DNA of 39,220 nt. Origin: a virus. The translations under genes were made by a program, and so were the position numbers. The notes under the pieces are model-generated. The model saw only the letters and a list, made by a program, of their open reading frames with translations. It was not told the origin of the DNA and ran no database searches. Of the stretch, positions 1 to 39,220 are shown piece by piece. Location of the stretch: the IMG/VR virus record IMGVR_UViG_3300026483_000880, positions 1 through 39,220 of that record; one strand, written 5' to 3'. Positions within the stretch are counted from its first letter, which is position 1; each line of letters starts with the position of its first letter.

Positions 1-160
1 AGCTGTTGGAACTGGCGTTGCAGTTGGTGGAACTGGCGTTGCAGTCGGTTCAGCTGTTGGAACTGGCGTTGCAGTTGGTTCAGCTGTTGGAACTGGCGTT
101 GCAGTTGGTTCAGCTGTTGGAACTGGCGTTGCAGTTGGTGGAACTGGCGTTGCAGTTGGA
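1..160. repeat. 30-bp tandem repeat coding for a PTATPVPTAE-type linker
   Basis: At least three near-perfect 30-bp units lie between about 49 and 138, with diverged flanking units. They are in frame in the leftward gene and encode a 10-residue Pro/Thr/Ala linker. The array runs off the left edge. A related but less regular array lies at 560-790 in the same gene, and a third at 5160-5275 in another gene. Confidence 0.85.
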
Positions 161-1080
161 TCTGGTGGACATTCTGTCCATTGTAAAACTTTAGTAGCTA
201 CACCTTCAGATCCTATAGTAACCCAGAAGTAATTTGTAGGTTCTGATGATGGTGTTTCAGAATTCCACCAAAGGAATCCACTATTTGTAAAGAATTCATC
301 TCCATTTTGATCTGCGTAAAATACGTTTCCAACTTCAGGCATAGTTAACGCCTCTTCTTCAGCGGTCCATAATACATATGGTCTAGCTTCGTCTCCTGCT
401 TGATGAGATACACCACTAATATCTTGTGCATTACAGAAGAAATCACGATGTTCTTCTTCATTCTTATCAAGTAATCCATTTATGAATTCTTCAGGTTCAC
501 CTGCCATTAGATTCCATCCAGAAACAACATGTCTCTGTGGTTGTAATAATAATGGTTCAGCAGTCGGAACTGGCGTTGCAGTTGGTATTGCAGTCGGAAC
601 TGGCGTTGCAGTTGGATCTGGTATAGCTGTTGCTGTAGGATCTGGAACTGGCGTTGCAGTCGGATCTGGTATAGCTGTTGCTGTAGGATCTGGAACTGGC
701 GTTGCAGTCGGATCTGGCACTGGCGTTGCAGTCGGATCTGGCACTGGCGTTGCAGTTGGAACTGCAGTCGGAGCTGGTGTCGCAGTTGGCGAAGGAGTAT
801 TGGCATTAACAGTTAAAACATTAGTAAAAGTTTCACAACCATTTCCGTCGACTATTTTTATTTTATAATCACCTGCAACAACTCCACTGTTACCTGAATA
901 ATCTGTAGCGTTTCCAAAAGTAAATGAGTTTGATACAACTGAATTTACAGGATTTTGAAACGTCGGATATGCGTTTTGTGGTACAGGTAAATTATTCCCT
1001 GCGTTCAATAAAGTATACTGGTAAGGTCCGACTCCTCCAGATACTGTTACTGATACTGTTCCATTTGTAATGTTTGCCAT
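1..1080 (-). CDS. Partial repeat-rich fibre/adhesin-like protein with SprB-like N-terminal module (C-terminus off window)
   Basis: Starts at the ATG complementary to 1078-1080 and stays open for 360 codons to the window edge, so the C-terminus is missing. Residues about 1-95 look like the SprB-type beta-sandwich repeat of Bacteroidetes surface adhesins (GGVGPYQYTL, then AGDYKIKIVDGNGC). Residues about 97-175 are a Pro-Thr-Ala-Thr-Pro-Val-Pro linker with Asp-Pro variants. Residues about 175-302 form an unrecognised globular part (SGWNLMAGEPEEF, LTMPEVGNVFYAD). After that the linker resumes in 10-residue units to the edge. No signal peptide is visible, which fits a virion protein rather than an exported one. 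The next gene upstream is the collagen-like fibre, so a tail-fibre or head-decoration role is inferred. A late-promoter-like motif lies 18 bases before the start. Confidence 0.75.
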   Translation of the reverse strand, partial: MANITNGTVSVTVSGGVGPYQYTLLNAGNNLPVPQNAYPTFQNPVNSVVSNSFTFGNATDYSGNSGVVAGDYKIKIVDGNGCETFTNVLTVNANTPSPTATPAPTAVPTATPVPDPTATPVPDPTATPVPDPTATAIPDPTATPVPDPTATAIPDPTATPVPTAIPTATPVPTAEPLLLQPQRHVVSGWNLMAGEPEEFINGLLDKNEEEHRDFFCNAQDISGVSHQAGDEARPYVLWTAEEEALTMPEVGNVFYADQNGDEFFTNSGFLWWNSETPSSEPTNYFWVTIGSEGVATKVLQWTECPPDPTATPVPPTATPVPTAEPTATPVPTAEPTATPVPTAEPTATPVPPTATPVPTA

Positions 1081-1097
1081 TATTTATCTTTGTTTTA

Positions 1098-1112
1098 TTT
1101 ATTTATATATTC
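1098..1112 (-). promoter_or_regulatory. Late-promoter-like motif GAATATATAAATAAA
   Basis: On the minus strand this 15-mer includes TATAAATA, the T4 late -10 consensus, and sits 18 bases before the start codon at 1080. The identical 15-mer occurs at the same distance before the gene starting at 15231, and a near-identical one lies before 5962. Function is inferred from identity, spacing and the T4-like character of the genome. Confidence 0.5.
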
Positions 1113-1124
1113 ATTTATTTAGTA

Positions 1125-4100
1125 TTATCCGCAATAAAGGTATCCATAAACGCCTTCTGCTTTGCCATTTCCATCAAAATTAACAGATGACATACATTTA
1201 CCTACTGTAAATGAATTAATCACTTGTCTTTCTTCATATTGTGGAGTGCCATCTTCAATGTTAACAACTGCATATTCAACTGGTTGTTTCATAAGATAAC
1301 CTGGTGTATCTGAAGAACATAAAAGGTCTCCAATAGCTACTTCACCATTTTGATTACATACTTTCATACCTAATAGCGATCCTTCAATTGAATCACCTAA
1401 TGAAGCAACTCTCCAAATAGTTTTAGTATCTCTATCAGCTTCTGCTAATTTAACACCAAATGAATCTCTATAATGATGATCTTTTTCTACATATACTCTA
1501 GGTTCACTAAAGTGTTTATCTAATGGACTTGGTTTTAAAGAATAATCAACTTCTAGCCATAAAATACCAACTATACCAGTATCTTTTGCAGAATCTGCTT
1601 TTACTAATTCATTATTATTATCTAATTTAACTAAATCTCCACTTTCGATAGAAACATCATTTCTTTTAACGTATGCGTGAGAAAGTGTCGCCAATTGGCC
1701 TCCACGGCCTTCATCGGTTTCTTCACTTAGTTCACTATCGGTTCTTGCATCTTCTTTATATTTTGAAAATGTTTCTTCACCAATAATAACATCCTCGTAC
1801 AATGCAAGTTTAGATACACCATCTACAACTTTGGTTTGAAAGAATCCACTAGCTAAAACTCCACCAATCTTTGCATCACCTGCAATATCAATATCACCTT
1901 TAAATTTAGCATCACCAGCAGGTGAGATATAAAAAGTTGGAGCGTTGATAGCATCATTATCTAAATTAATGGCCATTCCGTTAGGCGAATATGTTGTCCA
2001 ATCAGCACCCGCTAAATTGAAGTCTCCACTTTTTAGGACACCTGTAGTTATTTTACTACCATCAATAGTAGTAGATGTAGTTAAATATTGACTAGTATCT
2101 GGGGCAGGACCAGTTGCTCCTTTATCACCTTTTGGTCCAGCATCACCTTTAGCACCTGCACTACCTTGAGCACCTGTTGCACCCTTTATAAGTGACCATG
2201 TATATTTTGTATGGTCGTTTGAATCTTCTAGTGTTTGATCAGTATATTGACCGATATAATCTCTATTTGTAGAATCGTCTACACTAAAATTTGAAGCTCC
2301 ATTTGAACTGTTAGCATAAGCTATGTGTAAATATGAAGTTAGACCATTTTGACCGTTTGTTCCTGCAATACCATCTGCACCATTTGCACCATTTGCACCT
2401 TTAACTAGTGCCCATTTCCATTTTGAATCTCCAGCTCCAGCATCATTTGGATCATAGTCAACATAAGTTCCTATATAATCTTTTCCAGCAGGTGATTGGC
2501 TAAATCCACCACCATTTTCATTATCAGCATACGCTATATGGAAATATGAACTTATTCCAGCATCACCTTTACCACCAGTTTCACCTTTAAGACCTTCTAA
2601 ACCTCTTGGTCCGGCATCACCTTTTCCACCAGTTGGTCCAGCAATACCCTGAGCTCCACCTGCTCCTTGAATTCCTTGTAAACCTTGTGCACCATTACTA
2701 CCTTTTTCACCTTGATCACCTTTTTCACCTTGATCACCCTTAATTAATGACCATGTATAATCAGAATGGTTGTTAGATTCTGTACTTGTTGTTTTGTTAA
2801 AAGCAAAACCAATATATTTTTTATTTGTAGGTGAATTACTAAAGCCAGTAGAACCATCTCCAGAATCAGCATATCTAATCCAAGTATATGTTGGTTCACC
2901 GTTTACTCCATCTGCACCTCTAATACCATCAGCACCATCGGCACCATCTTGTCCAACTAATGAATTAAGGAAATCAGTAGTAGTTCCTGTATTTCCAGAG
3001 GCTAACCATGCATTATATGCACTATCTCCATCAGCACCATCTTGACCATCTACACCATCAAAATAATCTACGCCCTTAACAGGAATATATCCATCAGCAC
3101 CATCCTGACCGTCAGCTCCTTTAATTAATGACCATGTATAGTTTGTATGGTTGTTTGAATCTTCTAGAACATAATCAGTATATTGACCAATATAATCTTT
3201 ACCTGCAGAATCGCTAATATCAAAGTCTAAACCTGTTGTATTATTAGCATAAGCTATGTGTAAGTATGTAGTTTGTCCATTTTCACCATCTATTCCTGGT
3301 ATACCGTTTTCACCATCTACTCCGTCTACACCTTTAACTAATTGCCATTTCCATAATGGAGAATTGAAACCTGCATCGTCAGACACATCATCAACATAAG
3401 TACCTATATAATCTTTTCCGGCAGCTTGTTGGCTAAATCCTCCACCTGATGCATCATCAGCGTAACCTATATGGAAATAAGTTTGTACACCATCAAGACC
3501 TTTAGGACCTGGAATACCATCTTCACCTTTATCACCTTGTAAACCGGCAAGACCTTGATCACCTTTATCACCTTTATCACCCTTGATTTTTGTCCATAAA
3601 TATACATTTGGATCTGTAGAATCTGCTAAATTAAAATCAGTATATTGTCCAATGTATAATTTATTATCTGAATCAGTTACACTAAAACCGCTCTGGCCGT
3701 TTGAATCGTTTGCATATGCTAAGTGTAAGTATGAAGTTTGTCCATTTTCACCATCTATTCCTGGTATACCGTTTTCGCCATCTGCTCCATCGATACCTTT
3801 AATCAATGCCCATTTCCATAAAGATGAATTTGGTAAAGCATCATCTTCTATACCATCGACATAAGTACCTATATACTCTTTTCCGGCAGCATCTTGACTA
3901 AAACCTCCACCTGATGAATCATTAGCATAAGCTATATGAAAATAAGTTGGTAATCCATCATCACCTTTTGGACCTTGAATTCCATCAGCACCATCATTAC
4001 CTTGTAAACCATCTAAACCTGAATCACCTGTGTCACCTTTTTCACCCTTTATCTGTGACCATGTATATTTAGTATGATCTAAAGATCCATTAGGATTAAA

Positions 4101-4718
4101 ATCAGTGTATTGGCCGATATACAATTTATCGTTAGATTCTGTTTTAGAAAAACCAGAACCATTTATATCATTTGCGTATGCTATATGTATATATGAATTA
4201 AGACCATCTACTCCTGGTGAACCATCTAAACCATTAACACCTACTGGCAATTCAACCCAAGAAGAATTAGCATCCGGAGCAATTCCTAAATCAGCTGCTG
4301 TTTTTATCACAGCGGTAAATCCATTTAAAGGACTTGCAGACTCTGAAGTGAATGCTCCAGAAGGATCCATTCTTAATGCTCTTTCCCATTCTGGTAATGC
4401 CAACCATTCTTCTTTTCCTAAATCACCTTCATTTCCAAAGAAACCAATAGGAATTAAGTTGTATAATTTTCTATCTTCAACGACATATATCATCATTCCT
4501 ACTCTTCTTCTACCAGTTGACCACACATCATTAGATTGTGTAAATCCATCATAAACGGCACCGGTTATATTTAAGAATGATTTAATATTATTTCTATCTT
4601 CCTTGGTTAACATTTCTTGATATCCACCCTTTAATGTAATAGAATGTAAAATTCCATCAGTAGTTTCTGCTGGTGAGAAAAAACCCGATCTAGATATTCC
4701 TTGTGGTAATAGGCTCAT
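1125..4718 (-). CDS. Collagen-like tail fibre / host-recognition protein (1197 aa)
   Basis: A very large virion-type protein. An N-terminal region of about 170 residues is followed by alternating modules. Gly-X-Y stretches (GIPGIDGENGQ, GDKGDKGDQG) are separated by six or more copies of a roughly 60-residue domain with the signature HIAYAN...GFS...YIGQYTD...YTWSLIKG. A second version of that domain ends in WKWALVKG. Such domains are known from phage tail and host-specificity proteins. Collagen stretches make trimeric stalks. The C-terminal 300 residues have no Gly-X-Y and include a beta-rich segment (PTFYISPAGDAKFKGDIDIAGDAKIGG) and a tip region (GDLVKLDNNNELVKA...GIVGILW) that faintly resembles trimerising or self-cleaving chaperone tips of phage spikes; that comparison is weak. 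It lies between two other repeat-rich fibre genes. A tail fibre is the best reading; a head fibre is possible. Confidence 0.85.
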   Translation of the reverse strand: MSLLPQGISRSGFFSPAETTDGILHSITLKGGYQEMLTKEDRNNIKSFLNITGAVYDGFTQSNDVWSTGRRRVGMMIYVVEDRKLYNLIPIGFFGNEGDLGKEEWLALPEWERALRMDPSGAFTSESASPLNGFTAVIKTAADLGIAPDANSSWVELPVGVNGLDGSPGVDGLNSYIHIAYANDINGSGFSKTESNDKLYIGQYTDFNPNGSLDHTKYTWSQIKGEKGDTGDSGLDGLQGNDGADGIQGPKGDDGLPTYFHIAYANDSSGGGFSQDAAGKEYIGTYVDGIEDDALPNSSLWKWALIKGIDGADGENGIPGIDGENGQTSYLHLAYANDSNGQSGFSVTDSDNKLYIGQYTDFNLADSTDPNVYLWTKIKGDKGDKGDQGLAGLQGDKGEDGIPGPKGLDGVQTYFHIGYADDASGGGFSQQAAGKDYIGTYVDDVSDDAGFNSPLWKWQLVKGVDGVDGENGIPGIDGENGQTTYLHIAYANNTTGLDFDISDSAGKDYIGQYTDYVLEDSNNHTNYTWSLIKGADGQDGADGYIPVKGVDYFDGVDGQDGADGDSAYNAWLASGNTGTTTDFLNSLVGQDGADGADGIRGADGVNGEPTYTWIRYADSGDGSTGFSNSPTNKKYIGFAFNKTTSTESNNHSDYTWSLIKGDQGEKGDQGEKGSNGAQGLQGIQGAGGAQGIAGPTGGKGDAGPRGLEGLKGETGGKGDAGISSYFHIAYADNENGGGFSQSPAGKDYIGTYVDYDPNDAGAGDSKWKWALVKGANGANGADGIAGTNGQNGLTSYLHIAYANSSNGASNFSVDDSTNRDYIGQYTDQTLEDSNDHTKYTWSLIKGATGAQGSAGAKGDAGPKGDKGATGPAPDTSQYLTTSTTIDGSKITTGVLKSGDFNLAGADWTTYSPNGMAINLDNDAINAPTFYISPAGDAKFKGDIDIAGDAKIGGVLASGFFQTKVVDGVSKLALYEDVIIGEETFSKYKEDARTDSELSEETDEGRGGQLATLSHAYVKRNDVSIESGDLVKLDNNNELVKADSAKDTGIVGILWLEVDYSLKPSPLDKHFSEPRVYVEKDHHYRDSFGVKLAEADRDTKTIWRVASLGDSIEGSLLGMKVCNQNGEVAIGDLLCSSDTPGYLMKQPVEYAVVNIEDGTPQYEERQVINSFTVGKCMSSVNFDGNGKAEGVYGYLYCG

Positions 4719-4735
4719 GCTTGTATTAACTATTT

Positions 4736-5962
4736 TTAATTTACATATTTTATGTCAACTGATCCCGCAGTTGGCACTGTATTTAATTTATATAATGTAT
4801 ATTCTTCTCCATTGTCTCTAACGAAGTTTAATTTATCTGAACATATATCTGCTGGTGCTCCACTGATTTCTATTTTAGGATTAACCGTTAAATCAGGAAT
4901 TCCTGCTGATATAGGAATAGCTATCCAGTAGAAGTTTGCTGTAATACTTGCTGGCATTGTAAAAGTTGTTCCGTCAACTAATTCTGCCAATTCACCAACA
5001 GTTTCATATGATGCAGGATTAGCTAACATATCTTCAAATGATTCACTATAATTAGCTGCAATTGAATCATCAGCTTTAAATAATTGATCGTTAATTAAAT
5101 CTCTTCCCCATGGATATTGATTAGTTCCTAAGTGGAAATAATATATTCTTGAAGCTACTGGAGACGGTGTTGCAGTTGGTATTGCAGTCGGAACTGGCGT
5201 TGCAGTTGGAACCGAAGTTGGAACTGGTGTTGCCGTTGGAACCGAAGTTGGAACTGGTGTTGCCGTTGGAGTTGGACCTGAACCTCCACCTGAACCTGAT
5301 CCTGAACCTGATCCTGAACCTGATCCTGAACCTGATCCTGAACCTGATCCTGAGCCACTATTTGGTGTTGCCGTTGGAGTTGGACCTGAACCTCCGCCTG
5401 AACCTGAACCTGAGCCTGAGCCACTATTTGGTGGTGTAGTTGGAGATGGTCCTGAACCTCCACCTGAACCTGAACTTGGCGCATCAGTGTTTGAATTCGA
5501 TGTTCCTGTGCTATTTACACCAAATATATCACAACTATCAATACTAGGGCTAGTTTCTGATAAAGTAATTATAAATGCACTACAGTCTCTTACTGTAGAG
5601 TTTGTATTACTTGTACCACTTACATAAAACTCTGAACAATCATATATAGGAGTTATCCATATATAATGACCTGCACTATAACCTGCAGCTACATATCTGT
5701 CATAATCAGTATCTGTAATTTTAATCTTGTGAAAAATTAATGATTTTCCTATCTCATCATCACTTAATGAAAGATCTTCGTTAAGTCCAAAGATTCTCCA
5801 CCCTGCAACTGTTTGTTGATTATAAAGTAAATTATAATCCATCTCATCATGTGTGAGTGCTCTACCTAATGTATGTGGATGTAATGGAAACCATTTCCCA
5901 TTAATTAAATTTCTATGAAGACCGTGTATAAAATTGTAATTTTCTATGTTGCCGCTATGCAT
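4736..5962 (-). CDS. Virion appendage protein with GSG and PTATP linkers (408 aa)
   Basis: Residues about 1-160 form an N-terminal domain containing HPHTLGRALTHDEMDYNLL, a phrase typical of N-termini of large-phage tail or baseplate-attached proteins. Residues about 165-240 are a Gly-Ser repeat broken by PTPTATPNS, and about 240-270 are PTATPVPTSV units. The last 140 residues form a separate domain (IYYFHLGTNQYPWGRD...FYWIAIP...KIEISG) that may bind receptor or a partner. The linker shares codons and sequence with the gene at 1-1080, so modules are probably exchanged. The gene is 17 bases from the collagen-like fibre gene and has its own late-promoter-like motif. No signal peptide is seen. 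The exact role is not recognised. Confidence 0.75.
   Translation of the reverse strand: MHSGNIENYNFIHGLHRNLINGKWFPLHPHTLGRALTHDEMDYNLLYNQQTVAGWRIFGLNEDLSLSDDEIGKSLIFHKIKITDTDYDRYVAAGYSAGHYIWITPIYDCSEFYVSGTSNTNSTVRDCSAFIITLSETSPSIDSCDIFGVNSTGTSNSNTDAPSSGSGGGSGPSPTTPPNSGSGSGSGSGGGSGPTPTATPNSGSGSGSGSGSGSGSGSGSGSGSGGGSGPTPTATPVPTSVPTATPVPTSVPTATPVPTAIPTATPSPVASRIYYFHLGTNQYPWGRDLINDQLFKADDSIAANYSESFEDMLANPASYETVGELAELVDGTTFTMPASITANFYWIAIPISAGIPDLTVNPKIEISGAPADICSDKLNFVRDNGEEYTLYKLNTVPTAGSVDIKYVN
5160..5460. repeat. Low-complexity linker-coding repeats (PTATP and GSG units)
   Basis: 5160-5275 repeats a 30-base-scale unit with GGAACCGAAGTTGGAACTGG; 5276-5460 repeats a 12-base CCTGAACCTGAT unit. 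Both are in frame in the leftward gene and explain apparent open frames on the other strand. They are expected to be unstable in length. Confidence 0.85.
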
Positions 5963-5976
5963 GTTAACACTTTTCT

Positions 5977-5991
5977 TTTTTTTATATATTC
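5977..5991 (-). promoter_or_regulatory. Late-promoter-like motif GAATATATAAAAAAA
   Basis: A minus-strand motif 15 bases before the start at 5962. It differs at only one position (TATAAAAA instead of TATAAATA) from the identical 15-mers before the genes starting at 1080 and 15231. Confidence 0.4.
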
Positions 5992-6011
5992 AATTTTTTA
6001 ATCTTCTCGAA

Positions 6012-6566
6012 TTAAATATCGTAGTTTTGAGTTAGATAGTAATGTTTAGTTATTAATTCTGTGTAAAAATCATTAGAAACTATCTCTGTATAGTCACATG
6101 GGTTAACATAATTACCTTGTTTTTGAATATATGCTTCACACTCATAGTTTTCTTTAAGAAATTCTAATCTTTTATTTCCTGTAAATACTTCTTGAATTTT
6201 TTTAATACTTAGTTGATTTAATTCAGCTTTTTGGCCAGATTCAAATATCTTACGCATATTATTTACAAATATAGCATATTTAGCTTCTTTCTGTGTTTTT
6301 AAATCTTTTTTTCTAATTTGAAAAGATAATAATCTTTGAATGCTTTCTTGATTAGTTCCACAATCACATTCTGGATTAAAATGATAATATGCAAGATCTT
6401 CATCTATATGTCTCTTAAGATCTGCTAAAGTTTTATATCTTAAATTAGTTTTAGTACCATAAAAAGCATCTCTGTTAAATAATATGTCAGAAACTGTTCC
6501 GTCATTATCATTTACGAATCTAAGTGCTCTATATGCACTAACTAAAGAAATTCTGTCAAATATCAT
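6012..6566 (-). CDS. Unknown protein, 184 aa
   Basis: Not recognised. The protein is Lys/Glu-rich and probably helical in the middle (residues about 85-135), with a Cys pair in CDCG near residue 68 and further Cys residues near the C-terminus (YECEAY, NPCDY). No signal peptide or membrane segment is seen. Its start codon overlaps the stop of the membrane coiled-coil gene upstream (6566), so the two are co-translated. The position between fibre genes and a holin-like gene suggests a structural or lysis-related accessory role, but nothing in the sequence proves this. Confidence 0.7.
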   Translation of the reverse strand: MIFDRISLVSAYRALRFVNDNDGTVSDILFNRDAFYGTKTNLRYKTLADLKRHIDEDLAYYHFNPECDCGTNQESIQRLLSFQIRKKDLKTQKEAKYAIFVNNMRKIFESGQKAELNQLSIKKIQEVFTGNKRLEFLKENYECEAYIQKQGNYVNPCDYTEIVSNDFYTELITKHYYLTQNYDI

Positions 6567-6952
6567 TATTGGCTAGTTAAATTTGTTATCATATAAGCTA
6601 TTACACCAACTGTTGTGGTAAATAGTGTCCAAAATACTTTTGTAAAAGTAGACTTCCATTTTACTAGATCTTTGTGTTGATCAACTAATCTTTCGTAATC
6701 TCTTTCGTCTTTTTCTTGTTGTTTTCTCCATTGTGTATTTTTAGAAATTTCAACAATTGCACCGTCATATGGATTAAGGAGCCTTTTCTTAAGTTCTGAT
6801 ACATCCTCTTTCATGTCGCTTTGGTTATCAATCACTTGTTTGATTGAAGCTTCCAATTGAACATAATTAGGATCTTCCATTTTAGCCTTAAGACTTGTAA
6901 ATGCTTCTAATAATTCTCTTACTAATTCGCTGTTTGATTTATCGTTTGCCAT
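6566..6952 (-). CDS. XhlA-like coiled-coil protein with C-terminal membrane anchor
   Basis: 128 residues. About 1-100 are charged and heptad-like (SDMKEDVSELKKRL; QEKDERDYERLVDQHKDL). They are followed by one hydrophobic segment (about 103-124, VFWTLFTTTVGVIAYMI) and a short polar tail. This layout matches small phage XhlA/hemolysin-type proteins that act with holins at the inner membrane. Such a role is plausible here but rests on architecture alone. The gene ends one base inside the next gene and starts one base from the kinase gene upstream, so it is part of the same leftward operon. A membrane-attached structural or spanin-like role is an alternative. Confidence 0.65.
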   Translation of the reverse strand: MANDKSNSELVRELLEAFTSLKAKMEDPNYVQLEASIKQVIDNQSDMKEDVSELKKRLLNPYDGAIVEISKNTQWRKQQEKDERDYERLVDQHKDLVKWKSTFTKVFWTLFTTTVGVIAYMITNLTSQ

Positions 6953-6953
6953 A

Positions 6954-7694
6954 TTAGAATGGTTTATTTTTATCTTTATTTTCTAATTGTCCTTTAATCC
7001 AAAGTTTTCCTAGTGGATTTTTAATTGGTTTAGAAATTTGTTTAGCAATTTGTTTTTCTATTTGAGCTAAAATATCACCTCCATATTCAGAATTATCTAC
7101 AATTAACATATTACCTGCTCCGAATAATTTTTGAAATTTACCTAAGTTATCTTGAACCTCTTTCCACATCTTTTCAACCATCTTGTCTTCAAGTTTACGT
7201 TCTCTCATTCTGTTTCTCTCTAATGCAATATCTAATGATGTATTTACAAATACCATATAACAATCATATCCCATATCACGATATAAATTTCTATGTCCTT
7301 TTATTTTATCAAAGTTTTTACCAGTACCGTCAATTACTTGACCTAATTTTCCGCCTAAGTAATTATTTTGCATTCTTTTAGTAAGTCCTTTAGCTTTATC
7401 TCTGATTACCATTACTTTTTCCCATTCTTCTGGATCTTTGGCTAATTTAGATAAATCAGCAGGGCTATAACCTGCTTTTTTTAATCCTGCTTCAAACGCA
7501 TTATCATTATTGACTAGTTTCAATCCTGTTGCATATGACACCGAACTTACTACTCCTTTTGGAAAATTAAAAAGTTCTGTAGCAACATATGATTTACCAG
7601 AACCTGGTCCACCTGCCATAAAGAATGCCTTAAGAATTCCTTGATCATGAACACCTTCATCAATAAATTGTTCAAATAATTTTATTTTCTTCAT
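6954..7694 (-). CDS. P-loop kinase with capsid-targeting-like N-terminus
   Basis: 246 residues. Residues 1-13 (MKKIKLFEQFIDE, then G) match the T4 capsid-targeting pattern, with a likely prohead-protease cut after Glu13. The body begins with a Walker A motif GGPGSGKS (28-35) and continues as a polynucleotide-kinase/zeta-toxin-like P-loop domain: VIDGTGKNF about residues 120-130, VFVNTSLDIALERNRMRER as the lid-type Arg-rich helix. The reaction is therefore probably ATP-dependent phosphorylation of a nucleotide, nucleic-acid end or sugar nucleotide; the substrate cannot be told from sequence. It lies at the downstream end of the capsid-cargo block. Packaging in the head is inferred from the N-terminal tag. 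Confidence 0.8.
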   Translation of the reverse strand: MKKIKLFEQFIDEGVHDQGILKAFFMAGGPGSGKSYVATELFNFPKGVVSSVSYATGLKLVNNDNAFEAGLKKAGYSPADLSKLAKDPEEWEKVMVIRDKAKGLTKRMQNNYLGGKLGQVIDGTGKNFDKIKGHRNLYRDMGYDCYMVFVNTSLDIALERNRMRERKLEDKMVEKMWKEVQDNLGKFQKLFGAGNMLIVDNSEYGGDILAQIEKQIAKQISKPIKNPLGKLWIKGQLENKDKNKPF

Positions 7695-7710
7695 AATAGT
7701 TAACTGTGAT

Positions 7711-7726
7711 TTATAATCTATATATC
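7711..7726 (-). promoter_or_regulatory. Shared upstream motif GATATATAGATTATAA
   Basis: Minus strand, 17 bases before the kinase start at 7694. An identical 16-mer occurs 16 bases before the CTS-tagged gene starting at 12206. It is probably a late-type promoter core related to the GAATATATAAATAAA motif found elsewhere in the window. Confidence 0.45.
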
Positions 7727-7730
7727 ATAA

Positions 7731-7763
7731 AAAAAAGAGGTACCTTTAAAAGTACCTCTTTTT
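7731..7763 (-). terminator. Rho-independent terminator
   Basis: An inverted repeat AAAGAGGTAC / GTACCTCTTT with a short A/T loop and T-runs on both sides, placed just after the stop of the gene at 7788-9125. It probably works in both directions. Confidence 0.75.
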
Positions 7764-7787
7764 AGATTAAATAATTTTACTAAAATA

Positions 7788-9125
7788 TTATTCTTCCCAG
7801 ATCATCACTGTACCTGCGTCATAATATTCACTATAATATCCTCTTTTGTTTAGTTCTTTTTCCCATGAATTGAGTACACCGAATGTGTAATTTTTGTGAT
7901 CTTCAGAGTAATAATCGTAAATTCTTCTTCCTTTATACATATCAGCATCTTCAGCAGAAGCCCATAATCCGCCTTCTGTTCCATCAAATTCATCTGAAGT
8001 ACTTACGAATCTCAAATGCTTAGATACAAATTCTTTTAGTTTTTCTAAACTTACTTTAGCTTCATTAACATTAATGACTACTGATTCCATTGCAGCTTCA
8101 ATGTCCCATTGAATTCTTTGTAATGGATCTTCACCTCTATTACTTCTTTTAACAAAAGCAATAAGTCCTGGCTCAAATTTAGCATTTTGTGCCATTTCAA
8201 AACCATAACTTGAATCTTGTCCACCACCGTCATTATCATATGCTAAATCAGAAATCCATTTGTCATATTTTCTTTGGTTCCAATTTACTTTCTTAACTTT
8301 TTTTGCATGTGGTCCATCTCCTAATGAAGAGACTGCAGCATCATAAGAACCAGGTATAAATACACCTAAATAAGTTCCATCACCATATTTAACTTCTTTT
8401 CTAAATCTTTTTAAAGAATATTCACCACCTTCGATTTGTTTACGCTTTGTAACTTCTCCTTGTCTGTAACCTATTTCAATCTTTTTTTCTTCAGCAGTTT
8501 TAGGATCGATTTCGAAATGTAAAGATTTTACTAAATCTGCAATACCGTCAAATTTATTTTCGTTGATATTTGTATAATCATCAAATGTAGGAAATAAATT
8601 ATTAGATTCATACCAACCTTGTTCGTAATCGTCATCATCTTCATAATCATCATACTCAGGTTCTTGATACCATGATTGATTTGGATCAGTTTCTGCTTCT
8701 TCAGTAAAGTCATGTCTTTTCCATGGAAACTTTGGATTTTCAACTAATGCAGGGAATAGGACTTTATTACCTTTTGCTTTAGTTTTTAATTTCTTAGGTT
8801 CGAAAGCTAAAGTAATACCAATATCTCTCATTTCTGCTTTACCCATTGCTCTAATAGCTTTAAGTACTGCTTTATTTTCTAAGTCTTCTTCTGTATAACC
8901 ATTCATTTTGGCTAATAACTCATAATAGTCCATGTTACCAAATACACCATAACCTTCATATTTCTTTTCATGCCATTGATTACCTTCGTTATCAAACATG
9001 TATACATCAATAGTGTTTTCTCTTTCAGAACCTATTTGTACATCAGTATCATAAGTAATCCATGAGAATTGGCCTTCATTGATTGATTCTAAATTAAATT
9101 GTTTAAATGTTTTTTTAATTTTCAT
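7788..9125 (-). CDS. Multi-domain capsid-cargo protein with several possible protease sites (445 aa)
   Basis: The N-terminus MKIKKTFKQFNLESINE followed by Gly is a lengthened version of the capsid-targeting tag. Two further INE/VNE sites lie at domain borders: NINE189-N and NVNE355-A, the latter preceded by MESVV, a phrase also seen in the 671-residue protein. Cutting there would give about 17-, 172-, 166- and 90-residue pieces. Piece 2 has a phage-typical YEGYGVFGNMDYYELLAKMNG segment and an acidic end (YDDYEDDDDYEQ). Piece 3 is Lys-rich. Piece 4 carries KLKEFVSKHLRF and ends in TVMIWEE. No enzyme motif is recognised. The gene overlaps the upstream GDPD-like gene by 11 bases. Best reading: an internal head polyprotein. 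Confidence 0.7.
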   Translation of the reverse strand: MKIKKTFKQFNLESINEGQFSWITYDTDVQIGSERENTIDVYMFDNEGNQWHEKKYEGYGVFGNMDYYELLAKMNGYTEEDLENKAVLKAIRAMGKAEMRDIGITLAFEPKKLKTKAKGNKVLFPALVENPKFPWKRHDFTEEAETDPNQSWYQEPEYDDYEDDDDYEQGWYESNNLFPTFDDYTNINENKFDGIADLVKSLHFEIDPKTAEEKKIEIGYRQGEVTKRKQIEGGEYSLKRFRKEVKYGDGTYLGVFIPGSYDAAVSSLGDGPHAKKVKKVNWNQRKYDKWISDLAYDNDGGGQDSSYGFEMAQNAKFEPGLIAFVKRSNRGEDPLQRIQWDIEAAMESVVINVNEAKVSLEKLKEFVSKHLRFVSTSDEFDGTEGGLWASAEDADMYKGRRIYDYYSEDHKNYTFGVLNSWEKELNKRGYYSEYYDAGTVMIWEE

Positions 9126-9906
9126 TTTTATCGTATGTTTTTATATGATCAATTATCTCTGTGCTTGTTAACTTTTGGTCCCAACGTATAAAGAATGCTG
9201 TTTCATATGGATGAGAACCTATCATTTCATATATTGAAGCAATGTGAGTTTTATCCAAGTCATCAGATTCTTTCTCGTTATCAGCTAAATGAGAACGTAA
9301 TCCTTTAAAATTATATATCTTATTAAATTTAAGATCATTCTCTTTGTGATTTAATCGTTTAGAGCCATAGTATTCCAGATGATATCCCAACTCTGTTAGA
9401 GGAGTTATCATATTATCCTTATGATTCTTTATGGTTTTCTTGTTAGGCAGACCAGCTTCACCATAAAAACATATGGCTATCTGTTTTGACCATTTAGATA
9501 CAGTATCTGAACATACACCTAATACACCTTCAATTGCATCTGTATTATAGACTATTGTGCCTTTTGAAAAATCATTGTTATTAGACCATGCAAATCCTTG
9601 AGAAGTCATTGCTATTGAATCTAATTTATTATAAAAAAAATTTAGTGGTTTGGCATTTTCTAGTAGAAATGAAAATGTTGATGTATTCATGCAATTTACC
9701 CATAAATAATCTGCATTTTTAATAATCCATTCCCATGAAACTTCATTTTTAGGACCATCTTGTCCTAAAAAACATTTATCATGAATATACCATAAATCTA
9801 TTTTTACGTTATACCCTTGATCTATCGTTGAGTCTATATAATCTGGTGTATTTTCTAAAAGTGAATTAGGACCATTAATATTACCTCTGTTAGAAATTAA
9901 TAACAT
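9115..9906 (-). CDS. Degenerate GDPD-like protein (263 aa)
   Basis: The first 50 residues follow the glycerophosphodiester phosphodiesterase layout: ISNRGN at the usual HRG position, LLENTPDYIDSTIDQGYN, then KIDLWYIHDKCFLGQD where the family has E.D...HD. The first catalytic His is replaced by Asn and the first acidic residue by Lys, so classical GDPD activity is doubtful. The rest (ICFYGEAG, LEYYGSKRLNH) suits a sugar- or lipid-processing TIM-barrel family seen in surface polysaccharide loci. No signal peptide is seen. The gene sits inside the cargo block but has no targeting tag. It may be a relic enzyme or a binding protein. Fold call moderate, function uncertain. Confidence 0.6.
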   Translation of the reverse strand: MLLISNRGNINGPNSLLENTPDYIDSTIDQGYNVKIDLWYIHDKCFLGQDGPKNEVSWEWIIKNADYLWVNCMNTSTFSFLLENAKPLNFFYNKLDSIAMTSQGFAWSNNNDFSKGTIVYNTDAIEGVLGVCSDTVSKWSKQIAICFYGEAGLPNKKTIKNHKDNMITPLTELGYHLEYYGSKRLNHKENDLKFNKIYNFKGLRSHLADNEKESDDLDKTHIASIYEMIGSHPYETAFFIRWDQKLTSTEIIDHIKTYDKNEN

Positions 9907-9918
9907 GATGTTTATTAT

Positions 9919-10155
9919 TTATACGTCTGAAGTATTAGAAGTTTCAATCTTTTTACGAGACCGCCACCGAAATAAGATAGCCAATCCAAAGAATAATCCC
10001 GCCATAACATACATAACTAAATTGGCGTACCAAAGACTTCCAGTGATTGTCGTTAGCCAATATTGGATTACGTCGAACCCAAGAGGGTTGAAAAATAGAG
10101 CTATCATCATGCTCCAATTCGCTAGGCGGCTTGTTAAGTTTTTCGATATGTCCAC
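9919..10155 (-). CDS. Small two-helix membrane protein (78 aa)
   Basis: Two hydrophobic segments (about 18-38, MMIALFFNPLGFDVIQYWL; about 46-64, VMYVMAGLFFGLAILF) are followed by a basic stretch RWRSRKK and a polar tail. This inside-positive layout suits an inner-membrane holin-like or accessory protein. An overlapping frame starting at 10291 is longer but runs into the end of the neighbouring gene and has no convincing composition. The start at 10155 was chosen because it gives a compact membrane protein with little overlap. Function unknown. Confidence 0.6.
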   Translation of the reverse strand: MDISKNLTSRLANWSMMIALFFNPLGFDVIQYWLTTITGSLWYANLVMYVMAGLFFGLAILFRWRSRKKIETSNTSDV

Positions 10156-10196
10156 TACTGTCTCCTTCCATTATTTTAAAATACGATTTACTATTA

Positions 10197-11225
10197 TTAG
10201 TATTCAAATGGAGGTGTTCCATAATCTTTTTGTTGGATGCCATGCCATTTTCCTGCACTAAAAAAATACCACCATCCATATTTAGTATCATCTACTACTT
10301 TAAATTCTTTGGGTAATTTAACACTTTTTTTAGAAGCTCTAGCAATATACTTTAATACAGGAACTCCATCGTCCCATGTTTTAGCAGTTGATCTAGCATT
10401 TACTGATTGACCGTCTGAAAAAGCATCATATACTTTTGCATCATCAATTTCATCGGCTAATAAATCAGTTGCTGATTCATTAACACTTTCAGTTACCGCT
10501 CTTTTATACTGTGTTTGTAATTCTTTAAATTCAGTTTTAAGTTTAGAGGAAATAGTTTTCTTAATACCCCAATTATCTCCAAAGATTAGTGGAGCTACAG
10601 CGCCCATACCAGCAGTCTTAACTTGCTTTTCATATTTTCTAGCGTAAGTAGATCTATCAAACCAATCTAATGCCGCTTGAGCCATATCTTTAGATATTTT
10701 AACTCCTTCAATTTCAGAAGTACTACCATTAACTATCATTTTAAATAGTTTCTTAGCAGGTGCTTGTCTTGCTTCGTTTATAAACTCTTCAAATAACTTT
10801 ACCTCTACAAAGGATTTTAATGTCCTTTTAGATTCTTGGATTTTATTATCCTCATTGGAATAAAAATCATATCCTTTACCATCAACAAATCCATTTTTAT
10901 CGAATTTAACGTAACTTCCGGCTTCTATAGGATTATTAAAGTATGCTGAACACCTAGTGTTTAAATTTAGTAATTCTTTTTTAGCCTTGTTTTTAGTCAT
11001 ATCTTCACAAAAAATTCTAGCACTATGAAAACCACTAGCTACACGTATACCCTTATTAGTATCATAAATAGTCTGTTCTATAAATTTGTAATTTTTGCTT
11101 TCAGCTTCTTTAAAGTCGTTTGCTTCTTCTTCAGATTCAAATAAAGCTGCTATCCATTCTTCAGCTTTATCAAAACGGTTACCTTTTTCTGGGTTAGATC
11201 CCCATACTGTGTATACTTTTGCCAT
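10197..11225 (-). CDS. Fused protein with an internal capsid-targeting sequence (342 aa)
   Basis: Residues 1-135 form an untagged domain (MAKVYTVWGSNPEKGN, then ALFESEEEANDFKEAE). At 141-151 a complete targeting-type sequence appears inside the chain, EVKLFEEFINE followed by Ala, exactly like the N-termini of neighbouring proteins. Another possible cut is TESVNE250-S. The C-terminal part (DAKVYDAFSDG, VLKYIARASKKSVKLPKEF, YGWWYFFSAGKWHGIQ) is unrecognised. The natural explanation is a fusion of an older unrelated gene to a capsid-cargo gene, or a cargo protein with an added N-terminal extension. There is no Met at the internal tag; the nearest Met is Met76, far upstream of it, so an internal start at the tag is unlikely. 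Confidence 0.75.
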   Translation of the reverse strand: MAKVYTVWGSNPEKGNRFDKAEEWIAALFESEEEANDFKEAESKNYKFIEQTIYDTNKGIRVASGFHSARIFCEDMTKNKAKKELLNLNTRCSAYFNNPIEAGSYVKFDKNGFVDGKGYDFYSNEDNKIQESKRTLKSFVEVKLFEEFINEARQAPAKKLFKMIVNGSTSEIEGVKISKDMAQAALDWFDRSTYARKYEKQVKTAGMGAVAPLIFGDNWGIKKTISSKLKTEFKELQTQYKRAVTESVNESATDLLADEIDDAKVYDAFSDGQSVNARSTAKTWDDGVPVLKYIARASKKSVKLPKEFKVVDDTKYGWWYFFSAGKWHGIQQKDYGTPPFEY

Positions 11226-11236
11226 GTTATTATAAT

Positions 11237-11545
11237 TTAATTAATGTACATATTTAATTCATATCCAGCTGTTCCACTTCTACCGTATATTTGAACATGT
11301 AAAGCTTTCTTTTGTTCTTTGTCGTTTTTATATAAACTTAATGTATCTTTTTTAGTTGCACCTTCTTTTGGTTTAAAGAATGCATCAACATATGCATTAC
11401 CATATTCCTCACTATCAAGATGATAACCCTTTACTGCTGCGTATCTTTCAATTTCGTCTATAGTTGAAGAGTATGTTCTGTGATATATTTGAAAATCACC
11501 TCTTGACTCGCTCACGTACTCTTCAAACAATTTTACTTTTTTCAT
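11237..11545 (-). CDS. Small capsid-targeted protein, YVSE tag (102 aa)
   Basis: N-terminus MKKVKLFEEYVSE followed by Ser matches the targeting-and-cleavage pattern, with a cut expected after Glu13. The mature part of about 89 residues (IYHRTYSSTIDEIERYAAVKGY...AYVDAFFKPKEG...ALHVQIYGRSG) is a small alpha/beta domain of unknown function. It lies in a run of three tagged genes separated by 2-11 bases, so it is co-expressed with them. Most likely an internal head protein injected with DNA. Confidence 0.75.
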   Translation of the reverse strand: MKKVKLFEEYVSESRGDFQIYHRTYSSTIDEIERYAAVKGYHLDSEEYGNAYVDAFFKPKEGATKKDTLSLYKNDKEQKKALHVQIYGRSGTAGYELNMYIN

Positions 11546-11547
11546 AA

Positions 11548-11898
11548 TTAAAAGTTTAATTTTTTTATTTTTTTAATAATGGTTTTAACATCATCATCTT
11601 TATCACCATATACTGGAGATTCATTAGAACTATTCCAAACTGCCATATTAACTACAGTACCATCAGAATTAATGTTATATGAACCACCTGCATATTCGTC
11701 TCCGTCAATATCTAGGTCGAATGAGTCCTCTTCATAATCATCACTAACAGTGTATTCTTTACCGTCTAATTTTGTAAGAGCATCTGCAAATTTCTGTGCA
11801 ACCTTTAAAGTTTCTTTTTTAGAAAGACCAGCTCTGCTTTTTTTAGTTAAATGAGAAGTTTCATTAGTAAAATCTTCGAATAGTTTTACGTGTTTCAT
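11548..11898 (-). CDS. Small capsid-targeted protein, FTNE tag (116 aa)
   Basis: N-terminus MKHVKLFEDFTNE followed by Thr. The rest starts basic (KKSRAGLSKKETLKVAQKF) and then becomes very acidic (SDDYEEDSFDLDIDGDEYAGG), ending in a Lys-rich helix (IIKKIKKLNF). Acidic small internal proteins are common in T4-type heads and in anti-restriction or anti-defence cargo, but no specific family is recognised. It follows the FINE-tagged gene upstream by 5 bases and precedes the YVSE-tagged gene by 2 bases. Confidence 0.75.
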   Translation of the reverse strand: MKHVKLFEDFTNETSHLTKKSRAGLSKKETLKVAQKFADALTKLDGKEYTVSDDYEEDSFDLDIDGDEYAGGSYNINSDGTVVNMAVWNSSNESPVYGDKDDDVKTIIKKIKKLNF

Positions 11899-11903
11899 AA
11901 TAA

Positions 11904-12206
11904 TTATAATTTAAATTTAGCATCCTTAAACGCTTTTTTGATTTGCTTAGTTACGTCAGATTGAATACCTGGTCCTCTAAAGCTTCCACCTATTTCATAA
12001 GCTCTTTCTTTTACAGATTCTGCAAATGATTTTGCTTCATTATATACTTCCATTTCTAGTTCTTCTCTTCTCTCATCTTCGTCATCTGAAATAGTACCAT
12101 CAGCGTTCGCTTCTACAATAGGTTGTTTTTTAGAAGATTCACATGAGCAATTACCTCCGCATTCACATTCGTTTATAAAGTCTTCAAACATTTTTGTGTG
12201 TTTCAT
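11904..12206 (-). CDS. Small capsid-targeted protein with Cys cluster (100 aa)
   Basis: N-terminus MKHTKMFEDFINE followed by Cys. Directly after the likely cut come four Cys in CECGGNCSCE (14-23), which could bind a metal. Residues 35-60 are acidic (DGTISDDEDERREELEME), and the C-terminus is basic (VTKQIKKAFKDAKFKL). It is the first gene of the three-gene tagged run and has the GATATATAGATTATAA motif 16 bases upstream. Function unknown; head packaging inferred. Confidence 0.75.
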   Translation of the reverse strand: MKHTKMFEDFINECECGGNCSCESSKKQPIVEANADGTISDDEDERREELEMEVYNEAKSFAESVKERAYEIGGSFRGPGIQSDVTKQIKKAFKDAKFKL

Positions 12207-12221
12207 AATAAAATATATTTT

Positions 12222-12237
12222 TTATAATCTATATATC
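12222..12237 (-). promoter_or_regulatory. Shared upstream motif GATATATAGATTATAA (second copy)
   Basis: The same 16-mer as at 7711-7726, here 16 bases before the start at 12206. Both copies precede capsid-targeted genes, which fits coordinated late expression. Confidence 0.45.
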
Positions 12238-12738
12238 CTATTTATTTAACTCTAATTGTACTTTAGCCCAATAGTGTTCTGTTCTTGGATTTTTATATCC
12301 TCTTGGTCCACCATTCCAGTTTCTTGCAATAGTTTCAAAACCTCCTTCTGGATGATGATAGTTTTTCCAAATCAAAAACATTTCTATAGATTTATCTTTA
12401 CTAAATCTGTCCTTTAATTTAAACTTCTTTTTGATTTTCTGTTTTTTTAGAATTCTATTAACTTCTCTTACCATAATGGGTCTAAGTTGTAAAACTCCAA
12501 TTGAAGGCTCTTTTAGATGTGTATCACCTATTGCAGAATCATTGCCCATTGATTCTACTTGAATTAATGCCATAATTAATTTATCAATTTTTGGCTCAAT
12601 TACTATTTCTTCTATAGGCTTAGGTTCAATTCTCTCTACATGTTCAATAATTTTTCTAGAATGATCTGCTCTATAACTAGGCGATATCATAAAAGGTAAA
12701 AATGTAATTAACACTGCATTTCTTAAATTACTACGCAT
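12238..12738 (-). CDS. Lytic transglycosylase-like protein (166 aa)
   Basis: The N-terminus (RNAVLITFLPFMISP) is a hydrophobic signal-anchor or signal peptide, so the protein probably acts in the periplasm. The catalytic domain follows the soluble lytic transglycosylase/goose-lysozyme plan: LIMALIQVESMGND with the catalytic Glu62, then SIGVLQLRP (GxxQL-type motif at about 79-87), and ARNWNGGPRGY near the end, corresponding to the AYNGG motif of the family. It would cleave murein glycan strands. It could serve as endolysin or as an entry or assembly muramidase. The gene is 9 bases from the conserved protein gene upstream. Confidence 0.75.
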   Translation of the reverse strand: MRSNLRNAVLITFLPFMISPSYRADHSRKIIEHVERIEPKPIEEIVIEPKIDKLIMALIQVESMGNDSAIGDTHLKEPSIGVLQLRPIMVREVNRILKKQKIKKKFKLKDRFSKDKSIEMFLIWKNYHHPEGGFETIARNWNGGPRGYKNPRTEHYWAKVQLELNK

Positions 12739-12747
12739 AATGTTTTT

Positions 12748-13122
12748 TTAAGATAAACTAAAACTCTGTATATTTAAACTATCATTAAATTCTTTCTCTT
12801 CTTGTTTTTCCCATTTACTAGTTTCAACTCTATCATGAACTGAAATAGGAGCATCTGATGGGAATCTTGAATCTGATGTGTAGATAAAATTACCACCAGC
12901 CATAGAGTGTCTTCCACTTTTAAATAATCCTGCAGGAACTGCGTAATTAGATTGTTTTCCAAATATTGTTCTTTCAACGAGTATCAACTCATCATCTGGA
13001 ATTAAGTCAGTTTGTAAATTTTGTCCATAGTGAAGAATAATGCTATCTTCTCTAGAAGTTAAACCATTGTTTGTACAATCACCTAGTGAATTTCTTAGTA
13101 CGAATGTTAAAATTGTGTCCAT
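12748..13122 (-). CDS. Small conserved phage protein, copy A (124 aa; paralogue at 36197)
   Basis: Start set at 13122 (MDTILTFVLRNSLGD) because the paralogue at 36197 begins at the same point (MSNILTFVLRNSMGD) and the upstream extension would run through a terminator. Both share the core SREDSIILHYG, LIPDDEL.LVER, YAVPAGL and SDSRFPS.AP..VHDRVE. Copy A has a longer acidic tail (KWEKQEEKEF). The fold is unknown, though the short conserved motifs suggest a compact beta-rich domain. It is preceded by the same type of promoter as its paralogue. Confidence 0.75.
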   Translation of the reverse strand: MDTILTFVLRNSLGDCTNNGLTSREDSIILHYGQNLQTDLIPDDELILVERTIFGKQSNYAVPAGLFKSGRHSMAGGNFIYTSDSRFPSDAPISVHDRVETSKWEKQEEKEFNDSLNIQSFSLS

Positions 13123-13158
13123 CTCTATTTGTTTTTTAATTATACTACTAATATACCA
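13123..13158 (-). promoter_or_regulatory. Promoter-like element shared with the paralogue
   Basis: On the minus strand, T-run, then GGTATATTAGTAGTATAATT, then A-rich leader before the start at 13122. It matches in order and spacing the conserved elements at 29875-29940 and 36118-36183 (T-run, CTTATATTAGTA, GTAATAAT). TATATTAG resembles the Bacteroidetes TAnnTTTG box. Confidence 0.5.
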
Positions 13159-13161
13159 AAA

Positions 13162-13191
13162 AAAAGCCAAATAAAAAAATATTTGGCTTTT
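13162..13191 (-). terminator. Rho-independent terminator
   Basis: Perfect 12-bp stem AAAAGCCAAATA / TATTTGGCTTTT with an A-rich loop and T-runs, located just after the stop of the 13216-15231 gene. Confidence 0.8.
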
Positions 13192-13215
13192 TATTTTTAA
13201 AAAGTTACGAACAAT

Positions 13216-15231
13216 TTAAAATACGAATTGAAAAGTCTTTAATAGATCTTTAGCTTTAATAGAATCTGCATCTACACCAAACTCATCATATAGTTTTTGA
13301 TACATTTCATCCCATAAATCTTGATCTGCTAAATCATTTAATACTTCTTTATTATCTCTAATGAATTTTTTTACATCACCTCTAATATCTTCATTTACTT
13401 CAGTGTCTAATGCAAATTTTTCAACTAGTGAATCTAATGTTACTTCAACTACTGATTCTTCTAATTCGTCAATAAATTCTTGAACATCACCGCCGTCATT
13501 TAATGAGTATGTAAATTCATCTTTAGCTTTATTAGAAATAATTACAGTATCGCCTTTGATTTCAGCCTTCATGTTTTTCATTCCTTTAAGTGCTTGTTGA
13601 ATAAGTATTAAAGCATCATCTGAATTCTGACCATAACTTCTTTCATTCACTGATTCCATTAAACCAATTGCAATATCTCCAACTTCTCTATCACCACCAT
13701 CAACATACTTCTTGTTTAGTATTGCGAATTTAAAACCGTCTGCTTTTATCATATACATTGGCATCATACCAGTACTAAAGTCATATTTGTAATTACCAGC
13801 TTTTAATTCTTTACCAACATTCATAAATGATTTAGCATTTCCTACTAAATCAGCTAAATTGTCTAAGTGTGTTCCAGCATCATCTTTTTCATTGATTGTT
13901 TTTGCTTCATAAACTTCTATAGCATCTTCTATATCTTGTAAGTCCATACCAAAGTTTTCAGCATGAGCTACTGCATAATCAACTAATTCACTATAACCAA
14001 GATCTTTTCTTGCATCTTCCCATTCTTTTCTAGTTTTTCTATCATCGGAATTTCCATATGCATCGTCTAAGAAATCGATTAAAACTTCTTCGTCTTTTGT
14101 ATTTAAATAAGAATCTATTGCCATTAATTCTCTATTTTCACTTAAGCCTTGTTCTTTATTTTGTTCTTTAGCAAAAGCAAATGCATCTTCTTCAAGTTCA
14201 AAACATTTAACTAATGTATCGCCTTCCCAAACACCATATGGTGTTTCTGGTTTATCACAATGTCTTACTTCATATTTGTCATTTGGATTTTCGCTGTGAT
14301 GTTCAGTAACTTCTTTTGCCCAACCAACTTTATGATTTTTAGCATATTGCGCATGTGCCAATGGCATAAAATATTCATCACGTTGCTTTTTATTTAACAA
14401 TTTCCAATAAGCATCAACTAAGTCTCCGCGACCATTGTCTGAATGTCCACCAATTTCCGCATAATGTGCAAGAGCTTTTTCAAATTCTTTACTAGAACCT
14501 TCAGTAATAACTACTGATTCAGCTAATTCTGCATGAACATCTTTTAAACCTACAGCATCGTCTAATTGAGATAGTAAATCTTTTTTCTGTGCAGTTAATG
14601 CTCTTAGTTTTTCTAATAGTTCAGTCTTTCTGTCACCTTCAGCTGCTTTCCATTCTTCAACAGTAGTTACCATGTCTTTTACAACTTGGCCATACTCTTT
14701 TTGAATTTTAGTAATTGATTTGCCTTCTTCTAACTTAGTTTCATTATTTTCGAATGCATATAATTCTTTGGCTGATTTAAGTTTCTTACCTGCTTTTTCA
14801 GGATTACTAGGATCTGGATGTGCTAATAAACCAGCATCAATTAATCTATCAAATATTTCATCTCTTACTAAACTGAAGTCAATAGAATCACTAGAATTGT
14901 CCCAAGTTTGGGCAACATATTCAGGATCTATCCAACCATAACCTTTTTTAATATCATTAACCATATCTTTGAAATCCATTTCAAATTGCTTAACTCTACC
15001 TTCATTTACTGTAATTATAGCACTAGATAGTGATTTAACCGCTGTTAATTTATCTGTAAAAAGATTTAAAGCCTCGTTTAATACAACAGGTTCTTTAATA
15101 TCCTCTACAATTTTAGTAGCTTTAATAGGACTTTTAGTTTCAGATATCAATAAAGCTTCTTTAATTACTTCTGCAGAATATAAATTTATTGCAGAGTCAT
15201 TTTTATTATTGAAATTTATAAATGATGACAT
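13216..15231 (-). CDS. Possible internal-head polyprotein, 671 aa
   Basis: No enzyme motif is recognised. At least six protease-type sites of the same kind as the cargo tags are spread along the chain: LNE53-A, VNE77-G, ITE244-G, INE448-K, VNE530-R and VNE614-D. Several are preceded by ESV or ESVV. They lie at plausible borders between helical blocks, e.g. VKQFEMDFKDMVNDI after 77 and SSKEFEKALAHYAEIGGH after 244. One segment has VWEGDTLVKCFELEEDAFAFA; another has MPMYMIKADGFKFAILNKK. The protein is strongly acidic overall. It has its own late-promoter-like motif and terminator, so it is a single-gene unit. It could be a head-core or scaffold protein, or a chain of injected proteins cut during maturation. 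Confidence 0.65.
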   Translation of the reverse strand: MSSFINFNNKNDSAINLYSAEVIKEALLISETKSPIKATKIVEDIKEPVVLNEALNLFTDKLTAVKSLSSAIITVNEGRVKQFEMDFKDMVNDIKKGYGWIDPEYVAQTWDNSSDSIDFSLVRDEIFDRLIDAGLLAHPDPSNPEKAGKKLKSAKELYAFENNETKLEEGKSITKIQKEYGQVVKDMVTTVEEWKAAEGDRKTELLEKLRALTAQKKDLLSQLDDAVGLKDVHAELAESVVITEGSSKEFEKALAHYAEIGGHSDNGRGDLVDAYWKLLNKKQRDEYFMPLAHAQYAKNHKVGWAKEVTEHHSENPNDKYEVRHCDKPETPYGVWEGDTLVKCFELEEDAFAFAKEQNKEQGLSENRELMAIDSYLNTKDEEVLIDFLDDAYGNSDDRKTRKEWEDARKDLGYSELVDYAVAHAENFGMDLQDIEDAIEVYEAKTINEKDDAGTHLDNLADLVGNAKSFMNVGKELKAGNYKYDFSTGMMPMYMIKADGFKFAILNKKYVDGGDREVGDIAIGLMESVNERSYGQNSDDALILIQQALKGMKNMKAEIKGDTVIISNKAKDEFTYSLNDGGDVQEFIDELEESVVEVTLDSLVEKFALDTEVNEDIRGDVKKFIRDNKEVLNDLADQDLWDEMYQKLYDEFGVDADSIKAKDLLKTFQFVF

Positions 15232-15248
15232 ATTTTTGATTGTATATT

Positions 15249-15263
15249 TTTATTTATATATTC
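15249..15263 (-). promoter_or_regulatory. Late-promoter-like motif GAATATATAAATAAA
   Basis: The same 15-mer as at 1098-1112, again 18 bases before the start codon (15231). It contains the T4 late consensus TATAAATA. Confidence 0.5.
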
Positions 15264-15737
15264 TTATTTCTTTCCAGAACCACCTTTTCCTTTTCCAGAA
15301 CCTTTTCCAGAACCTTTTCCAGAACCTGATCCACTAGAACTACCCTTTCCTGATCCTCCTATAATTTCACCTGCACCAGAACCTGATCCACTAGATACAT
15401 TTTTTCCAGTTTTAGCTTTTCTTTTAGCTGGTTTCTTTTTAGCTGGCGCTTTTTTAGCAGCTGGTTTTCTACCTTTTCTAGTTTTACCTGCTGCTGCTTC
15501 TGCAACATCAGATGCTTGATCCAATAATTCTTTAGATGCTTTTTTAACATCACCAATTTCAGCTTTAACGTTTTTAGCTCTACGCTTTACTTCTTTCTTA
15601 ATAGAATCTACTTTGTCTTCTACTACGTCTGCAATAAAGTCACCGTCTTTATCTTCGATTTTACCCTTTTTGATCAAAAGGAAATAGGCACCAGCGGCTA
15701 CCGCTAATAATGCCAATACAATTAATGTTGTGCTCAT
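15264..15737 (-). CDS. Membrane-anchored H1-like Lys/Ala/Gly/Ser-rich protein (157 aa)
   Basis: Residues 1-22 are one membrane helix (TTLIVLALLAVAAGAYFLLI). Then comes KIEDKDGDFIADVVEDKVD, which resembles a small calcium-binding DxDxD loop, followed by a basic helical stretch (KKEVKRRAKNVKAEIG). Residues about 85-112 are Lys/Ala/Pro-rich like the tail of histone H1 (GRKPAAKKAPAKKKPAKRK), and the end is repeated Gly-Ser-Gly-Lys. The charge suggests DNA or polyanion binding at the membrane. Possible jobs are DNA condensation, entry-pore or envelope attachment. No family is recognised. A YtxH-like small membrane protein is an alternative for the N-terminal half. Confidence 0.7.
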   Translation of the reverse strand: MSTTLIVLALLAVAAGAYFLLIKKGKIEDKDGDFIADVVEDKVDSIKKEVKRRAKNVKAEIGDVKKASKELLDQASDVAEAAAGKTRKGRKPAAKKAPAKKKPAKRKAKTGKNVSSGSGSGAGEIIGGSGKGSSSGSGSGKGSGKGSGKGKGGSGKK

Positions 15738-15807
15738 AATTTTTGTTTTTTATTTAATTAAATTCTTATTACTTATACTATTTATCCGTCTTTTGTTTCA
15801 TAAAAGA

Positions 15808-15833
15808 AGAAAGCAGCCTTTTGGCTGCTTTTT
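15808..15833 (-). terminator. Rho-independent terminator
   Basis: Stem AAGCAGCC / GGCTGCTT with a TTTT loop and flanking A/T runs, 13 bases after the stop of the gene at 15846. Confidence 0.8.
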
Positions 15834-15845
15834 CATTGAGTTTGT

Positions 15846-16016
15846 TTAAGCTGGACCACCGACCCCGAAATGGACCCAATTTGCGTAATCATCCGCAGTG
15901 TTTTGAAGATCTTCTACGTTTACTTCGAATACTTGATCATTCTTAACACTTGTAACTTCTACGGTTGTTGAATCACTCTCAGGAACCGACGCAGCTCCTG
16001 GAATTAATTCAGCCAT
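15846..16016 (-). CDS. Small acidic protein (56 aa)
   Basis: Start placed at 16016 (MAELIPGAASVPESD); nine extra codons upstream are possible. The protein is beta-prone and acidic (TTVEVTSVKNDQVFEVNVEDL) and ends WVHFGVGGPA. It is isolated by a terminator on one side and a 96-base leader on the other, so it is transcribed alone, which often marks highly expressed virion or decoration proteins. Function not recognised. Confidence 0.65.
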   Translation of the reverse strand: MAELIPGAASVPESDSTTVEVTSVKNDQVFEVNVEDLQNTADDYANWVHFGVGGPA

Positions 16017-16112
16017 TATAAAACACGTTATTTTTAGAGACAAGAACTTTATCGTTCTCTTATATTATATATCACGTTTTATAATATAGTTTCTTAATAT
16101 AATACTATTTTT

Positions 16113-16859
16113 TTAAATATTTTTTAAATTATTTACAAGCCAGTCTAATTCTACTTGACTACCTGAATCTGAGATGGCATTTTCAGGATCTGGGTGTGTT
16201 TCAACGAACACTCCATCATATTCAAATATACGAGCTGCTTGAGAATATTGCTTTGCCAATTTACGACTTCCTCCTGTAATACCGTCACCTGCCATTTGAG
16301 TAGAGTGTGTACAATCAAAGATAACTTTGTCTGCAAATTCTTTCATTACATCAACACCTCTAAAATCTACAATTAATCTATCATATCCAAAGTTAGAACC
16401 TCTTTCAGTAAGCCAAACTTGACAATTAGGATTTACTTCTTTAATTTTAGTAACAGCATGTTTCATAGCATCTGCCGATAACCACTGTCCTTTCTTAACA
16501 TTAATAGTATTGAAATGTTTTGCACACTCTACTAATAGATCTGTTTGTCTACATAAGAATGCTGGAATTTGAATTACATCTACCACATCAGATAATGGTA
16601 ATGCTTGACTTGTTTCATGAATGTCAGTAACTATTTTAATATCAGGAAATCTATCTTTGACATTTCTCATAATATTAATACCTTCGTCCAAACCTGGACC
16701 TCTATTAGAGTGAATTGAAGTTCTATTAGCTTTATCGAAACTGCCTTTAAGATACCAATCTTTTCCATTCATTAATGGATAAAGTGTTTCAGCAACTAAC
16801 ATGAAGTTGTCCTCGTTCTCAATACTACAAGGACCTAGTATGTATGTGTAATCTTGCAT
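16113..16859 (-). CDS. kdsA: 3-deoxy-D-manno-octulosonate 8-phosphate synthase (KDO-8-P synthase)
   Basis: Condenses phosphoenolpyruvate with arabinose 5-phosphate, the first step to KDO of lipopolysaccharide, in the cytosol. Family motifs appear in order: GPCSIEN, KGSFDKANRTSIHSNRGPG, VTDIHE, IQIPAFLCRQTDLL, NVKKGQ, TERGSNFGYDRLIVDFRG, FDCTHSTQ and FVETHPDPENAISD. The Cys in GPCSIE and the downstream His, Glu and Asp are those of the metal-dependent class (as in Aquifex). The protein is 248 residues, some 20-35 shorter than usual, missing mainly the C-terminal helix. It stands alone between unrelated phage genes, so it is probably an acquired host-type gene. Together with the phosphomannomutase and RmlD-like genes it suggests phage control of host surface sugars. 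Confidence 0.93.
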   Translation of the reverse strand: MQDYTYILGPCSIENEDNFMLVAETLYPLMNGKDWYLKGSFDKANRTSIHSNRGPGLDEGINIMRNVKDRFPDIKIVTDIHETSQALPLSDVVDVIQIPAFLCRQTDLLVECAKHFNTINVKKGQWLSADAMKHAVTKIKEVNPNCQVWLTERGSNFGYDRLIVDFRGVDVMKEFADKVIFDCTHSTQMAGDGITGGSRKLAKQYSQAARIFEYDGVFVETHPDPENAISDSGSQVELDWLVNNLKNI

Positions 16860-16911
16860 TTTTATATTCGTTTATAGATGTTATACGAATAAATTTAGAA
16901 TGGTTTATTTT

Positions 16912-18525
16912 TTATCTAGATTCAAGCCCTATGTTTTTATTAAATGGCTCATTTGCCCCAGTTCCTGCGCTAAACTGAAACCTTGCGGCTGCAAAATCTT
17001 TAATTTTAAATTGAATGCCTGTTGATTTTACACCTATTAATAAATACAACTGTTGAACTGAACTGACTCTGTTTACCATAGAAGATAAACCGTCAACATA
17101 TACTTTATTGCTATTTATAGTTTTTACTAGTTCCTGAGAAATAGGATAAAAAATAACACCAAACCTATATTGGTCGTTTTTCTTAAGTCTTTTAGCATAA
17201 TATGTTACTGCTGATTGTTCATTCTTACAACCATCAGGCCTGGAACCTGTTTTGCTCCAAAATTCATCCATTATTTTATACCATTCTCCTTGATCTCTAT
17301 TAAATAGTTCATCTACTTTTTCATGAAGTATATGCCTAGAAACTTCCATATTGTTTATTCCTAATTTATCTAAAATAGACCTATATCCGGAAGTTTTATT
17401 GTTATATAAAAGACTATTTGCTAAAACAATATTTGTTAGCCATACATTTGATTGTCTTCCTTGATTAGGCTCTTTAGTATATCCTCCATTTGTTTTAGGA
17501 TCAGCAATCACTTTGATTATATCATCATATGTTTTTCTTTCAGACTTGTCTAAAACAAAATTCTGTTCGGAATTCTTATCAGAAACTCTATTATGTATTA
17601 TTTCACACATCGTGACGATAGATGGAGTTCCTCCTTTTTTACCAGCTTTTGAAGATATGTCCCATCCATCAAAATGAAAATCTACTAACGCAGCATTTGC
17701 TCCTTGTGGAAAACTTAAGCCCGTCCCAGGATCGCTAACTGCACTGAATAAAAATATACCTCCTAATATTTCTCCAAAATCATTTGCTATTTTTGCTAAT
17801 GAAACCGAGTCTATTCCATATTCTTCTTGTATATTTTTACCAAAATCCAATTCAAAACTTTGACCTGCTTCTTTAAGAAATGTTTTTAAATTCCCGGGAA
17901 TTTTATATGTATCTTGATTTCTAGTATACTCTACTAGATCTTTAATATAGTCTATGTATGGTTTAGGAAAGGTGTTACCGTATTTTTTTTCAACTGCATC
18001 AATAGCTGCTTTACATATAATATCTATTGTTCCATAAGTAGCTCCCTTTCCATCTAGTCCTAGAGCCTTAGGTGTTAATTTACCTCTTCCTATTATTGCT
18101 TTTTCTCCGGTTTTTGTTTTAGCCACATTACTTACAATAAGATATTCTTCACCTTTTAAAAAAGTTTCAGTTCCAATATTAATATCTTTTAGTATCGTAA
18201 CAACTACGGTTGGAAATGTTCCGGAAAGTGATTTGTCATCTCCAGGATATTGTATTTCAATTTCAAAATAATCTTTAGGTAAACCAGATGCTATTAACAT
18301 TTGAGTTGTATTGTCAGTTGGTTCTACCCCTAAATCTGCTCTTAATTGTTCACCTGTACCAAATTTAGTGATCGCACCTGGATAAGAAGCAGATTTCATC
18401 CAATCAGTATATGCTGAGTTAAAAAATTCTCTTTTGTAATTATATTTGACTTTCTCATTTATTTCAGCTTGTTTTCTGTTCATTGCAATCTGAAAGTTAT
18501 TTCTAATATCTCCGAATGTACTCAT
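16912..18525 (-). CDS. Large unknown protein, probably virion-associated (537 aa)
   Basis: Not confidently recognised. The N-terminal 40 residues are helical and basic (RNNFQIAMNRKQAEINEKVKYNY; AEINE followed by Lys resembles a protease site). The middle contains FHFDGWDISSKAGKKGGTPS, a phrase like those in large structural or end-binding proteins of T4-type marine phages. The protein ends RFQFSAGTGANEPFNKN. No signal peptide or membrane helix is seen. Its stop lies next to the HAD phosphatase start side (1 base apart from 18527), so the two are co-transcribed with the phosphatase first. A structural, packaged or nuclease-like role are all possible. Confidence 0.65.
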   Translation of the reverse strand: MSTFGDIRNNFQIAMNRKQAEINEKVKYNYKREFFNSAYTDWMKSASYPGAITKFGTGEQLRADLGVEPTDNTTQMLIASGLPKDYFEIEIQYPGDDKSLSGTFPTVVVTILKDINIGTETFLKGEEYLIVSNVAKTKTGEKAIIGRGKLTPKALGLDGKGATYGTIDIICKAAIDAVEKKYGNTFPKPYIDYIKDLVEYTRNQDTYKIPGNLKTFLKEAGQSFELDFGKNIQEEYGIDSVSLAKIANDFGEILGGIFLFSAVSDPGTGLSFPQGANAALVDFHFDGWDISSKAGKKGGTPSIVTMCEIIHNRVSDKNSEQNFVLDKSERKTYDDIIKVIADPKTNGGYTKEPNQGRQSNVWLTNIVLANSLLYNNKTSGYRSILDKLGINNMEVSRHILHEKVDELFNRDQGEWYKIMDEFWSKTGSRPDGCKNEQSAVTYYAKRLKKNDQYRFGVIFYPISQELVKTINSNKVYVDGLSSMVNRVSSVQQLYLLIGVKSTGIQFKIKDFAAARFQFSAGTGANEPFNKNIGLESR

Positions 18526-18526
18526 A

Positions 18527-19126
18527 TTATTTTATTGCTTTTATTGTTGATATATTTATCCCATCGTATTCGTCTTCTAATGATTTTACTAATTTTAGGT
18601 TAGCATCGTCATCATCATAAAACTGCATATCATTGTAACCCATTTCTATAAGTTCTTTGAATGCTGCTTTTTTACGATCAGATATATTACCTTTGAATTT
18701 GTGAATAGGATCATTAACTGCAAATATTAATTCATAATCAATTCTATATCCTACGTGTTCTCTTAGCCATTTATGAATCATTTTACGATCATCTCTTGCC
18801 GTAACAATTCCTACTGCTAATTTTGACTTATAAGCTTCTTTGAATATTTTAAGATAATATTCTATTAATTTACCGGCTTTCATAATCTCTAAAGATTTAA
18901 ACTCGTCAAAGTTTAATTCTTCATGTTCACCTTTTTCATATGTATTGAATTCTTCAGGTGTTAGAGAATAACATTCACCTGTTTTTTTATTACACACCTT
19001 GATTTTTGCAGAAGATATAACTAATGTATCATCAAGATCAAATACAAGAATTTTAGACCCATGATATGGTTTACCTGGCCTTCTTGCTTCATTTAAATAA
19101 GCTTCATATCTTTTAACGTATTTCAT
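18527..19126 (-). CDS. HAD-family phosphatase with capsid-targeting-like N-terminus (199 aa)
   Basis: N-terminus MKYVKRYEAYLNE followed by Ala fits the targeting tag. The HAD core is complete: FDLDDT (nucleophile Asp30, Asp32), VTARDDR (motif II Thr109), a Lys in SDRKKAA, and FYDDDDAN (acidic motif III, about 169-176). The cap is small, as in the phosphatase half of T4 polynucleotide kinase-phosphatase and related nucleic-acid or nucleotide 3'-phosphatases. The substrate is not certain; an acid-phosphatase-type role is the alternative. With the tagged kinase at 6954 and the tagged ligase at 36522 it could form a packaged end-repair set. Confidence 0.82.
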   Translation of the reverse strand: MKYVKRYEAYLNEARRPGKPYHGSKILVFDLDDTLVISSAKIKVCNKKTGECYSLTPEEFNTYEKGEHEELNFDEFKSLEIMKAGKLIEYYLKIFKEAYKSKLAVGIVTARDDRKMIHKWLREHVGYRIDYELIFAVNDPIHKFKGNISDRKKAAFKELIEMGYNDMQFYDDDDANLKLVKSLEDEYDGINISTIKAIK

Positions 19127-19156
19127 CTTAAGTTATATAAACCCTTTTAAAAAAGT

Positions 19157-19420
19157 TTATTTATTATTTTCTTGTCTTATTTTAATGGCAGCAGTTTTAA
19201 TATCTAATTTTACTATTTGTGCTTGTAAAGAAAGTTTTTGTGCAGCGATCGCATGTAACTCGGATTTCAATGGATCCTCTTCTTCTCTTTGCTTTTTAGC
19301 AGTATCAGCGGCCTTTATCTTGATATCGGTTTTCTTTTTATCTAAATCTCTAATCTTTTGATTTAAGTCAGCAACTTTTTGTGCATCTTCGTAAATCTTT
19401 TGTGTTTTAATGTGTTTCAT
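19157..19420 (-). CDS. Small coiled-coil protein with degenerate targeting-like N-terminus (87 aa)
   Basis: Almost the whole chain is charged helix with heptads (LNQKIRDLDKKKTDIKIKAAD; LQAQIVKLDIKTAAIKI). The start MKHIKTQKIYEDAQ looks like an eroded version of the MKH.K.FE.F.NE tag, with ED-A at the cut position. It overlaps the mini-MscS-like gene by 14 bases. Function unknown; a packaged or scaffold-associated helix is a weak suggestion. Confidence 0.65.
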   Translation of the reverse strand: MKHIKTQKIYEDAQKVADLNQKIRDLDKKKTDIKIKAADTAKKQREEEDPLKSELHAIAAQKLSLQAQIVKLDIKTAAIKIRQENNK

Positions 19421-19712
19421 TTTTTGGTATGTCTTTTTCTATTTCTAATCTCCATAACATATTATTTGGAACTATAAATTTTCTATCGTGACCATATACA
19501 TAAAAAACAGTTTTCCATATATTTTGTCTTACTATTCTGGCCTTTTTAGCTCCTCTAATGTAAACTATATCATCTATATTGTAATCATTGCCATATAAAA
19601 ACTGTGCTCCTATTACAAAATTAGAAACAAGATCTTTAAATGCAAATGTTATTATCGCAACAGCCGTCAACCATCCCCATTCTCCTACAAATTTAGATAC
19701 TATTTCTTCCAT
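19407..19712 (-). CDS. Mini-MscS-like membrane protein (101 aa)
   Basis: One hydrophobic helix (about 13-32, GWLTAVAIITFAFKDLVSNFV) runs into the MscS beta-domain signature: LVSNFVIGAQFLYGNDYNIDD, DDIVYIRG...ARIVRQNIWKTVF and FIVPNNMLW, matching the family order of N..G..., f..GD.v, G.V..I....T and iPN..l. Full MscS channels have three or more helices and a C-terminal domain, both absent here. It might assemble as a minimal pore or interfere with the host channel by co-assembly. It overlaps PAP2 and coiled-coil genes on each side. Confidence 0.7.
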   Translation of the reverse strand: MEEIVSKFVGEWGWLTAVAIITFAFKDLVSNFVIGAQFLYGNDYNIDDIVYIRGAKKARIVRQNIWKTVFYVYGHDRKFIVPNNMLWRLEIEKDIPKNETH

Positions 19713-20362
19713 TCTTTAACTAAGTTATTATACAACCACATTCCTATCTTTTCACCAAATTCAATATCTGATTTAAAGTGATGACCTCCTACTATTCTTG
19801 ATTTAGAAACATCATCCGCTATTTTCATAGCATCTTCTTTTAATTGGGGGTATACATCACCTATTATTTTTGCCACTAATATACTTTGGGCAGTGTGACC
19901 TGATGGAAATGATGGAGTTTTTGCTGTATCAGAACCGAATACCTTTATATCTACACCATGATATGGTGCTAATTGGTATGGTCTTGGTCTATTGTATTTA
20001 TATTTTAATCTAATTATTCTATCACCAGCTGCTTTGATCAAATATTTAAAATATTTATTTGACCATTGTAAATCATTAGATTTAACTAATTCTTTAAATG
20101 CCCACATAAAATCATCGTCATATTTATGTTCTAATTTTGCTGGCTTTTTTGTACTGGCACATTCTATTGCCATATCTAATAATTCTAGTTTTACTAATTC
20201 AGATGAATTTGAAGGTGGTAATTCTATGGGTGCATCTTCTGAATATGATTTAAACCATTCTTTATCTTGTGTTGCACTTAATCTTATTACATGTTTATCT
20301 TTTGGTTCTTTTCTAAAAACCAATCTATCTATAATAAATGTACTAAGTGATTCTAATCTCAT
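19700..20362 (-). CDS. PAP2-type phosphatase (220 aa)
   Basis: All three motifs of the PAP2/class A acid phosphatase superfamily are present: K120xxxxxxRP (KYKYNRPRP), PSGH (153-156) and SRIVGGHHFKSD (188-199, SRxxxxxHxxxD). It should hydrolyse a phosphomonoester or pyrophosphate, possibly a lipid carrier, phosphatidic acid or nucleotide. Unlike lipid-phosphate enzymes it has no obvious run of membrane helices, so a soluble haloperoxidase/acid-phosphatase-like form is likely; no clear signal peptide is seen. The gene overlaps both neighbours slightly, showing a tight operon. Confidence 0.87.
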   Translation of the reverse strand: MRLESLSTFIIDRLVFRKEPKDKHVIRLSATQDKEWFKSYSEDAPIELPPSNSSELVKLELLDMAIECASTKKPAKLEHKYDDDFMWAFKELVKSNDLQWSNKYFKYLIKAAGDRIIRLKYKYNRPRPYQLAPYHGVDIKVFGSDTAKTPSFPSGHTAQSILVAKIIGDVYPQLKEDAMKIADDVSKSRIVGGHHFKSDIEFGEKIGMWLYNNLVKEWKK

Positions 20363-20652
20363 TCTGTCGTTGCCTCGTCATCTAATCTATTGATTTCTTC
20401 TTGAATTTCAAATAATCTCCATTCAAAATCAAATAATTCTTGACGGCTTAATTTATTTTGTTTAAAGGATTTTCTAGCTCTGCTATATTCCTCTGTCAAT
20501 CTTTTTAAAGCTTTTTTTAGTTCGCTTCTCGTTTGATTAGCGTTAATACTGGACGTTGCCTTAATCGTCTTTTTTGGCTTGTTTACTGTTTTTTCTACTA
20601 CTACCATATCAAAATCTGAAAATAGTTGTAGAAACTTTTCTGTATTGCTCAT
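20359..20652 (-). CDS. Small coiled-coil protein (97 aa)
   Basis: The N-terminal third (TEKFLQLFSDFDMVVVEK) is followed by a basic linker and a long helix with heptad-like charge (ALKRLTEEYSRARKSFKQNKLSRQELFDFEWRL). The stop overlaps the PAP2 start by 4 bases (ATGA), so the genes are translationally coupled. It is not recognised. No tag or signal peptide. Confidence 0.7.
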   Translation of the reverse strand: MSNTEKFLQLFSDFDMVVVEKTVNKPKKTIKATSSINANQTRSELKKALKRLTEEYSRARKSFKQNKLSRQELFDFEWRLFEIQEEINRLDDEATTE

Positions 20653-20685
20653 GATTTTTTAATGTTTTTTAATTAAACACCCATT

Positions 20686-21078
20686 TTATATATCACCCAT
20701 ATATTTATCTCTAACTCTACTACTGACAGAAATTGCTTCACCTTGTTCGTCTACTCTTACAAATTTAATATGTGTTGCAAGTATAATGCCTTGTTTACCG
20801 TTGTATACATTATGTGATCTTGCTTCAACTTTTAGGGTGACAGATGAGTTTCCTATTGTTTCTACTTCACCGTATATTTTAAGGAGATGTCCTTCTTTTG
20901 CTGGTTTTTTAAAAACACATTTATCTATGAGAACTGTTACCATTCTTGGTGTATCGCATACTTGGGAAGCATATGCAGCTCCCGCTGCGTCAACCCATGC
21001 TAATAATTTTCCACCAAAAAGATTGCCATGAAATCCCAAGTCGGACTTCTTGACCGGATGCGTACTTATTAACTCCAT
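20686..21078 (-). CDS. Hotdog-fold acyl-CoA thioesterase, copy A
   Basis: 130 residues with the YciA/ACOT-like signature GFHGNLFGGKLLAWVDAAGAAYA, then VTVLIDKCVFKKPAKEGHLLKIYG and SVTLKVEARSHNVYNGKQ. The Asp in WVDAAG is the expected catalytic residue. It would hydrolyse acyl-CoA in the cytosol. A second copy of about 80% identity lies at 35119 on the other strand; copies differ mostly in the C-terminal third. Which acyl chain is used cannot be told. It abuts the lipoprotein gene upstream (adjacent start and stop), so it is in an operon with envelope proteins. Confidence 0.9.
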   Translation of the reverse strand: MELISTHPVKKSDLGFHGNLFGGKLLAWVDAAGAAYASQVCDTPRMVTVLIDKCVFKKPAKEGHLLKIYGEVETIGNSSVTLKVEARSHNVYNGKQGIILATHIKFVRVDEQGEAISVSSRVRDKYMGDI

Positions 21079-21369
21079 CTATTTTATATTGTTTAGTAGA
21101 TTGTCGATAAGCCCACTTTCTTCTCTAAGAGCTTCGACTTTATCATTAAATGATCTTCCATCTAAATAATTGTGATTTTTACAATTACCTTTATGGGTAA
21201 TACTTGAACTGGTACTCCAATTCTTTTTAAAACTTACATATTCACATCCATCAAATTCTACTATTGTGACTTTGTAACCATTTTCTTCTTTAGTTTCTTG
21301 TTGTGTAATAGAATCTTCAGAACATGAGGTTAATATTAATAAAGATATAAAGTATATTGCTTTTTTCAT
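21079..21369 (-). CDS. Small lipoprotein (96 aa)
   Basis: Signal peptide MKKAIYFISLLILTSC with a lipobox (LTSC, Cys16), so probably an outer- or inner-membrane lipoprotein. The mature part includes two Cys-containing stretches (FDGCEYVSF and THKGNCKNHNYLDGRS), a pattern I have a loose memory of from small Bacteroidetes proteins but cannot name. It precedes the thioesterase directly and may affect the cell surface or superinfection. Confidence 0.72.
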   Translation of the reverse strand: MKKAIYFISLLILTSCSEDSITQQETKEENGYKVTIVEFDGCEYVSFKKNWSTSSSITHKGNCKNHNYLDGRSFNDKVEALREESGLIDNLLNNIK

Positions 21370-21377
21370 AATTTTTT

Positions 21378-21689
21378 TTATACTGGCGGATCTAAAGGTA
21401 CATTAGGATATCTTTCACTTCCCAGAATTAAATTAGTTGTTGTGTCAGGAATACCTGCACCAAGATAAGGCTCAAGTTTTAACATTGCATTAGTAATATC
21501 TTGGGCTATAATAGTAACATTCTTTTCTTTACCATTATCTAAATATAAACATTCATAAATAAGATGTTCTTTAATTTTAGAAGTTTCTACCACTTTAATA
21601 CTAAGTACTACTGTTCTTCTATCAGACTTATTTAAAGCCCTAACTAATTCAGATTTAGTTCTATTGTATTTCTTTTTAAGATTTGCCAT
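21378..21689 (-). CDS. Unknown small protein (103 aa)
   Basis: A basic start (ANLKKKYNRTKSELVRALNKSDRRTVV) is followed by a mixed alpha/beta body (LSIKVVETSKIKEHLIYECLYLDNGKEKNVTIIAQDI) and a Pro-rich end. No membrane segment. The layout would suit a small RNA/DNA-binding or assembly factor but no family is recognised. Confidence 0.65.
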   Translation of the reverse strand: MANLKKKYNRTKSELVRALNKSDRRTVVLSIKVVETSKIKEHLIYECLYLDNGKEKNVTIIAQDITNAMLKLEPYLGAGIPDTTTNLILGSERYPNVPLDPPV

Positions 21690-21700
21690 TTGGGGTTAAT

Positions 21701-21982
21701 TTATTGATATAGATCAAGTGTTTCTTGATCCAATTCGATTTCTTCACCTTGTTCTAATTCCTCAGGATTACCCCATTCCATGATAGCCGCGTAAATAGCA
21801 ATATGTTTTGGATCTTCTAAAGGACTTTGTTCAAAGCCTGTTTCACCTAAAATATAGAATTCAGAACCATTATCATCTTCAGAAAATCTAAATGTAACTT
21901 CTTCTTCATCAAATAAAACAGTACCTTGATGAGTTGTCATTTGATACCTAATGTAAGGTGTTTCTTTAACTGTAAATTTCAT
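21701..21982 (-). CDS. Unknown acidic small protein (93 aa)
   Basis: Beta-rich N-terminal half (KFTVKETPYIRYQMTTHQGTVLFDEEEVTFRF) and acidic C-terminus (PEELEQGEEIELDQETLDLYQ). No signal, membrane segment or known motif. The upstream sequence has AT-rich TATAAG/TATAAA elements that may be its promoter. Confidence 0.65.
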   Translation of the reverse strand: MKFTVKETPYIRYQMTTHQGTVLFDEEEVTFRFSEDDNGSEFYILGETGFEQSPLEDPKHIAIYAAIMEWGNPEELEQGEEIELDQETLDLYQ

Positions 21983-22042
21983 ATTTATATTTTTTATAAT
22001 ACTTATACGACATTAAATATAAATAGTTTCAACAGGTAAACC

Positions 22043-22483
22043 CTATTTTAGAGATTTCTCGATAGCTTTCTTGATTGCAGACGCAAATACTGTCTTATTA
22101 AAAGGTAAGTTCTCATCTTGTAAATCGATGAATGTAGCTTTAACTGTAGATTTAGCCATTCCTTCAACTTCAATTACATTATCATCCATATAGATTAGTA
22201 AAGTGACTATTGTTTTTTTACTCACTTTAGTCCACGGTCCTATCGATATTCCAGTCGTTGGTGCTTCTATTGAAGTTACTTTAACTTCAACTGGCTTACC
22301 ATCTAAACATAAATCATACTTGTCTGAAATAACATCTTCCATCATTTGTTTAATACCAAATGTAATTCTTCTTTGGCTGATCTCTTCCATTTCAACTTCT
22401 GTTGTTACATTCTTAACAGTATAACAATCTTGTGCGAATAACATAGTTGGAATTAAGAATAGGAGTATTAATAGCTTTTTCAT
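22043..22483 (-). CDS. Exported small protein following the putative OMP (146 aa)
   Basis: Start placed at 22483, giving MKKLLILLFLIPTMLFA as a good signal peptide with cut before QDCYT; a start 7 codons earlier is less likely. The mature protein is about 128 residues with two Cys, a repeated strand pattern (VEVKVTSIEAPTTGISIGPWTKVSKKTIVTLLIYMDDNVIEVEGMAKSTV) and a C-terminal amphipathic helix (FASAIKKAIEKSLK), which resembles the end of CsgG/lipoprotein-type outer-membrane assembly subunits (AIKKAI). Its start overlaps the end of the upstream gene by 1 base. A periplasmic partner of the CsgG-like protein is the working idea. Confidence 0.65.
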   Translation of the reverse strand: MKKLLILLFLIPTMLFAQDCYTVKNVTTEVEMEEISQRRITFGIKQMMEDVISDKYDLCLDGKPVEVKVTSIEAPTTGISIGPWTKVSKKTIVTLLIYMDDNVIEVEGMAKSTVKATFIDLQDENLPFNKTVFASAIKKAIEKSLK

Positions 22484-22484
22484 A

Positions 22485-23855
22485 TTAGAATCTAATTTTA
22501 CCACCAGTTAGTATTTGATAGTTGAGGGCATTTCCACCTGATTGCCAAACTCCAGTAAAACTGATATTGTATTTGAATGTTTTTGTAATTTGTATATCCC
22601 AAGAACTAAATGGAACTATAAGAACACCTGGATCCCACCATTGACCTTCATAGTATTGTGTGAATGGAGAATAGACTCCTAGAATTAAAGCCGATGTTGT
22701 AATCTTTGGACTAACTCTAAAGTTTCTATGAACTCCAGTAACTGCTGATAGATTTTGTAGTTCTCTTTTACCTAATTTACCTATAGTAAAATTTAAACCA
22801 GCCATTCCAGTGAATTTCTTCTTACCAAACTTAAATGATTCTAAAACAGTAGTTGTGTTTAAATGATTTTGATTAAAATTAGTCATTGTAGTATTTGCAC
22901 CTACTAAATTAAATGTTCTATTCGGATTGATCCATGATTTATAGAAAGTTAAACTAAAATCATTAGTTACAGTTGTATATGTAAATAGTGCTCCTTGAAC
23001 TCTGCTCTTTTTTGTATTAGCACTAGTAATAGAACCTACTACTTTTACTTGACGTCCATTTGAGTTATCTTGGTTGTCAATAACTACAATATCGCCTGAT
23101 GCAATTAAAGAACCTCTGTTTTTATTATCTGATTCTCCACCATCAACTGCATTTGAAATAGAATTAGCTAAAGACATACCTAATCCGCCTTCTTTTGATT
23201 CATCTTCTGTTTTTGTTTCAGCGCTACCTGTTGAAGTGCCACCTCCACCTGTATTACTTTGTTCATTACTAGTTTGATTAGAACCAGAGCCATTAGATTG
23301 TTCCGAACTAGACTCTGAATTACTATTCTCATTATTTTTATTATCGGAACTATTAGATTCACTATTAGAATCTTCAGATTCTTTATTAGAGTTAGAACTT
23401 TGTTCTCCTGATTTCTTCTTTTTCTTTTTCTTCTTCTTTTTGTTTGCATTATCAATAGCCTCTGCTACTGGAACACCTGATGATGAAAGTGCTTGTGGTA
23501 ACATATCTCCACCTAACACATTCATTATATTTGTAATTACTGTAATAGTATTTTGAACTATTATAGCATTTGTATTATTTGTAATAGCTTGAGTAACGCT
23601 TTGACATGGATTCGCAGAATTAGCCTGAGTAACTAAATTCATCCATGCATCAAAAGTACCATCTGTAAAATCTGGTTGTGTAAATGTCTGAACATTGCCA
23701 AAATAATTTAAGGCAATCTCATCACTTGAACCCATTTGAATTGTTTGTTGATTCAGAGTACATGGATCTGTAAACGTATAAGACCACTGGCCATAACTGA
23801 CTAGTGGTGCTAAGAATAACAGAACTGTTATTATTTTATTCTTCAAATATCCCAC
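22485..23855 (-). CDS. Putative outer-membrane protein with poly-Lys and Ser/Asn-rich linker (456 aa)
   Basis: Signal peptide MGYLKNKIITVLLFLAPLVSYG, then a domain to about 130 (FTDPCTLNQQTIQMGS...FDAWMNLVTQ), a run of ten or more Lys at about 138-148, and a Ser/Asn/Glu/Gly-rich linker to about 215. The last 200 residues have alternating strand character and end with a terminal aromatic (LTGGKIRF), typical of a Bacteroidetes outer-membrane beta-barrel. It overlaps the CsgG-like gene by 20 bases and couples with it. Its function is not recognised; a channel or secretion accessory is plausible. Confidence 0.65.
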   Translation of the reverse strand: MGYLKNKIITVLLFLAPLVSYGQWSYTFTDPCTLNQQTIQMGSSDEIALNYFGNVQTFTQPDFTDGTFDAWMNLVTQANSANPCQSVTQAITNNTNAIIVQNTITVITNIMNVLGGDMLPQALSSSGVPVAEAIDNANKKKKKKKKKKSGEQSSNSNKESEDSNSESNSSDNKNNENSNSESSSEQSNGSGSNQTSNEQSNTGGGGTSTGSAETKTEDESKEGGLGMSLANSISNAVDGGESDNKNRGSLIASGDIVVIDNQDNSNGRQVKVVGSITSANTKKSRVQGALFTYTTVTNDFSLTFYKSWINPNRTFNLVGANTTMTNFNQNHLNTTTVLESFKFGKKKFTGMAGLNFTIGKLGKRELQNLSAVTGVHRNFRVSPKITTSALILGVYSPFTQYYEGQWWDPGVLIVPFSSWDIQITKTFKYNISFTGVWQSGGNALNYQILTGGKIRF

Positions 23856-24540
23856 GCTTTATCATTCTTTTTACGATACGAGCAGTTCCAGATTCTAGGG
23901 CTTTCTTAGTTGCAATACCAATTGTTGATTGATTGAATTTGACAACATTGTCTTCACCAATCTTTGATCTTTTAATCGTGACTGCTTCACCACTTCCACT
24001 GCCTGTGAAAATAGTTCCAGTTTCAGCATTAACAAATCTTACTTGCATACCAATAATAGTTTTTAGTACAGTCTTTACTCCATCAACTGTAACTTCTTCT
24101 TCCTCAGATACTGAATAGTCATATATTTCTACATATACAAAATACTCTGCTAACACAACATTACCTACAACTTTAATATCATTTGCCGATATACCTTTTG
24201 CTGCAGCTTTATGTTGCTTAACCATTCTCTGTTTGATTTCTTCTTTATCTTCTGTAAATAGAAATCTATCTGTCCATTCTAAATAAGACAGAGTAATATT
24301 ACTAACACCTAAACCAACTCTATTCTCTCTCAATTCTGGATAGAATTCATATAGTTCTGGTGTAAAGCCTATATTTAATACTTGAATAGGCAATTGATAA
24401 TCTAACATATAGTCAGATACCTCATCGATGTCTGCTTTTTGTTCAAAACTAGCTTTATAGTCTTCAGTCTCAGTTTTACCTATTTGAGCATTAACTGTAA
24501 AGGTAACTAACAAAAAGACCAGTGTAAATAATCTTACCAT
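23836..24540 (-). CDS. CsgG-family-like exported protein (234 aa)
   Basis: Signal peptide MVRLFTLVFLLVTFTVNA. The body shows CsgG/HfaB-type features: a regulated strand-helix pattern, VVLAEYFVYVEIYDYS, MQVRFVNAETGTIFTGSGSG (the family pattern of VR.VdA.TG.i...g.G.g), and STIGIATKKALESGTARIVKRM at the end (G.A...A...a). CsgG forms an outer-membrane secretion pore for curli fibres. Here the N-terminal lipid Cys of typical CsgG is missing, so it would not be lipidated. The neighbours are an exported beta-barrel and small exported proteins, which supports a secretion or assembly complex. Confidence in the family is moderate. Confidence 0.6.
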   Translation of the reverse strand: MVRLFTLVFLLVTFTVNAQIGKTETEDYKASFEQKADIDEVSDYMLDYQLPIQVLNIGFTPELYEFYPELRENRVGLGVSNITLSYLEWTDRFLFTEDKEEIKQRMVKQHKAAAKGISANDIKVVGNVVLAEYFVYVEIYDYSVSEEEEVTVDGVKTVLKTIIGMQVRFVNAETGTIFTGSGSGEAVTIKRSKIGEDNVVKFNQSTIGIATKKALESGTARIVKRMIKRGIFEE

Positions 24541-24797
24541 GTTATTTCGTCTTCTTTCTTTTCTTTAACAATCACTTTTGGTGCTTCCTTCTTTTCCACT
24601 ATATTATTAATAATAATTTGTGGTTGAGCCGGAATACTATCTTGTACTACAACTGGAGTAGGTTCCTTTTTTGGAGATAACCAACCTTCCATGTTAGTAA
24701 TAAAGATACCAAACCCAGCGGCGATGACTAAGCCAACGCCGGCAATGATTTGATTTTTAATTTCAGAAAAGAATTTGTTTTCTTTTTTATCTGACAT
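24534..24797 (-). CDS. Single-helix membrane protein with Pro/Lys-rich outer part (87 aa)
   Basis: Short cytosolic start (SDKKENKFFSEI), one membrane helix (about 17-36, IIAGVGLVIAAGFGIFITNM), and a periplasmic linker rich in Pro, Val and Lys (PTPVVVQDSIPAQPQ; VEKKEAPKVIVKEKKED). This TonB-like linker could span the periplasm. Its end overlaps the CsgG-like gene by 7 bases. It may energise or anchor the secretion set; this is inference. Confidence 0.6.
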   Translation of the reverse strand: MSDKKENKFFSEIKNQIIAGVGLVIAAGFGIFITNMEGWLSPKKEPTPVVVQDSIPAQPQIIINNIVEKKEAPKVIVKEKKEDEITW

Positions 24798-24802
24798 TCT
24801 TC

Positions 24803-24994
24803 TTAGTTTATTTTTAATGTACTAAGTATTATATAAGTTACTAATGTAAATAGTAGACCATTCATGATCTTCTCATCAGCTTCTTTTTGTGTTAGTACTT
24901 TTTTCTCGCAACATCCATCTGAAGTAGGCTTTGTAGCTCCACATCCAAATAGTAGTATTGAACTTAACGACAGTGCAATCATCTTCTTTCTCAT
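24803..24994 (-). CDS. Tiny lipoprotein with C-terminal helix (63 aa)
   Basis: MRKKMIALSLSSILLFGC is a lipoprotein signal (lipobox LFGC, Cys18). It is followed by GATKPTSDGCCEKKV and a second hydrophobic stretch (LLFTLVTYIILSTLKI), so it may be tied to the membrane at both ends. This is the style of o-spanins and small lysis or exclusion lipoproteins, but the neighbours suggest an envelope complex part. Confidence 0.62.
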   Translation of the reverse strand: MRKKMIALSLSSILLFGCGATKPTSDGCCEKKVLTQKEADEKIMNGLLFTLVTYIILSTLKIN

Positions 24995-25001
24995 TATTAA
25001 G

Positions 25002-25739
25002 TTATTTTTTTATGGTTTTAAATGTTTTAACAAATTGGCCATTAGTAACTTGTAAGAGATAAACACCTTGTGGTAATGAAGATAGATCCATTTGAAATTG
25101 TACCCATCCTGCAAAGAATCTTTTACTTTCTTTTAAAAATTCTGAACCATTATAGTTTAATACTCTGACAATATAATCGCCATTGTCTGGTACTGTCAGG
25201 TCAAATGTAATTGGACCTTTTGTTGGAACTGGATAAACAATTCCATAAATACCATCAGTTGGCCTAGTATCAAATGGCATTGATCGTTTATTCACATAGC
25301 CATCTGTGTTTTCAACATCAATATCCCATCCTAATTCTGTGCCAGCTGTTTTTCTACCAATCGTAATTGGAATTGTGTCCCAATCTTGATTAGTAACCCT
25401 AAATCTTACCGTAAATAATTCTGTTGTATTAATTATAGTAAAATTACCGAAGGAAGCGTCATAACCGCCCCATCTAACAGTTTCACCTTCCCAGTCCATA
25501 GTATATGTTAACCACTCTTGAGCTTTAGGTGTCACAGTAATCGATACAAACTCTAAATAGTCTGGATCATAGTTCAATGCAAATTCTAAACTACCAACAT
25601 CTTCGCCTGAAGTTTCAATTTCTACAGGCAGATTAATAAACTCACTTACAGGCACATCAATCTCAGGTACGTTAAATACGACCTGAGATTGTGCACATGT
25701 GGTGAACAATACTAATATTGTTAGTAGTATATTCCTCAT
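25002..25739 (-). CDS. Secreted cohesin-like protein with T9SS type-A sorting tail (245 aa)
   Basis: Signal peptide MRNILLTILVLFTTCAQS. Residues about 20-125 look like a cohesin beta-sandwich (VPVSEFINLPVEI; VGSLEFALNYDPDYLEFVSI; TTELFTVRFRV), the domain that binds dockerins. The last 75 residues have the T9SS sorting-tail plan (YPVPTKGPITFDL...YIVRVLNYNGSEF...SLPQGVYLLQVTNGQFVKTFKTIKK). So it should be exported by Sec and then by the host type IX system to the surface. Its gene starts 1 base from the end of the cohesin/dockerin-like gene. A surface receptor for dockerin-bearing partners is inferred. Confidence 0.78.
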   Translation of the reverse strand: MRNILLTILVLFTTCAQSQVVFNVPEIDVPVSEFINLPVEIETSGEDVGSLEFALNYDPDYLEFVSITVTPKAQEWLTYTMDWEGETVRWGGYDASFGNFTIINTTELFTVRFRVTNQDWDTIPITIGRKTAGTELGWDIDVENTDGYVNKRSMPFDTRPTDGIYGIVYPVPTKGPITFDLTVPDNGDYIVRVLNYNGSEFLKESKRFFAGWVQFQMDLSSLPQGVYLLQVTNGQFVKTFKTIKK

Positions 25740-25740
25740 A

Positions 25741-26835
25741 TTAATTTAAACCTGTACCGTTGGCATCACCTAATATTAATAGGTAGAAATTACCAGTGGT
25801 AGTTCCATTAATTTGTGGAGATAAAAATACTGATAGTCCTGGAATTGAACTTGACTGATCTGAACTTGAAGCATTAATAGTATTATATTGTGCTTCAGTA
25901 AAGAATAATACATCTGGATTAGAAGCGTAACTTGAGTTACCTTGTGCTAATCTAGAGAATACTAAGTAAGAATCCGATGCTGTAATTCCAGTAGCTTGAT
26001 TTGGATTTGCAGTATAGAACTGAATACCAGAAGCTGATTGTACTCCCGCAACAATTTGTGCGATCATATTAGCATCTGCAGTTGATAGTGCTGCACTTGC
26101 ATCTAGTCCACTTGCAATCTTAAGTCTAATTTGCCAGTAAGATTGGTCTAAGCTTTCTGAGAATGTTGCTGTTCCATCTGCTGCCGTTGTTACTGTAGTT
26201 ACATCTGTCCAAGTATTTCCATCTGATGATTTCTGTAAAATCACAGGAATAGATTCAGCTGGATTTGTTCCACTATTTAAGATAGTTGCTACATAATCAA
26301 ACACAGGTTCTATAAAGTTACCACCATTATCTTGTGTACCTAGAGCTCCATCTGTTCCATCAGCCTTTACATAATAAGCAGTAAGATTAGTAGTAAAATC
26401 TACGTCAGCAACTGCTCCGTTTGTGTAATTTGATAGAAAAGGTGCGTTTACTGTAAACATATTACCAGCAATCATATCGAAAGTGGTAGATGCTCCAGTA
26501 TAAACCCATACTACTTTTACTACTCCGTTTGTTGAATCAACGTCATACGACAAATATCCAACTGGGCCAGATGTATTGTTATATGCTACTGTTGGTTCAT
26601 CAAATACTGTGTTATCATAATTAAACGAAAACTGAATACCTTTAACTGCATTACCAGACGTGTTATCATAGTAAATATCAAACTCAGTGTTTGAGCTCGA
26701 ACCAGTAGATTCTAAAGTGTACGTTGAATCAAAAATAACATAAGGCTTTGTTGCATCAGGCGCAGTCGTCTGCCCGAAGACAGTCATTGTACTGATAGCT
26801 AAAGCCAGTGTTAGAAGAATGTTTTTTAATTTCAT
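25741..26835 (-). CDS. Exported protein with cohesin-like and dockerin-like parts (364 aa)
   Basis: Signal peptide MKLKNILLTLALAISTMTVFG. Residues about 35-150 have a cohesin-like pattern (VKGIQFSFNYDNTVFDEPTV; GVVKVVWVY). The C-terminal half has one helix-type dockerin-like stretch (LSTADANMIAQIVAGV; GITASDSYLVFSRLAQGN, about 250-300). The protein ends LILGDANGTGLN, which looks like the first calcium loop of a dockerin cut short, so it may be truncated or have lost its tail. No T9SS tail is present. It sits between the PA14 protein and the cohesin-T9SS protein in one operon, so the three may bind one another. Confidence 0.65.
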   Translation of the reverse strand: MKLKNILLTLALAISTMTVFGQTTAPDATKPYVIFDSTYTLESTGSSSNTEFDIYYDNTSGNAVKGIQFSFNYDNTVFDEPTVAYNNTSGPVGYLSYDVDSTNGVVKVVWVYTGASTTFDMIAGNMFTVNAPFLSNYTNGAVADVDFTTNLTAYYVKADGTDGALGTQDNGGNFIEPVFDYVATILNSGTNPAESIPVILQKSSDGNTWTDVTTVTTAADGTATFSESLDQSYWQIRLKIASGLDASAALSTADANMIAQIVAGVQSASGIQFYTANPNQATGITASDSYLVFSRLAQGNSSYASNPDVLFFTEAQYNTINASSSDQSSSIPGLSVFLSPQINGTTTGNFYLLILGDANGTGLN

Positions 26836-26852
26836 TTGTTTTTAATTTTTTT

Positions 26853-28049
26853 TTAGTTTTTATGACCCGCTCTTATTACATAGAAAGTTGTTTGATTTCC
26901 ATTGGCTAAATCAAAGAGGGACCATGCTCCGTAACCGGAGAGTTGTGATTTGTCATCTGAATCCGCAGCAACTGCCGGCCAAATGGTCGGGTTTTGCCAG
27001 GAATTTGTGTTCCATATTTCTTGTCCTCCACCAGGGTAACTGGAAATGTTACCTTGTCTCTTCTGGTGCATTAGATAAATGTCAGAGGCAGAAAATGAAC
27101 CTGTATTATTTACATCAAGTCTCCAATAATCTTTAGAACTAACTGTATCTGATAGTAATCTGTCTTGAAACCAGTTAATATCTGAAGTTGTAAGCGTTCC
27201 TATTGTCGGAATGATGTCTATTGTAAAATCGTAATCGTTGTAATTTAACGTAGTATTAAATGAATAATATCCATTTGAATCTGTTGTTGTAGTGGCTTGT
27301 GTTGTATATGAGAAACCTACTTGGTTTTTATTCTGTGTCTTTAGGTAAACTGTTTGTCCTACAATACCTTGTTCTTCTGCTCCTTTAATATACCCACTTG
27401 CCGTGATAGGTACTGCGTTAGGATCTGTAGAAGTCCATTCTGCAAATGGATGACTGGGACTGAGTTGATTAAATTGACCTGTATTATAGTTAGCGGGTAT
27501 TTCATATTGAAAATTTGCAGCACCTATACCACCAAAATTTTGAATTCTATATTCAAACTCATACCATACAGTTTTATCTAGGGTTGCCGTACCATAAGCC
27601 CATGTATTCCAACCATAATGTTTAGTAACTATATCATTAGTCTTACCAATACCTTTAATCATAAACTCATGTGAGTCATCTGTGAAAGTTCTAAATCGAT
27701 ATGTACCTGATTTGTTAGGTTTAAACCAACCGGAATAGATAATTGCATATCTTTGACTGCCCCATCTTGGTGGATTCCATAGTTGATAAGGAGTATGATT
27801 ACCACCTCTTGGGCCTTGGTAACTTGTTATATCTATAGGTCCCCATGTATAGAGTGTAGTACCGCCATCGGCAAGATTAACCATAGCGTCAAATTCTGAA
27901 TGCGAGTTAGCATTACCTGTATAATATTGACCTGATTGATTCCCACCATAGTGAGTCTTAAGTGACTTTAAGTTTACTGTAGTAGTTTGTGCATGGACGA
28001 TAGGCATCGCCAAGATAAAACACAAGAGGAATAATTTGAAGTACTTCAT
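26853..28049 (-). CDS. Exported PA14-like/dockerin-like protein (398 aa)
   Basis: Signal peptide MKYFKLFLLCFILAMPIVHA. Residues about 70-185 match a PA14 carbohydrate-binding sandwich (YSGWFKPNKSGTYRFRTFTD; WYEFEYRIQNFGG). About 217-280 resembles a carboxypeptidase-regulatory-like Ig domain (GYIKGAEEQGIVGQTVYLKT; TTTDSNGYYSFNT). Residues about 285-334 are dockerin-like (TTSDINWFQDRLLSD; RLDVNNTGSFSASDIYLMHQ). It is the first gene of the leftward envelope operon, just after the divergent promoter region. A surface-displayed sugar-binding partner for the cohesin-like proteins is inferred. No T9SS tail is seen. Confidence 0.72.
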   Translation of the reverse strand: MKYFKLFLLCFILAMPIVHAQTTTVNLKSLKTHYGGNQSGQYYTGNANSHSEFDAMVNLADGGTTLYTWGPIDITSYQGPRGGNHTPYQLWNPPRWGSQRYAIIYSGWFKPNKSGTYRFRTFTDDSHEFMIKGIGKTNDIVTKHYGWNTWAYGTATLDKTVWYEFEYRIQNFGGIGAANFQYEIPANYNTGQFNQLSPSHPFAEWTSTDPNAVPITASGYIKGAEEQGIVGQTVYLKTQNKNQVGFSYTTQATTTTDSNGYYSFNTTLNYNDYDFTIDIIPTIGTLTTSDINWFQDRLLSDTVSSKDYWRLDVNNTGSFSASDIYLMHQKRQGNISSYPGGGQEIWNTNSWQNPTIWPAVAADSDDKSQLSGYGAWSLFDLANGNQTTFYVIRAGHKN

Positions 28050-28217
28050 ATACTACATCAAGTCAGGCACAATACATTTATTGATTAGAGGCTAGACTAA
28101 CATATTTTTTTTATTATTATATTATATATCTATAATGTTGAAGATATATAACATTAGGCCAGTCGCAACGGCGACACTTAACTTCTCGGCCTAGAACTCT
28201 TAAACACTTTTTTACAA
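28050..28217. promoter_or_regulatory. Divergent promoter region between leftward and rightward genes
   Basis: The only place in the window where transcription diverges. It holds an AT-rich core (about 28100-28150, with several TATAT and TATAATG stretches) suited to promoters for both directions, and a GC-rich structured element on the rightward side (28155-28193). Confidence 0.6.
28155..28193 (+). other. Structured RNA element in the 5' leader
   Basis: Outer stem TAGGCC / GGCCTA (28155-28160 with 28188-28193) encloses a hairpin GTCGC-AACG-GCGAC (28162-28175). It is strikingly GC-rich for this genome and lies 25 bases before the start codon at 28218, so it is likely in the 5' leader of the T9SS-B surface protein gene. 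It may control translation or stability; DNA-site function is also possible. Confidence 0.45.
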
Positions 28218-29495
28218 ATGCTGAAATACTCAATGATAGCCTTTCTGGGGCTTTTTCTAGTTACTAGCGCATATGCGCAAACTTGTGATTTAACACTCAT
28301 AAGTCAAACACCACCTGTCACAACAGAAGATGACCATTCTTTTGTAATTGAATTTGTTAATGCAGAAAACTGTGGATGTAATGAATTTACTCAGTGGGAT
28401 GAAAATACTTGCGATGGCAATGGATCTAGTTCCGTAAATAATAATGAAAATGTATCTCATCTTGTTTTTGGTATTCATTATGTAAATGAAATCACTGGAG
28501 AAGACTTAGGAGAAAACACAGATTGTACTTCTACAACATTTCATCCAGGTTGGTCATATACTAATGTTACAAATTGGGGTGGTTGGGAAACTGGCGATGT
28601 TGTTACTATTAATATAAATCCACCATTTGCTTGGGAATGTATTTTAGCCACACCTCTTGAGGGATATTGTTGGGAAGTAGTAATTTGGCAAATTAATTTA
28701 TCACAAACGGCAGGTTATGATGATTTTCCAGATAATGGATGGACTGTTGGCAATAGTTTTAATCAGACACAGACATATCCTGATATTAATATAGATGATA
28801 ATAGAATAGCTGTTTGCTACGATCCTTGTGTACCTGACACTATAATCGAATACATTACTGATACGATTTACATAGAAACTATCGATACCCTTTATGTAAC
28901 TAATACTATTATTGAATATGTAGACAATTTTATTACTGATACTCTTTATGTAGAAACCATTGACACGGTATACGTTGATGTTGAAGTTTTCGTTGAGGTT
29001 TTTATCACCGATACTATTACTGAAATTGAGTACATTACAGAATATGTTACTGACACTCTTTTTATTACAACTGTCGATACAGTTGAAGTTATTGTATATG
29101 AATTCTTAACAGATACGGTTTATGAGTATATTTCTATTGATTGTGAAACTGGATTAGAATGTATTGATGATCCTGGATTAACTTGCCCAGATTGGACTTC
29201 AGTTTATCTTCCAAATACATTTACACCAAATAATGATGGTTTAAATGATACATGGCAAATGGTTTATGATTTAGAATGTTGGGTCGATGTAGAATTTAAA
29301 ATATTTAATAGATGGGGTGACATGATCTATTCAGGTATGGGTGATTATTACGATTCATATCCTTATTGGGATGGAAGTGTAAATGGTGGTAATCACTATG
29401 CATCTGATGGCGTTTACACATATACGTTCTACGCAAGAAAATTAAACTCAACCGAAATCTTTCAAAGACACGGACATATAACAATATTTAGATAA
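28218..29495 (+). CDS. T9SS type-B surface protein (gliding-motility C-terminal domain), 425 aa
   Basis: Signal peptide MLKYSMIAFLGLFLVTSAYA, a Cys- and Trp-rich N-terminal domain to about 195, and a stalk of Asp-Thr repeats (DTIYIETIDTLYV; FITDTLYVETIDTVYV) of the type seen in Bacteroidetes surface proteins. The last 95 residues match the gliding-motility-associated/type-B sorting domain (LPNTFTPNNDGLND; FKIFNRWGDMIY; DGVYTYTFYARK; RHGHITIFR). The protein should be exported by the host type IX system and held on the surface. It is followed after 1 base by a dockerin-like gene, suggesting a shared job. Host origin is likely. Confidence 0.88.
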   Translation: MLKYSMIAFLGLFLVTSAYAQTCDLTLISQTPPVTTEDDHSFVIEFVNAENCGCNEFTQWDENTCDGNGSSSVNNNENVSHLVFGIHYVNEITGEDLGENTDCTSTTFHPGWSYTNVTNWGGWETGDVVTININPPFAWECILATPLEGYCWEVVIWQINLSQTAGYDDFPDNGWTVGNSFNQTQTYPDINIDDNRIAVCYDPCVPDTIIEYITDTIYIETIDTLYVTNTIIEYVDNFITDTLYVETIDTVYVDVEVFVEVFITDTITEIEYITEYVTDTLFITTVDTVEVIVYEFLTDTVYEYISIDCETGLECIDDPGLTCPDWTSVYLPNTFTPNNDGLNDTWQMVYDLECWVDVEFKIFNRWGDMIYSGMGDYYDSYPYWDGSVNGGNHYASDGVYTYTFYARKLNSTEIFQRHGHITIFR

Positions 29496-29496
29496 C

Positions 29497-29862
29497 ATGA
29501 AATCATTACTTATTTCCTTATTATTTCTTTTACCATTTTACACAGTAGCACAATGCAATCAACATGTTTTTTCCTCAGTCGGAGCTGAGAAATGGACTAA
29601 CTTCCAATATCAAGACTGTGATGGATGGAATCATTACTTTGGTCTTCCCGCTGGAGGATATACTATAATCTTTTGTGCAGATATTGGCACCGCTTTTGTT
29701 TTAAATGGGGATGGATTTGTATTTCCTTTGGCGAATGAACACCCCAATTACGCTTCCTGTATTCAACCAGAAACTGAATGTGAAGGTGATTTTGATGGAG
29801 ATGGAATAGTAGGAGCAGAGGATCTTCTTACCTTTTTATCAAACTACGGTATGTGTGAATAA
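29497..29862 (+). CDS. Small exported protein with dockerin-like C-terminus (121 aa)
   Basis: Signal peptide MKSLLISLLFLLPFYTVA. The middle is Cys/Trp/Gly-rich (KWTNFQYQDCDGWNHYFGLPAGGY). The end, DFDGDGIVGAEDLLTFLSNYG, is a single calcium-loop-plus-helix of the dockerin type I pattern (DxDxDGxVxxxDLxxxxxxxG); a full dockerin has two such units. It could bind the cohesin-like protein at 25002 or a host partner. It is co-transcribed with the type-B surface protein. Confidence 0.72.
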   Translation: MKSLLISLLFLLPFYTVAQCNQHVFSSVGAEKWTNFQYQDCDGWNHYFGLPAGGYTIIFCADIGTAFVLNGDGFVFPLANEHPNYASCIQPETECEGDFDGDGIVGAEDLLTFLSNYGMCE

Positions 29863-29874
29863 ATTTCATTTTTT

Positions 29875-29940
29875 TTGAAAATAAACAGCTAAAAGTTTTT
29901 TTATCTCAGAATTTTTGCTTATATTAGTAGAGTAATAATT
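29875..29940 (+). promoter_or_regulatory. Conserved promoter-like element, copy 1
   Basis: 66-base element almost identical to 36118-36183: ATAAACAGCTAAAAG, T-run, ATCTCAG, T-run, GCTTATATTAGTA, GTAATAAT. It lies 17 bases before the start at 29958. TATATTAG resembles the Bacteroidetes -7 box. A shorter version precedes the gene starting at 13122. Confidence 0.65.
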
Positions 29941-29957
29941 AATAAAAGAAACAAACC

Positions 29958-30245
29958 ATGTACACAGAACTTTCAAACAGAAACAAAGAATTACTTTTAA
30001 ACGGAGCAAAAACAATAGGATCCTTTACAGAAGGATATTACTATATTGAAGAAAGCCTATATAGCGATGAAGCTAATGAGCTTTATTCTTTTTGTGAATG
30101 GATCGACAATATTATTGGAGGTGCAGGCCCTGCAAACATTGAAACTCTATGGTTAGGATTTAAATATCCTGAAGTAGATGCATTTTCTGAATCTTGTGTC
30201 TATATAAAAAAGCAGATGGACAGAATTAAAGCATACTCTATATAA
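29958..30245 (+). CDS. Unknown protein (95 aa)
   Basis: Mixed alpha/beta with acidic and aromatic residues (YTELSNRNKELLLNGAKTIG; FTEGYYYIEESLYSDEANELYSF) and a helical end (VYIKKQMDRIKAYSI). No motif recognised. It is the first gene after the conserved promoter-like element and shares its last base with the start of the SWIM-type protein, so the two are co-translated. Early or middle expression is inferred from the promoter. Confidence 0.7.
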   Translation: MYTELSNRNKELLLNGAKTIGSFTEGYYYIEESLYSDEANELYSFCEWIDNIIGGAGPANIETLWLGFKYPEVDAFSESCVYIKKQMDRIKAYSI

Positions 30246-30604
30246 TGAAAACATATAAAATCCAAAGACAACCTCCATTCCGAGATTTTGCGATAGTTAA
30301 AACCTTAAGTGGAACTTATGTGTGCCCTGGATGGCATCCCGTTGAACCTGGAACTACACGAGAGCAGATAATCTTAGTAGAACCTGAAGACGCTCCAGTT
30401 ATTAACAAACCTGTTAAAAAGTTAGTCACAAATCAAGTGAAACAAACTAAAACCTTTAAGGTATTATCTAGTAACGGTAAGTCATATTACAATGTTCAAT
30501 TTAATGGTAAAGATTGGAGTTGTGATTGTCCCGCAAGTAATTTCTTTCGAGGTCCTTGTAAACACATTAAGGCAAAGAAAGAAGAATTAATAATTTCTAA
30601 ATAA
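30245..30604 (+). CDS. SWIM-type zinc-finger protein (119 aa)
   Basis: The C-terminal third carries CDCPASNFFRGPCKHI, the CxCx(n)CxH pattern of SWIM zinc fingers, which bind DNA or proteins. The first 60 residues are basic and Pro-rich (YKIQRQPPFRDF; YVCPGWHPVEPG). It is small compared with SWIM proteins fused to helicases or transposases, so it is probably an adaptor or DNA-binding protein. It is coupled to the upstream gene by a 1-base overlap. Confidence 0.8.
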   Translation: MKTYKIQRQPPFRDFAIVKTLSGTYVCPGWHPVEPGTTREQIILVEPEDAPVINKPVKKLVTNQVKQTKTFKVLSSNGKSYYNVQFNGKDWSCDCPASNFFRGPCKHIKAKKEELIISK

Positions 30605-30609
30605 TTTAT

Positions 30610-30789
30610 ATGAAAAAAGTTTTAAGTATTTTAAAAAGCATTGTAAGAGGATTGTCAAACCAATATTTCAGATTAATGGGATTTTTATGGATTTTTGCAT
30701 CTTTTGCCTATATTGGAGACCCTGAATTCTGGACAGTTTTAGGGTTTGGGACTGTATTTACAGGTATTCAAAGTATTATTGAAAAATAG
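30610..30789 (+). CDS. Small membrane protein (59 aa)
   Basis: Starts MKKVLSILKSIVRGLSNQYFRLMG and continues with one or two hydrophobic segments (FLWIFASFAYIG; VLGFGTVFTGIQSII), ending in EK. It is too short to classify. The basic start and two short helices would suit a small inner-membrane effector. It follows the SWIM-type gene by 5 bases, so it is probably in the same operon. Confidence 0.55.
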   Translation: MKKVLSILKSIVRGLSNQYFRLMGFLWIFASFAYIGDPEFWTVLGFGTVFTGIQSIIEK

Positions 30790-30876
30790 TAAGATAATAA
30801 TCAATAAATGGTAATTATCCAAGAGTAAAACAGATAAATACTCTATAACAATTTTAAAAAAATCATAATTTTTAAT

Positions 30877-31425
30877 ATGGCATTACAAATAGGTGGGCAA
30901 ATTAGCCTTTCAAATATTACCGCAGAAATGGGACAAATTAATTCAAACGTTAGTTTGGGTGGTTTATCAACTCATTCAACTCTAAATGATCAGAGTCCAA
31001 GTAAACCGAATGAATCACAGCCACATGCTATGTCTGAGTTCTTTGCTTATGACCATTCCTACTCAAGTCTTAAAAATCTTATGGGAAGTTCAGAAGTTTC
31101 CACACGTGTTAAATGGTTTGATGTATGTTTAGAAGATATGAAATTCTTCTACTTCCATAATGGAACCGGTAAATTACCGTTAGTTGGAAATTATATTTAC
31201 ACAAATCAATCCGGCTCGTTGACCGGGACTGCTCACATTAAAATACAAGGTGTTGAAGATTTCGATAAAGCAGAAATTGTTATAGCAACAGTTTCAGGTG
31301 GAAGAGTTACATCGATTAATTCATGTGAAGGTATTGGAGAAGGACCGAACGATCCAGGTTTGAATCCAGGACCAAGTGAACCAAGCGAACCAGGCTCAGG
31401 CGACGAAGATCCATTCAGAAGATAG
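30877..31425 (+). CDS. Short virion-type protein, possible fibre or baseplate-associated (182 aa)
   Basis: The start ALQIGGQISLSNITAEMGQ resembles the N-termini of short phage virion proteins with the I.LS.I..E.G pattern (S.I..E.gg..p.sLseyy), with AMSEFFAYDHS continuing that theme. The middle is a beta-rich domain (WFDVCLEDMKFFYFHNGTG; GTAHIKIQGVEDFDKAEIVI). The end is Pro/Gly/Ser-rich (GPNDPGLNPGPSEPSEPG). It is followed by a strong terminator and so is a single-gene unit. Which virion part it belongs to is unknown. Confidence 0.65.
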   Translation: MALQIGGQISLSNITAEMGQINSNVSLGGLSTHSTLNDQSPSKPNESQPHAMSEFFAYDHSYSSLKNLMGSSEVSTRVKWFDVCLEDMKFFYFHNGTGKLPLVGNYIYTNQSGSLTGTAHIKIQGVEDFDKAEIVIATVSGGRVTSINSCEGIGEGPNDPGLNPGPSEPSEPGSGDEDPFRR

Positions 31426-31458
31426 GACAAATAATATAGCTATTATTTAACATTAAAG

Positions 31459-31488
31459 AAAGTGAGATTTATTCTCACTTTTTTTTTG
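31459..31488 (+). terminator. Rho-independent terminator
   Basis: 9-bp stem AAAGTGAGA / TCTCACTTT with a TTTAT loop, followed by a T-run, 33 bases after the stop of the 30877 gene. Confidence 0.85.
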
Positions 31489-31519
31489 CTAAACAGTGAA
31501 ACAAACACACCCTCCCTGA

Positions 31520-31527
31520 TATAAATA
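31520..31527 (+). promoter_or_regulatory. TATAAATA late-type box
   Basis: TATAAATA, the T4 late consensus, 8 bases before the ATG at 31535 and just ahead of the tRNA cluster. It may drive the small gene and the tRNAs. Confidence 0.35.
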
Positions 31528-31534
31528 CAGTAAC

Positions 31535-31636
31535 ATGAACAAATTGAAAATCAAATTGAAAATGTGGATTATAGAAAAAACTATTCCAATTTGGTTTAGA
31601 GGTTTAAAGAAGCCTCGTTTGTGGAACGTTCTTTGA
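31535..31636 (+). CDS. Possible tiny basic protein (33 aa)
   Basis: MNKLKIKLKMWIIEKTIPIW, then FRGLKKPRLWNVL: short, basic and amphipathic. It has a TATAAATA box 8 bases upstream and lies between a terminator and the tRNA cluster. It may be real or just the leader of the tRNA transcript; no function can be given. Confidence 0.35.
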   Translation: MNKLKIKLKMWIIEKTIPIWFRGLKKPRLWNVL

Positions 31637-31659
31637 ATTATAGGTTGTAAGTACTAAAT

Positions 31660-31745
31660 GCTCGAGTGGTGGAATTGGTAGACACGATGGACTTAAAATC
31701 CATTGAGCAGTAATGTTCGTGCGGGTTCAAGTCCCGCCTCGAGTA
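31660..31745 (+). tRNA. tRNA-Leu (anticodon UAA)
   Basis: 86-base Leu-type tRNA with a long variable arm. Anticodon loop ACTTAAAAT shows UAA. T-arm GCGGG-TTCAAGT-CCCGC. Acceptor stem 7 bp with one G-U pair at the end. CCA is not encoded. Reads UUA codons, which are common in AT-rich phage genes. Confidence 0.9.
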
Positions 31746-31899
31746 CAACATAGAAAAGCAAGAGATAAAGGTAAACTCCATATACACTATGGTCCGGCCG
31801 AAACAGCGTATCAAATTCTAACAAGGAGACTGACGAGTCTCGCGCTTAAGGGTAGCTTCTTTTCTTTATAATTCACAAATCAAATTAAACTTAACGAAT
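31746..31899. other. Spacer between tRNA genes with a hairpin
   Basis: 154 bases without a recognisable gene, unusually GC-rich in parts (GGTCCGGCCGAAAC; GTCTCGCG). It contains a 5-bp hairpin GAGAC-TGACGA-GTCTC (31826-31841). It could be a tRNA-processing spacer or a small structured RNA. Confidence 0.3.
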
Positions 31900-31973
31900 G
31901 GACTAGTAGCTCAGCTGGATAGAGCATCGCCCTTCTAAGGCGACGGTCGTAGGTTCGAATCCTACCTGGTTCA
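31900..31973 (+). tRNA. tRNA-Arg (anticodon UCU)
   Basis: 74 bases, cloverleaf complete: acceptor GGACTAG / CTGGTTC with wobble pairs, anticodon stem TCGCC / GGCGA around CTTCTAA (anticodon UCU), T-arm GTAGG-TTCGAAT-CCTAC. Reads AGA, the commonest Arg codon in this DNA. Confidence 0.92.
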
Positions 31974-31977
31974 CAAT

Positions 31978-32050
31978 GATCTCTTAGCTCAGTTGGTAGA
32001 GCATCACACTTTTAATGTGAGGGTCCAGGGTTCGAGCCCCTGAGGGATCA
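31978..32050 (+). tRNA. tRNA-Lys (anticodon UUU)
   Basis: 73 bases: acceptor GATCTCT / AGGGATC, anticodon stem TCACA / TGTGA around CTTTTAA (UUU), T-arm CAGGG-TTCGAGC-CCCTG. Reads AAA/AAG, very frequent here. Confidence 0.92.
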
Positions 32051-32059
32051 CGAATATAT

Positions 32060-32133
32060 ACTCTTGTAGCTCAATCGGTTAGAGCAGGATCCTTATACGG
32101 TCAAGGTTACGGGTTCAAGTCCCGTCGAGAGTA
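32060..32133 (+). tRNA. tRNA-Ile (probable anticodon UAU)
   Basis: 74 bases: acceptor ACTCTTG / CGAGAGT, D-arm, anticodon loop CTTATAC with T33 and anticodon UAU, T-arm ACGGG-TTCAAGT-CCCGT. One anticodon-stem pair (27-43) is a G-A mismatch. UAU is rare in bacteria, where AUA is normally read by a lysidine-modified CAU tRNA. Identity follows from the anticodon only, so it carries some doubt. Confidence 0.72.
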
Positions 32134-32142
32134 CCCTTTAAT

Positions 32143-32385
32143 ATGAAAGAATTTAATAAAGAAGAAATTAACAGAATAATAGAAATGGCATGGGAAGACA
32201 GAACTCCATTTAGCGCCATAGAATTTCAATTTGGTATTAAAGAAAATGATGTTAGAAAAATAATGAGATCTAACATGAAAGAATCTTCATTTAAGATGTG
32301 GAGAAAAAGAGTTAAGGGTAGAAAAACCAAACACAACTTCTCTCCTTCTGATTTTAGATTTAAATCAAGCAACCAAAAAAATTAA
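32143..32385 (+). CDS. DUF2805/TIGR03643-like protein (80 aa)
   Basis: MKEFNKEEINRIIEMAWEDR followed by TPFSAIEFQFGIKENDVRKIM, SSFKMWRKRVKGRKTKH matches this short helix-turn-helix-looking family found in many bacteria including marine Bacteroidetes. The function is unknown; a small DNA- or RNA-binding regulator is plausible from basic residues and the HTH-like spacing. The start is 9 bases after the last tRNA, so it may be transcribed with the tRNAs. Confidence 0.88.
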   Translation: MKEFNKEEINRIIEMAWEDRTPFSAIEFQFGIKENDVRKIMRSNMKESSFKMWRKRVKGRKTKHNFSPSDFRFKSSNQKN

Positions 32386-32393
32386 ATCTAAGA

Positions 32394-32726
32394 ATGTACA
32401 AGAAGGAAATAATAAAATTATGGAATCATTTTAAAAGGTGGTTTATTTCTAAAGTCTTAAAAAAGAAGATAACATTTACAAGTGACGATTGGACAGGAGA
32501 AGTAGAAGTGTACTATTATAAAGGTGAAACTAGAATGACATGGTCTAGGGGAAATAACGCAATGCCAGATGGTGTTAGAAATAGAGCGTTTATCTTTTGC
32601 CATTCAGATACTGCACGTCATATACCTGAAGGATATTGCAAGTTCTTATACACTATAATAATACCAGAAGGATGGACAAACTCTGGAGAACAGTTTACGG
32701 TAACTAGGTATATTAAACATTCTTAA
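32394..32726 (+). CDS. Unknown basic protein (110 aa)
   Basis: Strongly basic, aromatic N-terminus (YKKEIIKLWNHFKRWFISKVLKKK) followed by an alpha/beta body (TSDDWTGEVEVYYYKGETRMTWSRG; FLYTIIIPEGWTNSGEQF). No motif is recognised. The body suggests a small beta-domain protein; the N-terminus could contact membrane or nucleic acid. Confidence 0.65.
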   Translation: MYKKEIIKLWNHFKRWFISKVLKKKITFTSDDWTGEVEVYYYKGETRMTWSRGNNAMPDGVRNRAFIFCHSDTARHIPEGYCKFLYTIIIPEGWTNSGEQFTVTRYIKHS

Positions 32727-32745
32727 AATTTGGAGTATAAATACC

Positions 32746-32970
32746 ATGACAGGAACAGAATACATGGATTTATCCATAGAAAATACATTTAACGTACTAA
32801 CAGGAGCTCAAACCTTCGAAGAGATATTACTCAACGCAACAGAACCGCCTATATTCTTTATAGAACCTGGTGAAGGCCTAGATAACGATCAAATAGACGT
32901 AATGATAGAACATTATGAATATTTTGAACAGTATGAGAAGTGTGGTCTTCTACTTAAAATGAAATCTTAA
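32746..32970 (+). CDS. Unknown acidic protein (74 aa)
   Basis: Acidic helical protein (SIENTFNVLTGAQTFEEILL; ALDNDQ-type region IEPGEGLDNDQIDVMIEHYE) ending basic (CGLLLKMKS). A TATAAATA box lies about 10 bases before the start (near 32736). Function unknown. Confidence 0.65.
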   Translation: MTGTEYMDLSIENTFNVLTGAQTFEEILLNATEPPIFFIEPGEGLDNDQIDVMIEHYEYFEQYEKCGLLLKMKS

Positions 32971-33037
32971 TACTATATCATTCTACTCTTTTACGTAAAA
33001 TGACTCTTATGGAGCTACTTATGAATATATAAGTTAT

Positions 33038-33058
33038 ATGAATGCACAACGCGTTCAT
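33038..33058. other. Small hairpin before the holin-like gene
   Basis: ATGAATGC-ACAAC-GCGTTCAT can form an 8-bp stem with one G-T pair. It has no proper T-run afterwards, so it may be a leader structure rather than a terminator. Confidence 0.3.
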
Positions 33059-33078
33059 TCTTAAAAATAGTGAAAGTC

Positions 33079-33357
33079 ATGAAAAAACTTATAAGTTGGA
33101 TTAGCCAAATCTTACGAGACGAAAGAGGCAATCCATCATCAAAAAGAGTTGTTGGCGTACTAGCTGGTCTTAGTTTATGTGTTACATTAATAATGAACCA
33201 ATTTACTGATATAGCAATAGCGCCCTCAGACACACTAGTTAATGCAGTTGCTGCCCTTGCTTTCGGAGCCTTGGGTTTATCTTCAGCTGATAAGATTTGG
33301 GGTAAACTCCAAGGAAAAGAAGAAGCTAAAGAAGAAGCTAAAGAGGAAGAACTTTAA
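33079..33357 (+). CDS. Holin-like two-helix membrane protein (92 aa)
   Basis: Start placed at the ATG at 33079; a GTG at 33070 would add three residues. A basic N-terminus (MKKLISWISQILRDERGNPSSKR) is followed by two membrane segments (VVGVLAGLSLCVTLIMNQF; LVNAVAALAFGALGLSSAD) separated by a short loop, and a Lys/Glu tail. This is the layout of class II holins, and a similar phrase (SSKR.VGVL...GLSS.DK.W) is remembered from Bacteroidetes phage membrane proteins. A strong terminator follows at 33391. Holin is likely but not proven. Confidence 0.68.
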   Translation: MKKLISWISQILRDERGNPSSKRVVGVLAGLSLCVTLIMNQFTDIAIAPSDTLVNAVAALAFGALGLSSADKIWGKLQGKEEAKEEAKEEEL

Positions 33358-33390
33358 GAAAGAAGCGTAAGCGATTAGCATAATCTAAAT

Positions 33391-33420
33391 AAAGGGACAG
33401 AGAAATCTGTCCCTTTTTAC
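33391..33420 (+). terminator. Rho-independent terminator
   Basis: Perfect 11-bp stem AAAGGGACAGA / TCTGTCCCTTT with a GAAA loop and following T-run, 34 bases after the holin-like gene. Confidence 0.9.
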
Positions 33421-33470
33421 ATTATATTCATTAAGATATAATTATTCGTATATGAAACATTTATATTTAG

Positions 33471-34292
33471 ATGAATATAATTAGTAACAAAACTAATAAG
33501 ATGATAGCACACGTATTCGACGTAGATGGGACACTAACCCCAAGCAGGCTTTCAATGGATCCTAAATTTAAAAAATACTTTTTAAAATGGATGAAAGGTA
33601 AAACTGTAATATTCGTAACAGGATCAGATAAAGATAAAACAATCGAACAAATAGGATTAGATGTATGGAATGAAGCAACTGCATGCATGCAGTCTTGTGG
33701 AAATCATATATTTGTTAAAGGAGAAGAGGTTTCTAGAAATTCTTGGAAAGCCGATGAAGGATTGATTTCTTTACTTGAACAATTTTTGGTAATTTCTAAA
33801 TATAGAAAAAGAACATCAAACCACATTGAACACAGAATAGGACTTTGTAATTTTTCAGTAATTGGAAGAGATTGTTCTCAAAGAGAAAGAGAAGACTATG
33901 CAGAATGGGATGATTTCAATAAGGAACGATTAGATATGGCACAACTCATTAATGAAAACTTCCCTGAATTAGAGGCTTCGGTCGGTGGTCAAATCTCAAT
34001 AGACATACACCCTAAAGGAGCAAACAAGAGTCAAGCTAAGAAATGGATCTTAGAAAATATAGGAGAAGATACGGTTATTAGATTCTATGGAGATAAAACT
34101 GAAAAAGGAGGAAATGACTATGACCTTGCTAATGTTTTAAAATTACCTCATGAAGTATTTCAGGTTAAAGATTGGGAACATACTTATAGAATATTAAAGG
34201 ACAGTAAGAAAAGAGATAAATGGCTCGTAGACCAATATAATAGAAATAGATCTTCAGCAGATCAGATTAATAACATTGATGACATAAAATAA
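33471..34292 (+). CDS. Eukaryotic-type phosphomannomutase (HAD family)
   Basis: Converts mannose 6-phosphate to mannose 1-phosphate, feeding GDP-mannose. It follows the alpha-PMM1/HAD family rather than the larger bacterial ManB type: FDVDGTLT (nucleophile Asp17, Asp19), VTGSD, NFSVIGRDCSQREREDYAEWD, GGQISIDIHPKGANKSQ and FYGDKTEKGGNDYDLAN (metal-binding acidic loop). 273 residues is close to the family's usual 240-260. Start could also be Met11. This family is typical of eukaryotes and scattered in bacteria, so a phage copy is unusual. Its neighbours are a small membrane protein and a hydroxylase. Confidence 0.92.
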   Translation: MNIISNKTNKMIAHVFDVDGTLTPSRLSMDPKFKKYFLKWMKGKTVIFVTGSDKDKTIEQIGLDVWNEATACMQSCGNHIFVKGEEVSRNSWKADEGLISLLEQFLVISKYRKRTSNHIEHRIGLCNFSVIGRDCSQREREDYAEWDDFNKERLDMAQLINENFPELEASVGGQISIDIHPKGANKSQAKKWILENIGEDTVIRFYGDKTEKGGNDYDLANVLKLPHEVFQVKDWEHTYRILKDSKKRDKWLVDQYNRNRSSADQINNIDDIK

Positions 34293-34411
34293 TGGTTATA
34301 AAAATAATATTAGGTGCATTTGTAATATCATGGGTTGGAATAATCTATTCAATGATAACCGCCCCTCTAGTTGATGAAAACGGCAATATCATTAAAGAAG
34401 AGGATAAATAG
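34292..34411 (+). CDS. Tiny membrane protein (39 aa)
   Basis: MVIKIILGAFVISWVGIIYS gives one membrane helix followed by an acidic tail (DENGNIIKEEDK). Its ATG overlaps the stop of the phosphomannomutase gene (TAATG), so it is translationally coupled. Confidence 0.5.
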   Translation: MVIKIILGAFVISWVGIIYSMITAPLVDENGNIIKEEDK

Positions 34412-34414
34412 AAT

Positions 34415-35008
34415 ATGAAAGCACATACCTTTAAAACACCTGAAAATCATGCAACTGATTTCTATTATTTTGATAATGGATTCGATTCAGCAGAATTAGA
34501 GAAAATATCTAAAATGGTAGGAGAACTCCCGTTTTATAATGCAACTACAGCTGCTGGTGAAATAGACTCAAGAAAATCTAAATTAAAATGGATTCCACAA
34601 ACTAAAGAGTGGGATTGGCTTTATGAAAAATTAATGATGTTTGCAGAAACAGCAAATAATGAAATGTGGAATTTTGATTTAATATCTGCACCTGAAAATA
34701 TACAATACACAGAATATCATGGAACTAATATGGGTGAATATGGATGGCATCAAGATATTGGACCAAATGAATTATCTGTTAGAAAAGTTTCTATAACAGT
34801 TCAATTGTCAGACGATACTGAATATGAAGGAGGAGAACTATTATTTTGGATGGGTGGAAACAGCCTTGAAAATAATAATTTAATAGCACCGAGAGGAAAA
34901 GGAACCGTTGTCCTATTTCCAAGCTATATGGTCCATGCAGTTAAGCCAGTAACTAAAGGAATAAGAAAGTCATTCGTCCTGTGGTTAGGAGGAGGACATT
35001 ATAAATAA
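34415..35008 (+). CDS. 2-oxoglutarate/Fe(II)-dependent hydroxylase (prolyl-hydroxylase-like), 197 aa
   Basis: Has the complete Fe(II) triad H112-x-D114...H174 (GWHQD and YMVHAV) and the downstream Arg184 for 2-oxoglutarate, in the order of PKHD/prolyl 4-hydroxylase-type enzymes: SITVQLSDDTEYEGGELLFW between. It is soluble. The substrate is not encoded nearby, but the collagen-like fibre at 1125-4718 is an attractive candidate because Pro in Gly-X-Y repeats is the classical target of prolyl hydroxylases. Proteins of this type are also common in T4-like marine phages without known targets. Start fits well with no rival upstream. Confidence 0.88.
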   Translation: MKAHTFKTPENHATDFYYFDNGFDSAELEKISKMVGELPFYNATTAAGEIDSRKSKLKWIPQTKEWDWLYEKLMMFAETANNEMWNFDLISAPENIQYTEYHGTNMGEYGWHQDIGPNELSVRKVSITVQLSDDTEYEGGELLFWMGGNSLENNNLIAPRGKGTVVLFPSYMVHAVKPVTKGIRKSFVLWLGGGHYK

Positions 35009-35012
35009 ACAA

Positions 35013-35117
35013 ATGACAGATCCTGAAGACGAATACGACGACATTGAAAATACCGAATATGATGGTATATCAATAAACAAACCCACTGAATATAACGATG
35101 ACGATTATGACTACTGA
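35013..35117 (+). CDS. Tiny acidic protein (34 aa)
   Basis: MTDPEDEYDDIENTEYDG then SINKPTEYNDDDYDY: very acidic, no Arg, tyrosine-rich. It ends 1 base before the thioesterase start, so it is probably a translated leader or coupled mini-gene. Might mimic DNA, though that is speculation. Confidence 0.4.
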   Translation: MTDPEDEYDDIENTEYDGISINKPTEYNDDDYDY

Positions 35118-35118
35118 T

Positions 35119-35517
35119 ATGGAATTAATATCAACACATCCAGTAAAAAAATCAGACCTGGGTTTTCACGGAAATCTTTTTGGAGGTAAATTATTAGCAT
35201 GGGTAGATGCAGCTGGAGCTTCTTATGCTTCACAAGTATGTGATACTCCTCGAATGGTAACCGTTCTTATAGATGAATGTGTTTTTAAAAAACCAGCAAA
35301 GGAAGGACATCTACTAAAAATATATGGAGATGTAAAGAGCATAGGAAGAACGTCAGTCACTCTTTCTATTGAAGCAAGATCACATAATGTATATGACGGA
35401 AGACAAGCTATTATTCTAGCAACCAATATTAAATTTGTTAGAATAGATGAACAAGGAGAAGCTATTCCAGTAGGTCAAAAAGTTAAAGATAAATTTAAAA
35501 AATCAGAACAAAATTAA
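35119..35517 (+). CDS. Hotdog-fold acyl-CoA thioesterase, copy B
   Basis: Start placed at 35119 because it gives MELISTHPVKKSDLGFHGN exactly as in copy A (20686-21078); seven codons upstream are probably not used. Keeps NLFGGKLLAWVDAAGA and the presumed catalytic Asp. Roughly 80% of residues match copy A, with changes concentrated after residue 85. Two closely related copies in one genome on opposite strands point to a recent duplication or two acquisitions; their roles may differ by timing, as their promoters and neighbours differ. Confidence 0.9.
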   Translation: MELISTHPVKKSDLGFHGNLFGGKLLAWVDAAGASYASQVCDTPRMVTVLIDECVFKKPAKEGHLLKIYGDVKSIGRTSVTLSIEARSHNVYDGRQAIILATNIKFVRIDEQGEAIPVGQKVKDKFKKSEQN

Positions 35518-35559
35518 AGACACTCTGATATATACCCTAAACAAAATTATAACCAAAGA

Positions 35560-36048
35560 ATGAGAGCACTTATCGTAATTGCACAACCAAATATGAATAG
35601 TTTCGAACAGACTACAATGTTAAGAACTATTGCAAGAGTATTTGACGTATTAGAAATAAAACATGAAGTATTAGATCTTTATGTAAACGGAAAAGTAGGT
35701 CCTGAGGCTAAGCCAAAAAACTTTAATTTAAGAGTTAAAAATGCAACACATGTGTATATCATCGCAAATTCTGCATGGTTACCTTTAGTTGATTTATTCT
35801 TAGAACCATTTGATTTTGAAGGAAAGCATATTGAAGCTATGATTTCTCATAACAGATCTAAAAGTATTTGGAGATGGTTAAGTGCAGAATCTAGATTAGC
35901 ACAATCTGCGTTTGGTTCTTCTATTAAAAAATTATTTAAGATTAAGGCAAGTCACCTATGGGATGTAGATGAACTTACTAGACTTGAGAAGACAAATTAT
36001 ATTAAACAGATTAGAGAAGAAATCTTAAATGATTTCGATGCAAAGTAA
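35560..36048 (+). CDS. Flavodoxin-fold NAD(P)H-quinone-reductase-like protein (162 aa)
   Basis: MRALIVIAQPNMNSFEQTTM with the following helix and HEVLDLYVNG matches the Flavodoxin_2 family (RALIV.A.P...SF), and VYIIANSAWLPL fits the family's flavin-contacting strand. The Gly/Thr-rich active loop is only partly recognisable, so reduction chemistry is likely but the substrate unknown. It is followed by a terminator (36069) and probably co-transcribed with the thioesterase. Confidence 0.65.
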   Translation: MRALIVIAQPNMNSFEQTTMLRTIARVFDVLEIKHEVLDLYVNGKVGPEAKPKNFNLRVKNATHVYIIANSAWLPLVDLFLEPFDFEGKHIEAMISHNRSKSIWRWLSAESRLAQSAFGSSIKKLFKIKASHLWDVDELTRLEKTNYIKQIREEILNDFDAK

Positions 36049-36068
36049 TCTATTTTATAGTATATCAG

Positions 36069-36096
36069 AAGGGAATAAAGCAATTTATTCCTTTTT
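36069..36096 (+). terminator. Rho-independent terminator
   Basis: Stem AAGGGAATAAA / TTTATTCCTTT (one G-T pair) with a GCAA loop and T-run, 20 bases after the stop at 36048. Confidence 0.8.
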
Positions 36097-36117
36097 GGGG
36101 ACTAAATTGAAAATAAA

Positions 36118-36183
36118 TTGAAAATAAACAGCTAAAAGTTTTTTTATCTCAGATTTTTTGCTTATATTAGTATAGTAATAATC
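36118..36183 (+). promoter_or_regulatory. Conserved promoter-like element, copy 2
   Basis: Nearly identical to 29875-29940 over 66 bases (about three differences), 13 bases before the start at 36197. Includes the T-run, GCTTATATTAGTA and GTAATAAT. It also matches, less completely, the region before the paralogous gene starting at 13122. Confidence 0.65.
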
Positions 36184-36196
36184 AAACAAACAAAAT

Positions 36197-36520
36197 ATGT
36201 CAAACATCCTAACATTCGTACTTAGAAACTCTATGGGAGATTCAACAAACAATGGTCTATCTTCAAGAGAAGACTCTATTATTCTGCACTATGGCCCTGA
36301 TGCCGATTTAGCAGATTTAACCTTAATTCCAGATGATGAATTGGTTTTAGTAGAAAGACAGCTATTCGGAAAGGAAGCATGGTATGCAGTTCCTGCCGGA
36401 TTATACAAGAACAATAAACACACAATGTTTGGCGGCAATTTTATTCACACTTCAGACTCAAGATTTCCATCTTCTGCACCAATTGCAGTTCATGACAGAG
36501 TAGAATCTAATAACTATTAA
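36197..36520 (+). CDS. Small conserved phage protein, copy B (107 aa; paralogue at 12748)
   Basis: MSNILTFVLRNSMGD, SSREDSIILHYG, LIPDDELVLVER, YAVPAGLYKN, SDSRFPSSAP and VHDRVES, all shared with copy A on the other strand. It lacks the acidic tail of copy A and carries a short insertion after HYG (PDADLADLT). It lies between the conserved promoter-like element and the ligase gene, 1 base before it, so it is expressed with the ligase. Confidence 0.75.
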   Translation: MSNILTFVLRNSMGDSTNNGLSSREDSIILHYGPDADLADLTLIPDDELVLVERQLFGKEAWYAVPAGLYKNNKHTMFGGNFIHTSDSRFPSSAPIAVHDRVESNNY

Positions 36521-36521
36521 T

Positions 36522-37814
36522 ATGAAAGAATTAAAACTTACACAAGAATTTGTAAACGAATCTAATTCAACAAATTCAAACACGGACAAGATTAACGTAA
36601 TTAAGAAGTATTCTAATCAACCAGATGTTCTTAAAGTGCTGCAGTATACATACGACACGTTTAAACAGTATTATGTTACTTCAAAAAACTGTAAGAAGAG
36701 AAGTGATCTAGTGCTTCCTTTCGGATCTTATACTGATATCTTCTCTTTGTTAGATGCATTGAGTTCTCGACAAATAACTGGTCATTCTGCGATTGAAGCG
36801 GTAAATACATTTGTAGAAGAGAATAAAGAATACTCTGATCTTATTTGGAATATCATTGACGGAAACCTAAAAACTAGGTCAACTATTTCTATGATTAATA
36901 AAGTTGTACCGGGTTTAATTCCAACCTTTGACGTAGCACTCGCTCAAGCGTATGACGAAAAGACTAAAAAGAAAGTAGATTGGAATGACGGATGGTATGT
37001 TAGTCGTAAACTAGATGGTGTTAGATGTCTAGCAATTATTGATGATAAAGGAGATGTTAATTTCTATAGTAGAGCAGGAAAAGAATTTACAACACTAGAT
37101 TCTTTGAAACCTTCTATCCAAAGATTAGGTCTTACGAATATGGTGTTTGATGGTGAAGTTTGTATGGTAGATGAAAATGGAAATGAAGATTTCCAAGGTA
37201 TCATTAAGCAAATTAAAAGAAAAGATCATACTATTACAAATCCATTTTATCATATCTTTGATTTATTGACCATTAAAGAATTTAACGATAAAGAATCTAT
37301 TACCTCTTTTAGTGAAAGACAATCTAACCTTAGAGCGTATGTTCTAGATGGCGATCAATTTATTAGCCACCTTGTTCAAATGTTAGGAGATGATCTTGTA
37401 ATGGAAAGAATGATGGAACTATCGAAAGAAGGAGGATGGGAAGGACTAATGCTTCGTAAGAATACAACATACCAAGGAAAACGTTCTAGTGATGTTCTTA
37501 AGGTTAAGAAATTCTATGATGATGAATATTATGTAGTTGATTTAGAGAATGCTCTTAATAGAGTTATCGTTGACGGGAAAGAAGTTGAAGAAATGATGCT
37601 TAAGAATGTTGTAGTTGAACATAAAGGAAGTAGAGTTCAGGTTGGTTCTGGTTTTTCACATGAACAAAAAAGATTTTATTTTAAAAATCCTGATAAAATT
37701 CTAGGAAAGCAAATCACTGTTCAATATTTTGAAGAAACTACAAATCAACATGGAGAACATTCACTTAGGTTCCCTGTGATCAAAGCGGTTTATGAAACAG
37801 AGCGTACCTTTTAA
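36522..37814 (+). CDS. ATP-dependent DNA ligase with capsid-targeting-like N-terminus (430 aa)
   Basis: Seals nicks in DNA through a Lys-AMP intermediate. Motif I KLDGVR gives nucleophile Lys163; FDGEVC (209-214), EGLMLRK (307-313) and VLKVKKF (325-331) are motifs III, IV and V. The C-terminal OB-fold (VEHKGSRVQVGSGF) closes the enzyme. The N-terminus MKELKLTQEFVNE followed by Ser is strikingly like the T4 capsid-targeting sequence, and is much like that of the other cargo proteins. A packaged ligase would be new to me. An alternative is that the similarity is by chance in an N-terminal helix. The gene is 1 base after the conserved small protein gene. Confidence 0.9.
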   Translation: MKELKLTQEFVNESNSTNSNTDKINVIKKYSNQPDVLKVLQYTYDTFKQYYVTSKNCKKRSDLVLPFGSYTDIFSLLDALSSRQITGHSAIEAVNTFVEENKEYSDLIWNIIDGNLKTRSTISMINKVVPGLIPTFDVALAQAYDEKTKKKVDWNDGWYVSRKLDGVRCLAIIDDKGDVNFYSRAGKEFTTLDSLKPSIQRLGLTNMVFDGEVCMVDENGNEDFQGIIKQIKRKDHTITNPFYHIFDLLTIKEFNDKESITSFSERQSNLRAYVLDGDQFISHLVQMLGDDLVMERMMELSKEGGWEGLMLRKNTTYQGKRSSDVLKVKKFYDDEYYVVDLENALNRVIVDGKEVEEMMLKNVVVEHKGSRVQVGSGFSHEQKRFYFKNPDKILGKQITVQYFEETTNQHGEHSLRFPVIKAVYETERTF

Positions 37815-37837
37815 ATATAATTAATTAAATCCCATAT

Positions 37838-38530
37838 ATGACAATAGTTTTAGGAGACGGTTTATTAGCATCAGAACTTATAGGACAAACAGGATGGTCT
37901 TATATTTCAAGAAAACAGGACTTTTTAAATTTTAATAGTCTTAGTAGTGTTATTAATTTAATTCCAAAGGACTGCACTACGATAGTCAATTGCATTGCAT
38001 ACACAGACACCTATTCTGATGATAAATCTAAAATGCTTCAAACTAATTATCATTCAGTTGCAAACTTGGCTGAATTCTGTAATCATAGAGGAATAAAACT
38101 AATTCACTATTCTACAGATTACGTATATGCTGGTTCAAATCCAAATGCAAGCGAAGAAGATATTCCTATTCCTGATAAAACATGGTATGCATATTCTAAA
38201 TTATTAGCAGACGAGCATATCATTAGACATTCAGATGATTATCTAATCGTAAGAGGGAGTCACAGAATTAATCCATTTCCTTATGCAACTGCATGGAACG
38301 ATCAGATAGGAAATTTCGATGATGTAGATGTATTAGTAAATCAGTGGATCAAGCTAATTAAAGCAGAGCAGAAAGGTGTATGGAATATAGGAACACCTTC
38401 GAAGAGCGTATATGAATATGCATCTAGAGAAAAAGATGTTGATTCAGCACCTGCCCCTGATCATTTCCCAAAGGATACGACAATGGATCTTACGAAACTT
38501 AATGTATTTTTAAAAAATTATGAAATATAA
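37838..38530 (+). CDS. RmlD-like NAD(P)-dependent sugar-nucleotide reductase (230 aa)
   Basis: Rossmann start TIVLGDGLLASEL, VNCIAYTDTYSDD and TNYHSVANLAEFC, then catalytic HYSTDYVYAG and WYAYSKLLAD (Tyr117-x-x-x-Lys121), the layout of dTDP-4-dehydrorhamnose reductase and related epimerase-reductases. 230 residues is shorter than the usual 280-300, with the C-terminal substrate domain reduced. It could act on dTDP-rhamnose precursors or a related nucleotide sugar; the exact sugar is not certain. Alongside KdsA and phosphomannomutase it supports surface-sugar modification. Confidence 0.85.
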   Translation: MTIVLGDGLLASELIGQTGWSYISRKQDFLNFNSLSSVINLIPKDCTTIVNCIAYTDTYSDDKSKMLQTNYHSVANLAEFCNHRGIKLIHYSTDYVYAGSNPNASEEDIPIPDKTWYAYSKLLADEHIIRHSDDYLIVRGSHRINPFPYATAWNDQIGNFDDVDVLVNQWIKLIKAEQKGVWNIGTPSKSVYEYASREKDVDSAPAPDHFPKDTTMDLTKLNVFLKNYEI

Positions 38531-38666
38531 ATCAATAACAGATCATATATGGCGATGTGGATGTGGCTCAATGAATTCTCCTTATTTAGAAAAATGTGGA
38601 TTCTGCGGCACTGATAATAAAAATCACAATGCGTTTATAGAAACAAATTCTCAAAAAGAAGTATAA
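38520..38666 (+). CDS. Small zinc-ribbon protein (48 aa)
   Basis: RCGCGS and KCGFCGT give two Cys pairs (C-x-C and C-x-x-C) of a zinc ribbon in a 48-residue protein. Its start overlaps the RmlD-like end by 11 bases, and a second Cys-pair protein follows. It may bind zinc and nucleic acid or protein. Confidence 0.5.
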   Translation: MKYKSITDHIWRCGCGSMNSPYLEKCGFCGTDNKNHNAFIETNSQKEV

Positions 38667-38671
38667 ACTAC

Positions 38672-38956
38672 ATGGCAAGAGAAATAAAGTTAACAGTATG
38701 CTCGGGTTGTATCGAAGATTTTCCAGATGGAGATTTATATACAGTAACGAGATACATGAATAGATCACTACCCGATAAGACTAATATGTATTCTACGCCA
38801 TATTGTGAAACTTGTATCAAAAAAGACAAAGACGGTTATGTAGATATTAAACTTGAACCTAAAAACGTTTTAAAGGAAAGAGCAAAGAAAGAAAAAGAAG
38901 CACTTAAGGCAAAGGAAGCAAAAAAGAAAGCAGCACTCAAAAAGAAAAAGAAATGA
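38672..38956 (+). CDS. Zinc-ribbon protein with Lys-rich tail (94 aa)
   Basis: VCSGCIEDF and PYCETCIKK give a Cys4 zinc ribbon, and the last 30 residues are nearly all Lys, Ala and Glu (EKEALKAKEAKKKAALKKKKK), suited to RNA or DNA binding. The gene starts 5 bases after the smaller zinc protein, and its stop overlaps the start of the KTSC gene (38953). Confidence 0.65.
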   Translation: MAREIKLTVCSGCIEDFPDGDLYTVTRYMNRSLPDKTNMYSTPYCETCIKKDKDGYVDIKLEPKNVLKERAKKEKEALKAKEAKKKAALKKKKK

Positions 38957-39186
38957 TAACAACACAAACTAACTTATACGACTCTTCGACTATTGTATCG
39001 TCTTCATATATTTATAAGACAAAGGAATTATATGTTGGATTTAAACATGGAACTTATTTATATAAAGAAGTAGAAGAAAACGACTACCATGCCTTTAGAG
39101 ATGCAACATCACAGGGAATTGCCCTTAATAATATAATTAAAGGTGTGTATAAATACGAGAAAATAGAAGAAGAACATGCAAAATAA
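38953..39186 (+). CDS. KTSC-domain protein (77 aa)
   Basis: SSTIVSSSYIYKTKELYVGF, then GTYLYKEVEENDYHAFRDA and SQGIALNNIIKGVYKYEKI follow the KTSC plan, including the conserved S..G..N..I...Y. KTSC domains are found alone in phages and beside lysyl-tRNA synthetase in bacteria; function is not established. Confidence 0.8.
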   Translation: MITTQTNLYDSSTIVSSSYIYKTKELYVGFKHGTYLYKEVEENDYHAFRDATSQGIALNNIIKGVYKYEKIEEEHAK

Positions 39187-39220
39187 GAGAACCGGAATTA
39201 CATGCTCTACATTTGATCTG
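39176..39220 (+). CDS. Start of a further gene (cut by window edge)
   Basis: An ATG at 39176 overlaps the end of the KTSC gene and opens a frame (MQNKRTGITCSTFDL) to the window edge. Overlapping starts are the rule in this region, so it is plausible. Nothing can be said about function. Confidence 0.4.
   Translation, partial: MQNKRTGITCSTFDL

Follow-up and report, generated by a model that had tools for sequence, protein, structure and literature searches.

Does the short peptide that begins several unrelated proteins of this virus address them to the phage head? For the window, by which we mean the whole stretch of 39,220 nucleotides of viral DNA that was analysed, the first-pass annotation had claimed that at least six proteins start with variants of MK.(V/I/H)K.(F/Y)E.(F/Y).NE, and all eight N-termini that it quoted were present at the genes it named. 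The shared tag was confirmed, and its family proved far larger than had been noted. We consider it very likely that the tag acts as a capsid (prohead-core) targeting sequence of the T4 type, loading cleavable cargo for delivery to the host. The phage and its relatives are large, T4-like and apparently Bacteroidota-infecting; a nucleotide search of the window against phages gave no match.

A 13-residue peptide on unrelated proteins

As a tag model we used a 12-position weight matrix (PWM) trained solely on the tags of two relatives, G001 and G004, with the window excluded. G001 (166 kb, ~21 tagged ORFs) had been identified via a cargo protein and not via the tag. The relevant window genes are given below, with a slash marking the putative cut site and PWM scores in bits.

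6954..7694, minus strand: tagged P-loop kinase, 246 aa; MKKIKLFEQFIDE/G, tag at 7656-7694; 30.5
11237..11545, minus strand: tagged 102-aa protein; MKKVKLFEEYVSE/S, tag at 11507-11545; 20.2
11548..11898, minus strand: tagged 116-aa protein; MKHVKLFEDFTNE/T, tag at 11860-11898; 37.8
11904..12206, minus strand: tagged 100-aa protein; MKHTKMFEDFINE/C, tag at 12168-12206; 29.1
18527..19126, minus strand: tagged HAD-type phosphatase, 199 aa; MKYVKRYEAYLNE/A, tag at 19088-19126; 14.3
19157..19420, minus strand: degenerate candidate, 87 aa; MKHIKTQKIYED; below 2 in the PWM scan, unproven
36522..37814, plus strand: DNA ligase, not tagged, native N-terminus; 14.9

As a chance control, all 515 start contexts of the window were shuffled 200 times and scored with the PWM, which gave a mean best score of 2.4 bits, a top single score of 16.1 bits and 0.055 starts per shuffle at 8 bits or more. 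Four window starts (37.8, 30.5, 29.1 and 20.2 bits) each exceed chance individually. The remaining three, namely those of the ligase, the phosphatase and the ORF 7788-9125 (9.0 bits), were individually weaker and were therefore assessed via homology. The claim that the ligase begins with a tag variant failed: the protein is 61% identical to the G001 ligase, from residue 4 against residue 2, and as it aligns with the untagged G001 N-terminus MLNRLQQFVDQSNATNSN, we rejected it as a tagged protein. The claimed degenerate tag on the 87-aa ORF stayed unproven, and a search for a homologue of this ORF found none. The phosphatase matches phrog_415 polynucleotide kinase (E=1.9e-11), and its relatives have just MIKE/, MLNE/, MNE/ or MLKE ahead of the body, while the 102-aa protein has a homologue in L151 that is tagged MKHTKLFEQFITE/.

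The kinase (Pfam AAA_33/Zeta_toxin; closest in fold to bacterial polynucleotide kinase and to zeta toxin) illustrates the separation of tag and body. In its AF2 model, residues 1-12 have a pLDDT below 50 and the kinase domain is confident, indicating a disordered tag on a folded body. Across 11 aligned orthologues the E13-G14 pair (E/G) is invariant while the sequence upstream varies, and orthologues swap N-terminal extensions yet retain x-x-E/G.

In IMG/VR, at least 120 stretches carried the tag pattern versus 0 for a codon-scrambled control; controls with shuffled contexts, scrambled codons and reversed codons ruled out chance as the source of the tag. The 290 tagged ORFs fall into 155 unrelated body clusters, so that the claim of unrelated bodies, enzymes included, held. 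The consensus is MK[HYK][IV]KLFExF[IVL]NE/, and conservation stops at residue 13. Synonymous codon variation in the tag is about that of the bodies (17 copies of one peptide are 16 DNA sequences), which, together with the 155 unrelated bodies, indicates selection on the peptide; a DNA or RNA element in its place was ruled out by this variation.

A T4-type capsid-targeting sequence (CTS) is expected to be a short N-terminal peptide on otherwise unrelated bodies, with targeting residues at P7/P4, processing residues at P3/P1 and an L/I-X-E motif with a scissile Glu. In T4, the CTS positions were mapped by mutagenesis and the L/I-X-E specificity is established (PMC9026906), and sufficiency for encapsidating a foreign protein was demonstrated for the CTS of IPIII (PMC9026906). 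The first two expectations are met: P7 is aromatic in 286 and P4 in 288 of the 290 tagged ORFs, with P3 conserved in 254 and P1 in 260, and among the 143 ORFs outside the search pattern the four positions are conserved in 139 (P7), 141 (P4), 124 (P3) and 113 (P1). The motif is also present, with Val extending the T4 rule, although cleavage itself is inferred: P3 is I, V or L in 235 of the 260 ORFs having Glu at 13, and two window tags deviate at P3, with Val (VSE) and Thr (TNE), beyond the strict L/I-X-E of T4. Homology to T4 internal proteins, a further criterion, was not met, as no tagged body was named an internal head protein in Pfam, PHROG and NCBIfam scans.

The claim that the tag follows the plan of the T4 CTS is hence supported, since the conserved positions include those mapped by mutagenesis (PMC9026906). 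Like the CTS of IPI, IPII and IPIII, the tag is short, N-terminal and attached to unrelated bodies, with aromatic P7/P4, aliphatic P3 and Glu at P1; in the T4 record, IPII and IPIII start MKTYQEFIAE and IPI starts MKTFKEFTSTTTPVSTITE. Unlike the 10-residue T4 CTS, it spans 13 residues with K2, K5 and L6 conserved, permits Val at P3, is borne by ~21 ORFs in a single relative rather than by a handful, and heads cargo that also occurs as apparently cleavable polyproteins.

Inferred cargo polyproteins

Some ORFs fuse modules that elsewhere follow a tag, from which we infer cargo polyproteins. Three window ORFs are read in this way.

7788..9125, minus strand: inferred three-module cargo polyprotein; extended-spacer tag MKIKKTFKQFNLESINE/ at 9075-9125; module A 8559-9074, then INE/, module B 8061-8558, then VNE/, module C 7791-8060
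10197..11225, minus strand: inferred cargo polyprotein; module 1 10812-11225, internal tag FVEVKLFEEFINE/ at 10773-10811 (25.9 bits), module 2 10476-10772, then ESVNE/, module 3 10200-10475
13216..15231, minus strand: probable further cargo polyprotein, 671 aa; IPI-like start MSSFINFNN...

In the first, the tag resembles T4 IPI in its longer gap ahead of the cut-type site. Module B is the body of a tagged ORF in L135 (LNE/GIFDS), module C is the body of a tagged ORF in L068 (FVNE/AKSI), and module A recurs inside L068 (IAE/GQFSW). The internal tag copy of the second ORF, FVEVKLFEEFINE/A, had been overlooked by the first-pass annotation. Its module 2 begins after MKYIKPLNE/ in L055 and its module 3 after MKHIKLFEAFVNE/ in L041; module 3 folds on its own (pLDDT 95.9), and a fold search of it in PDB and BFVD gave nothing at E<=0.001. 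The start of the third ORF has aromatics 3 apart and cleavage-type sites downstream, with cleavage again inferred. This ORF is homologous to tagged ORFs in L005 and L059 and to modules in L121 and L110, and its modules occur elsewhere in tagged or fused ORFs. Modules of singly tagged genes recur as well: the 11548..11898 module recurs in L059, fused within a bigger ORF after LDE/, and the 11904..12206 module is also internal in L107 and L086. The placing of module boundaries at the motif is shown: [ILVM]xE stands at 32 of 41 fusion junctions versus a 13.7% background (p=2e-20).

Protease, head genes and known packaging systems

The first-pass annotation had suggested that a prohead protease resembling gp21 be sought beyond the window, and one was found in relatives (PF03420, Peptidase_S77). 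Matches above the cut-off occurred in G001, in G004 and in 24 of 50 tagged contigs, with 3 more by family profile, versus 0 of 16 control contigs, a small set of which most are short. Several tagged contigs of more than 100 kb gave no S77 match, possibly because the contigs are incomplete or their protease has diverged; the window, a 39-kb fragment, has no protease and no head genes. The relatives' protease qualifies as a Peptidase_S77 (gp21) member both by profile and by conservation around the catalytic His and Ser: its profile matches the T4 gp21 structure 5jbl (E=1.4e-6) with His and Ser regions aligned, and LGELDHP and SSRA are invariant across 10 sequences. In T4, the CTS is cut by an S77 prohead protease; the gp21-like S77 enzyme of the relatives, like gp21, precedes the capsid gene. 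Unlike gp21, it is joined to an acidic, coiled-coil region of scaffold-like character (638-648 aa in total), an arrangement that the annotation of Tenacibaculum phage PTm1 also gives.

In 10 of 12 loci examined, a tagged acidic protein without a Pfam match lies between portal and protease. By position and acidity it resembles T4 gp67 (PIP); unlike gp67, it itself starts with the cargo tag. Another tagged protein, a coiled-coil, adjoins the major capsid gene.

Tagged genes flank the portal, protease and capsid genes in relatives; those in the window lie near tail-fibre-like and accessory genes.

A comparable arrangement exists in the cultured Sphingomonas phage PAU (JQ362498), in which 18 proteins share one N-terminus, MKT[LI]xxLYExxLNE/A. 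Of the 5 PAU proteins labelled 'internal capsid protein', 4 carry this dialect (P=5e-5; the basis of the label is unstated in the record). It lacks the P7/P4 aromatic spacing, and, as in our phages, many tagged proteins surround the portal, protease, scaffold and capsid genes. In phiKZ-type heads, packaged proteins carry propeptides cut at S/A-X-E sites by a gp21-type protease (PMC9026906). Our phages would share the cutting of many packaged proteins after Glu, although cleavage here is inferred, and no common short N-terminal tag is described for phiKZ in the bearing sections of that paper. A capsid-targeting reading for Tenacibaculum PTm1/pT24 and the uncultured LR756500 was rejected, with no repeated tag in the stretches examined. 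The open-access literature that we searched covers T4 and giant-phage capsid targeting and describes neither this dialect nor cargo polyproteins.

Proposed mechanism, rival explanations and cargo

We propose that the aromatics at P7 and P4 would bind a tagged protein onto the growing scaffold core, whereupon the phage's own gp21-like S77 protease would cut after Glu ([ILV]-x-E/) and release the body inside the head. The freed body would remain through DNA packaging and enter the host with the DNA, and cargo made as polyproteins would be separated into modules at the same motif. The cargo would likely supply rapid countermeasures (anti-Thoeris, 2H phosphoesterase/anti-CBASS) as well as NAD and tRNA/RNA repair, with the PNK-like kinase and HAD phosphatase as window cargo. 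The earlier delivery-tag reading is supported to this extent, while core binding, encapsidation, cleavage, retention, injection and cargo function are inferred, without proteomics.

The best-surviving rival, which we regard as very unlikely, holds that the tag leads into the prohead core and that the proteins are mere assembly aids, lost before DNA packaging, with nothing delivered. In its favor, gp21 degrades T4 gp67 and gp22 (PMC9026906), and tagged proteins include the gp67-like acidic core protein by the protease and the coiled-coil by the capsid gene. However, many bodies (Tad3, 2H phosphoesterase, NMNAT-like, CCA-transferase, kinase) are immune inhibitors or enzymes that play no part in assembly, and the motif sits at module edges, as expected for modules that are released rather than destroyed. 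That the N-terminus targets elsewhere in the cell (replication compartment, tail or membrane) is all but excluded: the context evidence comes from relatives, and the window lacks head genes and places its tagged genes near tail-fibre-like ones, but the tag matches the T4 CTS in spacing and in the determinants mapped there, tagged genes border those for portal, protease and capsid, and the cut motif fits S77 specificity and occupies module junctions. Finally, the idea that the shared N-termini have no peptide function, being left over from common ancestry or from recent gene conversion between paralogues or forming a conserved DNA/RNA element, can be virtually dismissed, since, although tagged genes are often in tandem as duplicates would be, the bodies form 155 unrelated clusters with nothing conserved past residue 13, synonymous codons vary, and kinase orthologues swap extensions while retaining x-x-E/G.

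T4 packs few internal proteins, of which IPI inhibits a restriction enzyme and IPIII is a suspected anti-defence factor (PMC3012670, PMC9391042). Under the capsid-targeting reading, the T4 principle is widened into a general platform in T4-like phages that are uncultured and apparently infect Bacteroidota, with one peptide on more than 150 body clusters. As the tag is readable from sequence, hundreds of 'hypothetical proteins' become predicted virion cargo that can be mined for immune inhibitors. A bolder reading, toward which we lean only slightly, is a general cargo-loading system in which a lineage-specific dialect and one prohead protease serve a large exchangeable effector set, partly as polyproteins cut in the head; the set would include ready-made inhibitors of nucleotide-signalling immunity (anti-Thoeris Tad3, adjacent to a 2H phosphoesterase of the anti-CBASS type), plus NAD and tRNA repair enzymes, acting before expression of any phage gene. 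If this is true, the tag would serve as a key for finding new anti-defence proteins. Tagged Tad3 and Acb1-like proteins allow asking whether pre-loaded anti-immunity beats early-acting defences, and cargo polyproteins and lineage dialects offer a handle on cargo recognition by the core.

The tagged cargo identified includes the Thoeris inhibitor Tad3, Acb1-type 2H phosphoesterases, and NMN-adenylyltransferase-like and tRNA-CCA enzymes; in L172, a tagged Tad3 occupies 1372-2121 and a tagged 2H phosphoesterase 2435-2974. Two of the four Tad3 homologues found are untagged, and L013 gave one weak ART-PolyVal match.

The tag and its conserved residues

The 13-residue tag is very likely an expanded dialect of the T4 capsid-targeting system, common to many genomes and accompanied by cargo polyproteins, although this reading is inferred, with no virion data for the lineage. 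The dialect is much enlarged relative to T4, and its cargo, some of it apparently made as polyproteins, likely includes anti-immune proteins. Using a weight matrix trained solely on tags from two other contigs, we scored the window, a linear 39,220-bp IMG/VR fragment, against 200 shuffles covering all window starts, in which the best score averaged 2.4 bits and the single highest reached 16.1 bits. Below, a slash marks the putative cut point.

11548: tagged start, 37.8 bits
6954: tagged start of the kinase, 30.5 bits
11904: tagged start, 29.1 bits
11237: tagged start, 20.2 bits
18527: start of 14.3 bits, weaker taken singly, backed by homologues
7788: start of 9.0 bits, likewise weaker singly and backed by homologues; a cleavage-type site sits further downstream
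10197-11225: ORF with an additional internal tag copy, FVEVKLFEEFINE/A, 25.9 bits

The first-pass annotation had proposed a tag family with this likely function, and that claim held: the N-termini it quoted were found in the window, and its list covered a small part of the tag system. Its inclusion of the ligase at 36522 failed; we rejected that start (14.9 bits) as a tag because the ligase of G001, a relative contig, starts with MLNRLQQFVDQSNATNSN and aligns along its full length. Homologues of the 18527 protein in four related loci (L013, L059, L063 and L078) carry just MIKE, MLKE, MNE or MLNE ahead of the body, possibly having lost the targeting part and retained the cut-type site alone.

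A degenerate tag pattern matched at least 120 IMG/VR stretches, while a scrambled-codon version had no matches in IMG/VR and reversed codon order without the ATG constraint had 16. Pooling all tagged starts, we obtained 290 distinct proteins, whose bodies fell into 155 clusters (111 singletons); an alignment of 140 cluster representatives yielded the consensus MKHIKLFExFxNE, with almost nothing conserved beyond it. Synonymous variation of the tag codons was similar to that of body codons, and 17 copies of one tag peptide were encoded by 16 DNA sequences. In T4 IPIII, mutagenesis showed that targeting depends on positions 4 and 7, and processing on positions 8 and 10, and T4 gp21 cleaves after L/I-X-E (PMC9026906); aligned at the scissile Glu (P1), these positions are exactly P7, P4, P3 and P1 of the tag. 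Because the search pattern itself fixes several positions, we checked 143 tagged ORFs outside it, finding P7 aromatic in 139, P4 aromatic in 141, P3 aliphatic in 124 and P1 Glu in 113. These were nonetheless chosen by tag-matrix similarity, and the fully independent evidence is therefore that from G001.

Upon aligning 11 kinase orthologues, including those of pelagiphage HTVC008M and Methylophilales phage Melnitz, we found that the upstream extension differed (full tag, few residues or a different domain), with the junction x-x-E/G present in 11/11, its Glu and Gly invariant, and P3 being I, L or M everywhere except L011 (NIME/G). In the AlphaFold2 model of the kinase, residues 1-12 had pLDDT <50 and the kinase domain was well predicted. 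Agrobacterium phage Atu_ph07 has an N-terminal region of unknown type joined to the kinase, with VTE/G at the join.

Relatives, prohead protease and head-gene order

With the kinase at 6954 as query, we retrieved 13 IMG/VR loci, including G001 (166,616 bp; 66% identity) and a second relative, G004 (66,623 bp). Of the 186 G001 ORFs at least 60 aa long, ~21 have tagged starts that score more than 14 bits, a count that is not a product of tag searching because this contig was reached via the kinase body. Further G001 starts carry shorter or divergent tags, so this count probably underestimates the tagged proteins:

66117-68648: MNFQDFLNE
73060-74349: MNKLFTYEEFLTE
81707-82087: MSNTIKTFNEYLTE
122280-122849: MSKKILSFEEYVRE

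G001 and G004 each encode a Peptidase_S77 (PF03420) protein. Its family profile hit the known structure of T4 gp21 (5jbl, E=1.4e-6) in an alignment that takes in the LGELDHP and SSRA regions. In both contigs the portal gene is followed by the gene for a tagged acidic protein, then by that for the protease, which is joined to a scaffold-like stretch, and finally by the capsid gene, ahead of which G004 has one extra tagged gene; the T4 order is 20, 67, 68, 21, 22, 23. The gp67 position, between portal and protease, is occupied by an ORF with the tag or a close variant at 10/12 loci encoding the protease. PF03420 was present in 24/50 tagged contigs, with three more from the family profile, and in 0/16 control contigs, most of them short. 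Neither search found S77 in several large tagged contigs, including both with tagged Tad3 (L172 and L174). The G001 protease-scaffold fusion (43482-45410, L018) has repeated YSExVAEKxDQ-like units, each with a possible V-A-E cut site.

Similar N-termini occur in cultured phages. In Sphingomonas phage PAU, whose portal matched at 31% identity and 93% coverage, 18 proteins begin MK[TSG][LI]xxL[YF]E, many encoded near the portal, protease, scaffold and capsid genes. The shared N-terminus is borne by 4/5 PAU proteins annotated 'internal capsid protein' (P=5e-5), a label for which the record gives no basis. The PAU capsid protein has 585 residues and, by N-terminal sequencing, a mature form of 520 (PMC5646251), lengths that place the cut at most 1 residue from LME/N. 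Chryseobacterium phage MA9V-2 has MKTFTYFINE/A at the gp67 position.

Putative polyproteins and cargo

A body found behind the tag in one contig can recur as an internal part of a longer ORF in another. The 18 module families examined supplied 41 non-redundant junctions; at 32 of them, [ILVM]xE lay within 3 residues of the predicted boundary, versus 13.7% at random positions (p=2e-20). At least one of these junctions is a tagged start that has an ATG upstream, and leaving it out does not alter the result. Two such ORFs lie in the window:

7788-9125: SINE/module A, INE/module B, VNE/module C; L135 encodes module B, and L068 module C, as a separate tagged protein
10197-11225: FINE/module 2 (compare L055), SVNE/module 3 (compare L041)

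The simplest reading is that these are polyproteins that would be separated by the prohead protease, an inference, as cutting was not observed. Modelled alone, module 3 (10200-10475) reached a mean pLDDT of 95.9, with no PDB or BFVD structural match at E<=0.001; homologues occur in at least nine other loci, in both tagged and fused proteins, and it may be an effector or a core fold of unknown kind.

The cargo likely includes anti-immune proteins. Tagged Tad3 (PF25185, type I Thoeris inhibitor family) was found in L172 (E=4.8e-22) and L174 (E=3.3e-15), in both cases close to a tagged 2H phosphoesterase. That of L172 met the Acb1 cut-off (27.3 vs 27 bits), the remaining 2H phosphoesterases tested fell below it, and 8/8 tagged members of the 2H family retained both HxT motifs. 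Two more Tad3 homologues lack the tag, indicating that a single kind of body has acquired or lost it. Other tagged cargo comprised a cytidylyltransferase/NMNAT-like enzyme (also at G001 71200-71796), a CCA tRNA nucleotidyltransferase, and CHAP, GNAT, PAP2 and HD domains. By analogy with T4, we infer that tagged cargo would be injected into the host. The closest folds to the window kinase are bacterial polynucleotide kinase and zeta toxin, and the window HAD protein matches a polynucleotide-kinase PHROG; the two might act together in RNA end repair as a packaged pair, though this is only a suggestion. One tagged protein (L013:3855-4319; L031:2254-4590) has a weak, below-cut-off match to an ADP-ribosyltransferase (ART-PolyVal), and is a possible analogue of T4 Alt.

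Other genes of the window

The window has several further features:

16113-16859: untagged DAHP/KDO-8-phosphate-type synthase (PF00793, E=3e-52), mid tagged-gene region
20686-21078 and 35098-35517: 4HBT thioesterase gene, two copies on opposite strands, near-identical across much of their length
28218-29495 and 25002-25739: phage-encoded secreted-type proteins with type IX secretion (T9SS) sorting domains (CHU_C, E=1e-13; cohesin and Por_Secre_tail)
~28000: switch from minus to plus strand in gene direction and GC skew

The sorting domains suggest a Bacteroidota host and export of phage proteins via the host T9SS.

Follow-up and report, generated by a model that had tools for sequence, protein, structure and literature searches.

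The sequence analysed here, a virus record of 39,220 bp with 33% GC that we call the window in its full length, contains a gene for a 671-residue protein (Table 1) in which glutamates recur in contexts resembling the cut sites of phage prohead proteases. The question it raises is whether the protein is the precursor of several separate products and, if so, whether these are destined for the phage head. A sequence-only reading had proposed a chain of small injected proteins or a core protein cut in several places. We consider it probable, at about three chances in four, that the gene encodes a head-cargo polyprotein, made of independent small domains joined by cut sites of the gp21 type (hydrophobic-x-E followed by a small residue; a slash marks the proposed cut throughout).

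Candidate cut sites in the 671-residue protein

Inspection of the sequence had yielded six sites, LNE53/A, VNE77/G, ITE244/G, INE448/K, VNE530/R and VNE614/D, and both these and the open reading frame are present exactly as described. The sites exceed chance: in 5000 composition-preserving shuffles, [ILV]NE is expected 0.80 times and is observed five times (p 0.0012), and [ILVM][NST]E is observed nine times against 2.35 expected (p 0.0004), with the qualification that the motif definitions were refined on the same data and that phylogenetic non-independence touches every count in this study. The untagged proteins of the window, when pooled, contain 0.36 [ILV]NE per 671 residues. The description of the sites as often following an ESV or ESVV phrase was overstated, since the phrase precedes two of the six (ESVVITE244 and ESVNE530). 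The sites fit the motif of gp21 substrates (L/I-x-E then A/G), the commonest P3 residue being V and the preference thus broader than the L/I of T4. The first strong site lies at residue 53, so that a T4-type CTS leader of about ten residues is not found, and the tag MKxxKLFEDFxNE is absent from the protein, unlike its neighbours. Searches of PHROG, Pfam, NCBIfam, PADLOC and phage records with the whole protein returned no match.

That the sites are mere coincidences in an acidic protein deserves consideration, because loose xxE matches are common in a sequence so rich in glutamate (10%). The loose pattern [ILV]xE occurs 25 times against 14 expected, and ISE31, VTE310 and LSE365 likewise match it, whereas the stricter motifs stand above their shuffles at p of about 0.001. 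The comparison with relatives bears on the same point site by site.

Table 1. Chains, chain pieces and tagged proteins of the window (s, delimited from the sequence only)
Feature	Coordinates	Strand	Basis or remark
671-residue chain protein	13216..15231 (stop included)	-	open reading frame
Residues 1-53, predicted leader or propeptide, ends VVLNE/A	15073..15231	-	s
Residues 54-77, ends ITVNE/G	15001..15072	-	s
Residues 78-169, ends TKLEE/G	14725..15000	-	C-terminal border from start of next module in L111 and L120
Residues 170-244, module M170, ends ESVVITE/G	14500..14724	-	homologues in L111 and L120
Residues 245-448, one or two pieces, ends KTINE/K	13888..14499	-	borders from flanking modules
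Residues 449-530, module M449, KTINE/K to ESVNE/R	13642..13887	-	41-sequence alignment A2, 56 contexts
Residues 531-614, ends TEVNE/D	13390..13641	-	s
Residues 615-671, C-terminal piece	13219..13389	-	s
Second chain, 445 residues	7788..9125	-	leader 1-17 (LESINE/G), two modules, tail 356-445
Third chain, 342 residues	10197..11225	-	1-151 ends at internal tag-like LFEEFINE/A
Tagged single-domain protein, MKKVKLFEEYVSE/S + 89 residues	11237..11545	-	homologues as chain pieces
Tagged protein, MKHVKLFEDFTNE/T	11548..11898	-	tag; homologues in L120 and L132
Tagged protein, MKHTKMFEDFINE/C	11904..12206	-	tag
Tagged P-loop kinase-like ATPase, MKKIKLFEQFIDE/G	6954..7694	-	Pfam AAA_33
Tagged HAD-like phosphatase, MKYVKRYEAYLNE/A	18527..19126	-	tag
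Tagged ATP-dependent DNA ligase, MKELKLTQEFVNE/S	36522..37814	+	Pfam DNA_ligase_A_M, E 7e-19

Module borders in other viral contigs

A first scan of IMG/VR with the 671-residue protein matched contigs L001 and L002, over residues 455-524 only. In both, the matching piece starts directly after MESVNE/, in proteins encoded next to genes for a portal and a gp21-type protease, and the sites were therefore tested as borders of exchangeable modules. Contig L003 was rejected as a relative: its 35 identical residues correspond to 123 bp at the contig end (L003:1-123, identical to window 13658-13780), followed by unrelated sequence, and the match is most likely an artefact of an assembly join.

The wider scan for this module, M449, was built from a seven-copy alignment and used peptides from the interior of the module as queries, so that the borders were not selected. 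Eighty-seven copies, representing 56 non-redundant contexts on other viral contigs, were examined. All 56 have a site of the form [ILVMFTA]xE/[GKRAS] no more than 8 residues from the start of the module, against 27% for random positions in the same reading frames, a test which fixes E at P1 by definition and in which the other columns are the informative ones. The sequences upstream of the module are mutually unrelated across contexts; among 46 distinct ones, 43 have V, L or I at P3 and 41 have G or A at P1', P5-P4 tends to be ES, and from P7 outward the information content is no higher than background (0.5-1.0 bits). The placement of M449 varies as well, from N-terminal behind a short leader (MKISLTELLNE/ in L153 and L087, MEGFREFLAE/ in L166) to mid-chain or C-terminal, and in L119 the module is tandemly duplicated. 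Its median pairwise dN/dS is 0.11, which identifies it as a selected domain under purifying selection. The M449 profile gave no match against PDB sequences and one weak match only against 84,980 cellular genomes; a cellular origin was considered and rejected.

M170 shares 55% identity over 71 residues with a piece of L111 ('STINE/AKSIAKIQ...') and recurs within a chain of L120, flanked by 'SNILE/A' and 'LVITE/G'. This homology establishes LEE169/G, a border that had been missed from the list, and supports ITE244/G. The order M170 then M449 is common to L111 and L120, with different pieces intervening. For pieces 1-169, 245-448 (also by its own scan) and 531-671, no homologues were found; LSE365/N may be an extra site that splits residues 245-448. 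Homology thus backs borders at 169, 244, 448 and 530, and of the six proposed originally, the comparison gave independent support to 244, 448 and 530 and found none for 53, 77 and 614. Chance is contradicted at the four supported positions, where border and site fall together in contexts that are otherwise unrelated, and not at the other three. Given these comparative data and the strict-motif shuffles, we reject chance enrichment as very improbable.

Modules shared with relatives and bordered by cut sites are found not only in M170 and M449 but also in two further chains of the window. In the second chain, residues 18-189 (ending NINE/N) are found in a 1090-residue chain of L120 after 'QMIVE/G', and residues 190-355 (ending VNVNE/A) in another L120 gene, between 'ESAVTE/G' and 'KSINE/S'. 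The third chain contains modules 152-250 (ending ESVNE/S), for which about ten homologues have sites at the start, and 251-342. In the module families of the three chains taken together, sites stand at nearly all the borders that were reached in relatives. A scan with the 536-residue neighbour found no relative.

The same pattern emerges from the surroundings of 80 protease genes, in which proteins were cut in silico at the motif. The cutting produced 158 segment families, 42 of them with at least three members, and revealed one gene slot near the proteases in which a constant first segment (F2) and a constant last segment (F1) enclose variable modules. In 17-21% of cases a homology breakpoint has a site close by in both of the proteins compared, against 0.7% for random positions, the pairs being non-independent. 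Of 20 distinct insertions of module scale between close homologues, 11 are flanked by a site on each side, where about two are expected, and the differences among L001, L002 and L006 consist of whole modules placed between ESxNE sites. The core of the earlier proposal, separate blocks joined at prohead-protease-type sites similar to tag cuts, is strongly supported, and those blocks that have relatives are independently inherited modules with their borders on the sites.

Chain pieces and tagged single-domain proteins

The six genes listed as tagged in Table 1 carry a CTS-like leader with glutamate at residue 13, and the similar leader of the second chain ends at residue 17. Interchange between chain piece and tagged stand-alone protein is seen both ways. 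Residues 251-342 of the third chain correspond in L120 and L132 to a free-standing protein, 82-83% identical, that carries the tag VKLFEQYxNE/S, and conversely the domain of the tagged protein at 11237..11545 is a C-terminal chain piece in L050 (after 'KVNE/S') and L147 (after 'ESVVNE/A'). The tagged kinase has a homologue in G007 which is about 50% identical and has an unrelated leader, yet the same mature start, 'ISLKEIIKGILSE/GVDDPGILK' (ILSE/GVDDPGILK in G007, FIDE/GVHDQGILK in the window). Together with the interchange, this makes the leader cut and the chain cut look like the same operation. The resemblance of chain sites to tag cuts, first noticed by eye, is borne out in that the same kind of block is found elsewhere as a stand-alone tagged protein.

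Homologues of the HAD-like phosphatase lack a leader in L295 and L296 and have one, '...NLNE/G', in L297. The tagged kinase-like, HAD-like and DNA ligase proteins look as if a DNA end-repair set were packaged in the head, an impression drawn from domain-level functions only.

The maturation protease of relatives

No protease or capsid gene was recognised in the 39-kb window, so that the enzyme of this phage has to be judged from its relatives. A phrog_207 (T4 gp21-type prohead) protease is present in 10 of the 12 module-bearing contigs searched; that of L001 matches the solved T4 gp21 (PDB 5jbl, E 2e-18), and the one encoded by G001, to which L089 belongs, shows a weak match to T4 gp21 (7e-5). 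Most of the relatives' major capsid proteins have a site L[LV]xE/A or similar near residue 60. In T4, gp23 is reported to lose 65 residues (PMC9958956), and gp21 is described as cleaving after L/I-x-E (PMC9026906). Judged by these capsid sites and by the specificity of T4 gp21, the chain motif agrees with the maturation site expected here.

In G001 and G003, protease and an acidic scaffold-like region occupy one open reading frame. Single frames of 715-726 residues, joining a gp21-type protease to an acidic, repeat-rich scaffold-like region, lie at L176:739-2919 (-) and L175:1459-3603 (+), in contigs related to the window's cargo, and carry repeated 'YxxYxAE/' phrases; T4 gp21 and gp22 are separate.

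A linker conserved as DNA

In 46 of 71 contexts from relatives, with flanks that bear no relation to one another, the DNA for the pentapeptide ESVNE reads GAATCAGTAAACGAA, whereas simulations based on codon usage reach 18 at most. When IMG/VR was scanned for GAATCAGTAAACGAA followed by G without regard to frame, at least 120 stretches were returned. Among the matches listed in the additional loci, GAATCAGTAAACGAA is in the frame of the longest open frame in 157 of 162, and the residue after the linker is A or G in 117. L233 contains six copies in one gene. This 15-bp sequence is the dominant ESVNE spelling at unrelated junctions in L001-L084 and L180-L291.

The shared linker DNA suggests a joint that is copied or recombines. 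This DNA layer is seen in the relatives only, because the window's own sites use other codons. We tentatively advance the idea, which is somewhat more doubtful than not, that the linker is at once a protease site and the joint of a DNA cassette, where in-frame head-cargo cassettes would be gained, dropped and reshuffled through recombination and whose products the prohead protease would separate. Recombination alone could explain a linker conserved as DNA, and the protein could then stay intact as a multidomain virion or cytoplasmic protein, in which linkers are recombination joints and the glutamates are never cut. Such an uncut protein would account less well for the residues preferred at the sites. 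The invariant E at P1, the hydrophobic P3 and the small P1' match the specificity of gp21 and the capsid and leader sites of the group, and the motif persists under other DNA spellings, namely in the window sites and in variants such as KLRE/G, TIAE/G and LLNE/G. For these reasons we hold it to be improbable.

Head cargo or core protein

We infer the cleavage, packaging and injection of the chain, and likewise whatever function each domain has. A leader would take the chain into the prohead core by co-assembly, the activated protease would cut after the glutamates and free the domains within the shell, and at least some of these would remain with the DNA and accompany it into the next host, as T4 internal proteins do. 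The tagged neighbours, with their 13-residue leader MKxxKLFEDFxNE/, would be the one-piece form of the same chain device, and the gain, loss and shuffling of domains at the linkers would amount to exchange of cargo between phages.

The main rival remains a multi-site core or scaffold protein like T4 gp22, gp67 and gp68, chopped by the protease into disposable fragments most of which would exit the head, especially as regards the constant segments of relatives' chains. These T4 proteins undergo several internal cuts in one protein, as is proposed here, and the core proteins of T4 are described as being broken down to several fragments, which for the most part do not stay in the head (PMC9026906). 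They are, however, scaffold peptides, whereas the pieces here are discrete, conserved domains, one of them under purifying selection, that are exchanged as units and are also made singly as tagged proteins, next to a tagged kinase, HAD protein and DNA ligase. Genomic position speaks both ways. Some relatives' chains sit between portal and capsid genes with the protease adjoining, which is where T4 keeps its core genes, and a conserved core role is quite possible for their constant F2 and F1 segments. The window chain, on the other hand, sits among tagged cargo-like genes, and no head morphogenesis gene was recognised near 13-15 kb of the window, unlike the portal-protease-capsid block of the relatives' chains. 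Homology of the 671-residue protein to T4 gp22, gp67 or gp68 was not found in PHROG, Pfam or phage records. We regard a core role for the chain as unlikely, though it is the alternative to be taken most seriously.

Read as head cargo, the chain has several partial parallels. T4 IPI-III and Alt, which bear a CTS and are processed by gp21, likewise have a leader ending in hydrophobic-x-E before a small residue and are variable head cargo. In the T4 internal proteins each gene nevertheless supplies one cargo, whereas the chains described here string together several cargo-like domains separated by sites, and, unlike the T4 proteins, these domains pass from chains to single genes and back. In phiKZ and SPN3US, proteins of the head and inner body are reported to be cut extensively after glutamate by gp175 and gp245, with several cuts inside long propeptides (PMC10052503, PMC9026906), but there the multiple cuts described strip the propeptide from a single mature protein, and no chain of swappable domains appears in the passages covered. 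Eukaryotic RNA virus polyproteins also combine one chain, repeated sites and a viral protease, as proposed here; they contain an obligatory, fixed gene set, in contrast to shuffled cassettes of phage head cargo.

The polyvalent proteins (Iyer et al. 2017, PMC5512222) are described as chains of several domains, believed to travel with the DNA on delivery and to be split by proteolysis, and have been likened to polyproteins. They use an embedded MPTase and recognisable enzymatic domains, whereas the window chain has sites that fit a separate prohead protease. Membership in this group was rejected, because the window chain has no embedded MPTase or catalogued effector or enzyme domain. No Pfam domain scored above the cut-off in the window chain, and in the relatives' chains the matches to DUF3008 and RNase_J_C alone passed it. 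Within the titles, abstracts and passages covered, with subscription papers and preprints outside the scope, no description was found of chains of cargo whose domains can be swapped at the sites of a prohead protease.

If the head-cargo reading is correct, one targeting leader could carry many cargo domains by way of polyproteins cut by the maturation protease, and the swap of a single domain would suffice to change the cargo. It would offer a testable account of how variable internal proteins evolve, as well as a reading rule for unannotated proteins of environmental T4-like phages, which would be cut in silico and their pieces treated separately, each piece being likely to act in the head or in the host. 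It could also represent a natural design for loading phage capsids with multiple proteins.

Phage immuto and other genes of the window

The cultured Flavobacterium phage immuto (MW353176) has a small example only, immuto35A_191, with ESVNE/G...ESLNE/D. In the same phage, the scaffold-like protein 203 contains a tandemly duplicated piece (GFEQWLDSVSAQMDKFGKNN...); the loci for the immuto35A_191 pattern and the protein 203 repeat are MW353176 113962-116487 and 125582-126823.

Two close paralogue pairs occur in the window, one at 12748-13170 (-) and 36197-36520 (+), the other at 20686-21078 (-) and 35098-35517 (+), the latter being 4HBT-type thioesterases (Pfam, first copy tested). Metabolic or host-like genes lie at 16113-16859 (-), 33471-34292 (+) and 19407-19712 (-), and belong, in that order, to the DAHP/KDO8P-synthase family, a phosphomannomutase-like HAD hydrolase and a short mechanosensitive-channel beta-domain protein. 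Between 22043 and 29862 there is a run of secreted-looking, host-like proteins with signal-peptide-like starts and a C-terminal domain that by eye resembles Bacteroidota sorting domains, and the gene order at 22043-28049 resembles that of immuto genes 13-19 (lectin, hypothetical, cohesin domain, ...).

Follow-up and report, generated by a model that had tools for sequence, protein, structure and literature searches.

Curli-type pores encoded by phages are a recognised puzzle, for which capture of sibling cells, defence against superinfection and lysis have been offered as competing ideas. To our knowledge, such remodelling of the host has been described so far solely for phages of SAR11 and OM43. 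The 39,220-base virus contig considered here (IMG/VR record IMGVR_UViG_3300026483_000880; its entire length is referred to as the window) encodes, in addition to tail-fibre (collagen-type) and DNA-ligase proteins, a group of genes that the original prediction had described as a CsgG-like secretion-type operon. Are these genes a phage unit, how far does the unit extend, and what might it do at the envelope of an infected cell?

Operon layout and phage origin

All five open reading frames between positions 22043 and 24994 were verified and lie on the minus strand (Table 1). Their transcript order is 63-aa lipoprotein, 87-aa single-transmembrane protein (tether), 234-aa CsgG-like protein, 456-aa barrel-type protein and small exported protein. 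The tether and CsgG-like genes overlap by 7 nt, the CsgG-like and barrel genes by about 20 nt, and the small-protein ATG is located 1 nt past the barrel-gene stop, which bears out the translational coupling originally claimed. The order of the CsgG-like, barrel and small genes is kept across about 100 viral loci, so the arrangement is not a product of chance. The 63-aa lipoprotein was not found among relatives and therefore probably lies outside the module. The predicted interval thus contains real genes but is too short, as positions 25002–28049 (minus strand) have to be added to it (see below).

Table 1. Features of the gene set in the window
Positions	Strand	Length (aa)	Feature	Characteristics and evidence
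22043..22483	-	146	Exported protein with predicted LptE/PelC/CsgG-superfamily fold	AlphaFold2, Foldseek, VIA
22485..23855	-	456	Exported protein, putative barrel type	Conserved N-terminal domain, linker with poly-Lys, C-terminal outer-membrane beta-barrel-type domain
23836..24540	-	234	CsgG-like protein, non-lipidated in the window, putative outer-membrane pore	hhalign, Foldseek
24534..24797	-	87	Predicted inner-membrane tether	One N-terminal transmembrane helix, Pro-rich periplasmic stretch, C-terminal ...KKEDEITW
24803..24994	-	63	Predicted lipoprotein with C-terminal transmembrane-like stretch	Window-specific
25002..25739	-		Secreted cohesin with T9SS C-terminal sorting domain, putative surface anchor	PF00963 3e-9, PF18962 3e-8
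25741..26835	-		Secreted cohesin-like protein with dockerin-like segment	Ends ...LGDANGTGLN
26853..28049	-		Secreted adhesin	Signal peptide, PA14-like head (about 27-190), CarboxypepD_reg/SdrD_B-like linker, EF-hand/dockerin-like loop

An initial scan of IMG/VR recorded 37 loci at 57–99% identity, an alignment-based scan at least 280 encoding stretches, and the small protein as sole query 128 matches. The only named phage with the module is the cultured, T4-like Flavobacterium phage immuto (four records; host Flavobacterium sp. LMO8). Its module, gp013-gp019, includes a lectin-type adhesin (gp013), a cohesin (gp015), the tether (gp016) and the CsgG-like protein (gp017). It adjoins replication and nucleotide genes and is about 28 kb apart from holin and endolysin; terminase, gp20 and gp23 lie at a distance of about 100 kb in the linear record. 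Of 22 long virus records, 16 have a T4-type major capsid gene that scores over the cut-off. Among bacterial genome assemblies, relatives were detected in only two MAG contigs, one of them with a T4-type capsid gene, and 60 Flavobacteriaceae genomes contained none beyond the known MAG. Ordinary housekeeping genes of a host chromosome, which would have spoken against the original prediction, were therefore rejected as an explanation: with at least 280 viral stretches, immuto and the capsid genes on one side and two MAG contigs on the other, the gene set is assigned to phages. The carriers constitute a family of T4-like phages of marine and freshwater Bacteroidetes. T4-type late promoters (TATAAATA) were uninformative about timing, both in immuto and in the window.

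A remote CsgG relative

Neither the window record nor hmmscan gave a match to the Pfam CsgG family (PF03783) over the cut-off, and single-sequence and shallow-profile searches for CsgG with the 234-aa protein returned nothing; only the broad CsgG set matched the phage alignments. In this profile-profile comparison a deep alignment of 42 phage sequences was set against a broad collection of Bacteroidota PF03783 proteins, signal peptides being removed, and hhalign reported a probability of 78% (E 1.8e-5) over 151 colinear columns of mature sequence; 60 column-shuffled controls reached at most 1.1%. The AlphaFold2 model is poor (pLDDT 51). In Foldseek its first 18 matches, obtained with this low-confidence model, are all CsgG (E 1e-4 to 3e-3), yet VIA places CsgG (Z 7.0-7.2) level with RAD52 and ribosomal S5 and does not separate it from other ring folds. 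Based on these data, the protein is best regarded as a remote CsgG relative outside the family as presently drawn, with a fold relationship that we grade as moderate, and the CsgG-like character originally noticed is retained at this level. The missing lipid Cys was likewise correctly noted for the window protein, which has no lipobox, although some of its 86 distinct relatives carry one (15 by a strict and 22 by a loose definition). The phage CsgG is no recent copy of the host gene.

Putative outer-membrane partners and tether

The mature barrel-type protein starts with QWSYTFTDPC and ends with TGGKIRF. Its N-terminal motif, [YF]-x-[YF]-x-D-P-C-[TS], recurs in 59 of 73 relatives, and the low-complexity linker is conserved in position and variable in sequence. 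The poly-Lys stretch highlighted in the original prediction is a local quirk, as six or more consecutive Lys are present in only 5 of the 73 distinct relatives. The signal recognised by the BAM machinery in barrel C-termini (beta-signal) follows the pattern zeta-G-x-x-phi-x-phi, which the C-terminus fits in the window and in most relatives. We describe the protein as an exported one of the outer-membrane-barrel type, and the barrel with linker as first described persists as a putative one. A CsgF-type CsgG-binding N-terminus, considered for the likeness of YTFTDP to the FxFRNP of CsgF, was not borne out; the profile comparison yielded 0.5% and CsgF had no Pfam match in the operon. Mature sequences were used here because full-length comparisons with CsgF reached 60-80% through the signal peptides alone.

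The small partner is exported as predicted, but its start had to be corrected from a GTG giving 153 aa to the ATG at 22483 (MKKLLILLFLIPTMLFAQ...), which gives 146 aa with a signal peptide. Its AlphaFold2 model is confident (pLDDT 82.7) and is matched by VIA to Cj1090c (Z 12.8 over 116 residues), CsgG (Z 10.1) and PelC (Z 9.2); matches by Foldseek and VIA also include PqiC and LptE. The modelled structure thereby confidently suggests a fold of the LptE/PelC/PqiC/CsgG-superfamily type. CsgE was not detected in the operon, the profile comparison with the 146-aa protein giving 0.2% and the fold being LptE/PelC-like instead. A match to ribosomal protein S1 (E 8e-5) was discarded; it is limited to 49 residues around an FGIKQ motif, and the predicted fold differs.

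For the 87-aa protein, originally termed TonB-like, the TonB C-terminal domain gave no Pfam match, nor did it for immuto gp016. Members of its family have one N-terminal transmembrane helix and a Pro-rich stretch, and the conserved feature is the C-terminal E-E/D-x-W; 76 of 84 distinct loci have an open reading frame with a C-terminal Trp upstream of CsgG. We classify the protein as an inner-membrane tether and not as a TonB. The tail E-E/D-[STP]-W is kept in the tethers upstream of CsgG (L001-L196) while the remaining periplasmic part varies freely; it looks like a docking peptide for some partner. As far as sequence features go, the envelope or outer-membrane character claimed for the operon is supported for all its members. 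In the original reading the genes, the CsgG-like character and the tie to the envelope accordingly stand, whereas the TonB likeness and poly-Lys as a feature have to be abandoned.

Cohesins and variable adhesins

Both domains of the window cohesin score over the Pfam cut-off (Cohesin PF00963 37.6 bits, Por_Secre_tail PF18962 34.1 bits); the corresponding values for the L185 cohesin are 42.0 and 44.3 bits. In distant lineages (L028/L031) the two cohesin genes of the window appear as a single protein of 633-643 aa ending in a T9SS sorting domain. Wherever a distinct CsgG locus extends at least 4.2 kb upstream, it encodes the cohesin protein(s) (66 of 66). Of 56 loci whose flanks are long enough, 55 encode a secreted adhesin too, and these adhesins have a dockerin-like/C-terminal domain in common. 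The link to the cohesin/dockerin genes nearby is hence supported, and we count the cohesin and the dockerin-bearing adhesin as parts of a module larger than the first interval.

The common C-terminal domain ends with FYVIRAGHKN in the window adhesin, whose linker matches SdrD_B (6e-5) and CarboxypepD_reg (1e-4), both below the cut-off. Its head appears PA14-like, with 22% identity across the PA14 region of the L024 adhesin (PA14 1e-6 in L024). Scores for Dockerin type I (PF00404) of 12.3, 15.3 and 19.1 bits fall below the cut-off of 22.9, and an EF-hand loop is visible (e.g. DVNNDGRISVSD). Among loci the heads vary between Lectin_C, GEVED, PA14 and Laminin_G_3, and the adhesin gene is found on the upstream side in 15 loci, between CsgG and the small gene in 11 and downstream in 29. 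Variation of head and position against an otherwise constant set argues for the adhesin as cargo or effector. Sec-type signal peptides are present on adhesins, cohesins, CsgG-like, barrel and small proteins; the T9SS tail is found on the cohesin and is absent from the adhesin. The curli-like substrate whose search had been suggested did not emerge, there being no Curlin_rpt match in the operon or the adhesins scanned.

Two further genes follow in the window on the plus strand and are shared with the closest relatives only: a divergently transcribed gene with a CHU_C type IX sorting domain (28218-29495; 1e-13) and a gene for a 121-aa exported protein with an EF-hand/dockerin-like loop at its end (29497-29862).

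A scenario for export and display

We propose, with a probability of about 0.5, that the genes specify an export-and-display module which is encoded by the phage, spans the envelope and remodels the surface of the Bacteroidota cell during infection. From gene order, co-occurrence, domain content and the two fold relationships, one confident and one moderate, we infer a scenario for complex formation, export route, timing and purpose. All components would exit the cytoplasm via Sec. The CsgG-like protein may then make a ring or pore in the outer membrane, an assembly that would be completed by the LptE/PelC-like protein together with the barrel protein and its long, flexible linker, and onto which the tether might dock through its conserved C-terminus. 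The complex would export or position the adhesin with its PA14, C-type lectin, GEVED or LamG head, while the T9SS-tailed cohesin might be delivered to and anchored on the surface via the host type IX system and there capture the adhesin by cohesin-dockerin binding. The infected cell would finally show a lectin-headed adhesin, most likely used for holding neighbouring hosts or particles, or for masking the surface. The dedicated export or outer-membrane complex of the original prediction is thus favoured in its exporter version, the likely cargo being the dockerin-bearing adhesin and not curli.

In support of the display module, the constant set (outer-membrane ring, outer-membrane partner, inner-membrane tether, cohesin anchor, adhesin) seems to correspond to the needs of an exporter combined with display. 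By analogy, the distantly related phage HTVC008M pairs a CsgG-type pore with a PA14-headed secreted protein. Against it stand the sub-threshold dockerin scores, the poor CsgG model with its undecided VIA result and the endolysin linkage discussed below; an export-substrate signal was not identified. Moreover, no clumping was seen with the phage Melnitz, whose module is of a related kind (PMC9004378). The most detailed version, a phage-only machine in which an inner-membrane-tethered, CsgG-derived exporter and its LptE/PelC-like partner pass interchangeable lectin-headed adhesins to a T9SS-anchored cohesin, is tentative and less probable than display as such. If true, it would, together with the pelagiphage PA14-curlin protein, make the rendering of infected cells adhesive a general strategy of aquatic T4-like phages.

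Alternative functions

The main rival to the display module is a lysis or egress apparatus, in which inner-membrane tether, outer-membrane pore and barrel would bridge the envelope and disrupt or gate the outer membrane at the last lysis step, replacing spanins. A lysis role was proposed for CsgGF of Melnitz (PMC9004378). In most long records a GH19 endolysin points in this direction, being situated at most 5.5 kb from CsgG in 13 of the 18 that have both (chance expectation 1.7, ignoring kinship), but the records are related and the count therefore overstates the significance. The endolysin arrangements differ (upstream, downstream, opposite strand), and small holin-like genes with two transmembrane helices occur within the operon or next to it at many loci, which also favours lysis. 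However, the endolysin is about 29 kb or farther away in immuto and four other long records, and the constant cohesin/dockerin adhesins with T9SS tail would be left unexplained. On balance we consider lysis unlikely. One two-transmembrane protein of 115-121 aa (LLGAFVGNLNKVVDYWFNSEDRDKMLIQKVDEEDG; L028:6711-7058, L031:5524-5883, and relatives) is found in 26 of 60 loci, at varied positions within the CsgG operon or close to it; it is holin-like in build and has no family match.

Somewhat less probable again is superinfection exclusion, by which ring and surface proteins would mask or block receptors from competing phages. The ring-forming lipoprotein TraT blocks conjugation, and TraT is also matched by the LptE/PelC-like model, but its Z of 7.8 falls inside the background range of the aligner. 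Swapped lectin heads would suit the masking of varied glycans, and sugar/LPS-type genes are present in the window; an exporter-like set with a tether nevertheless exceeds what masking needs. For the curli of pelagiphages, defence against superinfection has been suggested (PMC9599517). The sugar-related genes encode a DAHP_synth_1 family protein resembling KdsA of Kdo synthesis (16113-16859, minus strand; 3e-52) and an RmlD-type sugar reductase (37838-38530, plus strand; 4e-20), and LPS or glycan modification by the phage is possible.

A structural role, with the adhesin/cohesin set decorating the particle and the operon serving virion assembly, is improbable: the variable carbohydrate-binding heads resemble receptor-binding modules and collagen-type tail-fibre genes are at hand in the window, but the Sec-type signal peptides, the T9SS tail of the cohesin and the position of the immuto module, beside replication genes and far from terminase, gp20 and gp23, speak against it. 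A genuine type VIII (curli) system secreting amyloid, as the CsgG relationship and the csgE-csgF-csgG operons of Flavobacteriaceae could suggest, is the least credible proposal, since CsgF, CsgE and curlin repeat were all not found and the phage CsgG does not derive from recent host copying.

Relation to known systems

The T8SS modules of pelagiphages and methylophages (HTVC008M, Melnitz; PMC7029224, PMC9599517, PMC9004378) are also carried by T4-like aquatic phages and share with the window module a CsgG-type pore with exported partners near replication genes and, in HTVC008M, a secreted PA14-headed protein. The canonical CsgF-CsgG operon of HTVC008M ends in this gene, gp018 (NC_020484; L227:10638-11963), with PA14 (3e-6) and curlin repeats (5e-8); the pelagiphage papers searched for the word PA14 do not contain it. 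Two curlin-repeat genes are present in the Melnitz record, and CsgA/B of pelagiphages are already published (PMC9599517). In contrast to the very divergent window protein, CsgG of HTVC008M and Melnitz is canonical (PF03783 5e-53, about 45% identical to host CsgG). Their type brings CsgF, FecR and curlin repeats, whereas the window module lacks CsgF and curlin and has a tether, an outer-membrane barrel-type protein, an LptE/PelC-like protein, cohesin/dockerin and T9SS tails. The window module thus appears to represent a second type of CsgG module in phages, which is very divergent and widespread, belongs to Bacteroidota phages and has partners not described for the first type. Immuto is an isolate with a cultured host, and the second family nearly always comes with an adhesin that has a swappable sugar-binding head; this makes the puzzle of phage curli pores testable by gene deletion.

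Bacterial curli systems (type VIII; csgE-csgF-csgG of Flavobacteriaceae) likewise combine a CsgG-type outer-membrane ring and exported accessory proteins in one operon, but have an amyloid substrate and no inner-membrane tether; moreover, the host CsgG of about 460 aa has a C-terminal extension resembling a fused barrel, which is absent from the phage protein. With the outer-membrane export partners LptE and PelC the similarity of the 146-aa protein lies in the predicted fold, and no LptD or PelB gene was seen beside the phage module. Cellulosomal cohesin-dockerin systems and T9SS surface proteins provide the same cohesin domain, dockerin-like EF-hand loops and Por_Secre_tail; unlike a cellulosome, the set is phage-encoded and carries adhesin heads instead of enzymes. 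Phages may thus have found a use for cohesin-dockerin pairs and for the type IX secretion of their hosts.

The window also contains two closely similar thioesterase genes (4HBT) on opposite strands (20686-21078, minus; 35098-35517, plus). A second duplicated pair (12748-13170, minus; 36197-36520, plus) encodes small proteins sharing ILTFVLRNS(L/M)GD(C/S)TNNGL(T/S)SREDSIILHYG.
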